NCBI GenBank assembly: GCA_964035545.1
Contig: OZ037769.1
Location: forward strand, 4,339,929 to 4,403,928
Reading direction: 5' to 3'
DNA length: 64,000 nucleotides
DNA from: Bugula neritina
Lineage: Eukaryota; Bryozoa; Gymnolaemata; Cheilostomatida; Bugulidae
In this document: positions 1-64,000 of the stretch, piece after piece
How positions within the stretch are numbered: position 1 is the first letter of the stretch
Layout: every line of letters starts with the position of its first letter
Notes under the pieces: model-generated
The model's input: the letters and a program-made list of their open reading frames with translations, nothing else
Told to the model about the DNA's origin: nothing
Databases searched by the model: none
Program-made: the position numbers and the translations under genes

Positions 1-382
1 AAAGCTTTTTATGGCTTTTCCATTAATAGCTGATATAGCTACATTAATACAATACAATATATCACATCAGCTATCATTTCCAAAAGGCTGCACATGAGAG
101 TCCTAGATTCAAAAACTCTTAACAAATAAATTAATTTGTTAATCTTGGTGAAATTATTTTAGATTATTACTAAACAACTTAAATCAGTATAGTTTTTCTG
201 CAAGCCATGCAAACCAGTTTCATTTCAGATAGCCAACTTTCAATTAGACGACCATCAATATTTCACTTAGACGCCCCCAACTGGACTATACTTCTATTTA
301 AATGACTTCTTTAAAAACATTTGGAATTAAAAATTAATTATATTTGATACTAATAAGTTGCATTTATTTTGATTTTATGTGC

Positions 383-500
383 ATAGGTGTTTAACTGAAG
401 CCATGCATAGGTGTTTAACTGAAGCCATGCATGGTGTTTAACTGAAGCCATATGCATAACATGACTCATTGAAGCCATTGCTCTAACAGTTTACTGAAGT
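383..500. repeat. Short tandem repeat, GTTTAACTGAAGCCAT-type
   Basis: About three close and two degenerate copies of a unit of roughly 25 bp containing TGTTTAACTGAAGCCATGCA. No function is apparent. Confidence 0.6.
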
Positions 501-1097
501 CATGTTATCCATAAGATGTCTATTTTCTTAAATGATATAATATAATAGAATTTTATTAACTATTTTTCTACATTACATACATTCAATTTAAAATTTTGAA
601 GTAGTCAAAGGTATTTTAATATATATATCATCTGCACACATATTTGATAGCAATATCTAGGGTCATCTCACTGGAAATATAGCCTATCTAGATTGACATC
701 TGCAAAGCATTCCAAAAACTTGAATTATATTGATAGCTATTTTTATTCTGAAAACTGCTAAAAGTAAAATTGCGTCATAAAAAATTAAAGATTTCATTAT
801 TTTACTCTTTTTTAGATTTTTAAAAAGTCCCACTCAAAGTTTTCATATTCAATAAATTTAATTTAGACAAAAAGCATGCAAATGCAATGCCAGTTGTATA
901 GAGTTATGATTTGAAGTAAACATTGAATCAGTATTGGTCATGTATGTTTGTTTACGTTATATTTCAGCAACACGCAAACTTAAAGAGCTAAAAAATTTGA
1001 AGTGATAACTATTAAGGATAACATAACTTTATATAGAATGTTATTGTGTTTCTGTTAACATATATATTTCTGGTATATATATGTAATTATGCATGTA

Positions 1098-1510
<413 letters not shown>

Positions 1511-1702
1511 GATATTACCAGAAAGCAACAGTTTGCATTACTTATGTGTTATACATTGCTTTTGCATTTTGCTAAAATATACTGTTAGGTAGTTGTTTGG
1601 TATATAGTGCTACATGTATACAATACTGATCAAACTATTTAAACCAATGCAGTTTCATATAACCTACGTGATCAACAAGTCAACAGTGTTAATGCAATGA
1701 AA

Positions 1703-1708
1703 TTTATT
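1703..1708 (-). terminator. Candidate poly(A) signal of the micro-exon gene
   Basis: AATAAA on the minus strand about 230 nt past the stop codon. In AT-rich DNA this hexamer is common, so support is modest. Confidence 0.3.
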
Positions 1709-1937
1709 TGAAATAAGTTCAAATTAGTAACATGACAAAAATTTTAATAAAAGAGTTGTTTTAAATATGTAATTGATATTTTCAAGTCTATTAGATTTAA
1801 GTTAAAATAAGAGAGTTTAATCTCAACTATTTTGTTTGCAATTAAAAATATGGTTTTGAAGGGGGTTTGGGGTGATTTAATAACAATATTTTAGTCAAGC
1901 TGCCACAATTAGCCTACAGGTATATTAATAAGAATTA

Positions 1938-3574
1938 TTATTTTTTGTAAATGGAGCAGTGGGAAGGTAAAACAAGTTTCTCATTGACATAATACTGATT
2001 ATAATGACAGACACTTGGGAATACTTTTTCCATAACCAACTCCCGCATCTCCTCAGCCAATGAACATCCTCTCTCAGCTTTGAGAAAGCATCTATTTGCC
2101 AAGTACTTTTTTTCACTAAAATAAAAGATTTAATAGAAAAGATTAGAATTAATTAAACATAATATTAACAACAGTCTATATTCATGGTATATGGCATATG
2201 CACCCAATAGCACATTCTTTATGAAAGCATTTCACAGGATGTTACAATTAGGCCGAAACCTTTTTGATATATATAGTGTGTTAAACAATCTCCGTAAGAT
2301 TGCACTCATTTCATTGCAAAATCCTATGTAATAAATTAATGAAAATTAAAATCAAACCTACAATGAAATGGGTGTAATATTATAGATTTACATGTACATA
2401 AAACTTAGATCATGTGAGAAGGTTATATTGTAAACTTCTATTGCAAAAAATATGTATCAAAGCACACAATGCTTTTCTGATAATTTATTACTTTAAAGTT
2501 AAAATCTTAAGAAGAATAAACACTTTTTTTAACTACAGCCAAAGCATTGTTTGATAAGAGAATGAAAGATATCAATTATTTTAAAATGTTGAGGTTTTTA
2601 GCCAAGTTGATTGGATGTGAAAAATGTTAAAGGTTAAGACAAAATCTATGTACTAATTAATTAGGTAGATAACATCGTAAGAGACATTATAGTCAGCATA
2701 TAACTACACATCTACAATAAAGATCAGGTAACTAGAAACTCTTACCACATAAGTGTAGTTCCACTTTTGTCAAACAGATTCCGGAGGCAACTTGAGAGTT
2801 TTCCACATCCTACAATGCGCAAATAAACAGTCCAGATCTTTCGAATTATGTTGACTTCAATTTTTTTTCAGAACAAGTTTTAAAAATCAACATAATATCG
2901 AAAAGCTGTTGCTTACCATATTGAGGGAATTCGATGCCTCTGCAGTTTGAGGCAAACAGATCTACATACTGAATTTCTTGAAACATTTTTTGGACAGGAT
3001 CTTTAACAACACAGTCACTAAGAGCTTCTTGCACAAGTTTTCTGGCACTGAAAAAATTAATACAATATACATGGATGCTACAAAGAATCTGAAAAGTCAA
3101 TTATATCATTTTAAAAAGATGAAAACAAGATTGAATCTTAGATACTTAACAAAAGTTGGTCTTGTTAAGTGTTCTTTGCTATATATCAACATAAAGTACA
3201 TTGGAATTTAGATAATAAGATTTATACAGTATAATAGAAAGCAGCCGTGGTCTAGGGGTTAAAGCGTTTACGGGGGCATGGATTCGAGCCCGGACAAAGG
3301 CCATTGGTATTGTTAGGAAAGGCATTCAGACATAAATTACTCCCGTGCCTCATTTAAAAAACTCCTTTGCCCGTTTTAACAAAAAACCTTCCATCAGGGG
3401 TTTCTCACAGGGATAGCGACTATAATAAATTTGCATGAGTTTTTATAATAGAAAACATGTTAAAAAACAGAGGAATACATGTTTTACTTACAAACCTTAG
3501 ACAATCATAATGACTTCTTGTCAGAACCAATTGTCTAAATCGGCAGAACGTGTTGGCCAGGTTGCTTTCACAAA
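1938..3574 (-). CDS. Exons 38-41: 12-cysteine C-terminal domain of the micro-exon gene
   Basis: Exons are 3496-3574, 2917-3047, 2746-2809 and 1938-2115, with phases 1-2, 2-1, 1-2 and 2-stop. The roughly 150 residues hold 12 cysteines, in contexts such as VCESNLANTFC, SHYDC, ALSDC, ASNCRG, YGCGKLSSC, LMCEKK, NRC, RGC, SVCHY and SHCSIYKK. An even number fits six disulphides in a secreted fold. I do not recognise the domain. The donor at 3494-3495 (GTTTGT) was chosen over a better-looking GTAAGT six bases away because only the former keeps the next exon open. The stop is TAA at 1938-1940. A SINE lies in the intron at 3240-3440. Confidence 0.8.
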
Positions 3575-6500
3575 CTACAAAACATTACCATACATTAAAA
3601 ATACTATAAAAAATGTAGAGTTAACCAAATAAATTTTGTTAGAAAAGCTATAGATTTATTGCATGCAGTCATAAATAATAGCTGCATGAATATTGCATGT
3701 ATATTATTTAATAAGTATGATTGTTAGCTAAATTACATAAAAAAATGTATTTATATTCATATTTTAGATTGATACTGGTATAATAACTGCACATGATAAT
3801 ATTACTTAGTAACTGAATATATAAAAATTATTTAATGAAAATTAATGTTACCTGTTAATTCAAGTACAAGAAACAAATACATATTATATTGAAATGTATA
3901 AATACAACATATTTACCAGAAGTCCCATAACTGTATTCATCAATTTCAACACTTCCTGCAAACAAACAATAACGAACTTTTAAAGATGCAAGTAAATAAC
4001 TATTCCATACAGTCATAGAAACGTTGTTAAAAATCAATTATATATAACCTTGATAGAATTGTATAGCTTTTTATCAATTTTTCAATTAATGTAGTTTAAT
4101 TCTGCTTTAAAGTAGAAAATTTTAGTAGAAACTCTGTTAATGAAAAACTTATATGACATAATTAGATGCTGTATATAGCGACATATGAGCAACTCTGAAA
4201 ATTGCATATAATATTGATATGTAAGTTTGATGTACTTACTACGTTTTCTGCTATAAGTTTCTTTACTTTCTTTACTTTTTCCTACAATCAAACAATGATG
4301 AATCATTTATATTAATATGGGAAGACAATGTTTTATTATATAAAATAGGATCTACATATTATGTTTGAACTAGTTTCAATTCTAATAAAAGCACAAACTT
4401 ATTCCAAAGTAGATTTCATACATACCCTGTTTTTTGCTTTTATTTTTTCTATTTCCTTTGCCTTTTCCTGCATTTTAAAAGCAACAAAATTTTACAGAAA
4501 TTCACAAATCAAACACTCAACTCGATCATCTAATATATAAAAATATTTTTGTGGTAAGATATTGCTTTAATAAATTTTAAAAAATATAGCATATGAGCAA
4601 TATTAGAAAAATTATGGATTTATGCTGCTTTAAAAAGCCACAATAAAATATTTGAATAAATAGCAGCTTTATGCTGTGTATATGTGCACGTACCATGGCT
4701 TTTGCCCATGTGTTTTCTTTTCCCTTTACCTTTACCTTTTCCTTTTCCTGCATTCAAGCAATAATACAATTTTACCCAAACTCACAAATTAAGTGCCCCA
4801 TGAAAATAGCTCATGCATTTCTTGATCTGATTACTTTATGTTACCGATTAAACAATATTTATAGTATTTGATCAAGTTTATAATAAATATTATAATTTTA
4901 TTTAAATTTTCTTTAACAAACACAATGAAAATTAAGCACTAACAAAAGCATGCAAGATTATGTTATCAGATTTTAATATTGTGTGTTAATTCATCACTCT
5001 GTCAAGCACACAAATTTTTATACAAACCTAAACTACTCACCATGTTTTTTCTTATTATCTTCTTCACTTTTTTCAACACTTCCTGTAATTAAATAACAAT
5101 AATATTTTACTAAAACTGGCTCATCAAGTAATAAATATAATATACACACAAATTCATAGGTATGGTATATTATTAGGTCAATATACTCTAAACGATGTGG
5201 TTACTGTATCAGCTGATAATTGTTGCTGCGTCAGCACGGGTGCTGTTTGGCACGGATGCCTATGTATTGTGATTCACTTAATGAAGGATGAATAGATGGA
5301 GGACACAGAAGCAGGCCACAACTCTATTTTTGTCTATTGCCAACAGTATATTTTATAAGACAGACTTAGACTTGAGCTCACATTCATATTTAGACTCACA
5401 CTCATACTTAAACTGTAACCTATAATTGTGAAAATTACAAACATATTGTTAACTTAACATTAATTACATAACTGACAAAACATTTAGTCAATGAAGTTTA
5501 AAACAAAAGATAATATAACACTTGATACTTACAATTATTTTGACAATTAGGAATAGATTGCCTGCATCTTTAGCAGGAGGAAAATTGAGCTACACTGACT
5601 CATCGAACAAAAACTGTCAGTAAATAGCTATCGCGAAAGCTTTCACATATAGCTTTTGTTACACAATGGTTTTTGGAAAGCTGCCAAAAAGCTACTGCAA
5701 CAATGTGTATAGTATATCTGATCATGTCTATATTATTCAATTTACTTAAATTGGTTGCTTGAAAAACCAAAATTAACTAATTACTATAATTTATATTAAG
5801 TTTGATGAACTTACTACGTTTTCTGTTATAAGTTTCTTCTTTGCTTTCTTCTTCACTTTCTTCATTTTTTCCTACAATCATGCAAGCAATAAAGTTATTT
5901 ACCAAAACTTATAAATTAAGTACAAGAATAGCTCAATAAAATTAAATAGCTACATTGCAAGTATATTATCAAGTAAAATATTATTATATAAAAATTATAG
6001 CTCAGTACCACATTTATAAGAATTAATATCATTGAATTAAAGACATTATTAGAAACAAGTTTATATGGTATATTAATATATATATGGCTAGATCTATTTA
6101 TAAATACTATACGTTTAAAGTTCCAAATTAAAAAAAAACACATAATGATATGTAAGTACAGTTTATACTTACCCTGCTTTTTGCCAACATGACTTCCTTT
6201 ACCTTTTCCTGCATTCAAGCAACAATAAAACTTACCCTAACTAACATATTAAGTATATCCATGCATGCAAATAGGTATCATCATTATATATAGTAACTAT
6301 CAAAATTTTTTATCATCATTTGAACAAAATCTATCAAATTTTGTAATGGGTTATTAAATTTGTTATAAATATAACTAAATGTCACAATTAAGAATTAATA
6401 AAATCAGACTAATATGATATATAAGGACATCACCATAAATATGACAAATGCACATGTTGATTTATATCTAGAACATTCCTACCAGGCTTTTTGTCCATCT

Positions 6501-9500
6501 TGTTATTGTCTCCTTTACCCTTCCCTAAATTCAAATAACAATACATTTTTCACCAACTCAAACACCAAATAAGTCATCATGCATTTAAACAGATTGCTAT
6601 GGTATATAATTTGTTAAAGTATCAATAGCACATAACATAAACATAAACTTGAATAATATTTTTTAACAAATAGACTACAATAAATAAAGACTTTAATACA
6701 AAAGCAACTTTTTATCTTATGTTAAGAAAATATCTCAATATTATATGTATGAAGCCCTCAGTTTGACAAAAACTACATACAATTGATATGAGAGTACAGT
6801 TCATGCTCACCATGCTTTTTGTTCATGTTCTTTTTATTTCCTTTACCTTTTCCTGCATTCAAGGAATAATAAAGTTTTACCAAAACTAACAAATTGAATA
6901 CTCATGCGCATAATTCGAGCATTATTCGATATAATAATATTGCATATTATCAACTCAAAAATGTGTAAAAGTGACAATATAAGTTATACAGTAATTATAC
7001 ACTGCTTTAACAACTACAAAAAATCTTCAATAGAAAAAAAATTATACAAGAAAATCTTAATATTCTGTGTAAATATCAATTCTGCCAAGTGTACATATTG
7101 ATAAATAAGTAATATATACTCACCATGCTTTTTGTGGTGGTTCTTTCTATTTCCTTTGCTTTTTCCTGTGATCAAACAATGGCAGAAGATATTAGAGATA
7201 AAAGAGAATTAAAACCAGAAAAACTATTTCTCATTTAGGCATTATATAATTGATTTTTGCTGACTTTCATTGCATGCTTGTTATTCTTCACTTTTGTAGC
7301 AAATTATTATTATTGACACTACTCACTAAAATCGTTTAAATGTTTAAAACTCGAACACTAAGTAAACTGCTATAAGTAAACAATGTCTATATAATTACCA
7401 TGCTTTTTGCCCACATTTTTCCTATCTGCTTTGCCTTTTCCTATAACATTCAAACAATCATAAAAATTTACTAGATTTAACAAACCAAGTAGCCTACTTG
7501 TGCAAATAGTTCATACATTATTAGATAAATAAATTCTTTAATATTATATATTTATTGAAATATATAAAATCTTTACTATATTATCAAGCTTATAAAAAGT
7601 ATAATTGGATATTGATTAGACAACCACAATTAAAAAGAATAAATTTAATAAAAGCAAATTATTAGTGTATTATATAAGCAAATCTCAATACTTTGTGCAA
7701 ATGCATAATTTTAACAAATGTACGTACTAATTAGTAAGTGTAACATACTTACCATGTTTTTGGGGATGATTTCTTTTAGCTGCTCCACCTTTTTCTGCAA
7801 TCAGCCAATAGGAAAAATAAAATAGTTCAATAATCAAGGCAGATAACTACATGAATTTTAGCAAGTTTATAACAACAGGTCTTAATATATATTCTCAATC
7901 AGATAAAATCAACACTGTGTGTAGATCCACAGTTTTAACCATTGAACACATTCTTAAGTCAGTTCAATAAACTTACCAGAGCTTTCAGAACTATTATCAG
8001 TTTCCTTTTCATCATCTGCAGTCAACGAATAATGAAATTATATCAGAACTGACAAATTAGCTAGGAAATAATTCATATATTTATCAATATACCAAAATTA
8101 TGTTAATTGAAAGATGTTTCAACAACTGCAATAAATACTTTATTATAAAGAAATATAATTTATATATAATCACGATAGGCAGATGTTATTATTTTATGTG
8201 AATCCATCATTTTGACAAGTCCACATATTTCTAAGCAGGCATAATTTATTTACCCATATTTTCAAGACTACTATCTTCTGTTTCTTCATCGTCCCCTGGA
8301 TTAAAACAAAAGTAAAATTTTATCAGAACTGAAAAGGTAACTATACAGGCACAAATATAGTTCCTATATTTATTTCAGTATTATTATGTGTTAGTGAGGC
8401 TACACCTTTAGCAAAAACAATAAATAGGTATATATGATTATTGTCAAATTGACATTTTATAATATGATTCATTGTTTAAAAATTATAATGATCTGACTAG
8501 AACGAATTTGATGAGCAAATATAAAATTCTCACCAGAATCTCTGTAGTTATTTTCAGCTCCTTTAACACTTCCTTTATTTAACAAATATGAAATTAAATT
8601 ATTAAATATTTTATGCATGCAAGTTATTGTATATTATCTACTCAATAAATTGCTGTGAAATCTTTAGTTTACATTACTATTTATATGCTAAGAACACATA
8701 CGTGCATACATATCATTTTGAGTGCTGCAATTTAATATTATTTAAGTCTTAAGAGATATCAATAACTATTGAGTGTAAAGTCATATTTTTGACAAATGCA
8801 CATATTGATATGGAAACATAATTTCTCCAATTGGGATTCGAACCAGAGGCCTCTGGCGTGCAAGCAAGTGCGCTAACCACGAGTAATCATAACACCACGT
8901 ACAGATATGTGAGTACAATGCACTTACTAGTCATTCTGGGGTAAGTATGCTCTTCAATGGTCTCACCTGCATTTAAAGAATATAAACTTTCAGAACAGAC
9001 AAATAGGCTACTTCAATAGCACATTAATAATTATGTAATATTAAATAGATAACGCTATAAAAGCACAGCATATATTCATGATAAATTTTGCTATAAATAT
9101 ATTTGCATCAATGCTGCTTTTTCCACTATAACAGCAAATTAGGATTTTTAAAAATAACCCATTCAGATTGCATAAATACATAATTTTGAAAAATTCACAT
9201 ATCGAAATATGTAAGTATGCCATATACTTACTGTTTCTTGTTATATAAGTATGTTTTACTGGTCCTTTACCTGCATTTAAAAGATATACAAATTTTTTTG
9301 AGTTGACATATCAAAACTCTTGCATATAGATAGAGCTATAAAATTGTTCTGTACTATCAGACTGTTTGAACTCTATAAAAATCTTGAACGAATACGGCCA
9401 ATTTGATAATTTATCTAATAATTGAATGTCGCTTTAACTGACACCATAGATATAAATGCTTCATTAAAAAAGAAATTTATCGTCTACAAATCGTGCGTAA

Positions 9501-12500
9501 ATGCACAAGTCTGACAACTGCAAATATATTTATATGTAAACACTGTATACTTACCATGCATTTGGTAGTCTTCATATCCCTTATGGCCTTCCCTTTTTCC
9601 TACAACAACATAACATTTTACTAAAAGGGTAAATTAGGTACTTCAAAATTCACACATCAAAAATTATAATAATGTAAGTTTGTCATCAAACTTATAATAA
9701 ATATATTTGATTGCTGTTTATAAAAAAAGAAAATGAAATACGACTTCTATGCTAGCAATTCTGTATTGAATACAAGCGCATATTTAAATATTGTGAGTAA
9801 CTGCTTAAGTCTGACAAACTCAAATGTTGATAAATATGCCTACCATGATTTCTTTCAGAGCTTTCTCTACCTTTACCTTTACCATGACCTTCACCATGAC
9901 CTTTGCCGTTACCTTTGCCGTTACCTTTTCCAAGACCTTTACCTTCACCATGACCTGTACCATGACCTTTGCTGTTACCTTTTCCATGACCTTTATCTTT
10001 ACCTTTGCCATGACCTTTACCATGACCTTCACCATGACCTTTTCCTCCTCCTGTGAGTAAACAATAATGATACTTTATCAAAACTAACAAATTAAGCACT
10101 GATGCAAATTTTTCACACACAAACAGATATTATTATTGCATAATATTGTTAGGCCAATCAAGTCTATGCAAATATATAGTGTACGTTATCTTTTTTATAA
10201 TACATATAAGTAAATGCTGCTTTAGCAATAAAAATAAGTACTTTAACAATAACAAATGTGAATAATATATGAGCAAATAACAGATTCATGGGTGAATTTA
10301 GAAGTCTGAAAAGTTTACATGTTAATAAGTACGTATAATTCGCACTTACCATGATGTTTGTGAGTATTTTCTTTACTTCCTCTACCTTTTCCGGCTATAA
10401 AAAAGTCAAATTTCAAAAGAACTAACCATTAAGCACCTATGAAAATATCTAGTCAAAACCTTATGAAGATAGACAACATATAGTATTATTATTACACATT
10501 GTTATATAATATTATACAATATTAATGACTCAAACAAATCTGTGAAAATATATTGTAGTTATCAAATTTACAATAACTAATAAGTAAACGCTGCTTTAGC
10601 AAATAATAAACAAATAGCAACAAATGTGAATTGTGTGTAGATAAATTTCAGTTTCGTTGATGAATTTATATAGTTGCAAAATACTCATGTTGGTAAGTAA
10701 GCAAAACAGGATTATACCTTGTTTTTTGTGATCATCTTTTCCAGTTCCTTTATTTTTTCCTGTAACCAAGCACAAGTAAATTTTGCTAAGACTAACAACT
10801 ATTACACGCCCACAAAAATGTACTATACATTTATACACCTTATTGCATATATTAACTACTTAAGCATATCTATAACAAAATATATAAGTAAATGCTACAT
10901 TAGCAACAAGAATTATAAATACACTTTGATAGAAAAATATATTCAAATATTAGGCGCATCTGAATATTATATTGTAAGTAAAGTTATAAGCTTAACATGC
11001 TGGCATATAATTATTAAATGAGAACCACCTGGATATACATACTTACCATGCTTTCTGGGAGTATGTTTTCTAGTTCCTTTTCCTCGCCCTGTAATCAAAA
11101 TAAACTCGTCATACAGCTATCTATATTTTTTGTAAAATTGTTATTATATTCTATTATATTAAATTATATTGTATTAAGTTATATTTTACGTTATAATATA
11201 GCATTCAGGTCGTATTATATTATATTGCACCATGTATATTATATTTGATTGCTATTTTAACTATTAATTATTGTCTAACAACCATCACAACAGATAAGGA
11301 GTTTAATACAAGTATAAACAAATGTATTGTTTATATAAGTAAATCTCAATATCGCATGCAAATTTAACACTCTAACAAATGCACATGCAGATAAGTAGGT
11401 ACAACATGCTTACCATGCTTTTTGTGATTGTCCTTTTTAGTTGCTTTGCCTTCTCCTGCTTTAAAATTAGTATAATTTTACCAAAATTGACAAATTAAAC
11501 ACCCAAGTAGGTTACACATGCATGTACAGCTATATTATTGCATATTATCAATTCACTATATTATATTTAAATCTATAGGACATAAACATTATATTTATTA
11601 TAACTGAATGCTGATTCAACTTTTAACCCTACTCACTCAAGAATCTTAATAAAAAAGCTGCAATAGAAACAAGCTCATGTTGCATTTCAGAAGACTTCAA
11701 TATCGTGTGTAAATTCATATAATTCTGCACCAAATTCACATATTGAGTACAAAATACCAACCTTCTTCATTGCCAGTACTTTTTTCAGTTGTTTCATTGT
11801 TGTCTGCTGGGTTCAAAAAAAATGCAGTATAGTACCAAGCAGTTCACAAATTCAAAGCTATAGATCAACATTATTATAGGTGGATGTCGCATATTTCCAT
11901 GTATGTAGGACATACTTAATAGAAATCGTGTAACTAATATTATATGTTGTGTAAATTTCTAATTCTAATTATTGCACACATGTTTAAGTAAGTACAGTAT
12001 ACTTACCAGTGCTTTCAGAACTATTTTCATCAGTTTCTTCCCTATCATCTACATCTAAAGGAAAGTTAACTAACAAGTTACCTACCCAAGTATTTCGTAT
12101 ACTAAACGCTGTTTTAACAACCAAAATAAATATTTTTATAAAAGCAAATATGCATTGAATATAAGCAAATAGTGATAATTTTAGTAAATTTATTATTTTG
12201 AAATATTAATATATTTTCAAGCAAGCAAAATATTATATCTACCCGTCATTCCAGTACTACTCTCTTCAGTTTCTTCACTGTCGCCTAGATTAACAAAATG
12301 TGAAGTTTTATCAGAACTGACAAATTAGGTACACAAATAGTTCTAATATTTATACTAATTTAATTGTGTGTTAGTAATGCTTCACCTATTGTATTTGAAT
12401 GCTGCTTTATCAAAAACAATAAATAAATATATTATAATTTTTAACAAGTTGACATTTTATATAATGCTGAATAAAAGTTTATAGTTCTAACAAGAATGCA

Positions 12501-15500
12501 TATTGATAAGGAAGAAAAAGTTTCTCACCAGAATTTCCGTAAGTATTTTGTTCAGTCTCATCAACACTTCCTTCATTTAAAAAATTGATAAAATACAACA
12601 GAACTGGTAAGTTATATATTAAAATAGTACTAATGCATTGGTAGATCTATAAAAACTCGATCTTTTGCAAAATTATTATAATATCAATTTAGAAAACTCA
12701 ATTGAATGCTGATTTAACAATCATGATAACATAAAGAGTTTTACAATAACAAATATATGTTACACATATTCTTCACTTTTGTTTGTAAATTCATAACCTT
12801 GGAAACTTTACATAATATTAATATGTAAGTTATACACGATTTACTTACTTGGTAGTCTAATATAAGTATGCTCTTCAATAATCTCACCTGCATTCAAAGA
12901 ACAATATAATCTTTCAGAACTGACTAATTGATTAATCAATTAGCTTTAAATACAGTGATACGTACATTAGTGTATAATATCAAAGTTAAAAGATTCCATA
13001 AAACTATAACACATATAATCCAATTTATAGAAGTCTATTTAAATATAGCATCACCGACTACAGTAAATTAAAAGTTTTTTAAAAAAATTTTATATTGCAT
13101 TGATATTGGTATTGCTTTTGATTTTGTATTGATAATAATTTGGTATTGGTATTGTAAATTTAGATTCCAGAAAAACACAGATATTATTATTTGAATACAA
13201 AATACTTACCAAGATTTCTGCGGTAAGCATTACCTTCAGATCGCTCCTCTCCTCCTGTATTCAAACAAAATGTTACCAAAAATGACAAATTTAAATAGAA
13301 TATTATAATATTTAAACTTTGTAAGTAAATATAAAATACCAGGAAATTCATTAATTTATATGCAAGTACAACATTTTTACCTTGCATTTGGTGACCATAA
13401 CTGTCTTTACTCCCTTCACCACTTTCTACATTCAAACAACAAGAATTTTTTACAAGAACAGGTAAGGTAATTATTAATCAAATAATCTGTAAACATATTA
13501 TAACCATGTTATTGTATCTTACCAACTTTCTATTTGATATAACTCAATCACTGTTTTAAATCTATGATATATATATATATAGAATTTGTAACTACGTAAC
13601 ATATAGGAACATATTTCAATTACTGTGTATAAATACTGCATACAGAATTCTGACAAACACACAAATATTTATGTGTTTACTATAAGTTTACCTTGCATTC
13701 CATAGTCAGTTCTTTCGCTTCTTCCTACATTTACCAATAATAATACTCGGTTAAAACTGACAAATTAAGTAATTGAATAAACCATAAAAGTCTAGCCTGA
13801 AATTAATATAACTAAATGTACTTTTTGAATTTCAATTTAAAATATTTATGACAAAATCATAGATTTTTATAAAAATAACCAAACCGAATAATTGCATTTG
13901 CCTTCCAACATTAAACAATATTATTTTCTACTAAGGTTGACAACTTAAATGCTCAAATAGTTTAGATACATTTACAAAAAAGCTACTGTATATCACTAAT
14001 TTAATAAATTTTACAAGAATATCACTGTAGCCTATGCTTTAAATTTTATGTTGAAGATATTTGTTGCATTTTTGATGAAATGAACTAAAGTAAATATAAT
14101 TTATATAGCAATACATTAATACTATATATATATATAGGCAGTTTTCAATATCTTTTGTTATTACATAACTATAGAAAAATTTATACACACACTGTTTATA
14201 TTTGGTGATTTATTTACCTTGATTTCTGTAGCCATAATATCCTTCATTTCTTTCACCTCGTCCTACATTCAAACAAGAATAATACTTTATCAAAAATAGC
14301 AAGTTGAGCACTAAAATAGCTCATTGAGCAACGATCTCTGTTTTATAGTGTTTTACTATTTAGATTTATAAATTAAAGATGCTATATATATAACAAAGCA
14401 AACTTTTAATCTTTTATTCAACATATTTAATTGATGCTTTAAAAAGCACAAAAAGCAACAAATTATGTTGGTAACAAACTTATATTATAAATAACCACAT
14501 TTGTTTATTGCGTGTAAATATATAGGCTAATTAGAAAATTGCTCATCAAAATTGATATGCAAGTACAATATACGTACCTAGCATTCGGTTGCCATAATAT
14601 AATCTTTCAGGTCTTTCATTGTTTTCTAAATTTAAATAATACAATCGTATAACTATTTTATTAAAATTGACAAACTATATGTGTGCTCAAACAGTGCTTG
14701 TCGACTCAAGATTTGTTTTAAATTTAGTCTAAAATTAATATTTTTTTTAAATTTCAAGTTATAATATTTATAAACAGGTCACAACTTTGTGTGCAAATAA
14801 ATTAATCTAGATATTGCGTGTAAGTTTGATTTGCCTACCTTCCATTCTGTATCCATAATATCCTTCATTTCCTTCACCCCTTGCTAAATTTAAACAGCAG
14901 CAATGTTTTACAATGGCTGACAAATCAAGTACTTAAATATATTTTCATGCATCTATAAATATACTACTGTATATTATCGATTCAACAAGTTTAGCAAAAT
15001 TGCAGTATGCTTTGAATTTTATATTAACTATATTTATTGCTTCTTTATTGAAACACAATAAAGCAATACATTTACAGCAACAAAGTTATAATATATATAA
15101 ACATGCTTCAATATTGTTTGTTAATACACAATTCTGAGAAATTCCCATACCTAGATATCCATAGTAGTTAGGTCTTTCTGCTCCTTTGCCCCTTCCTACA
15201 TTTACATCATAATGAGATTTTATATAATTTTTTTTTATACAATTTTGTTTTGCTACAGCTTTTATATTCTTATTTGTAGCAAGCAATATTCATTATTGCT
15301 AAATATGAAATGATATAGTATATAAAATATTACAACAATATTTTCTAAAATATGATGTTTTGAATTTTTATAGATAATTTACAAATGTTAGATAGCTAGT
15401 TCATCGGAGCTTACCAGCAAATAAAGCAAAGGCACACAGCGCTATAGTAACTCTCACAGATACTGAAAATAAACATAGAGTCCAATGCAATTTCTGATTC

Positions 15501-15734
15501 AAAATAACTTTTTGTCAATTAAAAGAAAAACACAAAAGCATATAAAAATGAAATACTTTTACAAAGTGTGGTGGGCAACAATGATACGCATTGTTTGTGT
15601 GAGACTAAATAAGAATTACTTTTACCAAATTATTCTGTCTACAACAGAACCTTGTAAAATTTTGCATAATAAAACTACAAATTAATACATCTGGATTTAA
15701 CCATTGTAAATAATATAAATATATACTTACACAT
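1938..15734 (-). CDS. Secreted modular protein encoded by a 41-exon tandem micro-exon gene
   Basis: I do not recognise the family. Joined exons give 2160 nt, 719 residues plus stop, without a frame break. Exon 1 carries only ATG plus one base (15731-15734). Exon 2 (15415-15462) completes a signal peptide, MLSVRVTIALCAFALFA, with an AxA-type cleavage site. Exons 3-37 are 35 short exons, all phase 1-1, each with AG acceptor and GT donor, spaced about 200-350 bp apart. Exons 38-41 encode a 150-residue C-terminal domain with 12 cysteines. The middle (residues about 18-570) alternates basic Gly-Lys-His segments, acidic Asp/Glu/Ser segments and Tyr/Gly segments, so it is probably disordered. A TATA box lies upstream. 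Export is inferred from the signal peptide and lack of a later membrane helix. Structural matrix, mucus, adhesive or host/microbe-facing protein are all possible. The model is very likely; which exons are used together is unknown. Confidence 0.85.
3240..3440 (+). mobile_element. tRNA-derived SINE, copy 1
   Basis: It starts with a tRNA-like head: an A-box-like TGGTCTAGGGGTTAAA, then a B-box-like GATTCGAGCCC. The body contains ATTGGTATTGTTAGGAAAGGCATTCAG and a tail around TTTCTCACAGGGATAGCGACTAT. It lies in the intron between the first two exons of the 12-cysteine domain, opposite to transcription. Five other copies in the window share body and tail. Confidence 0.85.
3917..5871 (-). CDS. Exons 32-37: last repeat block (H-R-K-K-H-R)
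   Basis: Six phase 1-1 exons: 5815-5871 (GKNEESEEESKEETYNRKR, class H-like, ends on A), 5041-5082 (RSVEKSEEDNKKKH, class R start with a class K end), 4694-4747 (GKGKGKGKGKRKHMGKSH, class K), 4426-4467 (GKGKGNRKNKSKKQ, class K), 4240-4281 (GKSKESKETYSRKR, class H-like, ends on A) and 3917-3955 (RSVEIDEYSYGTS, class R). Exons 32/33 and 36/37 are copies of the same H-R pair. The intron 5083-5814 is about twice the usual length and contains unrelated sequence near 5160-5560. Confidence 0.84.
5160..5560. other. Array-unlike insertion in an intron of the micro-exon gene
   Basis: This stretch lacks the intron sequence shared by neighbouring repeat units and makes the 5083-5814 intron about twice the usual size. 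It includes a locally GC-richer patch (GCGTCAGCACGGGTGC). It may be a mobile-element remnant that replaced or separated a repeat unit; no termini were identified. Confidence 0.35.
6173..7794 (-). CDS. Exons 26-31: basic Gly/Lys micro-exons (class K, second block)
   Basis: Six phase 1-1 exons: 7753-7794 (EKGGAAKRNHPQKH), 7399-7440 (GKGKADRKNVGKKH), 7124-7165 (GKSKGNRKNHHKKH), 6811-6852 (GKGKGNKKNMNKKH), 6483-6524 (GKGKGDNNKMDKKP) and 6173-6208 (GKGKGSHVGKKQ). All but the last are 42 nt; the last is 36 nt. They are the most uniform run in the array, which suggests recent duplication or homogenisation. The flanking introns are also alike, with a shared ACTNACAAATTAAGTA-like stretch a short way past each exon on the plus strand. 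Confidence 0.86.
7977..9599 (-). CDS. Exons 20-25: Y-H-H-R-D-D block, second copy
   Basis: Six phase 1-1 exons: 9555-9599 (GKREGHKGYEDYQMH, class Y), 9232-9270 (GKGPVKHTYITRN, class H), 8928-8966 (GETIEEHTYPRMT, class H), 8534-8572 (RSVKGAENNYRDS, class R), 8254-8295 (GDDEETEDSSLENM, class D) and 7977-8015 (DDEKETDNSSESS, class D). The order mirrors exons 9-13, and individual exons match their counterparts (GETIEEHTY with GEIIEEHTY, RSV with RSV, DDEKETDNSSESS with DDREETDENSSEST). Both class H exons end on A. A tRNA-like SINE head lies in the intron next to 8928. Confidence 0.84.
8826..8890 (-). mobile_element. tRNA-like SINE head, different from the main SINE family
   Basis: On the minus strand: GTGGTTAGCGCACTTGC, then GGTTCGAATCCC 30 bases on, matching internal Pol III A and B boxes. 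The body of the main SINE family is missing, so this is a fragment or a second family. It sits in an intron of the micro-exon gene. Confidence 0.5.
9844..10050 (-). CDS. Exon 19: expanded GKGHGK repeat exon (207 nt)
   Basis: This class K exon has grown to 207 nt (69 residues) but is still phase 1-1. After GGGKGHGEGHGK it runs as Gly at every second residue, alternating with Lys, His, Glu, Asn or Thr, until RESSERNH at its end. The underlying DNA is a degenerate 6-bp repeat of GGTCAT and GGTAAA types, so it probably grew by replication slippage inside one micro-exon. Residues are about 246-315 of the full product. The reverse frame is also open but consists of the same repeat and is not a gene. 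Confidence 0.87.
10350..11455 (-). CDS. Exons 15-18: basic Gly/Lys/His micro-exons (class K, first block)
   Basis: Four phase 1-1 exons: 11414-11455 (GEGKATKKDNHKKH), 11047-11088 (GRGKGTRKHTPRKH), 10718-10759 (GKNKGTGKDDHKKQ) and 10350-10394 (AGKGRGSKENTHKHH). They share a GKGKG-like start and a KKH/KKQ end and are strongly basic. On the plus strand each copy is marked by a CATGCTTTTTGTG-like donor-side end and a CCTTTTCCTG-like acceptor. The acceptor of the last exon was moved to 10394 because only there is an AG present, giving 45 nt. Confidence 0.85.
11762..12887 (-). CDS. Exons 10-14: H-R-D block, first copy
   Basis: Five phase 1-1 exons. 12849-12887 encodes GEIIEEHTYIRLP (class H) and ends on A rather than G. 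12529-12570 encodes RSVDETEQNTYGNS (class R). 12243-12284 encodes GDSEETEESSTGMT, 12007-12048 DDREETDENSSEST, and 11762-11803 DNNETTEKSTGNEE (class D, acidic). The order H, R, D, D is repeated in exons 22-25, which shows that the block was duplicated as a unit. The last exon has two possible acceptors three bases apart; 42 nt was chosen to match its neighbours. The acidic Ser-rich segments could be phosphorylated or bind calcium, which is inference from composition only. Confidence 0.83.
13210..15195 (-). CDS. Exons 3-9: Tyr/Gly-rich micro-exon block (class Y)
   Basis: Seven phase 1-1 exons: 15151-15195, 14839-14883, 14578-14625, 14218-14262, 13692-13724, 13381-13425 and 13210-13254 (33-48 nt). 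In order they encode GRGKGAERPNYYGYL, ARGEGNEGYYGYRME, ENNERPERLYYGNRML, GRGERNEGYYGYRNQ, GRSERTDYGMQ, ESGEGSKDSYGHQMQ and GGEERSEGNAYRRNL. A G-R/K-G-E start and a YYGYR-like end recur, so these are copies of one ancestral exon. The gap between the fourth and fifth exon is about 490 bp and holds a decayed copy near 13885-13907. Tyr/Gly motifs are common in structural and adhesive extracellular proteins; no function can be assigned. Confidence 0.85.
15415..15734 (-). CDS. Exons 1-2 of the micro-exon gene: start codon and signal peptide
   Basis: Exon 1 ends at 15731 with ATG T before a GTAAGT donor (15725-15730), so the start codon (15732-15734) is split off from nearly all coding sequence. Exon 2, 15415-15462 (48 nt), enters in phase 1 and reads LSVRVTIALCAFALFA after the Met. 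A hydrophobic core follows one Arg, and an ALFA|G site suits signal peptidase. This start was chosen because it is the only ATG that joins in frame to the hydrophobic exon, and it sits below a TATA box. The exon ends on the G that forms the first half of a Gly codon in the next exon, the same junction used by most of the array. Confidence 0.85.
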
Positions 15735-15820
15735 TCTGTATTTTTAAACTATTTGTCTTCTAAGAGTTGAGAAACACTTCTCTCTGTAAAGAAGTTCGAA
15801 ACCCTCAAAAAATCCATTCA

Positions 15821-15828
15821 CTTATATA
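15821..15828 (-). promoter_or_regulatory. TATA box of the micro-exon gene
   Basis: The minus strand reads TATATAAG here, about 90 bp above the start codon. Transcription would start near 15795, leaving a short leader ending in ATG T at the first donor. A strong TATA box fits a highly or tissue-specifically expressed secreted product. Confidence 0.55.
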
Positions 15829-16522
15829 CTCAAAAAAGGTGGAAAAGTAGCTTAATTTAACTGCATCATAAAATTGACATAATCTTACAGGAAAGATATA
15901 TAAGCCTCGATTATATAACTAATTATTTTATGCTTAGCTTATGTTACGTTAGATACTGCGCTGCATATAATTTTAAATAAAGTGATTGTTGCATACTTAT
16001 AATCATTGTTTACCAGCTGTGTATATTATATCTGCAGTCTGTAACTACAATCGTAAGAGCCAGTAATTAGTTCTGCAATACAAAAGCCTGAGTTAATAGC
16101 ATTTAATTTTTATCAATGAGTGAATAACAATGCTATCGGATTGTGTGAAATATTAGTCATGTACTGTAAACTGTAATGCATGTTTCATGGCTCGCCAGCT
16201 GTTTATGTTTTATTTGTCTGCAGGAGAAAATTGTGGAAGTTGATGATTAGTTCAGTGATACTAGAAGCTTGAATTGGTAGCATTTGATTTACATTAGTGT
16301 TGCTCTTGTACCATAGACTAAAACTATAACAACTGTTTCGCAATACCAAGTGTTTCAAAACCCACCAGCTGTGTCAGCTTTAGTCTCAGTTGTTTACAAG
16401 ATGAAATTTCGGGGTCAATGATACCAAAAGCTTTACTTAAAAATGTTACCAGACTGACATTAGCCAGTGATTATAATATATATACCTATATATACAATAT
16501 ATATAGGTATATATACAATATG

Positions 16523-16528
<6 letters not shown>

Positions 16529-16582
<54 letters not shown>
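16529..16582. repeat. (TA)n microsatellite
   Basis: About 54 bp of TA repeat with a short imperfect TATATAGGTATA region in front. It ends about 57 bp before the left arm of the 31-bp inverted repeat. Confidence 0.95.
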
Positions 16583-16585
<3 letters not shown>

Positions 16586-16638
16586 TCTATAATTAAAAAT
16601 GAATCAAAAGAACTCAATATTTCGAAAAATAGAGTATT

Positions 16639-16947
<309 letters not shown>

Positions 16948-19203
16948 GAAATAAAATGATATTTGATTAATATAATGGCATTTATTACTAGTAGTTTCGT
17001 ACACAAAAACGATGTGCACTCGTCAGATAAATTTGCCACTATGATTGCTTACAACTATAAATAATGTAATATGTAAATATACACAGAATAAAGCTAGAAG
17101 ATCAAAATATAACAAAGAGGTAGCATTGGAAGTAATTGCATGGCTATGTTACAGCATTCTTGAGTAGGAATTTACTACTATGTCTGCATATGGATAAAGT
17201 CATCTGGTACAACCCACCTTATAGCCGCAATGTAAAGACGAAAATCGGCTCCATATTCCTCAAGCTGATAAAAGATATATTCCCCACCAAAATATTCAGG
17301 CAGTGCTTTTTATTGATGGAAAAATATATAAATAGCTCATGACTAGGTTGCTAGAGTAAAACATATTTATGGAATACCAACACCATGAGTAACCCTTTAA
17401 TATATTATCATATATTAGCTACAATTTAGTAAAAGCAATACAAACTAAAATATAGCCTAATATGTTATTTAACACTTTTTCATCTAATTAAAAATGACAG
17501 AAAGAATATTTCTATAGCAATTTTTGAACCCTGTAAATCAACATTTTAGATGAACTTGACACAAATAATTTATCTAGTCAACAAGTAACTTCTATAATAA
17601 GCTACTATCTATCCACCTAGCTTTATATGGCACATTACTTTAATAATGTTAACACACTACTTATAAATCCAAAGTATTTTAATTATATTATAGGCAGCAG
17701 CAAACTACTATACGTCTTCACAAAAAAAAATTTTCTTTTTCAATTTTATATCTACTTTTTTGCATTTTGCATAAGCAGTGATCCTTTTTTAAATAGGCCA
17801 CAGTGCAATATGTTATTATTCATAAAAAAACATAAAATTTTGTTGACTTTGCAAAATTATGAAAAACTATGCAATACTTTGCAAGTCTTATTGAATGTTA
17901 GTTTTTCTATCTTAATATACTTTACCCTAATTAAATGACAAAATTATCCGCTATAAATTAAAGCTGTGAAAAAACTGGGAAAATAAATGATATAATTCTT
18001 TGATTGTGGTATAGTGATTCCCTCGTAGCTCCACACTGTAATGAGTTGTAACAGGTTGGCTGGCAAATTAGAGGTCTGTAGCAAACAAACTATAAGCTAT
18101 AGACTTGTAATCATTACCAACTCCTACATAGATTGCTTATTTGCTCGTTTCATTCAGAGCTTTTTTCATAACACCTATTATATATTGTGGTTTAAAATCT
18201 AAGAACTAATATTTAATAAGACACACGAAAAACTGTTTGTCCCTGAAGATCACTCTAAAGTCCAACGCAATAATATTTCTTCATAATTCGAAATCATCAA
18301 GGTTTATATTTGTATTTTCCTACACTCAATAATTTACTATTGATATCGGATTCTATCAATTTCATTACACAAATCAAAAACATATTTTAGATTTTAAGCA
18401 GACAATTTTGTTAGATCATATTTTTACAAATCTTATAAATCACATATATAAAAATTCTTAAATTAGTTATTCATGTTGCTTGTTTTGTACTGCGCAGTTC
18501 ATAAATATAGAATAATGAATTTTATCGAATAATCCTGTTGATAATATCTTGTCAGGTTTTAATATTATAGGCCTATACGTAATGATGTGACATCCCCCAT
18601 ATATCATAGCTTATTATATTATAGTTACTGACCTGTTCAGGAATAAAACCTTGAAACGATATTATCTGAGCTTCATCACCCATCAGCCAAAAAAAGTATT
18701 GTATAATGACATTTTATAGTCAATGTTATGCGACAGGGCAGGGGGTTACGATGTTAATATTGTGTAGTATCAAAGTTGCTTGGTTATTTTAGAAAGACAT
18801 GCAGAATAAACCAGTGCATACCGTTTGATTGTTCGCAGCAGTAATCCTAATCCATAGAGTTGTCCTCCACAACAAACGCTACAGTACTTTAATGATAAAC
18901 TTCCGTCATAATAATCGGTATAACCAATCGCTTATACCGATGAACAGGACGTTTGTGATACAGGCAGTAAAAGTGAAAAGAGGGTAACATTTTCTATCCA
19001 GTACTTGTGATGTCATGAATTGTGATGAAAATGATGCAATCAGTTTAATTATATTAAGCATTTAACTTATAACGATAAACTTGAAGATCAAAAACATTTT
19101 ATTTCGTTTAATATATCAACCAATGGTGATAAAGTTAACCTAAAGTTTTTAAAAAGATTGATATTCAGTTTAAGACTTCAGTGATACTCAATGAATGATG
19201 AAT

Positions 19204-19560
19204 GATAATATGATTATGATTATGATATATCATATAATAATAATGACACTGATACTCATACTCATAGTCATAGTGATAGTCATACTCATACTGATAGTCA
19301 TAGTGATACTGATACTCGTACTCATACTCATTCTCATACTCATAGTAACAGAGTCATAGTCATACTCATACTGATGGACGATGGTGATACTGATAGTCAT
19401 ACTCATACTCATAGTGATGCTCATACTAATAGTGATAGTGATACTGATAGCGATACTCATTAATGAGTGATACTGATAGTGATACTTATAGTGATAATCA
19501 ATAGCATACCTGTGACATACACTCATACAGTCATGAGTCATACTGATACTGGGTTTAACT
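19204..19560. repeat. Degenerate hexanucleotide satellite (CATACT/GATAGT)
   Basis: About 350 bp built from 6-bp units of the form ATACTS or ATAGTS, giving open frames of alternating Met/Ser/Ile/Thr on the minus strand. The same unit makes up the array at 40380-40960. An ACT/AGT tract follows at 19565-19612. Confidence 0.85.
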
Positions 19561-20107
19561 TAAACTCTACTACTAGTACTAGTACTACTACTACTACTAG
19601 TACTAGTACTATTTGTAGTTGAAATATTTTTATTTTATTATTCTGAACTATATCTATAATTATTTATGCCATTAGTATTAGTATTATCAGATTAAACATA
19701 ATATTTAGCAAATAAAGCCAATAGCAATATAATTCAAATTCAATTATTCGATACATGAATTGAAATTCAATAATGATAATTTCAGTTTTTTTTAATACAA
19801 TATTGGTAATGATTATCGTTATGTAATCGACAAATTAATATCATTAGGACAGTTAGGTATATATATATATATTAATTTGTAAATTCTCTTGGTGCAGCTT
19901 GAACACTTTTGGACAACTTAACTTTACAATGATACCTGGTTTCTTTTAAACTCTCAGACAGTGGTTAACTATTGAGTGCCATAAAGTTTTATCTACTACT
20001 AGTTTTCTAACACAAATAATGTTTGTTTATAATTTAACTATGTTATATATTTCTGTATAATTAGCTATTTCTAATGCATTATAGAAAAGTCTGAAGACGT
20101 TTTCGCC

Positions 20108-22839
20108 ATGGATGCACCACCGCCATACCCAGGTTTGTGTTTTTTCTTTCAAGGCTATTGTACAGTACTAGCAATTTGTACTGGTAATATTTAAGCCAAT
20201 TTTGGCGGGTTGTAAGTTAATCTCGGAGCACAAGTATTGCCACACCTAAAGAGCAATTACCACTTCGTGAAGGTGCATTTATACCTCTTTCAAGATAATG
20301 TGCGTAGTTTTAATTAACAAAACTCAGCAACCTTTTTTTTCAAAATAAATTTTCAATGAAACTTGTTGGAGTCACATTGATGGGAAAGATTACCTTCTAG
20401 TAATAATACATGGCACACCGAATCTTCACTTAATCCTTGTGAAAAGTCACTACATCAAGAAATTCAATTGTAACATTAACTACCACAATTTACTGCTTTT
20501 ACTAAAATAGTTCAAGCTAAGCGGGCTCTAGATTAGTCATTTAATAAAAGTAATAGCTACCAGCATGAAGTTTTGTTAAGTGATCTCATGACATAATTAA
20601 AAAAATCCTATGCTTTAATAATGCAACTGAAATCCTAAAGGTGTTACTTAATATGTAGATGAAAAAGGAGACCATGCAAGTGCTCCCCCACGTCCTGTAG
20701 ATGAAATGCATGACAATCCTCCTGAATGTTCCCATCACCAGCAGTATCCATCACATCAAGGTGATTCTCCACAGCAAGGGTATCCCCCACAACAAGGGTA
20801 TCCCCCACAGCAAGGCAATCTCCCACAGCAAGGACATCCATTACAGGAAGGCAATCCTCCACAGCAAGGGCACCCCTCTCAGCAAGGGTATCCCCCACAA
20901 CAAGAATACCCTTCGAAACAAGGATATCCCCCACAGCCAGGATATCCCCCACAGCCAGGGTATCCCCCACAGCCAGGATATCCCCCACAGCAAGGGTATC
21001 CCCCACAACAAGGGTATCCTCCACAGCAAGGGTATCCCCCACAACAAGGATATCCTCCTAATCAGCCATATGTTCCTGCTTCAGGTAGGCACAACTGAAT
21101 TTATTTAAATAGTCTTGTATCGTATTTACCTAATAGTATTCCATTTTCCATGTTTTTGTGTATGTATAAAGGCGTTTGATATTAGATAGTGAATTCATTT
21201 ACCAACACAGGTTTAAAAAATCATCAGCTCATCCCCACTTCATACGCAGTGATTTAGACATCACTCCTTTACATATGGATTTCTCACAGCGAAACAATCT
21301 AAAGGTTTCTGGCACTGAACCATTTTTTAAAATAATTATGACACTTGAATTAAACTTTATGGATCTCACCTGAGATTTCCTAGTCATTTGAAATCAGTTT
21401 TTTCTCAGCGCATCTTTAGCTTCAAGTAAAAATCATCTATGTTGGGCGCGTGCCTTTATACTAGATAAAGGTTTTCAAAGTCATTTTGTTGCACTAGGTG
21501 TCAGGAGAAGTTTAGCATATAATAAAGTATTGCTATGCATTTTGGTCACATTTGCTACAGTTGTTTCTTATTTTAGGGCAACAGCAACAGATGTATGTGC
21601 CTCAACCTGGAGTATCGCAAGGTGGTCACCAGCAGATGGTGATGGTGGTGTCTGGCCAGGTATGATAGAACTCTAGAATTAGTCTATCTAGATTGTGATT
21701 AGATTCTAGAAATATAAAATGGCTATGTTTGTTGGGCGAACCGCACTGTAGTGGTTAGAGCGCTGGCTTAGTGAAACATGAGGTCAGTTGTTTGAGCCCA
21801 GACACTATTGGTGATGTTAGGAAGAACATCCAGTCATGATTGCTTCTGTGGCACATATGAATGACACCTTAGCCCACTTAAAAAAGCCCTTTTCCATCAG
21901 GGGTTCTCACAGGGATAGTGACTATGAGCTCAGTTGAGGTTTTATGTTTTTTTACTAAAATTACGCTCACAAAATATTTTTTCTAAATGCCGACTCTGTA
22001 TAACTGACTATTGCAGAGAGCAAACGATTACATGGGATTCTCCATCTTCAACCTGGTATGCTGCTGCTGTCTGATTGGAATATTTGCTTTGGTGAAGTCG
22101 CTAGCTGTGAGAAGTGCCAACACCAGAGGAGACTATGAAACAGCAAAGAGAGAGTCTAGAGCAGCTCTGAGACTCAACAAAGTTGCTCTAGGTAAGTAGT
22201 GACAACTCCAAGTCTGTTGTAACCTATAGGAATGCAAGTCAACTCATAGTAATTTACTAAACGTTGACTGGCAATTGGTGTATGTGCGTATTTCTAGTGT
22301 GCCACTTGACATTTAACATTGCACTGCTTGCAAGTGAAAGGCATTGTTAAGATTAATAGTGAAGTTAAAATTAAACATTAGTAGTAATACTTGAAAATAT
22401 TTGTACAAAAAGTTGTATTAGTTGTGGAAATAGCCATTAATTGATGTTGCTAACACTATAATTTTATTGATTCAAATGGTGTTCAATAAAGTAATAATAT
22501 TATATTTCTTTCCAATTCCTGAAGTTGTGATGCGCTTTAAGTTTTTTCAATACATTTTATTTCTCTTGCAAAAAATAGTTTTGCGAATCTCTATAAGTCT
22601 TTGGCACCTTTATTAAGCTAGAAGCTTGATTTTCCGCAATTTTACTTTTTCAGAGATATTTTCATGATATCCCAGGGTTTTCTTCAACATTTTATAAATT
22701 GATTCTATCACATCAAGCATGCAGTAAACTGTTGCATTGCATTGTTGCAGGTGTTGGCATAGGCTGCATAGCTATCTACATTGGGCTCAGTGTAGTGTAC
22801 ACATTGTTTGGTACTTCAGCATACTACACCTACTACTAG
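20108..22839 (+). CDS. CD225/dispanin family membrane protein with YPPQQG repeats
   Basis: Five exons (20108-20132, 20659-21084, 21577-21659, 22017-22191, 22751-22839) join to 265 residues. Residues 1-178 are cytosolic and Pro/Gln/Gly/Tyr-rich, starting MDAPPPYPG, with many YPPQQG-type hexapeptides in exon 2. The CD225 domain follows: a first hydrophobic segment with [17 protein letters not shown], a polar loop with [18 protein letters not shown], and a second membrane helix [18 protein letters not shown], ending AYYTYY. The Cys cluster is a likely S-palmitoylation site, as known in IFITM and related dispanins. Vertebrate relatives include PRRT and SynDIG-type proteins of endosomal and plasma membranes. 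The short Pro-rich start and the loop spacing fit the family. The Pro-rich exon may bind WW or SH3 domains, which is inference. A SINE occupies intron 3. Confidence 0.9.
20772..21056 (+). repeat. 18-bp coding repeat (YPPQQG) in exon 2 of the CD225 gene
   Basis: Roughly 15 or more tandem copies of an 18-bp unit like CCACAGCAAGGGTATCCC encode YPPQQG, with YPPQPG, HPSQQG, NPPQQG and YPSKQG variants. The last copies are the most uniform, so that end probably expanded most recently. The reverse strand and another frame are open through the repeat but are not genes. Confidence 0.92.
21733..21950 (+). mobile_element. tRNA-derived SINE, copy 2
   Basis: A head with TAGTGGTTAGAGCG and a degraded B box (GTTTGAGCCC), the body GTGATGTTAGGAAGAACATCCAGTC, and the tail TTCTCACAGGGATAGTGACTAT shared with the other copies. 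It lies in intron 3 of the CD225 gene, in the same orientation. Confidence 0.85.
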
Positions 22840-23093
22840 CCAAACATCTATTTAGTACTGTCAATATTTTAATGAACTATTTTTAGGTTTGTATGTTGTC
22901 AAACTGTTTATATTTATATTCTTATAGTATTAGCTTTTATGTGCTTTTTCTTTTTCTTCTAAATTTATATACCTTCACAATGAATCTCTGCACTAAAATT
23001 GTTTTAAATTTTTTCAAAGGAGTAAATATATTTTTGTTATTTCCTCAAATTGTGATATATTCAAAGTATTTTTACCAGACTTAGTTTGACAAA

Positions 23094-23099
23094 AATAAA
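23094..23099 (+). terminator. Poly(A) signal of the CD225 gene
   Basis: AATAAA about 255 nt past the stop codon, on the correct strand; the most plausible 3' end of this transcript. Confidence 0.55.
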
Positions 23100-23470
23100 G
23101 ATCTGAAAAACTAGAATTGCTTCATTTTGTTTAGAATGGCTATTAACATGTAGTTAGATTTATAACAAGTAATATAAGTCTTGAAGGTGATTTGTGGGGA
23201 AATATGAGTTGCTTTTATTTCCATATCACCTCCTTGTGCATTTGTTTTTGTAGTAGAATAATACAATGTAAATTAATACTATTCATTATTCAGTATTGGT
23301 ACACTATAACTGTACAAGTTTATAGTAATTCTGGTTTACATTCAGCTACAATTATTAGTAAATATTTGTGACTTCATTCAGCATAATATCTGCTTTACTA
23401 TGAGTTCCTAAGCTTTGTAGAAAGCCACACCCGTGACAAAATCTATGTAATTAAATAATGTATCCCAAGT

Positions 23471-23476
23471 TTTATT
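23471..23476 (-). terminator. Candidate poly(A) signal of the FYCO1-like gene
   Basis: AATAAA on the minus strand about 510 nt past the stop. If used, the two convergent transcripts end less than 400 bp apart. Confidence 0.35.
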
Positions 23477-23984
23477 TTCTAAAAACAATGCTGGATATAC
23501 ATGGGCAAATAAGTTAAAAATAATAAAACAAAATTACTAAATTTCAATATTACAAGAAAACGATAGTCTATGAAAATGGCAGAATTGATGGTCATGCAAA
23601 CTCTGCTTCGTTTCTTGACACAAACTGCTTGAAAAGGGCCGGAGAAATGAAGGTGAATACAGAGAAGGGCAAACTGAGTAAATTATGCTAAAAAATACAA
23701 GTCAAGGTAATCTGCTTAAGGACGTTAAATTAGTAAGAGTATTTCAACCAAGAATAAAAATAAACAATCGCAAAGCGTAAACATGTGTACTAGTGAAATA
23801 TTGAAAACAATAAAAAATATCAACGATTGTTGCCTATATGTGCATTGGAATTGTGTTTTCCTACGACTAGCTATACTAAAAACTAATACCAAATCATCTC
23901 ATCTTCGAATCTATAGCAGTTAGTTGCATATGATCCATATCATAACAACAGCTAATTGGTGTGTGTTACATACTCTAGCGTCTT

Positions 23985-25197
23985 CTAGTTCACAGAGACC
24001 CGTATGTTATATTGAACTTCCAACTTCCTGAAAAGTAACAGTTACAGAATCTGTTACGCTGTATCAGTAAATGCTACAAGAATCATTGACACAGTCTATT
24101 ATGTCAAGGACTAGGTACTCGCTAAGTAACAACAGACTTTCAGTTATTTCATCAGTTGACAGACATAAGGTGTGTGTAAATCTATTTATAATCTAGAATT
24201 TGCTACCTGAACCTTCATTCCCTTTGCACACTCAGTTAAGATATAAACTGAACACGCAACTGCCCAAGTAAAAATATCAAGACGATGTACACGAATAGTA
24301 TTTATGTGAAATAGGAATTTTTACCTGTCTAGTTTATTGATGAAAGAAAATATGTAGAGTCCACTGTTATGACTAATCATCTCCCCTTGAACTTCCTGTC
24401 TGTGTGACCTACACTTGCACTCGGGAATAAGATGTTCACTAGCGTCACTGAAACTCGTCTCGTAAGGCTTATGTGTCAGCTGGAAGAACGCTGCCTGTGG
24501 AATACAGAACAAAATGACAGCATATATGTCACATGGTACTAGAGTACATGACATAAAGTGATAGTGTATGACACAAAAAGAAAATGCTGGGCACAAAAGG
24601 ACAAACTATAGCACAAAATGGCGGCCTACAAAGGATATGAAGATTGCTAATGACTCAAACTTGAAGAAATGAGTGAAATTTTAATTGAATTTACAGAATT
24701 AAAAAGTTATACTGCAAAAGCTGCAGAAGACAAGTAGAGAAAGAGAAAATAAATAAGTTGGATAAAACTCATTAATGGGCAGAATGAGAGGAGAGTTGAA
24801 TTTTTATAAAAACTAAACTCGCCATAACAAAGAGGAGGCAGAAATTCAAACGTTAATAATTTTTAGTTTTTCTTAGAGAGATACCATATTAAACTAAAAG
24901 TTACTGTAGAAAGCAATCTATACTAGAATAAAGGTTAGTATTGAACTGCATTGTAAAAGGTGTAGACTCATTATCATCAAGACGGATTCAAGTAGCTAAT
25001 CCATTTAATTCCTTCACGCAATAATTACCTTTGGCTGTGAAGAAAATTTCCAGCCTAGAGTTGTCTCTTCTTTGTCAACAACCACGCAGACGGTATAAAC
25101 AGACATCTTGTCTATTGAGATTTCAATGAGCTCGTCTGATTGGATAGATTCTGCACTAATGACTGAGTCATATTCGGCCTTCAACTGCTCCAGTAGT
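23985..25197 (-). CDS. FYCO1: FYCO1-like exons 20-22: GOLD domain and stop
   Basis: Exons 25029-25197, 24325-24494 and 23985-24027. Beta-strand-rich sequence: [62 protein letters not shown], then [13 protein letters not shown] and TAG. The W-K-F, FSI-like and final K-x-x-Y-x-I patterns are those of a GOLD fold, which in FYCO1 is C-terminal. The last exon is only 43 nt but completes the final strand and ends properly, so I consider it real. Confidence 0.85.
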
Positions 25198-28100
25198 CTG
25201 CAATAAAATACTTGCCTTTACTTGAGGCACATTTTAAATCACTGTAGGGTACACATTACATTACTGTAGGGTACACCTTACATTACTGTAGGGTACACTT
25301 TTCTGTATTGCAGGTACACCTCACTCACAATAAGTTATGCAATGCCCTTATTTATTAAATAGGGAACTACACGTTTCATATCACAATTGCCATGGCTTGA
25401 ACTGATAATTTAGCAGAGTTTTTTCAAGAAAATATAACGTTTAACCCATAGACACCAGTGGTCCGTGCATCAGAAAACATTTTCTCAAAGAGCTAGCAAC
25501 GAGTATATTTATGTAATTCAGTACCATACAACAACAAAACATTGCTGGCTGCAATAACTATGAAAAATAATAAGCTCATTGGTGATATCATACTGAAACA
25601 TGTGCAAGTTTCAATATAATCCTAAGCTGTACGATTTAAATAAAAATGCTTAAAATAATAAAACAACTTTCTCAATGCGACAGAATTCCTAGAAGCATTA
25701 AGTCATGCTATAACAATTGCTACACACAACACATTCGCATCAAATCAGATTATTTTTAGACAACATTATAGTATGAGAACATGATCACGATAACAGTTGG
25801 TTAAACAATGCAATACCTCTTAGCTGAAGGCACTGGTGTTGTTGATACTGCATCAGCAACTTTTTCTTCAACTCCAAAGTCATTGAAACCATTAGACACT
25901 ATGTTATCAGCGAGTTGGTTATTCACACTATCCGGCTCTGAGGTTATCCTTGTAGCCTGTGACACCACCCCACCTGGTTCTGAGACTATCTGTGTAGCCT
26001 GTGACACCACCTCGTCTGTATCTGAGGCTACCTGTGTGATCTCGGCTTCAACTCTTTCAGTGACATCATCACTCTAATAATTATGAAAAAGATGTAAATA
26101 TATAGAGCTTCAAAGTATCTAATACTACCAAGCAATGTATTTCATATATAGGTAAAGTATCAAGGGCAATATGAAAATAATATGCTGCTTCTAAAAATTA
26201 GTTATCTAACTTTTGTACTAAATTTAAACAGAAAATGATTTGGTAAAAGTCAGTTACGCACTAATGACAGGGCATATTTTCGTATCAATAACATTACCAT
26301 TAGCAGATATCACTTCATTACTTTAGTCAGTTATATATGATAATATCAATGATTTACATTATTCTACTACGTGCTTCCTCCATATCTCACAGATCCATTT
26401 CTCATGAAATTCCATAGGCTACAAGAAGGGCTGGGACCCATGTTTTGTACCTTATGTATGTGTGAAGGGACAAAATAGCCGAATTTACAGATCTGCAAGC
26501 TAAATCTGATGTTACGAATTGAGGTTTCAGGACCCGCAGCTTAGTGAGATATGTAGGGAGCACTGTAATTTAGTCAGTTATAAAACCCTCTGGGAAAAGC
26601 AAGTTTAAAAACTCATACTATATTGGATAAACATTTTGACAACATACAACAGGTGCTTGCAGTGCTGTGTCAGTGTTGGCAGGTGTCATGTCACTCGTAG
26701 AGCTGACATCTAAAGTCAAGCTGTCCGTACTCTGTGAAGTGTCACCAGTTGCCGTAGAAGATAAATTGGATCTGTTAGCACCTAAACCATCATCAGAGTT
26801 GTATGGATAACAAATATTGTAGCATAGTATAATGTCCATGCAGAGCACCAAGTGGAGATAACTGTAAACGAATCATTAAAGAGATGACTCCCTGTGCAAG
26901 ATGCATTATGTAAACTAGAAGTGATATTTCTAAGGATTTTGGGGAAAATATTTAAATACAAAAGTTCTTCAACTGCTACAAAATTGATTCACTTGAACAC
27001 TATATTGCGGCAAATATCCAACAGGACTTTTAAAGAACCATCAAAAATAGGAGAAATGAACAAACAAGATGATGAAAAACTGCATTTGAGAACTATAGGA
27101 AAAAAAGACAATTTTGGCTAATGATTTGTTACAAGGTTTCAGAAACAAGATAAAAACTTCTCGCTGTTATTAAGCTGTGCATACAGTAACAATTACGATG
27201 ATTGTTCAGCAACTGCTGACATTACAAATTCTTGAGTGTCAGAAGGCCTTGGTTACAAACAGCAGCTTCACACATCACACATAGACCCACCACTAGGGGG
27301 TGAATGTTTTCCACCACTGTCTCTACTCCAGCTTGTATCATGCAGAGTGACGGGAAGAGTAATGGAGTCCACAGAGTTGGTGTCTGTTATGTTAGACGAG
27401 TTGAGAGCAGCTGGTAGGTCGGAGTTCGTGTGTTCAATGTAGCAGAGATTGCAAACTCTTGACTTCTTACCACTAGCCGCTGTATTCACCCAGTTATCTG
27501 AGCACTGGTAACAGTAGACCTGCCCACACAGCCTGCAGTGGTGCTACAATACCAATCCAACATTATGCGTTACATGCATACTTATATGTATTCTTATGTA
27601 CACTGCTTGACCTACGGACAAACATACTATATAGTGTAAATTGTTCTAGCAAAACCTCTTACAATTATATCAATAATTGTGGCTATACTTGTCAATTAGG
27701 CCGATTCACATGAGAGTTACGTTTAATGGTTGTTAGTAGCATCAAGTGCAGTTACTAGCAAATATCAGCTGTACAATGTAAATTTTCATCCTTTAATTAT
27801 TTCAGCTAATTTTTTGTGTTGACATGGCAGGTTAATGTCACACGTTGCTATAAAAATGAAGTAAAGCAAATTACTTTTATTTCCTAATGAGTTTGCATAA
27901 ACTAAAATCCAGAAACAGATTCTTTAGTGTCCACGATCTTTTAAAATTCCAATGAATTTACCACTCAATGCATGTAAGTTATACTAGAATAAATGTAAGT
28001 CATGCTAACTAAAATACACGCCAGCCGTACTAGATTAAATAAAAAGTCAGCGAATAAATAAGGTAGAACCTTTCTAAGTAGAAGAGAGAAGGTAGCACGG

Positions 28101-31100
28101 CAGCCCATACAGTTGTCTATCTTTGAACTGTCCAACCATTTGACTTCACTGAGCTTCTTCTGACGGAATATGAGTGCATCAGTAGCTTGCCACAGACTGT
28201 CCTTGTCTCTATAATCACAGTTGGAGACTTGTATGACTACATACTTGAGTATACAACTACTTGAGTATACAGCTACTTGAGTATAAAACTACTTGAGTAT
28301 ACAACTACTTGAGTATACAACTACTTGAGTATAGAACTACTTGAGTATACAGTTACTTGAGTATACAACTACTTGACTATACAACTACTTGAGTTAACTT
28401 AACTACTTGAGTATATAACTACTTGACTATACGACTACTTGAGTATACAAATATATCATAACCAGAGTATGAAAAACTAGTATTACAGCATTCTCTTTTT
28501 GGTAAATCACCACATGAACTACAAACCAGTAACATTGTACCAAGTGATTAAATAGTTCAACCTTAGTTCCACCAATAGTTACTGATATACATCAACTACC
28601 CTCCCCCCCCCTCCGTAACATAAGCATAAAACACAACTAGTATGACATACTTGATTAGCTTTATTAAGCGCTTTTTCAGTATAACATTTTCATCTCTCAG
28701 CTGATGCAGTTCATTCTCGGCCTCTGCGAGTCTTTCTCCTTTACCTAGCTTCAGTTCTATCACTTTCTGATTCAGAGTCTCGTGGGACTCAGTCAACTCA
28801 CTGCACCTCTTCTTATACTAAGAACCACAACTAGGTCAATTGAATCCCTTGTTAAAAAACATTGACCGTTTGTACACAATATGCATATATGCAGCAAGTA
28901 TATAACTAGCAATATCTATTCATACACTTGCGTTATTAAAAGTCATCGCACAACTTTTCTCGTCCATATAATTTACAATGTCATACATTCATTACTTTAA
29001 ATCATAAAATTAGCAAAATTCCAATTAGTATAACATTAATATCCATCAAGCACAGATCTTTCAAGGTCTAGTAGATATAGAAACATATGAAGGTGACTGT
29101 TATCAAATTTTCAGTATACAGTTACAGGAAATGACTAATTCTTTCATTTATCAGTATTTCTCTATTAAACAACTTTCATCGAGGGTGTTAAATAAAACTA
29201 TAAGATTTTCAATGAGTTTCAATAAAACTATAAAAGAGATGAATTAACTGTTGTCAGAAAAGGTATAAGGAGAGGGCGATACTTACTGCCTCGATCTCTT
29301 CACAAAGAGAAACTAAGTCTAATTCTTTGTCATCCAGCAAAGATATCAGTTCCTCCACCTGAAAGACATAAACTAATCAGTAGAATTAGGGGCACCTGCT
29401 AGTAGCCCATTATGTAAACTACTGTAGGAGCAGTAGGGGCACCTGTTGCTGGTGTCTGTCAGTGTCAAGTGATTTCTCCGTCTGCAGAGCATCTAGTTGC
29501 ATCTCAATAGTAGCTACAGTCTTTTCCTGACTGGAAATAGTCTGAGACATCTTTTGCAGGTCTTCCTGTTGCTGTCTGTAGCCCTAAAATATTACCTGCA
29601 GCGTCTAATTTGTGTACACTTACATTCAACATATGTATTTTATTTGTTTTACAGAGAGCAGTCATGGTCTAGGGGTTGAAAGGTTTGGCTTAGTAAACAC
29701 GAAAGTTATGGGTTCGAATCCCAGTAAATGCTATTGGTGATGTTAGGAAGAGCATCCAGTCATAATTACTCCTGTGCCACATATGAATAAGTCCTTAGCC
29801 CGATTTAACAAAAAGGGTTTTTTCACGGGTATAGTGACTACTGACTATACACTTGCGTGAGGTTTCATTTCTTTTACTTACATTACGTCTACTTACAGTA
29901 CATAAGCTAACCATAAATGCGCCTACTGTACATATATAACTGTTTTGTGCATACACTTCCCATCTGTTAAGAAAGTGAAACCAATTCTGTGTACAAAAAC
30001 AAACTGTATATTATACACTTACCAAGCCTCTACTTACAGTGTAGATTTAGTGTAAGTGTTACATTAACTAGCTACTTACATCCATGGCCAGATCCGCCTC
30101 CATCTGATGAGAACTTAGCTGGAATCTTAAGGCTCCGATTTGCTGCTCCATTATCGTCTGCTTATTCGCAAACTCCAACTTTGTCGACTCGAGACAGCTC
30201 TGTAACTCGCTCAACTCCTTGCTCTTCTGAACTTCCTGTGTTTTTAGTGACCTCAGGTTCGACCTCAAGCTTTCAATCTCGACATTCACCTGTATAACCA
30301 CCCAATCACAGGTGACAAAACATTCAACTAATTTATAGGATAGAAGATGGTATGCATGCTAAAACACCAATCCGTGACACCATGCAGGTTTCTGTAGTAA
30401 ACATATAATAAGGATAACCTAACAACAATAATTAAAACAGTAAGCAAACATTCAATCTTTTCTTTCATCACCCAAGACACAGCAACTGAGGTACAGTAGC
30501 CTATGTCAAATTTACCTGCAGTAATAGCAAAATATATGCTTCAATTGTTTTATCTGCAAATTTTATTGCGCAATTTACCTGCAATAACGAGTCAGAATAT
30601 TTAACATTAGCTGCCTGTTCCTCTTTATACTTTGCTGAGAGTACTTCTTTCTCATCGGCTAGTGAAGACAACTCCTTCTTGAGTGCCAGCAGCGCCACTT
30701 CTAGCTGAGTATTCCTGCCTTCAACTGCATTCAGTTTTTCAAATGCCTACAACAGAGTAAATTATCTAGAATCATGACACAACTCATGAACACCACCTAA
30801 TAGAATGGACATCATATCTCATTGGGTGCAGTTGCTGGTGTTAAAAAGCAATTATTTAACCTGAAACAAAATCCCCATTAGATTTTTCAAACAAAAATAT
30901 GAATAAATGTTTTTTCCAATATCCTTTAGTATTCTCCTGCTTTAAGAAAACTGTCAGCTACTTAATGTGTGTCACCAGACTAATAAATAACAAATACATC
31001 AACAAATTTGTTTCTTTTCGTCATCAAAACATGAAATTTCACACCTAATATGTGTATAAACAAGCTAGACAGGAAAACTGGGTAAATTCAAATAACCAAG

Positions 31101-34100
31101 TGTAGATAACTTTATCACCTCAGCCAGTAAAGAAAACAATAAATATTCACCTGCTGTTGGTGATTGTCCAAGTCTATGTTTGCTCTACTTTGTAAACTAG
31201 TGTTCTGCTGGGACAGTTCAGTCAATTGAGAAGTTGTCGCCTCGTGCTCTTGCATCAACGCATCGTACTTTGTCTGCAATTCCTGGAGAGCACAGTCTAC
31301 TGCCTGATAATCCGTCTGCAACTTATTATGATCTTGCTCTAATGTGGTATGCGCCGTGTGAATGTTCACCAGCTGCTGCTCCATTTCCTGTCCTTGCTTT
31401 TCTAATAACTCGTGTCGGCGTTTCAAGTCGCCATAATCTCTTTCTGAAACTTCAAGAGCGGACTTTAGGTCTTGAGTACCACTCTGATTAGCTTCAAGCT
31501 GGACGGTGGCATCACTCAACTGCTGCTTAAGTAGATTCTGCTCAATTAGGTGACTGTCATTTACCTGCTCTAGTGAGACTTGCTTCGCTACGAGTGATTG
31601 ATTCTCCGTTTTCAGCAAACTTAATTCCCTTTCTATGGAATCAAAACTTTGTGATTTTGATTCCTGCTCCGATTTTATTAAATTTAAGTTCTCTTCTAGT
31701 TTTCCACTTCTAGAAGTTTCTTGATCAAACAAAACCTGAATCTCTGTATGTTCCTTTTGGAGGGAAGACAACTCTAAAGTCAATCGATCATTTTCATTAG
31801 TTAAAGAGTCTTGTTTAGTAGTAAGGAGGGCAGTTGCCTTTTCATTGTCTGATAATTTACCTGCTAATGCCATATTTTCTTGTTTTAAAGCTAAAAATTT
31901 ATCTTCCCACTGAGAAGACTGTTTCTTTACATTCTCATGTTCTACTTGTAGACTGCTCGCAGACGCCTGCAACTGGCCATGCTGATTCAGCAGATCATCA
32001 TATTGCAGACGTTGATTGTTCTCTTTCTGTGAGAGCTCTGTATGTTGTCTATGCAACTGTATCAGTTCATTCTGTAGCCTGTAAACCTCTTCTTGAGACG
32101 ACTTATAGTTAGACTGGGTATCCATCAGTTGCTCTTTCAGGCTCTCAGTATAATCACTGGCCCCTGTCTGCGAAAGTTCCAGCTGTTTATGTGACGTCTG
32201 CAATGCATTGAGGTCTATCGTTGCTGAATTTAATTTGCTTCGTAAATCAGAATGGTTTGTAGAGAGATCATTATATTCGGCCTGAAGACTTTCTAATTGT
32301 TTATTTAAAGATGCATTTTTATCTTTTAGATGTGAAGCCTCATTAGTATTTGCTAGAGTTATCTTCTCTATGAGTGAACTCTTTTCCATTAGAGAGTTGG
32401 CTACAGTAGCCAGGTGTTCTTCTACAAAATAATACAAATAATTCCAATAAAAGTAATACAATACATGGGAGTTGCATACATCAGCTTAATGGCTTTTAAA
32501 AAAACTTTTACAGATAAAATTCAACAAGTAATAAATAACTTAAATACTCTATCTCAAATTTAGAAAAAAATGAGTTTATTGTCCTGAGAAAGTCCAAATT
32601 GTTTTAATAGAAACTATCGTAACAGCGACTTTTAAAAAAATTGCAACTGAAAAGGTGGAGTACTAAAATATAAAAATATAATGTTTTTTCAGTTTTCAAC
32701 AACCACCAACTATATAGTTTTGAGTACTAGATAGTCTTGAATACTAGTTAGTCTTGAGTACTAGGCAGTCTTTTAAACTAATATAAAACTATACAAAATC
32801 AAAAAGTCTTGTCATGCTGAAAATAATATTTAGACTTACAAAGTATCAATAAAAGTAAATATTATTTAATTATTAATTTAGTTCACTAAACTATGAAAGT
32901 GCGTAAACGGCAAAAATCGATCTTTATCTCTTTTAAATATCACCATGCATTTATTGTAGCATTATTTCACAATAAAAAACCTGTAGTGGATTTGAGCTAC
33001 ATGTATACTATGACTATCCCTTAGTCACACTCTAAAAATGCCTACAAGTGTACTGACTATAATCACAGTGATAAACACACTCAGAAAGAAAGTGAAACGG
33101 AAAACATTACATCCAGGCATCTCCTAAGATAATACAAATATAAAAAGTAGAAACGTTACAATAAGTCACCTAAGTTGCGTTTATCTTCAGTCACTTGTCT
33201 TACAACTTCCTGTACGTCTGCGAGTTGCTGAGTCGTATCAGAGAGTTTAGACTGTAGAGCTGAGCTGGTAGATTTCATCTCTTCCAAATCTCGACTGCTG
33301 GACATATTGGTTGCCTCTAACTCACTGCATCTACGCAGGGCCTCCTGATACTAGCAAGTAACCAATAGTCATGCTAGACAAAGGATGCATGTTGCTATGG
33401 CGATTCATAAACAATCTTAAGAAGGACTATTACTATATAGAAATTGAAACCACTGAGAAGCGATAACAAAGCACTTGTAGAGTGAAGCTTAACATAATTG
33501 CTGAAAATAACCCAACACCAGCACCTAAACCAAGTATTCCCGGTCATCAGTCAACCTATGAGAAAATAACTCCTACAAAGCTTGTTCTTTAAGAATTGTA
33601 TTACAATATCCCCAAGTCTGCATATTCTTATAAAAACTAGTTGTTATGTGCAGAAATTCAAAACGCCATAACAGGAAAACATGGCTAAAACAAAACAAGG
33701 TCTGGTATTAACTCAAAGACAATACTTAATTCTCTCCCCCCCTCGCCAGCTGACCTTTTGACCGGCAGCAAGACTTACTCTTGTCATCTGCTCCACTTGA
33801 TTGGCAGCGGAGCTGTTACTCTCCAGTGCTAGCTGATTAAGATTATCTACGAGCTGATTATTTCTCTGCTCTGACTCGCTCACTCTCTGCTCCAGTGAGT
33901 CTATCAGTGTCTGTTTAGTCAGATCAGATGATCTCATATCATTCAGCTCTGCTTTCAACTCTCCGACTTCAGCTGATAGGACGTCTTTCTCAGTCTGGAA
34001 TTGCAACACAAGTTAAGCACAAAAATCCTTTGGTATAATCTTACTCTTGGGTTGAAATGAAATGAAATTGATTCGCTTAATTTAATAAATCACAAGTTTA

Positions 34101-37100
34101 TTAGTTTAATACATCAAATTTCAAAAATTTTAAAATTCAATTTTAGTAAAATATCAGATTTATACTATGATTTTGATAGATTTTATATAAATCTGCAATA
34201 ATTTCATTTAATAACTTTTATAAAAAAAATTAAAATGAAACTTTTGAAGAGTTTTCTTTTCCAAAAAGCCATTTATACAATTTTGGATTAGATAAAATGT
34301 TGAAATTGGAGATGAAACTTATTTGCATGGGGGTTGAGAAAAAGAAACCAAAATATACAACACATTTATATTGAAGTGAAAACTAGAATTGGGAGTTGTC
34401 ATACTAAAGCCATTGAGTTGCACCTACTTTAGCCTCAGCTAGTTGAGCATTCAAAGCAGCTATAGTTTCTTCATAGTGCACACTGTTTGTGTGATCCTCA
34501 TCCAGCATAGACTGAGTATCCAAGTTACTAACCAGGGAGGGGGAGTATCTCCTCCCCATAACTTCGTCCGACTCTCGAATTTCTGAGTCCACAAATGATG
34601 AGCTCATGTGAGACGAGTTCTAAAAACAGGAAATAGTAACTTTACTAACTGATTGTTGATTGGACGGAATCACTATAAAGAGCAATTTCTAGTGCTCTAA
34701 AGTTACAAAGGATGGAAAAAATATTCTTTAATAAATGATTAATATAAGTGGAGAAGGTCAAGTAGACTAAAAATACTGATTGGTTTACGAGTCAGCAACA
34801 AACATGGCTGACATACTTCCTCTTCTGGAACTCAAAGAAAGATTTTACACTGTTTACAAAACGGTGACCAGTGAAAAGTTTAAACTCTACTTGAGGTAAC
34901 GAGTAATTCACTCACCTGCACTGATCTCTAAAGACTAAACAATAACATGATTCACTCACCAGCATTGATGTCTGAAGACTAGACAAACTGGAAGTGCGAC
35001 TGAAAGAAATGTTCCACTTTTGACCTCCGCCACTAGCAAGGTCAGATCTGCAGGAAGAGACAACTTTTATTAATTTATTTCCAAAATATTGACAATCTAC
35101 CGTCATTTTATTAGTTAAACTTTTAGCAATGAAGGTTCACACACCGACCACTTTAGTTGATAGCTTAAAATTGTGAAATTAGAATACAGGAACAAGTTAA
35201 AAGTTATCTCCCGCAAAACAAAAACCCAGTTCTTGTACAAAAAGCATAGATGAAGTAAAAATCTTCAAATAACAGATGGATAAACTCAACTGTGAACAAC
35301 TACACATTGTTATATATAGCTACACAGTTCTTTATATAACTATACATAGCTATATATAACTACATAGTTCTTTCTATATATAGCTATATATTGCTACAGA
35401 AAGCTACACATTGCTGAGGCAATTTAGCTGCTATTTGCAAGAAAAAAAACTAATTCACAAAAAGAAACAAGTTCGCACATTATGGTCATCTCACATCAAC
35501 TATCACATTAGGAGTTAGACTAGAGCAGGGGTGGCCGACTTCTTTTGCATGAGGGCCAAGTTTAGAAATCAGTCAAAACGAAGGCCACATGATTGTACAC
35601 ATATCAAGTTTCATTACAATAAAGTGTTTGTCACCAAATCTATACTGTGCTAATCAGAATAACAATAAGTTTTTACTTATTTCAAGCATCAAAGGGCCAC
35701 AAATGAAAATATTACTTCTTGCGCTACATTTTTAATCTAGAATACAGACCGTTCTCAATTTCTCCATTACTGCACCCCCCCCCCCCCTCCTAGACTAGTA
35801 TTCTAATCACTAAAACACTGCTGATAGTTTCAAAACAAGCCTTTCACACATACAGCATACTATAGATTTGAGACACACCTAGTAGTGATGTAATGATGTT
35901 AACATATGCGTCCAAACAATGACAACAATTAGGAAAGATAACTGAAGTATAGATTACACTACACTGCTATAGTATATCTTTCACATGCCTACAATAGTCA
36001 TAGGTACATATGCATAGGGAATGCCAGTGTATTCTAAATAGCTGTCCGTATATTATAAATGTACTTCCTTGAATTAACTACATACAACTCTGCACAGTTA
36101 CACACTAAGTGTTGATTAGATCTGCTAACACTTCAACTAAAGTAATGCCACTCTTAGTGCAATATATTGAATAGCATTTAATTTCATTGGGGCAAAATTT
36201 TAAATGGTCAGTTAATCTCAAGTTCATTTGGGGCAACATTTTGAATGGCCTGTAAGCTCATTATAAAATGTGCTACATGCATTAATTTATCTCTTAGCAT
36301 ACAATTCTCCAAAACATACATTATAAAGTGTTCAACTCAAATTAAACTATGAAATACAAGGGTTTTCTTACAAGCAAATTAATTTTATTTAATAAAACCT
36401 AATTTTAGTTTGGAATTAATAACTTTAGAAATTGTGTGACCTTTGTAGAATGTCAATAGCAGTAGAAGTATACTTATATTAAGCTCTCCCCCAGTATACA
36501 TGTAACAGCCTGTACTCTTTAACTATTAGTGTCTTGCAGTTGATTGACTAACTTACTGATGATGTCATGAGGGCAGCCAGCAACAAAATATTAAGTAACA
36601 CAAAGGTTGCGCAATCTATTAAAATGCTGAAATTGTTCACTAGAATTATTGTAGACTATAGAAAACATGCAAGTTTTCCACTAATATAAAACGATTCTTT
36701 AAAAAGAATAAACTGTTCCTGTGCCATTTTTTCAATTCAAAATTTAAATTAAACATAATATGTTTTTCCAACTAAAGTTGAAAAATAATTTAGATTTCAA
36801 ATAAAGCCTCAAGTTTTGCTCTACGTCTCAAGAGACAAGAGATTACTATTAATATTATACCCACCTGGAGAATGTAGGCCAACCATTATCAAGGTCGTAA
36901 CCATGAGCACCAAGGTCAAACACAACATCATTAAGGTCATACAATATGCTGACGAGGTAGGCAGTCTGAGATGGATTTCTCCACACCGACCCAGGCTTAT
37001 AAGACTGGCTGAAACAACAGATTCGTTATCAAATGCAATGCACATAACAGCAGCAATATTAGAGCTTGAGACAACGTTTATTTCAAAAAGTATAAACTTT

Positions 37101-38908
37101 TAGCAATAAAACAAAATGGCTTCCATCAGAGAAAATCTAACGGCTCGCTTTATTCAAAGTCTACCATGACAGTCTTGTTTTAAAACTAAAAGTTAGGTCT
37201 TTTTAATAGAAATTTAAAAGGCTTTTGGTAATAAATGTTAATGGAAAACTTTTTGTTTGTCCACATACTTTCACACAATTTAGAAATACATAGTTCAATG
37301 TATCAAATTCTCACAAACAACACTTAAAATATAATAAAGCTCACGACTACATCAAAGCAAAGATAATGATCAGGCAAGCAAGTATGGAGTGAGCAGCTTC
37401 ATTTCATAGCAACAAATATATATAACTGACACATCACTTCACCTGTTCCCCTCCGTGCTCAATAATTCGCTGCAATTCAAAGTTTTGAGTTTATCGGAAC
37501 ACTTGTACTTGTAGGTAAATAGTCCTGAGTGTAACCATTCAATAGTATACTTAGATAACTTATACCACAAATAAACAGGGAATTATCTCACCTTACTAGC
37601 TTAGTGTTAGAAGTGCAGTGTTGGAGACAATCAGCTAGTCTTTGATAAACTAAACAAAATCTGATGAACCCTCTACCACGGCCCGTATTTGTCTTCAACT
37701 ATAAACACAGAACTTAGTATATATAATATGTTTGGCCTAAAATATAGTTTAAAATAATAAAGCCCACATCTAAAATAGACAAAAACATTATTTAGCTTTT
37801 ATAAACAGAAATATATTTGAATTATACTGCTTTATTTTTTACACCAGTTGTTGACACTAAAAACAAAACAAAATAAAAGTAGACTAACATTTTAAATGAA
37901 CTTGTTTTTGAATGCAATTATGCAAAATATAGTTACAAAATTGTGTGCATAAGCATTAGCATAACATATTATCTACCTCACTTTGTGATTTGACAAATTT
38001 TATACCATCACTGATCTTCTTCATAGAACTCAAACCTTCAATGAAAAAGTTCCAATAGTCTTTCCGCCCTCCAAGGAAGCTCGACCGTTCTAAAAATAGC
38101 ATCATAGCTGACGTCAACAAAACTAAATAACTATAGACCAACACCAGATATATAATAATGTCAATTACTAAAAAATAATGAGAGTTAATGTCTGTATGCA
38201 ACTGATACTTCAGCAAAGTTTTATGCAAATTTCGAAAAAACACGAAAATTTCAGTCAATTTCCGTTAAATGTTGACATGTTTAACGCCTTTTTGGTCTTG
38301 AATATAGTAAAATTCAATATTTTTTTCCAAAATAAAGCACAGCTGAAAGTAGATAAGTTAAAAAATCCGTAATATTCACCAAATAACTCACCTAGTTGTT
38401 CATGACGTAGTAAGAACTCAAGTTTGACGCAAAACCTTTGCAACACTTTGCTATCATCAGTTAGAGGTCTGTGGAAGTCATTGTACTCCGTTTTCAGCTG
38501 GTCAACACATTCTGATACAAAACATACAAAAATGGAGTTGATGAAAATTCACCTTCTGACATAACCATATTCATCCACTGAGTGTATTTGTACAAATACA
38601 TTAGTCATAATTTATCTTTTGACATTGCTGTATCTATCCACTGAGTATATTTGTGCAAATACATGAAGACTGTGTGTTGGTTTGTGTTATACCAGGTTCA
38701 TTGACTGCTCTAAACAAAAGTACCATTTTATATAAATATAATGCATGAGTTTTCAATAAATTTAGGCTACACCAAGGAATGCACTTCCATCTTTTTGTCA
38801 ACAGCGAACAAACAATAACCCTGATCTATGCTCTAAATACGTACCTTTAACGTCTTCAATAATCTTCTGTACACTTGGGAGTTTAGACAATGTGGAAGCC
38901 GACATCAT
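23985..38908 (-). CDS. FYCO1: FYCO1-like RUN/coiled-coil/FYVE/GOLD autophagy adaptor
   Basis: Twenty-two exons join without a frame break to 1472 residues, close to the known length of vertebrate FYCO1, with the same domain order: RUN (about 25-182), long coiled coil (about 230-1100), FYVE zinc finger (about 1109-1165), linker, and C-terminal GOLD (about 1346-1472). FYCO1 is known to bind PI3P, Rab7 and LC3 on autophagosomes and late endosomes and to recruit kinesin. The FYVE motif RKHHCR with eight zinc ligands supports PI3P binding. I saw no clear LC3-interacting motif in the linker. Exons: 38845-38908, 38392-38511, 37977-38089, 37592-37698, 36865-37008, 34960-35047, 34428-34619, 33779-33994, 33170-33350, 31151-32421, 30579-30746, 30080-30289, 29443-29583, 29287-29358, 28651-28817, 28070-28208, 27291-27543, 26648-26781, 25817-26073, 25029-25197, 24325-24494, 23985-24027. 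Two in-frame Met codons open the frame (38906-38908 and 38903-38905). Confidence 0.9.
25241..25301. repeat. Three copies of a 22-bp tandem repeat
   Basis: Units around ACTGTAGGGTACACCTTACA in a FYCO1-like intron; a fourth, partial copy follows. Confidence 0.75.
25817..26781 (-). CDS. FYCO1: FYCO1-like exons 18-19: linker with a short internal repeat
   Basis: Exon 18 (26648-26781) is Ser/Thr-rich ([19 protein letters not shown]). Exon 19 (25817-26073) contains two clear and one partial tandem copies of a 17-18 residue unit, [14 protein letters not shown] and [14 protein letters not shown]. In vertebrate FYCO1 the region between FYVE and GOLD carries the LC3-interacting motif; I do not see an acidic-flanked aromatic-x-x-aliphatic motif that clearly qualifies here. 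Donor and acceptor phases (1-0, 0-2) agree with the neighbours. Confidence 0.75.
27291..28208 (-). CDS. FYCO1: FYCO1-like exons 16-17: FYVE zinc finger
   Basis: Exon 16 (28070-28208) ends with [19 protein letters not shown] and LLLRK; exon 17 (27291-27543) begins [18 protein letters not shown] and continues to [11 protein letters not shown]. This gives eight zinc-binding cysteines as four CxxC pairs, the RKHHCR phosphoinositide motif and the RVC motif. The W-x-x-D element is present only loosely (WLDSS). The intron splits the basic motif exactly between RK and HHCR. Exon 17 continues into a Ser/Thr-rich linker. Its donor was set at the GTGGGT after 27291; another phase-compatible GTGGAA lies 21 nt upstream in the transcript. 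Confidence 0.92.
28243..28450. repeat. 16-bp minisatellite in a FYCO1-like intron
   Basis: About 12 copies of ACTTGAGTATACAACT with point changes. It lies directly upstream, in gene orientation, of exon 16. Confidence 0.9.
28651..35047 (-). CDS. FYCO1: FYCO1-like exons 6-15: coiled-coil stalk
   Basis: After a Ser-rich hinge (exons 6-7, with [15 protein letters not shown]), heptad-like sequence rich in Gln, Glu, Leu, Lys and Ser runs for about 850 residues. Exon 10 (31151-32421, 1271 nt) alone encodes 423 residues. Exons 11-14 are phase 0 and mostly 72-210 nt, so several could be skipped without frameshift. Low complexity makes residue-level homology unreliable; the identity comes from the flanking domains. 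The stalk would dimerise and separate the RUN head from the membrane-binding FYVE/GOLD end. Two donor sites (exons 6 and 11) have nearby duplicated copies. Confidence 0.87.
29651..29880 (+). mobile_element. tRNA-derived SINE, copy 3 (best preserved head)
   Basis: A-box-like TGGTCTAGGGGTTGAA and a full B box, GGTTCGAATCCC, followed by the body GTGATGTTAGGAAGAGCATC and the tail GGGTATAGTGACTA. It lies in a FYCO1-like intron, antisense to the gene. Confidence 0.87.
35526..35710 (+). mobile_element. hAT-like transposon fragment
   Basis: CAGGGGTGGCCGACTTCTTT with GAGGGCCAAG shortly after resembles the terminus of many non-autonomous hAT elements (CAGGGGTGGCCAAC type), and GGGCCAC recurs near 35695. 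No matching right terminus was found, so it is a fragment at best. Confidence 0.4.
36865..38908 (-). CDS. FYCO1: FYCO1-like exons 1-5: RUN domain
   Basis: The frame starts [20 protein letters not shown] and continues through [65 protein letters not shown] and [13 protein letters not shown]. These are the hallmarks of the RUN domain of FYCO1: an all-helical module of about 150 residues with conserved DYW, GR-R-FIR and QRLAD patches. RUN domains bind small GTPases or motor adaptors. Phases are 1, 1, 0, 2, 2, all consistent. Homology to FYCO1, rather than to other RUN proteins, rests on the downstream FYVE and GOLD domains. Confidence 0.9.
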
Positions 38909-39881
38909 CAAAAATGTCAATGAATTTCACATACTTCCAACACTACAATGTAGTTTAGACTAATTTGAGCCTTTCATCAAGTTTCTGGTATATAATTGCT
39001 TTAACAGAATAGTTTGCATTACATGTGCAGACTGCCACAAATAACAAATACAGCTAGTGAGTGCCCAGCCAAACAACACAACGTTGTTTTACATGTAATG
39101 TCGAAAATTTGAAAGAAAATGCTTTTGAAAGTTATGTTCTCTGCATAAACACATTTTGATAATAAACTGAATTTACGATAGTATTTATATATATTTCATA
39201 AAGCACCTCCATACTGAAATAATCCCTAAGACTGAGTTTTGTATCACTTAGAATCATACTGTTACAACCCAACTATTACATCCAATTACTCAGTGTAAAT
39301 ACGCCATCAATATGAATATATGAGTTACGGCTATTGGTTTATAACTAGCAGGTCTCGCAACGGTGGTTACACTCATAGAGATAATTAACTTAACATGTAT
39401 CATCTTCATTAAAAATATTACTATAGGCATAGCATCTCAGTGCCAACTGCTGCAGTTGTCAGAATGATTGTTACTAAAACTATTGCCATAAGCATAGCAG
39501 TCATGTAGTGCATGTCATTGTGATCAACTATGAGTTAGAATATGATATTCGTGAGCTCACTGATAGTAAACATAATACTCACTAGTCACATGTCACAATC
39601 AGTATGACTATGAGTATTATAGTGAATATTAGCATGATTATAAGTATCAAAATATTTATACTTCATAATTATTTGTATTACTATTAGTATCAGCTATTAC
39701 TTGTATTACTAGCTGTGCTATGTAGTGATTTATTAAATTAAATCAATATGCATCTGTTTCAATATCAATATTAGTTATTACACTATCACAATAGACTAAC
39801 ATAGTATTGACATTTTTTTAGTTTGTCAATATCACAATCAGTATAATTATGACCAATTTATTATTATGAGTATAATTACCA

Positions 39882-40155
39882 GTGTCCGGTAAAAATGGCA
39901 CTGGTAAAATGGCACAGTTAAAAATGGCACAAGTAATAATGGCACAAGTAGCAAAGTAGGTAAAAATAGCACATTTTCAATAATAGGGTTTAGGGTGGGG
40001 TTGAGTGTTTGGGATGGAGGTTTGGGGTTTAAGGGTTGAGGGTTTAAGTTTAGGGCTTGGGAAAATTTAACATCAGTGTGCCATTTCTTCATATTTTTCC
40101 ATTTGTGCCATTATTACCGGTGCCACTTTTACCTGTGCCATTTTTATCTAAAACC
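39882..40155. mobile_element. Inverted-repeat element with a telomere-like core
   Basis: The left end is GTGTCCGGTAAAAATGGCAC followed by further GTAAAA-TGGCAC units; the right end holds the same units inverted (GTGCCATTATTACC, GTGCCACTTTTACC, GTGCCATTTTTA). The middle, about 39985-40060, is G-rich TTTAGGG/TTTGGGG-like sequence. The 10-mer ATAATTACCA flanks both sides (39872-39881 and 40156-40165), a possible target-site duplication. No coding capacity, so a MITE or foldback element is likely. Confidence 0.55.
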
Positions 40156-40379
40156 ATAATTACCATTACGAATATGGTAATACAATCCATTGTAATGACC
40201 ATCATTATCATTATGATTTTTTATCTGTCTATCAATATCAATGTCACTATCACCAACAGCAAAACTGAGCGTGCTACATCACTATCGCTGCAAGCAAAAG
40301 TACAAGTTAATATTTGCTGGTAAGTGGTATGAGTCTCATTATCATAGCCTATTATGAGTATTGATTAGTTTATACTCAT

Positions 40380-40960
40380 AGGTTCTATGACCTTTACTAC
40401 CACTACCACTCCGTGACTATCAGTATTATACTGATAGTCAGTAAGTACAAATACCATTATGACACCAGTATGAGTATCATACTCATTGAGTCATACTGAT
40501 ACGCATACTCAGTATGCGTATCAGTATGACTCAATGAGTATGAGTATCACTATCACTATGATACTATCACTATCACTATGAGCATGAATATGAGAGTGAC
40601 TATGAGTATGACATAAGTCTAAGATTAAGATATTGACTTTGAGTTTGACTATCACTATCAATATCACTATCACTCAGTATGAGTATGAGTATCAATCTCA
40701 GATTCATTGATACTGTTTCAGAATGAGAATGAGTATCACCATGATAGTTACTATCACTATGACAGCATCATCACTCATCATGATCATCATTCGTGTGATG
40801 TATGAGAATCAGCATGAGAATCAGAATGAGAATAATATGAGCATCATTATCATGATCATATTCATAATAATAATCATAATGATAATCATTATCATTTACA
40901 ATTTCATAAATTACATTAACATTATCATTATGAGTTTATCATAATCATTATGATTAACTC
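40380..40960. repeat. Degenerate hexanucleotide satellite (GAGTAT/CACTAT)
   Basis: Same unit family as 19204-19560, seen from the other strand. It contains a long perfect palindrome and grades into ATCATTATC-type repeats toward 40960. Confidence 0.85.
40477..40543. repeat. Perfect palindrome, two 33-bp arms with one central base
   Basis: Arms 40477-40509 and 40511-40543 are exact reverse complements around C at 40510. It lies inside the hexamer satellite and could extrude as a cruciform. Confidence 0.9.
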
Positions 40961-42373
40961 AGTCATTAAGCAGACTAGGATGCTAGTTTATTATTTAAAT
41001 CTAATTTTTGAGTTAATTTTAGCTTTCTATCTATGATCTGTTAACTTCAGGTATAATTATACGTTCTATACCTTGTTGAGTTGCTTTTTTATGTTTTGGT
41101 AAGTTCAGATCACTAACACAAGCGAAGGAGGTGGGCATAAATATTTGAAGGTCATCTGTAGGTTACATATGATCACTGTAGTGGACACTGAACTGAAACT
41201 ATATAGTTCAATGGTAGTGGACTTCAGTCGCGTCCAATTTAATACATAGAGTTTTCTTCTCCCAAAAAATGTTGCTAGTGTGGAGCGGGCAAATCCCTGA
41301 AAAGCATAAACTTTATTCCATGACATATCGATCACCTGCATAATTATTGTATACGTATACAGTATATTTCTTAGCTAGCCAGCTAGCTGACTTTTGCAAA
41401 ATCAACCATCTGCATAGTACTAAAAGAAACACAAAGAATGTCATAATCCTAGATCATACAGTATAATTATTAGTAATACTGGTTTCCATGATTATGCAGT
41501 TTTAAAAAATGACCTGCATGGGATTTAGAACTGTGTATACAAGAATTTGCTCACTTGGCATTAGTTAGGGGTCAGCTAGTTTCAATTAGGCAAATATTTA
41601 ATGAACAGTTTTCTAATTTATTTGGCTTTCTGTTAAATATAAATTGGTTTATCATTTTTATGACAGCATGTTCAACAGCACTTTCATAACTTTAAGCAAC
41701 TTTATAACTTCATAGCAATTAATTCATGTAATTAATCATACCATGCAAAGAAATCAAACTAAAAAATCAAAGATTTTAGAACTATTATGTTGCAATTTTA
41801 TTACAAAATTCTGTTGAAACTATTTAAAAAAATTTAAATACATAATATACATTTACTAATTTAGATTATTACAACCCTACATTATAATTATACATACATA
41901 TATAAGTAGCTGTAGGAAATAATCTTAAGGTATTAGGTTGTGACTGTACATGTATTAGTATATGCAAACTCTATGAGTAAACTATACTATTATATATAAA
42001 ATATCATTACTACCTATACAACAACTCTTCAATGTACAGCGTGTAAATAATAAATAAATAGTGCGCAGTGTCTAAATTTAAGCTTATAATTCTATTAAAT
42101 TATAAACATTTTACTGTACTATGACCATAAAATTGATCTTTACGGTGTCATGCAGTCTTCTTATATAATACTTTAAATAATTACATAAGTAAAAATCAAA
42201 CGCCTAAACTTCAGAACACTTGTTATATAAGAATGTGGTAGCACATACTAACAGAAGAAGAAAACTCCATATAAAAAATACCTCTTATAAATAAGGCTTC
42301 TAAAGTTAGAGTTATAAAGAATAGAGTTATGTAACATGTCAATATATGTTTTATATTAATTTGGCATGTTGGT

Positions 42374-44116
42374 TTACATAAAAATTGAAGCATCGTTAAT
42401 TTGCAGTGGTTTCTTGGCCTGGCAGGATGAGCCATTTAGCAGAGGTTCTTCAAACTCGTTTTCGACTCTAGCTATGACGCTGTTGACACTTGTCCCACTA
42501 GAAGAGGATTGTCTCCCATTCACGTGTGCTGCTTTACCATTGATTATTGAATCATACAGGTCACCCGTCTCAAGCTTTTCCACGGAATTCCCAGACTCCG
42601 AGGAACTTTTGTGAGAGCCGGCCGTGCCTAGCGTACTGTGTCCAGAATTCAATCCATTCCTTAATCTGTTGCCTCTGTTTCTATAATGTTTTACAATAGC
42701 CGCCACTTGCGGGCCTTCTTCTACAACCCCGTTGTTAGGGTTGAGTTTAACTTCTTCTGAATTAAGCTTTCTGGAGCCATTGCTCTTGATGGTGCCAGTT
42801 GAAGGCTTTTTCAGTTTGTCCAACTGAATTTTTTCATTGTTGTTTTGTGCTGCCTTTTTCTTTTCTGATGATCTAAAAATTACAAAGTATAAGTATAAAA
42901 TACATATATGGCTTCTTTTCCTTTACTAATTTAGGGACTGTCACATCATAAATTTCATGCTTGCTTATTGTGTGATTGTTATAGAATTATAAATAAATTT
43001 TGCTGGTACAACAAATGGGTTTTATAATTTATGTGACTATTTTGCAATCTACTTTCACCTAATTTCTTAAAAGTTAGTTTTGAATTGGTATGCAAAACGT
43101 AAAGCAGAAACATGGTATGGTCTTAGTATGTAACATAAAACATTAATACTTTAGATATCCTATTCCACACGAACACTTACATAAATAATGTGTTATTACT
43201 ACAAGTGTCGGTGTACAGAGGTTGCTATGACCTACCAGAACATAAATGGTGTGTGTGCTCTAAAAACTGTACCAACTGTATCATTCAATCAATTCAATTA
43301 AAACTAAATTTTTACATTAATCAATTCTAGAAAGGTATTTGTTAGAAATGAATATTCAACAGGCTTATAAAATGTGAGTCATCATGTAAGAAACACAAAC
43401 TTTAAGTTATATGCTGCTAAAATGTAAGGTTCAGGTAAACGCAGGGTATGAGGACAATAATTAGAATAAATATATGCTATGATAACAGTGCCTATTTCAT
43501 TTGTATCAAACTAAAGATGTGTAGTTCCCCCCCCCCCCCCACTACTACTTGGATATTCACTCTGCAAACTACAACTAACAGAAATTCTAATGTGCTAATC
43601 TGAAACAATCTTAAGTTATAATCACATGTAAGTTTGAGGGTGAACTCAAACGCATTGTATCTTACTCGAGTAGATCTATGTGACTCAGTCTAAAATAGTA
43701 TAGTAAAAACAGAACATTAAATTATGTCATGCAACATATTTTTACTATGTTACTGCTGACAGAAAATCTCTAATGTATTATGTAATATATGACTCACGGA
43801 TTTTTCTATTATTATTGCTTTCTTACTATATGTAGTGTAATCTATGGTTTTAATATTAAATAAAATGAATTAAATTCAAGCTTGTTAATGATACAAAAAT
43901 TTAATGAAAGCATTATTTTTAACCAAAAAAATGTGTTTTAATTAAAGTTAAAGTATAAAAACATATATGAATATTTTCCTTACTTTCTAACAAAGATGCA
44001 GGCAAGAATTATGACTACCACAGCAAATACTATTCCAGCTACAATTCCTCCAATGATACCAGCTCTATTTATGAGTACTGGCTTGTTGCTTGTAAGTGAC
44101 TCCTCTTTTATCCTTT
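42374..44116 (-). CDS. Membrane-helix and cytoplasmic-tail exons of the sushi receptor
   Basis: Exon 43984-44116 encodes a short stalk, one hydrophobic helix of about 23 residues and the stop-transfer FVRK. The last exon 42374-42872 encodes a basic start (KSSEKKKAAQ), a Ser/Asn/Gly-rich middle and the end LQINDASIFM. Low-complexity tails of this kind are usually disordered; GDLYDSII is the only sorting-like motif seen. The tail is long for a sushi protein, suggesting signalling or scaffold binding. Confidence 0.82.
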
Positions 44117-47100
44117 CTACATAATAAACACAAAGCAATATTAGTCATAAACACTATTACTAATAATCTGAACAATAAAATATTTTCAAACTGCACATCA
44201 TGCATGCTTACAGCATGAATATGTTTACAAACCTACCCTGAGTCTGCAATGTAAAAAAATTAGTCACATGCAGTGGGAGATTATTCCTAAAGTCTACAAG
44301 TATTTTGAGCTAGAAATATCATATTAAGTAAAAAAGGGAACATAAATTAATTAAGATATAAAGATTAGCTGTACATGACATAATGGGATAAATTGATATA
44401 GTTTATATAGAAGATAGCGAGATTAAATATATTAATCATTATAATAAAAACTGGGTGTTTTGGTATTAAATGCAATAAAACTGGAGATGTTGCCACCCAC
44501 GGCTCTTAAATACAACAGAAAACATTAGTTTTGTTGGTGATTCCATAAACTTAGCCTACTGACCAATAGGAGGTGGTGGAGGGGGTTGGGTGCAGGCCCG
44601 TATAGCAGTCCAAGCTGGCTCCGAGTTGTTCCGCTGATTGAACTTGCATTCAGTTGCGATAATCGTGTTGTCGTATTGGCAGATTATGGATAGTGAAGTG
44701 CCCACAGTAAGCAAAGATGGAAGGGTGCTCAGTGGCATCCACCCGTCCCCGATCACAGGTTCAGGGCAGAACAGAACTAAGGTAAAAAAAATTAAATTTT
44801 TATTAAAAAAAAGTTTAAAAAACTTAATATTTTGCTTTACACAATTAATAACTGCTTTAGTTTTTAACTTAGTCTGAAAAAAAATTGTTGGCCACTAAAT
44901 TATTTCATTGAGAAATAATAACTTATGACCATCTATTTGGCAAACATACATCAAATGGTGTTGCTGTCTTTGGTCTTTAACTATTAGCCTGTAAACCCAT
45001 TCAATTTCTCAATTCCTTATGTTTTGACTCATTTTATTTCGTTAATTGTCATGGAGCTGAGGCCATTAACAACCTTTGTTACCATTAATTACTCTTATGC
45101 TTACAACCCAAACTAAATTTTTAGATTAGATCATGAAAAGTAAACACAACATTCCAACATCAATAAGTAAGGTGAATACAGATTTGGCAGTTACATCTCA
45201 GTGTTAGTGACAACATGTGCATAACAGATGTTAACTGATGAATAGAACAAATATATGAATAAAACCTATATTGCTAATCAATAGATAGCAAACAATAAAC
45301 AAACAATAACATAAGCAACTTTTAAACTTAGAGTAGACTAGTTAGCTTAGCTTATAATACTACTTCATTCCATTCTCTTAGAGACAGAAACGGTATAACT
45401 TTAGTTTACCTTTGCATTCAGTCAACTCCCATTGGCCTTTAGAGTTGCAAACAGCTGTTCCATTGAAAGGTTTTGTGCCTGGGCCACATGAATACTGAAA
45501 AGTGGTCTGGTAAGTTCGTACAGCAGGTATAGTATATGCAGCATTGGTTATATTTGGCATACCACATTCTACAACTAAAACACAATTAAAGTTGTTAATA
45601 AGTAGATCATTACCAAGTGGATACTTCATATATAGTATATACCATATATCAGCAAACTACAATATATTATAGTGGCGTGATTAGGGGCAAAAAGGTGAAT
45701 CTTATGTTTATAATAAGATGTTTTGTAGAAATCTGAAAGCTGATGAGGGAAAAGAATTGTTTTATATAAATGAAGTTGAGACAGGTTAGCCTAGCTGTCA
45801 AAAGTGGCTGACAACTCGATTGGCTAATTGCTGGTACTAATGTACTCACTGAATATGAATTTCAGTGACTGTTCTATTGTCATGCATAGTGTTAATTTGT
45901 AGAAGTTACTTACTTTTACAGTTGGGGAGGGTACCATCCCAAAAGCCACCCACCCCATCTTTTATGTTACATTTATATGTGGAACTACCACCCTCTAATC
46001 TGTAGCCTTCACTGCAGTTAAACGTGGCAGAAGATTCGTAATACAGTTCATTGGACAAGATAACCTGGCTGTTGGCTGGTAGAATGACCTCAGCACACGT
46101 GACACCTACAAATATCAATATTCCTGGAATCTGCGGCTAATCAAAACTCAATGATTAAGTTTTTATCACCAAACATACAGCCTACATAAATTGTCACCTG
46201 TACTGATCGATGTTCAGTTATATTAACAAATATTTTCTTTAAACGCATTTGTATTGGAGCTTTTGCCAACAGGAAAAGGTGACAGGTGCAAACAGCCCAA
46301 ACATTTCACTTTAAATTAAAAATAAACAGAGAGATTGACGGAAGAAGATAACTCACGTTTACAAGTGTAGTCCTCTGCCGGAACCTGCCAGCTCCAAGAT
46401 CCAGTTGCAACACTTCCGGCTGTATTCAATCGTTTACAAGTAGCAGACTTTTTTCGCACATGCCCAGACATCAGGTAGCCTTCATCACACGTCACTAAGC
46501 CGTTATACTGCGAATCGTATGAACTGAAGATGGCTGTGGATTCCAAAGTACCATGCGAGATTTGTGTATCCTCTGCCTCAGTAGAACACCCAAAAGCTGT
46601 GAAAAGATAATCAAATTTGTTTTGCAACGGTTTTCCAGCTGCTAAGTGTAGCATTGAGAAGACAATTCTTCTCACTTGATTTAAAAATAAAAAAGACATT
46701 GAATAATTCATTTCGTGGCAAATAGCTTTTGTGAATTTTGATTGCTTCAATTAAAAACACAAAATTATAAAAAAGTAACAGTTTTAAACACAGGAAGTTG
46801 TAGGAACAAAATGAGCTAAAGGACAGTTCAAAGGTTTTTTTTATTTGAGTGGTAAAAAATGCCGCTTTTAAAGCCTGCTGTATTGACAGGCACTCATTCT
46901 TCCTATCAATCCAAATTCAACTCAATTTTTTATACTAATAATTTAAAGGGGATAAGCAAAACTACACATATACAAAGAATACTGAATCACAATTAGTAGA
47001 CATCTTCTTGATCAGCACTCAACTTCTTATATCAGCCAATCAAAGCTTGTTTACCATCATTAGGAAAACCAATCCCGCACAGTTAAATGGGTTACTATAT

Positions 47101-48646
47101 TCTATTACAAACCCGAAACATCAATAGTAGCACCATCTTCAACATAGTCACTTCTGTACTCGATAGTCATCTCGTTTGTAACTGACTCGAATAACATACT
47201 CGAACTCATGTATACCCCGCATTTCCTGTCAGTCTTGGACACAGAGTCAGTGGCCGATGTGAATCGAACTTGTCTATTAGCAGCACATGGGGAGGCAGGC
47301 GTCTTCCCCAACTCAAAAACTATGCCAGCAGTGGCTATCATTAGTTGACCCTTTTTCGCACTGAGAGTTGACTTGCACACACCGACATCTCCGCTTAGTG
47401 TGCAGTTTGAAGAGGTCAATGGCATTCGAATCGTTTTTTGTTGAGCTTCGCTATCCACAAATATATTTTGATGCTCACAAAGAAATATCCAATCATCACA
47501 TTCTGCAAAAGTATAAACGCCAATGCATATTAGAGTGACACTAAAACATACTATATTGCCAGAATTTCAGCTACTCCATTCTAGTAAAAAGTGGCTATCA
47601 ACATATTTACATTCATCAGCTGACAGCTATACAATACATCAATCAACTGGCTTCAGTCTTGAATAACCTCCAAATGGACACAAAAATATATTACTATAAT
47701 TAAAAGCAGCTGACCTGGGCATTTTCTAATGGCAGGTTGCAGAAAGATTTCAAAATAATTACCATTCTGTTCATTCAATTATTAATTTATTGGCTACAAG
47801 GTATGCATAGGAGACATTTCTGGAATCAGCTATTGCTCAGTATATGCAAGTATCTAATAAATCACCTCTTTGTAGAGTATGCATGGCAGTAATTATGTAA
47901 TATGCTGTTCAAAATGTGCGCAATTGGAATTGTTGAAATAACACCAGATAATTTACACATGGGGTGATGAAGACTGACAATTAGGTGCTGTATGTTAGAT
48001 AATGATTGGATTGTATTGAATTAATGATTGCAGTGAGTAACCATAACATTGCTATTATTATAGTGATATGTTGTCCATATATGACATCTGGGATAAAGCA
48101 AGCTAATCTATTTGATAGTCAATAATCTAGAAACGGGCAACTTTAGATTTTTAGTCTACAGTTCTTTTATATACTAGCCAATATCATAGCGTACTTGGAA
48201 ACACTTTAATGTCTTATGAATTTACGCTGTGCAAATTTTGCTTTTGTTTGCAATCTAATTCTTATATAGACAATGCAATTTAGATTATTTTTGATTGTTT
48301 AAAAACACACATGGGGATTATACTAATTTCATATTTCAACTTTATTGTTGCCTGCTTCAAACGATCCACAAGGTGTTATGTTTTATGGGTACTCATTTTC
48401 AATTATTGTCATACATGTTGAACAGATATAAGTTTCAAGAAAAGGCCAGGCCTTTAATTTGCGGTCTAATTCGCAGAAATTGCACTTTACGATGGAAAAT
48501 TATGCACAGGCAGACATATCAATAAAATAACTAGTAACTGCATAAATGAATCATGAATCATATAACTTACGTGCACCCAATGTTACTGAGGCAGCGTTGA
48601 ACAGAGTGAAGAGGACAAGCTGGGACATCAAGTGCTTGCCTATCAT
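42374..48646 (-). CDS. Type I membrane protein: CUB-like domain plus four sushi domains
   Basis: Eight exons join to 633 residues: 48571-48646, 47113-47502, 46357-46596, 45914-46105, 45410-45568, 44564-44776, 43984-44116, 42374-42872. Residues 1-25 form a signal peptide (MIGKHLMSQLVLFTLFNAAS). Residues 26-155 are a six-cysteine CUB-like domain. Four sushi (CCP) domains follow, each in one phase 1-1 exon (156-235, 236-299, 300-352, 353-423), then a PPPPPP hinge. The membrane helix is IIGGIVAGIVFAVVVIILAC (about 443-466). A 166-residue tail rich in Ser, Asn and Lys includes YDSI, a possible YxxI sorting motif. N-glycosylation sequons occur in the ectodomain (NCT, NIT, NGT, NCS). Sushi proteins act in adhesion, complement-like recognition or receptor clustering; I cannot assign an ortholog. 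The ATG lies just after an acceptor-like AG (ATTACCAG), so a non-coding upstream exon is likely. Confidence 0.87.
43526..43541. repeat. Poly-C run in an intron of the sushi gene
   Basis: A run of about 15 C. Similar runs occur at about 28601-28612 and 35774-35789 in introns of the FYCO1-like gene. They are probably unstable and prone to sequencing error. Confidence 0.85.
44564..46596 (-). CDS. Four sushi (CCP) exons of the receptor
   Basis: Each exon has the four-cysteine CCP pattern. The first (46357-46596) has FGCSTEAED, LVTCDEGYLMSG, SATCKR, SWSWQVP and YTCK. The second (45914-46105) has VTCAEV, FNCSEGYRLEGG, YKCN, GFWDGTLPNCK. The third (45410-45568) has CGMPNI, YSCGPGTKPFNG, VCNSKGQWELTECK. 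The fourth (44564-44776) has FCPEP, IICQYD, TECKF, AWTAIRAC. The second and third are canonical; the fourth lacks the usual Gly-Tyr after the second Cys and is the most divergent. Confidence 0.87.
47113..47502 (-). CDS. CUB-like exon of the sushi receptor
   Basis: One phase 1-1 exon of 390 nt encodes 130 residues with six cysteines (QCDDWIFLCEH, SSNCTLS, GVCKS, SPCAAN, RKCGVY) and beta-rich sequence ending EMTIEYRSDYVEDG. The length, the late cysteine pair and the Y-x-S-D end suggest a CUB fold, but the start is unusual. It may be a different extracellular domain. Confidence 0.6.
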
Positions 48647-48794
48647 GTTTATAACCTGGTAATTATAAAACAATCAATTGTGTTATTAAATATTAATACA
48701 TGTATTCAATCAGCAGCATGTAATAGTGAAGGCAGCAGCTATGTTTAGTTAGAAAGAGGAGTGCTAAATGCTGCCATGCATGTAGCTACTATAT

Positions 48795-48925
48795 GATATG
48801 CTGTTATATATATGTTGCTATATATATGCTACTATATATACTGTCATATATATGTTGCTATATTTGCTACTATCTATGTTACTATATAAAATGCTACTAT
48901 ATAAAATCCTGCATATATGTTGCTA
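48795..48925. repeat. ATATGTTGCTAT-type minisatellite
   Basis: Degenerate tandem units such as TATATATGTTGCTATATATATG, with GTTGCTA and GCTACTA variants. Confidence 0.7.
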
Positions 48926-49224
48926 TATATTATAGTAACTTTTCTTTAAAGTTACTAAAGCTACTTGAAATGTACTATTTTATACTGCTGGCGTTTCTTT
49001 CTGAAATAATAAAAATCCATTGTTCACCAATAAAGGGATGTCATTTTTTCTGAAAAATAGTCTTTTTGGATATAGTGAAACAATACCATTATGTAAAAGT
49101 TGAGAAATATATTTCATATTTAAACCACTTTTTTTTCTTTGCTTAAGAACTTGAGCCAAAATTAGTATTGTTGCACTTTTATGTATATAAAACTTTAAAA
49201 ATTCTTGTGGGTCTATAGTTACCA

Positions 49225-49350
49225 TACCTGTGAGAACTTTAATGGAGAGGAGATTTTTGGCATACTACCAATTATGGACAATAACCAATGGCCTTTACTG
49301 GGATTTGAACTACTGAGCTTTGTGTTTACTAAGCCAGTGCTTTCTGATGT
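49225..49350 (-). mobile_element. tRNA-derived SINE, fragment
   Basis: On the minus strand, GGCTTAGTAAACAC, a weak B box (GTTCAAATCCC) and CCATTGGTTATTGTCC match the head and junction of copy 3; the rest is diverged. Confidence 0.6.
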
Positions 49351-50288
49351 ATGTAAAACCTTACTATTTTCATGATCAAAGATTTACTAAACTCCAATTG
49401 ATCTCTTTCTCAGTCCTTTAGTAAATTAACATAAGTTCATTCAACTGTTTTCTAGTTTATACCAAAAGGTATCCATTCAATTAATTAGATTGCGGTCAAA
49501 CTTATGCAATAAAAGTTGGTCAAAAGTCTATAATTTTCTAAGGCACCGCAAGTCAGAAAGGAAGAGGGAAATTTTGAGTATGTAAATAGACTTCTGAACC
49601 TTGAGGGTTTTGAAGTAGGCGTGTGAAGATATCAATGGAGGGAGTAGATATCATTGGAAAGTGCAGACCCGTAAAAAAGATGTTATTACTTGCATAACTT
49701 ACAAAGGTTTTGTAAGCAACACATCTTTATATCATCAATCCTTATAGCAATTAAATCGAAATTCAGGTTGCATTCAGTGTACTAATTCCATCAATTAAAC
49801 AGCATAACTTTCAAAAATATGTAGTATAAGATATAATATACATATTTTGTTTCAAAAATTATCACATCTGTGAAACACACTGGATGTACCAGAAATGAGT
49901 ACACATGTTGACCATTGAAAAAACAAACACACTTTAGTGAAAGGTTGAATTTATATGCCTTCTAATTCAACTCTTGGTATCAAAAGAGTTAAGGGGCAAA
50001 GCAGTGTGGCATACATTGAAACATTACAGATCTATTGAGTATACAGTCACAAATATTTATCTACCAATAGGTGTAAATAGCACAATACTGTTGCTATGAA
50101 TACCTCTAAATCTGTAGAGAATGAATGAGATGATTGCTAATCCCTAAAAACAAACAACCCCTAGCAGCTTCTTTTCAGAAAATAAAATTGAAAATTCAAA
50201 CAAAGACATTCCACAAGAAAGAGATCTCTATCAACAGAGAGTAAAGCAGTCTTGCACTTGAAATTAGTTGATACCTTCACCTAGAAAA

Positions 50289-50500
50289 AACTCACTAAAG
50301 TTTATAATCAATATCCCTGTGATAAACCCCTGATTAAGAAGATTTTTGTTAAATTAGGCTAAGGACTTATTTAGGTGAGGCGAAGGAAAAATTATGACTG
50401 GATGCTCTTCCTAACATCACCAATGATGTTTGGTCGGGTTCGAACCCATGACCTCGTGTTTACTAGGCAAACGTTCTAACCCCTTGACCACGGCTGCTCC
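50289..50500 (-). mobile_element. tRNA-derived SINE, copy 4
   Basis: On the minus strand, GTGGTCAAGGGGTTAGAACG, GGTTCGAACCC, TGATGTTAGGAAGAGCATCC and the CACAGGGATA tail are present in order; a nearly full-length copy. Confidence 0.87.
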
Positions 50501-53500
50501 CTGATACATTCACCTAGAAGCTTAATCAAACCAAATTTTCACTGAATTAAAACTTGTACTGTCTAAATAATACACTTTAATATAATTTAATGTGACCCAC
50601 CGAAATGAAAAAACCAGGCTTATTGTCACATTGGAGGTTTTCCTTAAGAATTGCTATAATTCATAGTCAATGCTTAAAACTATAACTTATGAAGTGTTCT
50701 TAAGGTTTCTTCACTTTAAGAAACAGAAAAGCTACCTGAAGCTAATTAGCTAGTTTAGACAAATCTTACAGCCTTCTACTGCATCTTTCTGCATGTGGCA
50801 GTTAAAATCTCAACGAAGAAATGATGAGTTACTATTGTCTTGAGTAATTGAAGGAAATCCACCAGCAGGAGCTATAGATGGTGCCATGTGTGGTGTCAAC
50901 TAGTAGCAGTTTGACATCGACACCACATAAACTGTTTTTGTTATTATTTTACTAGACTTTTTGTAGAAATATTTTGGGTGTATGTAGAAAAGTCTAGTGA
51001 CATCCGAAATGTCAAGTAAACTATAATAGTATGGGTTGTGGTTAATTACTGCTAAACATTATTATATAGACAATTACAGAACTACTAAAATGTAGTATGA
51101 AAAGTTGTAAGATTTTGAAAATCCCCTACTGATAAATTCCTTGCTCATAAATGATTATAATGTTTAATCGGACAAGACCAGTTTATTTCCAATGAATGGA
51201 ATAAAATATAATGTTTCCTTTATTGACTTAGATTTACAGCAGTTGAAGGGATTGTTTTAGATTTCTGTCCCTGTTGGATACAGGAATTCTAAAACTATTA
51301 AGCGAGCAAATGCTAAACTCCAAGCTACTCAACTTTTTCGTGTCAGTAGACACTAAGAGAGCACTTGCTTCCTAATGACAGTTACTATTTAGTGATGGTT
51401 ATGTTTGTTTTCTACCCAATACTCTACTTAATTTCCTATTCTTAAACTATTGGACACACTTTTAGTAATTAGGCTACTTATGGACCCAACAATTAGCTAG
51501 TAGTTTACACATAACAAATTTATGCTAATTCTAACAGCACAGACAAACTAAAATAATTACTTCTAAAGATCCAACTGCAGCCGTGTGTTCTCCTTTTCTA
51601 TTTTATTAGAAATTATGCAAAATACCAAAATTAGTTTTAAGCCAAGTACACCCTTTAGTTTAATTCAATATTTTCAATAACAGTGGCATATTGAATGCAT
51701 TGAAAGTTAAAGCTAACATACCAACAATAGCTGTAGCTAGAATTCTTCAAAGAATCAGCTAGTTAATAACTTTTAATTCTTTCTTGAAAGAAATGACTGC
51801 ACTTGTAAACATAAACTAACTAACCAGGTAGTTCAACAGTCGGTATTATTCACTGCTCACTGTGTTTCCATTGCTTCAAATGGTTTTTATTAGATTATTT
51901 GGGTATATTTGCATGGAATGAAACCACAACCATAAGTGAAAGTTGCAAAGCAAATCCATTCATTATAGGAGTGGAAGGATCTTATGTTTGTAAGGATGCC
52001 TTCTAAGCAATGGAACACAGGGGATGTAACAAAATCATCGTCAATTTGAACTCATTCAGTTGAATGTATAGGCTGATCGTGAAATTGCTTTTCTTTAGAA
52101 TAAAGTATTGTTGCATGGCAAGCCTATCAATTATGTATGCTTAATCGACAAGTTTTTACAAATTCCAATACATATTTTGCAGCATTCAGTCAATTCTCAT
52201 ATTACAAAGTAATAAGCATTTTGTATGTTTACCGAATTAAGTTAACAACCCAGTGCTTACTCTCGCTTAAGACCTGTGTTTAACTTGCTAACATATCAGT
52301 TTAATGGACAACAAAATTCCTTCAGCTCAAAAATTATCACAACTAAAGCTTACTTTAATCGTTGCCAGAGCTACTGAAAAGTTCAAATATAATGGTATGT
52401 GTATTTTTCTGTATACAACATTAAACAGTTCTGTACACAAAAGCAGAAGACCTTTTATAGAAAATAAGGCAATTAACAAAAATTGTCATACCTGTACGTG
52501 GTCATTGTGGATATCAAAATAGAGAAAGCGTAGATTTTAAACACTAAACAGCATCAGTGAGACTAAAGAAATTGAATTTTAGCTTGATAAGAGAACATTA
52601 TGTAAACACACGTGTAACAGCTGTTTACACTGTAGAGCTCCCCGCACCTTTCTTAGCATAGCCTAACCCTATATAATAACAGCAGTAAGAAAAGATGATA
52701 ACTTACTTCGGTATCCTAGCAAATAGCAATTAAAACGTACAACAGCCTGCACCATGTGCTACAAACGATCTATTCCGTAAGTCATTAAACTTTGAAAAGG
52801 GGAAGCAACTCAAAGCCAATACTACAGTCAACGCCTGCAGCACTTCTTTGCTGTGTTACAGTGATTTCCTGGCAATCGTTTATTCTGAATAATTATTACA
52901 AGGAACAAACCGATGAGCCAGTAATAAAATGATAAATAATGATATATGAACAAATAATTATTCATATTACGTAGTGATAAGACTGAATGATAAAGTTTTA
53001 TGGTGACTAACAAAGGTTTTATGATGAGGTAATACGAGTACTAACCTAGTACAAATAAATGAGTCAGATAGCTATGACACTTGAGAGAACTGAACAATAA
53101 AAGTTCATTGTTATTGAAAGGTCCAAGTTGTTTGTAAAAGTCAATCTGACAGACTGGCTGTGAACTTTGGTTTTTGACTTTTTGCTGACTATATAATATA
53201 AAATTTGACTCAATAATGTAATACTCAAACGTACAAAATAGAGCACAGTAGGCTACCGCCAAATTGCATTTTATTTATTGAACTCAACATAAATCGTAAT
53301 CACCATCAGCTTGATTTTTAAAAGCAAATAAAAAATAATTATTTACAGGAAGCTATTTTTTATAACATAAAATATGTACAAACTTTTGAGTAGCTATTGC
53401 CCTATGACTTATATATAGCAACTACTTTTCCGGGGTCAAAGTTCAAACTGTCGGTAAAAACTGAACCGCAGTCACATTTCTTATTATTCACTATGCAGAT

Positions 53501-56500
53501 TATGCAAGACTATAACTGACTTTAGACCTAGTTAGTTTGTTACTATGTTTCCTAATTTCCAGTTGCTTATAAGGTTCCCAAGTCATCAACTTTTATACTA
53601 CAAGTTGATTAATAGCTTTTATACACATTCAAGTAATATAATAATAGCCATAGTAATGCTTATCACAAGAATATTGGTAATGTTCAATAATTAGCTATAA
53701 TAAAAGTTATTGCACTTATAGCGTTCTCAAGATTACCTATTAGCCAATTCACACAGAAAATTCGGTCAGCTGTTCACCTTTCTTAATTACGTTTTGACTG
53801 CATAGTTATTGCCCCAGCTCCGTAAAGATTTCTTAGTTAGAAACCAATATGACATTTCCAATCTCATTTTAAGTTATCATACCAAACAATGAATCAGATA
53901 GATTATACTGAAACTTAGTCAAGCTAAGTTTAAGCCTGACTGGATTTCATTGTGCTGGATCAGATTTCCTTTTTCAACAACCATTTGATGAAATTGATTT
54001 AACTCTAATCAATGTCTTTGTCAATGAGCATTGAGCTATATGGGTGTAGCACCAGAAGGAGTTCGATAAAGCGCAGTTTTTATAGGTAATCTATGCTATG
54101 CATTTCTAATCAAAGTTTACATGAATATTAAATTGGCTCAAGATTTTTAAAGAACTCTTTCACTGACATCTAGAGAAGAAAGCCTGAAAGTGCATAAAAG
54201 GAAGGATATGCAAATAGGCTGAAAAGGCTGTAGAGAAACGTACTGAAGTAGCCCTTGAATTGGAGCTGTTTTTATTAGCTCTCATGTTTACTTCATGGTA
54301 AAAAATATTGACAATTCAAAGTCAGATTGCTTGAAAGTTCAAAGTTGATACAAATAGGAACCGAATGTGTATCATTCACTTGTAAACATTTCTTAAAAAG
54401 TTGTTTTCTAGCTGACTATTAGCTTAGATCTGCTAATAAAGTTGTTATTGCATAACCAGGAAACTGCTGCTTTTGAAATAAAAAGTTACTGTCAAATCTC
54501 AAACTCACCATAAGCAAGCACACAAGCCAAAAACACAAAATTAAACACAAAAATGCATTTCTTTCAGCTCAATGTGATTTAAATGCTTTCATAGCATTTA
54601 ATTAGTATACCCCTCACTTTGATAATACGATTCAACTTAAATTTACTCGAAGGCTCGCCAAATCTAATACATTTTAGCAATGTAAAGAAATAATAGCTTA
54701 TAGGAGTTAAAATTTTATTCACGGGCACCTATCGCAACCTATTTCTTGCAAAAATGTATCTTCTGTTTAATGCTAGATCTAAACAATAATACTATCTGAA
54801 AATATAATAAACACAATTAGGTAAATTAGTACACTCCTATATCAATATTGCAATAAGCATTTAAGTTCTGCTAAAATTTTGTATATATGCATTTGTATAC
54901 ATTGTTATTTGTACTAAAATTTATAGATTTCCTTGATTAATATATCAAAAAACATGTAAAGCGAAAACAAAAGTTTACATGCTCTTTTGAATATACATGC
55001 ATAAAACACAATAAATTCACAGCTGATTGAAAACAGCAATTTACTTTTCATTGATTTTGCATTTGATTTCTTATTAAAAAACCAATCAAAGAGCAAATAT
55101 GCATAATTGGCATGTGTTCACTAAAATAGAAAAAGCCAATTTTGGTTTTGTAAAACAGCATCCAGTTATAAGGGTTGCTTAATTTACTGATGCATCAGTG
55201 AAAGTAAATAAAGACACTAATCAATATATTAAATTCAACATTACTTTGTGTTTTACATTAGGACTGTTGGTAATTTAAATTTTTTATAGTAATTTATAAA
55301 TTACTTTGATAATAGACTTTGTTCACTTACTTCATTATACTTACTTAAATACAGTTATGGGCATATCAGCTAAGTAAAACATAATTAGATCAGCACAATA
55401 AACTAAACTGCGCCAGCTCACAGCCAAGTTTCGACCTACAGCCTATGTACATCATAGCACAAAGAATAAACTAAATTGTAAACTAAAAGAAGATTTTTCT
55501 TTATCTTTTCTTGCATATGGCTTCTAATATTATAAGTTTGTAGAATATATTTTCAAGACCTAAACTAGCACGTTGATAGTACATTAACTTGCAACAACTT
55601 TATTAAGCTGGTCGTACTAAACAAAATGTTGAGTGTTTTAACAAAATAGGTAACTAAAACAAAAGTAAAGCTACAAACCTGTTCACCCACACATGCACAA
55701 GTTAGCTTGAATATTAAAGCTTGCATGCAATAAAATCTAGGCAAGCTGTGATACAGTATTCTGAATGTTCGCCAACCGTTTACCCTCTGGAGACCCACAA
55801 ACAATATTAACTTATCTACTCTCTCCCAAGTTTACATCAACACGTTATACCCTTGTCTTGTCTATACAATATTCTACGCAGTGTTAAATCCATGCATAGG
55901 ATATCACTGCGTTTCTATTGCTTCACATTATGTGAATGGATTTTTCATTTGATGAGAAATTAAGGAGTGGGTTTTTTATTGGACCTACCACTTTATCTAA
56001 GACTCAACTACACATTGATTACTACAATCAATGCACTTCCAGAGTTACCACTCCTACGTATAGTAGGCTGTGTCAATGTATTTACAGATTTGCTAATTAA
56101 TTGGCTTGGGCTTGTTTGAACATTGGATGAAACTCAATGAAAGAAAGAGTAACAGAATGGCAATCCGAAACAAGTGCCTCAAATTTGCAACTACATGTAA
56201 TTTACCTATGGTCGCATGTCATAACCCTGACATGACACGCAAGTGCTTCACAAGACTGTGCAAACTAAATCCTAGCCGAAAGTTATTATCCTCTAAGATA
56301 TCGATATTTTGCTGTTCCAACACTGCTATTTGCATTTGATTACAATTCAAATCTTTTGAACAATAATTTAAGCTAAAAGACAAGCTTACAATTCAAATAA
56401 TTACCTGGTCATTATATTTAATCTGTCTGTTTGGCTCACATTCACGCATGCATACTTCACTTCTGCTACTTAAATGAAAGCCACAGCTATTACTTTACAT

Positions 56501-57652
56501 ACAAACAAGTGTAACTCTAAAGCCTATGATATTATAGTTTTAATTTGATAGTGCGAAGTTAATATTACTAGGCAAACTGCATTATAGTTTAGGATGGGAG
56601 AAACTATATATCAGTACCATATGCATAATAAATATATAAAATATACCTATATATTTCTACGTAAATTCATACGAGATCAGTTCAAATTCAATTAATTAGC
56701 AATGCAAACCTCTATCATACTCCGTAAGTTTATTTAATTTGCTTACAATACACCCATGCACTGCACTGAATTTATTGTATTTCATCACATTCTAATTTTT
56801 TTATTATAATACTTAATTCACAGCTCTTAAATATGATTCCAAAAGTTTCTGACCCAACGTGAGAAAAAGAAGTTTACAAATTTTTATCCTTTTCAATCCA
56901 CACCTGTACAATGATGAATCAATAGAAATGTAATTGATTATGATAATAGAATAAAAGATTTAACAGTATAATATGCAGGTATATACATAATGTATGGACA
57001 TAGACAATAGATCTACCTGTATGCTTCTATTGTTTAGCGCACATAATTATAGCTAATGAACTACTCCTTGTATGCAATCCAATAAACTTCTCATCAGCAA
57101 AATAATGAAATAATCGAATATATAATACCTTATTTTTGTGCACCAATTAACAGGACTTGTTTTATTTGTCACAAGTTGTTTATTGGCAAAGTACAAGAAC
57201 TCTATTCAAAATTATTATAATTACTATAACAGAAATCGAAGGAATATCAAATTAAATAATACAATTTGTAGTTATAAATATTATTAATTGAGCCTGATGC
57301 ATAATTTAATCAAGTTATGGTTGTTCATATGCATGCAACATCTTCTCACCATTTTAATCAAATATCAGTTTAACGCAAATAGAAATGTGACATGCTATGT
57401 GGTTGATTCCATAGAGCTCTCACAAGCAGCCTCTACTAAAAGACTCCTTTCTAGATGAAGAGATCAGTTGTATTACTATCTTCTAGAAAGTTCTCGTTGC
57501 TAAGGTTACACAAACTACTGTAGTGCTTGGACAGCAAAATATTAAGATATTGCTCTGGAGCTTTTTATAGCACTAATTCTAATTAAATGGCCATATGCAG
57601 ATGTTAGGACTTTAGGGATCACAGTTTTGGCGTTTATAGCTGGTTTCTTATT

Positions 57653-57830
57653 TATTAAAACTCACGAAAATTCAAAATCCCTATCCCTGCAAGAACCCTT
57701 GGTGGAAAAGGTGTAGGACTTATTCATATGTGACACAGGAGCAGTTATGACTTGCAGGATGTTCTCCTAACCCTAAACCCTAAATGTCGTGTTTACAAAA
57801 TCAGTGGTCTAACGCCTAGAGCACAACAGC
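57653..57830 (-). mobile_element. tRNA-derived SINE, copy 5 (diverged)
   Basis: Minus strand: GACCACTGATTTTG-like head remnant, GTTAGGAGAACATCCTG body and CAGGGATAGGG tail. The B box is replaced by TAGGGTTTAGGGTTAGG, a short telomere-like run. Confidence 0.7.
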
Positions 57831-59080
57831 CCCATATTTCCTGTTTTCCCATTGAATGATGGGGTTGAAATGCAACATGGTGTTTAGCAGAAAATAAGTG
57901 GTTTCTGGAAGTATCAAAGTAAAGCAGCAATGACCTTGTAGTTCCAAATTGACAGGACTAAGATTTACATATGTAATATTATTACGTTGTTGCAAAATAA
58001 TCATATATAAACGCCTGCAGAATAATAATATAAAGCTTACTGTCTAGTGTCTACCCATTCAAACTCTAGTCAAAAATTGTAACCAGTTTGCTTAAGTGGT
58101 AGAGTGATAAACACTCAGAACTGCATGAATTGAAAAATAATCTTGTAAAAAGAAGATTGTAGTTAGAGTATTAGTATATATTTAATATATTTTTAATAAA
58201 TAAACTTACCAGAATTGTGTGTTTCTGCTGCAATGAAGTTTTCAGTATACAGTTCCCCACTGATCAATTCTGATAAAATATGTCATGTAGCGAGTTGAGT
58301 GAGTGTGTAATTGAATTTCACAACTAACTAGTGTGTAACAACACCACCTGCTAGCACCTGTATGGGTACAGCATGGGGAACCTACTATGTTATAATAGTT
58401 TGTAGCCAGTACCAACAATTTAAGCAAACATCAAGCGTGTATCTTTAGCTCAGTGTATTATATTAGGTATTGTGTTAATATTTTGATATAGAGTTATTAA
58501 AGGAGCATAGATTTGTCAATATGAGAAGTGCTTATTGTTTGGCATTCATACACATTTGAAAAGATTGTGATTACGAAAACACTGTGAGCACGAACAATAA
58601 TATGTATTAGCATTCATTGTGACAATGTATAAATGATGCTTTAAAGAGAATTGGACGATGAATAGTTTAAAAGAAAAGTGAAAGTGTTAATGAAGACAAT
58701 GTTTAGCAGTTTGTGGGAATTTCTGAATCACCAATAATTAACAAATTAATAAATGGTGAAACATAGTTTTCAATGTTGAGTCATGACTCAGTATAAAAAA
58801 TACACTTGCAGTATTAATAATGTTTATTTGTGTAACGTTAAATCAGAGGAAATCCAAATATAAGCCAAAAATGTATCCATATATTACATGTTGTTGATAT
58901 TATTATGCAGGTATATTTATTCTACAATCATAGTGTACTTCTTAGATAATGGAGAGAATCATGCAGAGCTAGGTCAACTGAATTTTAAAATTTAATTGAA
59001 TAATATGATGACAATGAGTTTGATTGAACTATTAGACCAGCTGGTATGAAGCACTTAGGAAGTCAAATATATAGATTAAC

Positions 59081-59275
<195 letters not shown>

Positions 59276-60949
59276 TTTAAATTGGTAAGTTTGCAGAGTG
59301 TTGCTCACATAAATTATATTTTGTATGTAGAATAACTAACAATTAATTTCAGAAAGCAGCTAGAAAACTAGTTATGATTTAATGGATGTAAAGGACTTAG
59401 TGGGGTAGACTGATACCTACATACACATACATCTTGATGCAGCTAGACAAGTGGACGAAGACTTCAGGTAAAACAATAAGAAAACAGCCTATCAAAGTCA
59501 TTCTTGTGCTGCTAGCAATGGATCCAAACTAGATTGGCATACAGACCCTAAAACCCCTAAAAAGTTTCAGTGTGGTTAATTTCGTTTGTAAAAACACAAA
59601 TTTTCTGGAAGAATGTATAAGCATAATGTATCCCATGTATAAATGCAACTTATCAATATAGTTTTATGATGAGAAACCTAACTGTTTTAACTGAAGCTTT
59701 GTTTGAAACTTGAAATGTTTATATTTACAAATCTGAGCATAAAAAATTTGGAGTTATGTTCCCTACATAGGCCTTTCAGTTACAATTTTCTTCTGATGTA
59801 GTTGTACAGGCAACTCCAAACATTTATTAATAATCAGTCAAAGTGAAAATGTTACAGCTATGCAAATTGTAGAAGTATGAGAAAAGGTAAGACATAAATG
59901 CACTGTTTTTTGGCATAACTTCTGTTAAACAACAGCTTATTGGCTATTGTTTCTCCCAGTATGCAATTAAAATTAAGCATGCACATGCTTCACAACAAAA
60001 GTTGAGCTATATAAGCAGGATATATTTTTTAAAGTATAAAACATATAATTAAGATTTATTAAAGTATATATTGCAATATTAAAAAATTGGCACAAAGTGT
60101 AGTGGATGGTAAGCACAACAAGGAAATTATTTAGAGATGTTTACAAAAGAAGGGAAAACTTGTCAAAATTATCAAGAAGTTAACCTCCATATGAAAGCAC
60201 ATTTTCAAAATATAAACAACATATAGCACAAGTCAGTAGTGGGTTATTTTAGAATTACCAAAAGTCAATTGAATGAGGAATTTATTGCAATAAAATAAGA
60301 AATTTATTTACATGATTAAATATTTACTATAAGGAATTAAGGAAATTTGAAGTATATTTGTGTTTTAAGTTTTGCCTACTCTTTAGTTATGCAAAAGTGT
60401 GATTAGAATTATCTCCACACACCTCTTGAATTCTGGACTGCACTGTATGTGTGTATTCAATTTGAAAAAAACAGTTTTCATAAAAATCAATGCCCTGACC
60501 ATGTCTAACGAAAAATAAATATTATGAAACAACTTATAAGCCAAAATAATGGAATTAATATGAGACAGTGCCCAAACTACGTATAACATGTATGATATTA
60601 TAACAGAGCCGAGAGGCAAAAATATTCAGATGGAACAACTCCAAATCTACCAAATCTTAAACCTTGTTTACAATTATGATTGACACGAATAACACACCAT
60701 TACAGCTATTTAGGTAGCTGAGCTAGCTTCGTATGCCAGTCAAAGTTTATAGTTAAATGCTGCTGCTGCAGTGGTTTGTAAGTGTGACTAAATGCAGATT
60801 TGTTTGTTGAAAGAGAAGCCATCGGGAAAGTAAATAGCCAGTTCCAATAATAGACTGTGAACCATATGGCCACAACTATAGCATTGGGGTGGAGAGTAAA
60901 TAGCACCAGTAATAACACTTGTTGTCTGTAGTAATAACTGCACATCCTG

Positions 60950-63900
60950 TCACCTTAGAGTTGGGAGTTTAGAGAACTTGAACCCGGGTACATCCCACGC
61001 AGCTAAGGTCATGAAGATGAGGTGATAGCCTATACAACAGAAATAACTCATTACAGCTCCAGTATTTCATAGCACATGCCATATTGATTTTCATTACATC
61101 ACGGTTTAGTGCCGGCACTCTTATGTGGTAAGAAGAGTGGATGTATAGTACAAGAGGATGCACTTCAAAACATGAATGAAGAAGGCGTATGGAGATCATT
61201 TCCACTGGCTGCCTTTTAGTAATGAAAGATTATTCAACACATTTTAAATTTTGAAACAAAATATTAAATCAAAAATTGTAAACATCAAAAAATTAACCTA
61301 AACTTGCAGGAGAATTGCTACATTACATGAATGTTGAGGTCAGTGGAATATTAAGGAAATGCATTGCATATAAAAACTTTAAAACTAGAAACACAGATGT
61401 CCATATTGGTTGACTGGAAAATTAAATGGAGATTATTTTCTATTCATATTTGCTGACCTAATGCTTACGTATTGTAATTCCTGCATTGCATATGTAGCAA
61501 TGCAGCTAGCTAGCCCACAGCAAACATTCTGTATTTAAAGGTAATTTCTTCTATCAAAAATGAATAAAACTTTACTCTCTGTGGCACTGATTCTAATCAT
61601 TTTGACTTGAAGGTTATTTGAGTCTGAAGCAGTAACATTGAAATTAAAATAGTTCTCTATAACTTTCTGCACAAAACTAGTAACAAGTATACATAGTATA
61701 CAAAACCTGTGTGCCACTTGACATATTATAGCATAAGGCTTGATATGTTAAATCTTCGTTATCATAAGAATAGAGCAAGTATAATGGCCCAAAGATAAAA
61801 GAAAGGAATTTGACAAATATAAGACATATTAGAAAGGAGTTAATAATCAAGACAGAGAACAACAGACAGTATACTATCTGATAGGTATGAATATCTAAAT
61901 TTAGCACACAGCTGGATATTTAACATGTCATCTTAGCATCACCAGCGAATCTAACGATTTTAGGTAAAAATGGCACAAATATCACTTTTACCGGACATCA
62001 AATCTAACAATTTCTGTATCTTTGAAAATGTTACATACTCAAGTTAATAATAATTACTTGTGACTATTTGTCATTGCCGGTTAAGTGAACATAATGGACT
62101 CATTAATTCTTGCAATAGCCCCAGGCACTTGTTGCAACTATACAATCACGAGTATAAGTATTGCTGAAAGCTATTACAGGTCACCAGTTGCAGAGGTTTA
62201 GAGACGCTCTCTGGGAAAAACATGACGCCTCATATTTTAGTCCCTGGGCAAAACACTGGCTTTTCAAAATTACATGTTGTTATCACGTGATCTGCCAGTG
62301 TCCGGTCCATGACAACTATACGATAAGGTTTATAAATTACTGTATATCAGGCAATGCATTGCAAGTGTATAGTCAAACTTTGCACAATGCCATGACACGA
62401 CCTTCGTGCAAGCGTAACAACAACAAATGCTATTTTTATACTACTGGTCACTGAATGTTGGCGCAACTTGAAACTTAAATACTAGTTGGACACCCTGTGG
62501 CCTCCCAGTGCTGGTAGTTCGTTGATGGAGTTGATCAGGAACTAAGTAGCTGATGCTAAGTATCAATTTGTTTTTTGATCATTTACTCAGTAAGTAAACT
62601 AAAAATACATGCCAAGTACAAAAGAATGATTTGTATTCCCCTAGTATATTCTACCCTAGCAATTCCATTTAAATAATTAAAGTAGCTGAAAGCCAATGGA
62701 AACCAATGAAGCTGCACTCGATGGCCCCTTCATTGTAAGTGGCCAGTATGAAAAGCTAGAGATTGCCATAACTTGAATAAGTAAGTATATTCCAAGTACA
62801 ACTTACTTCCTGGTATGAGAAGAATTAGCCCTCCGACAATGAATAGCAGGTACTTCAAGTCTGAAATATATTCCATACATTAATAAAATATAACTCAAGT
62901 GAAGATAAAGCAAACACCAGAGTATAATACACAATACAATATATAATTAGAGAGTATATCATTATAGAATAACCAAAATATCTGTAGTATACCTACTATT
63001 TATCTACAGTACACTTACTATTTAACTACAGTACACCTAACATTCACATACACCTACCTACAATCACAACTAAAAGATGGTGAGAATAACAACAGTTATG
63101 TAAACACAATGCTGGTACCAGGAACTATGCATAAGAGATTAGAATACAACACAGTCCATCATAGTACTCATAGCTGATAACAGTAATATAATAATAATGT
63201 AATATAATAACATAATATAGTCCACAATTAGATTGTAAATTAATCTAAGTAGAAGTTTCTTCAGATGGCACTACAATGCTGAACGTGATGTAATATTATT
63301 TTCTCTTCACCCAAGCTGTGACCTTAATTCTATAAATTATAATTCCTTTATAAATGTTAAGATATCTTCAATATCATGACAAACAAGCTCACGTTCTAAA
63401 GTCTGCAAGCAATTAGACCAGGGCAGGGTAGGAATTACATAATCGTGTGCATTGACAACTACTGGGAAATGCGACAATGATATTTAAAGTTATCACATAA
63501 TGATAAGTAACAGATAAACTACTAGATTTTTATCAAAAACTGTAGGACTAACAAAATATTTTTCTTTGAAGTTTTTAGTAACTTTCAAAGGTGACAAAAC
63601 TGAGTATTTTTATGATTAAAACTAATGAAATGCCGGTGTTACCAAATCACTTTAAGAATCGTTGTCAACTGTATGTAGTGCTAGTAATGACTTCAACTAC
63701 TAACTAATGACTGCTAACTAATAACTACTAACTAATGACTATTAACTAGTAACTACTAACTAGTAACTACAAACTAGTAAATACTAACTAGTAAATATTA
63801 ACTAGTAACTACAAGCTAGTAACTACTAACTAGTAACTACTAACTAATGACTGCTAACTAATAACTAGTAACTACTAACTGGTGACTGTACTAACTAGTA

Positions 63901-63985
63901 ACTACAATAACCAACTAACACGCTGTTAACTTACCATCCTTGTAATTTGTCATATATCCTATGATGACTCCCAGAATGACTAAAC
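60950..63985 (-). CDS. TMEM134/TMEM230-type membrane protein, 3' part (start beyond the window)
   Basis: Three exons: 63935-63985 (51 nt, phase 1-1), 62807-62860 (54 nt, phase 1-1) and 60950-61029 (ends TGA). They encode GLVILGVIIGYMTNYKD, then DLKYLLFIVGGLILLIPG, then SYHLIFMTLAAWDVPGFKFS and KLPTLR. Two hydrophobic segments separated by a short polar loop, the I-P-G-x-Y-H motif at the end of the second, and a short C-terminal tail with G-F-x-F-x-x-L-P are the signature of the DUF872 family (TMEM230 and TMEM134). YHLIF and the F-S-x-L-P tail look closer to TMEM134. These proteins reside in endosomal, Golgi and secretory membranes. The 5' exons lie above 64000. The 1.8-kb second intron was bridged on phase and family sense. 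Confidence 0.75.
61962..61997. mobile_element. Tiny relative of the 39882-40155 inverted-repeat element
   Basis: GGTAAAAATGGCACAAATAT then CACTTTTACCGGACA: both termini of the larger element meet within about 36 bp. It is an internal-deletion copy or a solo terminus. Confidence 0.45.
63700..63905. repeat. 14-bp tandem repeat (ACTAGTAACTACTA)
   Basis: About 14 imperfect copies next to the acceptor-distal side of the last visible exon of the TMEM134/230-type gene, inside its intron. Confidence 0.85.
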
Positions 63986-64000
63986 CTGAAAGAAAATTTT

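Follow-up and report, generated by a model that had tools for sequence, protein, structure and literature searches.

A secreted 12-cysteine gene of Bugula neritina with 35 tandem symmetric short exons, most likely amplified from a single linker exon

The window (the whole 64,000-nucleotide stretch of Bugula neritina DNA analyzed here) contains, on the minus strand at 15734..1938, an intact 41-exon gene encoding 722 aa in a single open frame from E1 (15734-15731) to E41 (2115-1938). Its signal-peptide exon is followed by 35 consecutive phase 1-1 exons (E3-E37, the array) and then by a 12-Cys domain in four exons. Sequence comparison shows the gene to be an intact member of a clustered, secreted 12-Cys family in B. 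neritina; membership rests on the domain, and the 35-exon array is treated as a derived feature of this gene. The array most likely arose when one ancestral linker exon was duplicated in tandem together with its intron. The explanation as a whole, in which an amplified linker would give a long charged secreted tail serving as structural material, with most exons included in most mRNAs, is assigned a probability of about 0.62. The features of the gene are as follows.

15821..15828, minus: putative TATA-box-like sequence TATATAAG, ~90 nt upstream of the start codon
15731..15734, minus: E1, ATG start codon plus one base
15415..15462, minus: E2, signal peptide exon, phase 1-1, (L)SVRVTIALCAFALFA(G); similar exon in paralogues g17-g20 and g22
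15151..15195, minus: E3, array exon, 45 nt, RGKGAERPNYYGYL
14839..14883, minus: E4, array exon, 45 nt, RGEGNEGYYGYRME
14578..14625, minus: E5, array exon, 48 nt
14218..14262, minus: E6, array exon, 45 nt, RGERNEGYYGYRNQ
13692..13724, minus: E7, array exon, 33 nt
13381..13425, minus: E8, array exon, 45 nt
13210..13254, minus: E9, array exon, 45 nt
12849..12887, minus: E10, array exon, 39 nt, EIIEEHTYIRLP, pairs with E22
12529..12570, minus: E11, array exon, 42 nt, pairs with E23
12243..12284, minus: E12, array exon, 42 nt, acidic, pairs with E24
12007..12054, minus: E13, array exon, 48 nt, acidic, pairs with E25
11762..11806, minus: E14, array exon, 45 nt, acidic
11414..11455, minus: E15, array exon, 42 nt, basic
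11047..11088, minus: E16, array exon, 42 nt, basic
10718..10759, minus: E17, array exon, 42 nt, basic
10350..10394, minus: E18, array exon, 45 nt, basic
9844..10050, minus: E19, array exon, 207 nt, Gly/Lys/His, internal minisatellite
9555..9599, minus: E20, array exon, 45 nt
9232..9270, minus: E21, array exon, 39 nt
8928..8966, minus: E22, array exon, 39 nt
8534..8572, minus: E23, array exon, 39 nt
8254..8295, minus: E24, array exon, 42 nt, acidic
7977..8015, minus: E25, array exon, 39 nt, acidic
7753..7794, minus: E26, array exon, 42 nt, basic
7399..7440, minus: E27, array exon, 42 nt, basic
7124..7165, minus: E28, array exon, 42 nt, basic
6811..6852, minus: E29, array exon, 42 nt, basic; DNA and flanks match inside own array only
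6483..6524, minus: E30, array exon, 42 nt, basic
6173..6208, minus: E31, array exon, 36 nt, basic
5815..5871, minus: E32, array exon, 57 nt, RKR at end; RKRR/SV across E32/E33
5041..5082, minus: E33, array exon, 42 nt
4694..4747, minus: E34, array exon, 54 nt, basic
4426..4467, minus: E35, array exon, 42 nt, basic
4240..4281, minus: E36, array exon, 42 nt, RKR at end; RKRR/SV across E36/E37
3917..3955, minus: E37, final array exon, 39 nt; position of the paralogues' single linker exon
3496..3574, minus: E38, 12-Cys domain exon 1/4, phase 1-2
2917..3047, minus: E39, 12-Cys domain exon 2/4, phase 2-1
2746..2809, minus: E40, 12-Cys domain exon 3/4, phase 1-2
1938..2115, minus: E41, 12-Cys domain exon 4/4, through the stop codon
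1703..1708, minus: AATAAA, putatively polyadenylation-signal-like, 230 nt past the stop

All 40 introns have GT-AG borders. The array exons measure 33-57 nt in 34 of 35 cases (<=51 nt in 32/35, <=30 nt in 0/35), with E19, at 207 nt, as the remaining one; the median exon pitch is 321.5 nt and the introns are near 276 nt. When untrained rules ([CT]AG, an open phase 1-1 exon of 33-57 nt, common donors) were applied, the gene strand yielded 24 non-overlapping candidates, compared to a mean of 2.3 and a maximum of 7 in 200 dinucleotide shuffles, 6 on the opposite strand and 3 in the reversed sequence, although only 23/35 array exons satisfy these rules. The 732-nt intron that precedes E33 holds a further exon-like stretch near 5420-5360, noticed by eye, which was not included because it has no good donor. 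A scan of the window against Rfam at gathering scores gave 0 matches. The sequence-only reading, which described one gene of tandem symmetric exons, all phase 1-1 and mostly 33-57 nt, is confirmed by the 722-aa frame, the intron borders and the excess of candidates over shuffled sequence. The exon chain also bears out its claim of a secreted protein with a signal peptide at one end and a 12-Cys domain at the other, and its cysteine count was correct; its 719-residue product becomes 722 aa when read exon by exon.

Comparison of the array with itself indicates that its members are related. Exon-plus-intron units are alike at E<=1e-3 in 80 of 595 pairs (0-2 in 20 shuffles), and the introns alone in 49 of 595 pairs (0-3 in shuffles). 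A lag of 12 units is among the strongest in the unit comparison, with five exon pairs at that spacing (E9-E13 with E21-E25), and the E32 and E36 units are 76% identical over 93 nt. In a leave-one-out comparison of flanks, 18/35 upstream and 23/35 downstream array flanks scored above the 99% control; since only these pass, common origin is not established for every single unit. Exon types occur in blocks (Tyr/Gly/Arg, acidic, Lys/Gly/His), and charge is similar in adjacent exons, with 0 of 10000 order shuffles equally smooth. Three groups of look-alike exons gave dN/dS of ~0.4 (dS 0.62-0.82, dN 0.26-0.31), from chosen pairs in which the same exons were partly reused and with few sites (S 32-56); a fourth group, the single pair E32/E36, gave dS 0 and dN 0.13 on 6 synonymous sites. 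Genome searches in which the best candidates were scored matched the E29 unit DNA to its own array only (6/6 matches, including itself) and the N-terminal 192 residues to the window's own exons only (7/7). These searches scored only the best candidates and could have missed a diverged second array.

These observations bear on two rival readings. That the exons are products of chance, or wrongly joined, is most improbable: the model of the window gene was assembled by eye and script from DNA alone, and individual exon ends may be misplaced, but shuffled sequence never exceeded 7 candidates, the array exons and introns are mutually homologous, and the paralogues provide a matching domain model, in which the unusual GTTTGT donor of E38 is exactly repeated in 6 of the 20 modelled. 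Similarly, a decaying or neutral repeat expansion that has stayed open by luck and carries no functional weight would suit the strongly repetitive composition and a flank copy without a working acceptor at 13963-13913; however, it is very unlikely given the 40/40 canonical introns, a frame unbroken across 41 exons, and the dN/dS of ~0.4 in the three exon groups.

The sequence-only reading placed the C-terminal domain in no known family, a claim overturned by the finding of 22 related places in a cluster and of related public B. neritina proteins. The 22 places, some of them partial, carry related domain exons and lie to the left of the window at C5:4.097-4.326 Mb; beyond them, one distant partial copy of the domain was found. 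The 12 Cys columns are invariant in 14/14 aligned rows, window gene included, and complete rows contain 12 cysteines in 15 of 17 cases and 13 in g21 and g22. The domain exon phases of the window gene are 1-2, 2-1, 1-2 and 2-stop, and four exons with AG and GT were placed in 17/20 modelled paralogues by a script that searched for exactly these phases. Two places (g2, g12) were left out of the modelling as too divergent or partial, and g3, g13 and g15 were dropped for want of an exon or boundary, as was g4, whose crude join held a stop. The tree was built from 17 rows, the window gene plus 16 paralogues, and the alignment from 14 of those, without g9, g18 and g22. The second domain exon of g18 begins at an odd place. 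The signal peptide exon E2 has 7-10 of 15 residues in common with five paralogues (g17, g18, g19, g20, g22), and 37/48 nt are identical between E2 and g17 (blastn 82% over 66 nt, E 1e-13). Domain dN/dS for the window gene is 0.25-0.33 against g17, g20 and g21; against g1, dS is saturated.

In searches of the protein database, the domain alone gave five candidates, none at E<=1, while the family alignment gave four proteins at E<=1 among 478 candidates, three of them named Bugula neritina. These three have the 12-Cys domain in common with the window gene: P0005 (EB796_018474) is 91% identical to g5 and 43% to the window domain, P0006 (EB796_006143) 92% to g14 and 41% to the window domain, and P0007 (EB796_018472) 98% to g11 and 36% to the window domain. 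The fourth is a 78-aa piece, 98% like g10 over 52 residues. In P0005 and P0006 a signal-peptide-like start is followed by one linker (22 and 11 residues, respectively) and the domain, compared to 35 exons and 554 residues in the window gene; the start of P0007 differs from this plan. The 451-aa C-terminal half, scored over residues 131-451, gave no match at E<=0.001 among the 8000 candidates that were scored, and no database protein with both the array and the domain turned up (lengths of ~248-789 aa, with a separate search using the domain alone). A Pfam search matched no family with the domain alone, with any of 14 family members (E<=1) or with any of 3 Bugula proteins (E<=10). UniRef names P0005 as DUF19 domain-containing (PF01579), yet the Pfam profile gives no match, and this profile, searched exon by exon against the genome, found 7 weak places, none above the cut-off and none in the cluster. 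Among solved structures, the single sequence found four chains (best E 0.31) and the profile four (best E 0.034, to bee-venom phospholipase A2 at positions 40-88), which were not read as signs of kinship; VIA structure comparison of the domain gave middling helical matches only. No description of the window gene was found in a literature search covering titles and abstract starts, with subscription journals mostly outside its scope. The Ensembl annotation of the assembly tzBugNeri2.1 was built chiefly from transcriptome alignments (PMC11480708).

In the paralogues, the four-exon domain is accompanied by one short phase 1-1 linker exon, which was located in 15 of the 22 places, by eye from candidate lists (that of g13 being third-ranked). 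This single-linker state differs from the 35 exons of the window gene. For the flank upstream of the single linker in the near relatives g17, g18 and g19, none of the 800 control sites resembled the array flanks as closely; controls did as well in 5/800 cases for g22 and 10/800 for g20. The upstream flanks of the ten other paralogues compared do not stand out (g15 49, g16 64, g10 104, g13 115 and g4 160 of 800 controls; 235-585 of 800 for g5-g9), nor does any downstream flank (best 40/800), and the similarity of the linker exons to the array is weak. The flank of g16, which does not stand out, belongs to a gene in the window gene's own clade. Origin of the array from one linker is favored because the paralogues have one linker and the g17-g19 flanks match the repeated array sequence; duplication of the linker exon to 35 copies in the window gene is strongly supported by these comparisons. 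Within the array dS is 0.6-0.8, between the 0.13-0.14 of the youngest paralogue pairs and the 1.2-1.5 of the window gene against g17, g20 and g21, so the timing fits duplication of the linker exon. Family members are built of a signal peptide, a single short linker exon of phase 1-1 and the four-exon domain, and in this gene alone the linker and its surrounding intron were most likely tandemly duplicated, as single units and in at least one multi-exon block. Each new copy could be tolerated without a frameshift because both of its ends are in phase 1, and the copies would then have diverged, mostly under purifying selection, into the three types now found in blocks.

The gene is inferred to encode a ~79-kDa secreted protein whose compact helical disulphide domain carries a long, charge-blocked (polyampholyte), probably disordered tail; the composition of this protein suggests a role as extracellular structural material (adhesive, mucus or matrix-like), which would cohere by charge and perhaps by Tyr/Lys cross-links. 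A proprotein convertase may release the Cys domain at RKRR/SV sites formed at two exon junctions. It is also possible, though somewhat unlikely, that the protein is a precursor cut at these and other dibasic sites, its cationic pieces acting as peptides (e.g., antimicrobial) and its Cys domain acting alone as in the paralogues. The RKRRSV at E32/E33 and E36/E37, the second immediately before the Cys domain, and the net charge of the basic pieces (+3 to +9 per exon) agree with such processing; however, the convertase site is putative, the two sites are duplicates lying within the similar E32 and E36 units, and acidic blocks are atypical for such peptides. Because the array exons are all symmetric, any one can be skipped in frame, as claimed previously; this holds as a property of the sequence for 35/35. 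Combinatorial splicing is possible, and a variant generator would use many exon combinations to make numerous secreted isoforms from a single promoter, as has been suggested for schistosome micro-exon genes. The short exons, 12/35 of which fail strict splice-site and size rules, are compatible with this, and since the exon sequences differ, combinations would differ as well. Symmetry, however, is automatic once one symmetric exon is duplicated, and a search for docking sites for exclusive splicing found 5 scattered inverted intron-flank matches versus 142 direct ones (self included), with no common partner. Such a generator is considered unlikely, and it is doubtful that a bryozoan independently evolved a combinatorial micro-exon gene of 35 cassettes with tissue, stage or zooid isoforms on a constant 12-Cys anchor. 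With an amplified linker forming a structural tail, mRNAs would probably carry most array exons, with some skipping.

Genes composed of numerous short symmetric exons are generally encountered in their finished state, with no starting point in view. Here, neighbors with the same domain display the one-exon state and the intron flank of g17-g19 still matches the repeated one, so that the path leading from a single linker exon to 35 copies is traceable within one cluster. The gene is a candidate for encoding a new secreted material protein in bryozoans, and it provides a clear case in which to ask whether such arrays serve splice variation or merely lengthen a tail. If the combinatorial reading were true, the birth of a micro-exon system would be readable step by step, because the neighboring paralogues keep the one-exon state.

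Schistosoma micro-exon genes (MEGs) are described as encoding secreted proteins, with the coding region mostly in short symmetric exons; they have 10-20 very short exons, mostly of 15 bp (6-36 or 6-81 bp), with middle introns of up to 4-5 kb and variation through alternative splicing (PMC5825161; PMC10526429). The window gene is similar in that its coding region lies mostly in short symmetric exons, but its smallest array exon is 33 nt, above the typical MEG size, its introns are far from 4-5 kb, its protein ends in a 12-Cys domain and its paralogues retain a one-exon state. The schistosome likeness is an analogy of layout only. Davis (1988) reportedly found 81-base tandemly repeated exons in Schistosoma, likewise tandem exon repetition in one gene, compared here by description only. 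Long in-phase runs of short or repeated exons encoding an unfolded extracellular or elastic region also occur in the tropoelastin, titin PEVK and spider flagelliform silk genes, which are likened to the window gene by description and differ from it in composition and taxa; in flagelliform silk genes, the introns repeat along with the exons.

The window gene lies on the minus strand, from 15734 to 1938. Its 41 coding exons join into a single open frame of 722 residues, and all 40 of its introns are bounded by GT-AG. The parts of the gene, together with two flanking motifs seen in the sequence, are as follows.

E1: start codon plus one more base
E2, 15462-15415, minus strand: completes the signal peptide, MLSVRVTIALCAFALFAG
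E3-E37: the array, 35 exons, 35/35 of phase 1-1
E38-E41: a 150-residue domain with 12 cysteines
TATATAAG: about 90 nt upstream of the start codon
AATAAA: 230 nt downstream of the stop

Array exons measure 33-57 nt in 34 of 35 cases (51 nt or less in 32, 30 nt or less in none), the exception being E19 at 207 nt, and the median pitch of the array is 321.5 nt. When candidate exons were called with untrained rules, which 23 of the 35 array exons passed, 24 non-overlapping candidates were found on the gene strand, compared to 6 on the other strand, 3 in the reversed sequence, and a mean of 2.3 (maximum 7) in 200 dinucleotide shuffles. A model trained on the gene recovered 33 of 36 exons (E2-E37), which are its own training data, and at thresholds of 10 or more called no exons in the window outside the gene region. 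Dinucleotide runs border the gene on both sides (GT x 205 at 1100-1510 and AT x 100 at 16743-16942), and its introns hold two stretches on the minus strand that look tRNA-like by eye, 8821-8880 (GGTTCGAATCC) and 3241-3300 (GGCTCGAATCC), which are probably short tRNA-derived repeats.

Judged from matches between units, the repeating unit of the array is the exon together with its intron. Eighty of 595 unit pairs matched at E<=1e-3 versus 0-2 in 20 shuffles, and the introns alone gave 49 matching pairs versus 0-3. Four control sets taken from other parts of the window, each of 35 chunks at a similar pitch, gave 0, 2, 5, and 2 pairs. Summed match scores were strongest at lags of 2, 1, and 12; the lag-12 signal, compared over five pairs, aligns E9-E13 with E21-E25 and points to a block duplication. 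In a genome search, all six matches to the E29 unit DNA (self included) fell within the window array.

A genome search with the 12-cysteine domain returned 42 matches at E<=10, of which 40 lie at C5:4.096-4.343 Mb (including the four domain exons of the window gene) and two near C5:10.334 Mb; the window itself spans C5:4339929-4403928. The survey covered C5:4,090,001-4,290,000 (2,500 of 200,000 bases being N) and, except for a short gap, loci over 4,314,398-4,327,689, and it identified related domain exons at 22 places (g1-g22) on both strands. Domain models were built for 20 of these paralogues and the window gene. Four domain exons were placed in 17 of the 20 by a script that searched for the window gene's own phases; g4 has a stop inside an exon join, and g18 has an odd start of the second domain exon. 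The unusual donor of the first domain exon, GTTTGT, recurs in 6 of the 20. Twelve cysteine columns are invariant across 14 aligned rows, and 15 of the 17 complete rows contain exactly 12 cysteines, with 13 in g21 and g22. In the tree of these 17 rows, all without stops, the window gene groups with g14 and g16-g22 (support 99/97), with no single sister picked out. Its nearest paralogue is g17 (51% identity), and dN/dS of the window domain is 0.25 versus g17, 0.30 versus g20, and 0.33 versus g21, while dS is saturated versus g1. Three public B. neritina proteins share the domain: P0005 (EB796_018474; 91% identical to g5), P0006 (EB796_006143; 92% to g14), and P0007 (EB796_018472; 98% to g11). 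The UniRef label of P0005, Pfam DUF19, was rejected, as neither the family members nor the Bugula proteins matched its profile. A distant partial domain copy, resembling exons 2-4, lies 6 Mb off the cluster (C5:10332001-10335500); its first domain exon was not found by eye within the 1.8 kb inspected.

Where the window gene has 35 exons between signal peptide and domain, 15 of the 22 paralogues (g4-g10, g13, g15-g20, and g22) have one phase 1-1 linker exon of 27-75 nt, leaving seven without a called linker. For each paralogue at most seven candidates were ordered by splice score, and the linker was then picked by eye, guided by likeness between sister genes; most rank first or second (g13 third), and the g20 coordinates were hand-corrected for a clipped piece. 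A separate scan trained on the array gave 11 + 12 hits over 200 kb, against 3 + 3 when the sequence was reversed. In the 2.6 kb upstream of a domain, 11 paralogues had a single hit and none had two; the scan is biased to window-gene composition, can overlook other linkers, and missed those of g5 and g13. Independent of the gene models, P0005 and P0006 read as signal peptide, linker (22 and 11 residues, respectively), and domain.

Flanks were compared against 800 [CT]AG sites from both strands of the fetched cluster. No control matched the array flanks as well as the upstream linker flanks of g17, g18, and g19 did, and controls as good numbered 5 for g22 and 10 for g20. No excess was seen for g15 (49), g16 (64), g10 (104), g13 (115), g4 (160), or g5-g9 (235-585). 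Downstream, none of the paralogues tested stood out (best 40/800). In leave-one-out comparison, the 99% control was exceeded by 18 of the 35 flanks upstream of array exons and by 23 of the 35 downstream of them. On this sequence evidence, which is strongest from g17-g19, the array most likely arose by amplification of a single ancestral linker exon together with its intron. Array dS (0.6-0.8) is lower than that between the window gene and its nearer paralogues (1.2-1.5) and higher than that of the youngest paralogue pairs (0.13-0.14), which fits expansion after the window gene's split, followed by persistence. Tandem exon amplification is a known process; here the one-exon state persists in adjoining genes. 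With all array exons symmetric, splice variants are possible; duplicating one symmetric exon would by itself give such symmetry, which is no proof that variants are used. An array-type upstream flank copy at 13913-13963 (minus strand), in the 493-nt intron preceding E7, is matched by g17, g18, and g19 (78-80% over 49-51 nt) and ends in TTG rather than in the acceptor AG of the other copies. It is perhaps a dead array unit, and was absent from the matches listed in a unit-level search of masked introns.

Three groups of look-alike array exons, in pairs picked by likeness with exons partly reused, gave dN of 0.26-0.31, below dS of 0.62-0.82, which argues that the array peptide is conserved; the E32/E36 pair has no synonymous changes and dN 0.13. 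Charge along the array falls into successive blocks, from Tyr/Gly/Arg through acidic to Lys/Gly/His, followed by a second acidic and a second basic block, and none of 10000 exon-order shuffles was as smooth. The array is probably disordered, judging by its hydrophilic composition, without Cys or Trp and rich in Gly (18%), Lys (16%), and Glu (12%); its calculated pI is 9.7 and the calculated mass of the mature protein 79 kDa. The P0006 domain is predicted to form six helices (pLDDT 73, pTM 0.68, from 3 sequences only), and structure comparison returned no clear fold match. By composition, a secreted charge-blocked tail with a compact disulphide domain would suit a glue, mucus, or matrix protein; Bugula larvae attach by means of a secretion. 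A convertase cutting between RKRR and SV, at two exon junctions, might remove the tail. The sequence at the ends of E32 (5815-5871, minus strand) and E36 (4240-4281, minus strand) is GTAGTAAGT, with two donors 3 nt apart that would yield RKRRSV or RKRSV. The likeness to Schistosoma micro-exon genes is an analogy of layout only; exon sizes and introns are unlike. Other cassette genes, such as those for tropoelastin, titin PEVK, and flagelliform silk, offer parallels.

Other open frames in the window include the following.

20652-21098, plus strand: carries many YPPQQG repeats, without a Pfam hit at E<=0.1
27268-27543, minus strand: FYVE domain, E 3e-9
31115-32485, minus strand: 456-aa stretch, coiled-coil-like by eye
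45378-45656, minus strand: sushi-like stretch (E 7e-4), slightly below the cut-off

Elsewhere in the assembly, COX1 on contig C295 reads best, in our judgement, with the invertebrate mitochondrial code. Further COX1 matches occur on C17 (without TGA), C65, and C196 (two pieces 2.8 kb apart), the latter two being of other make-up and perhaps representing other organisms or organelles. The copies on the large contigs C6 (11174072-11175412, near full length) and C4 (broken) are perhaps NUMTs.
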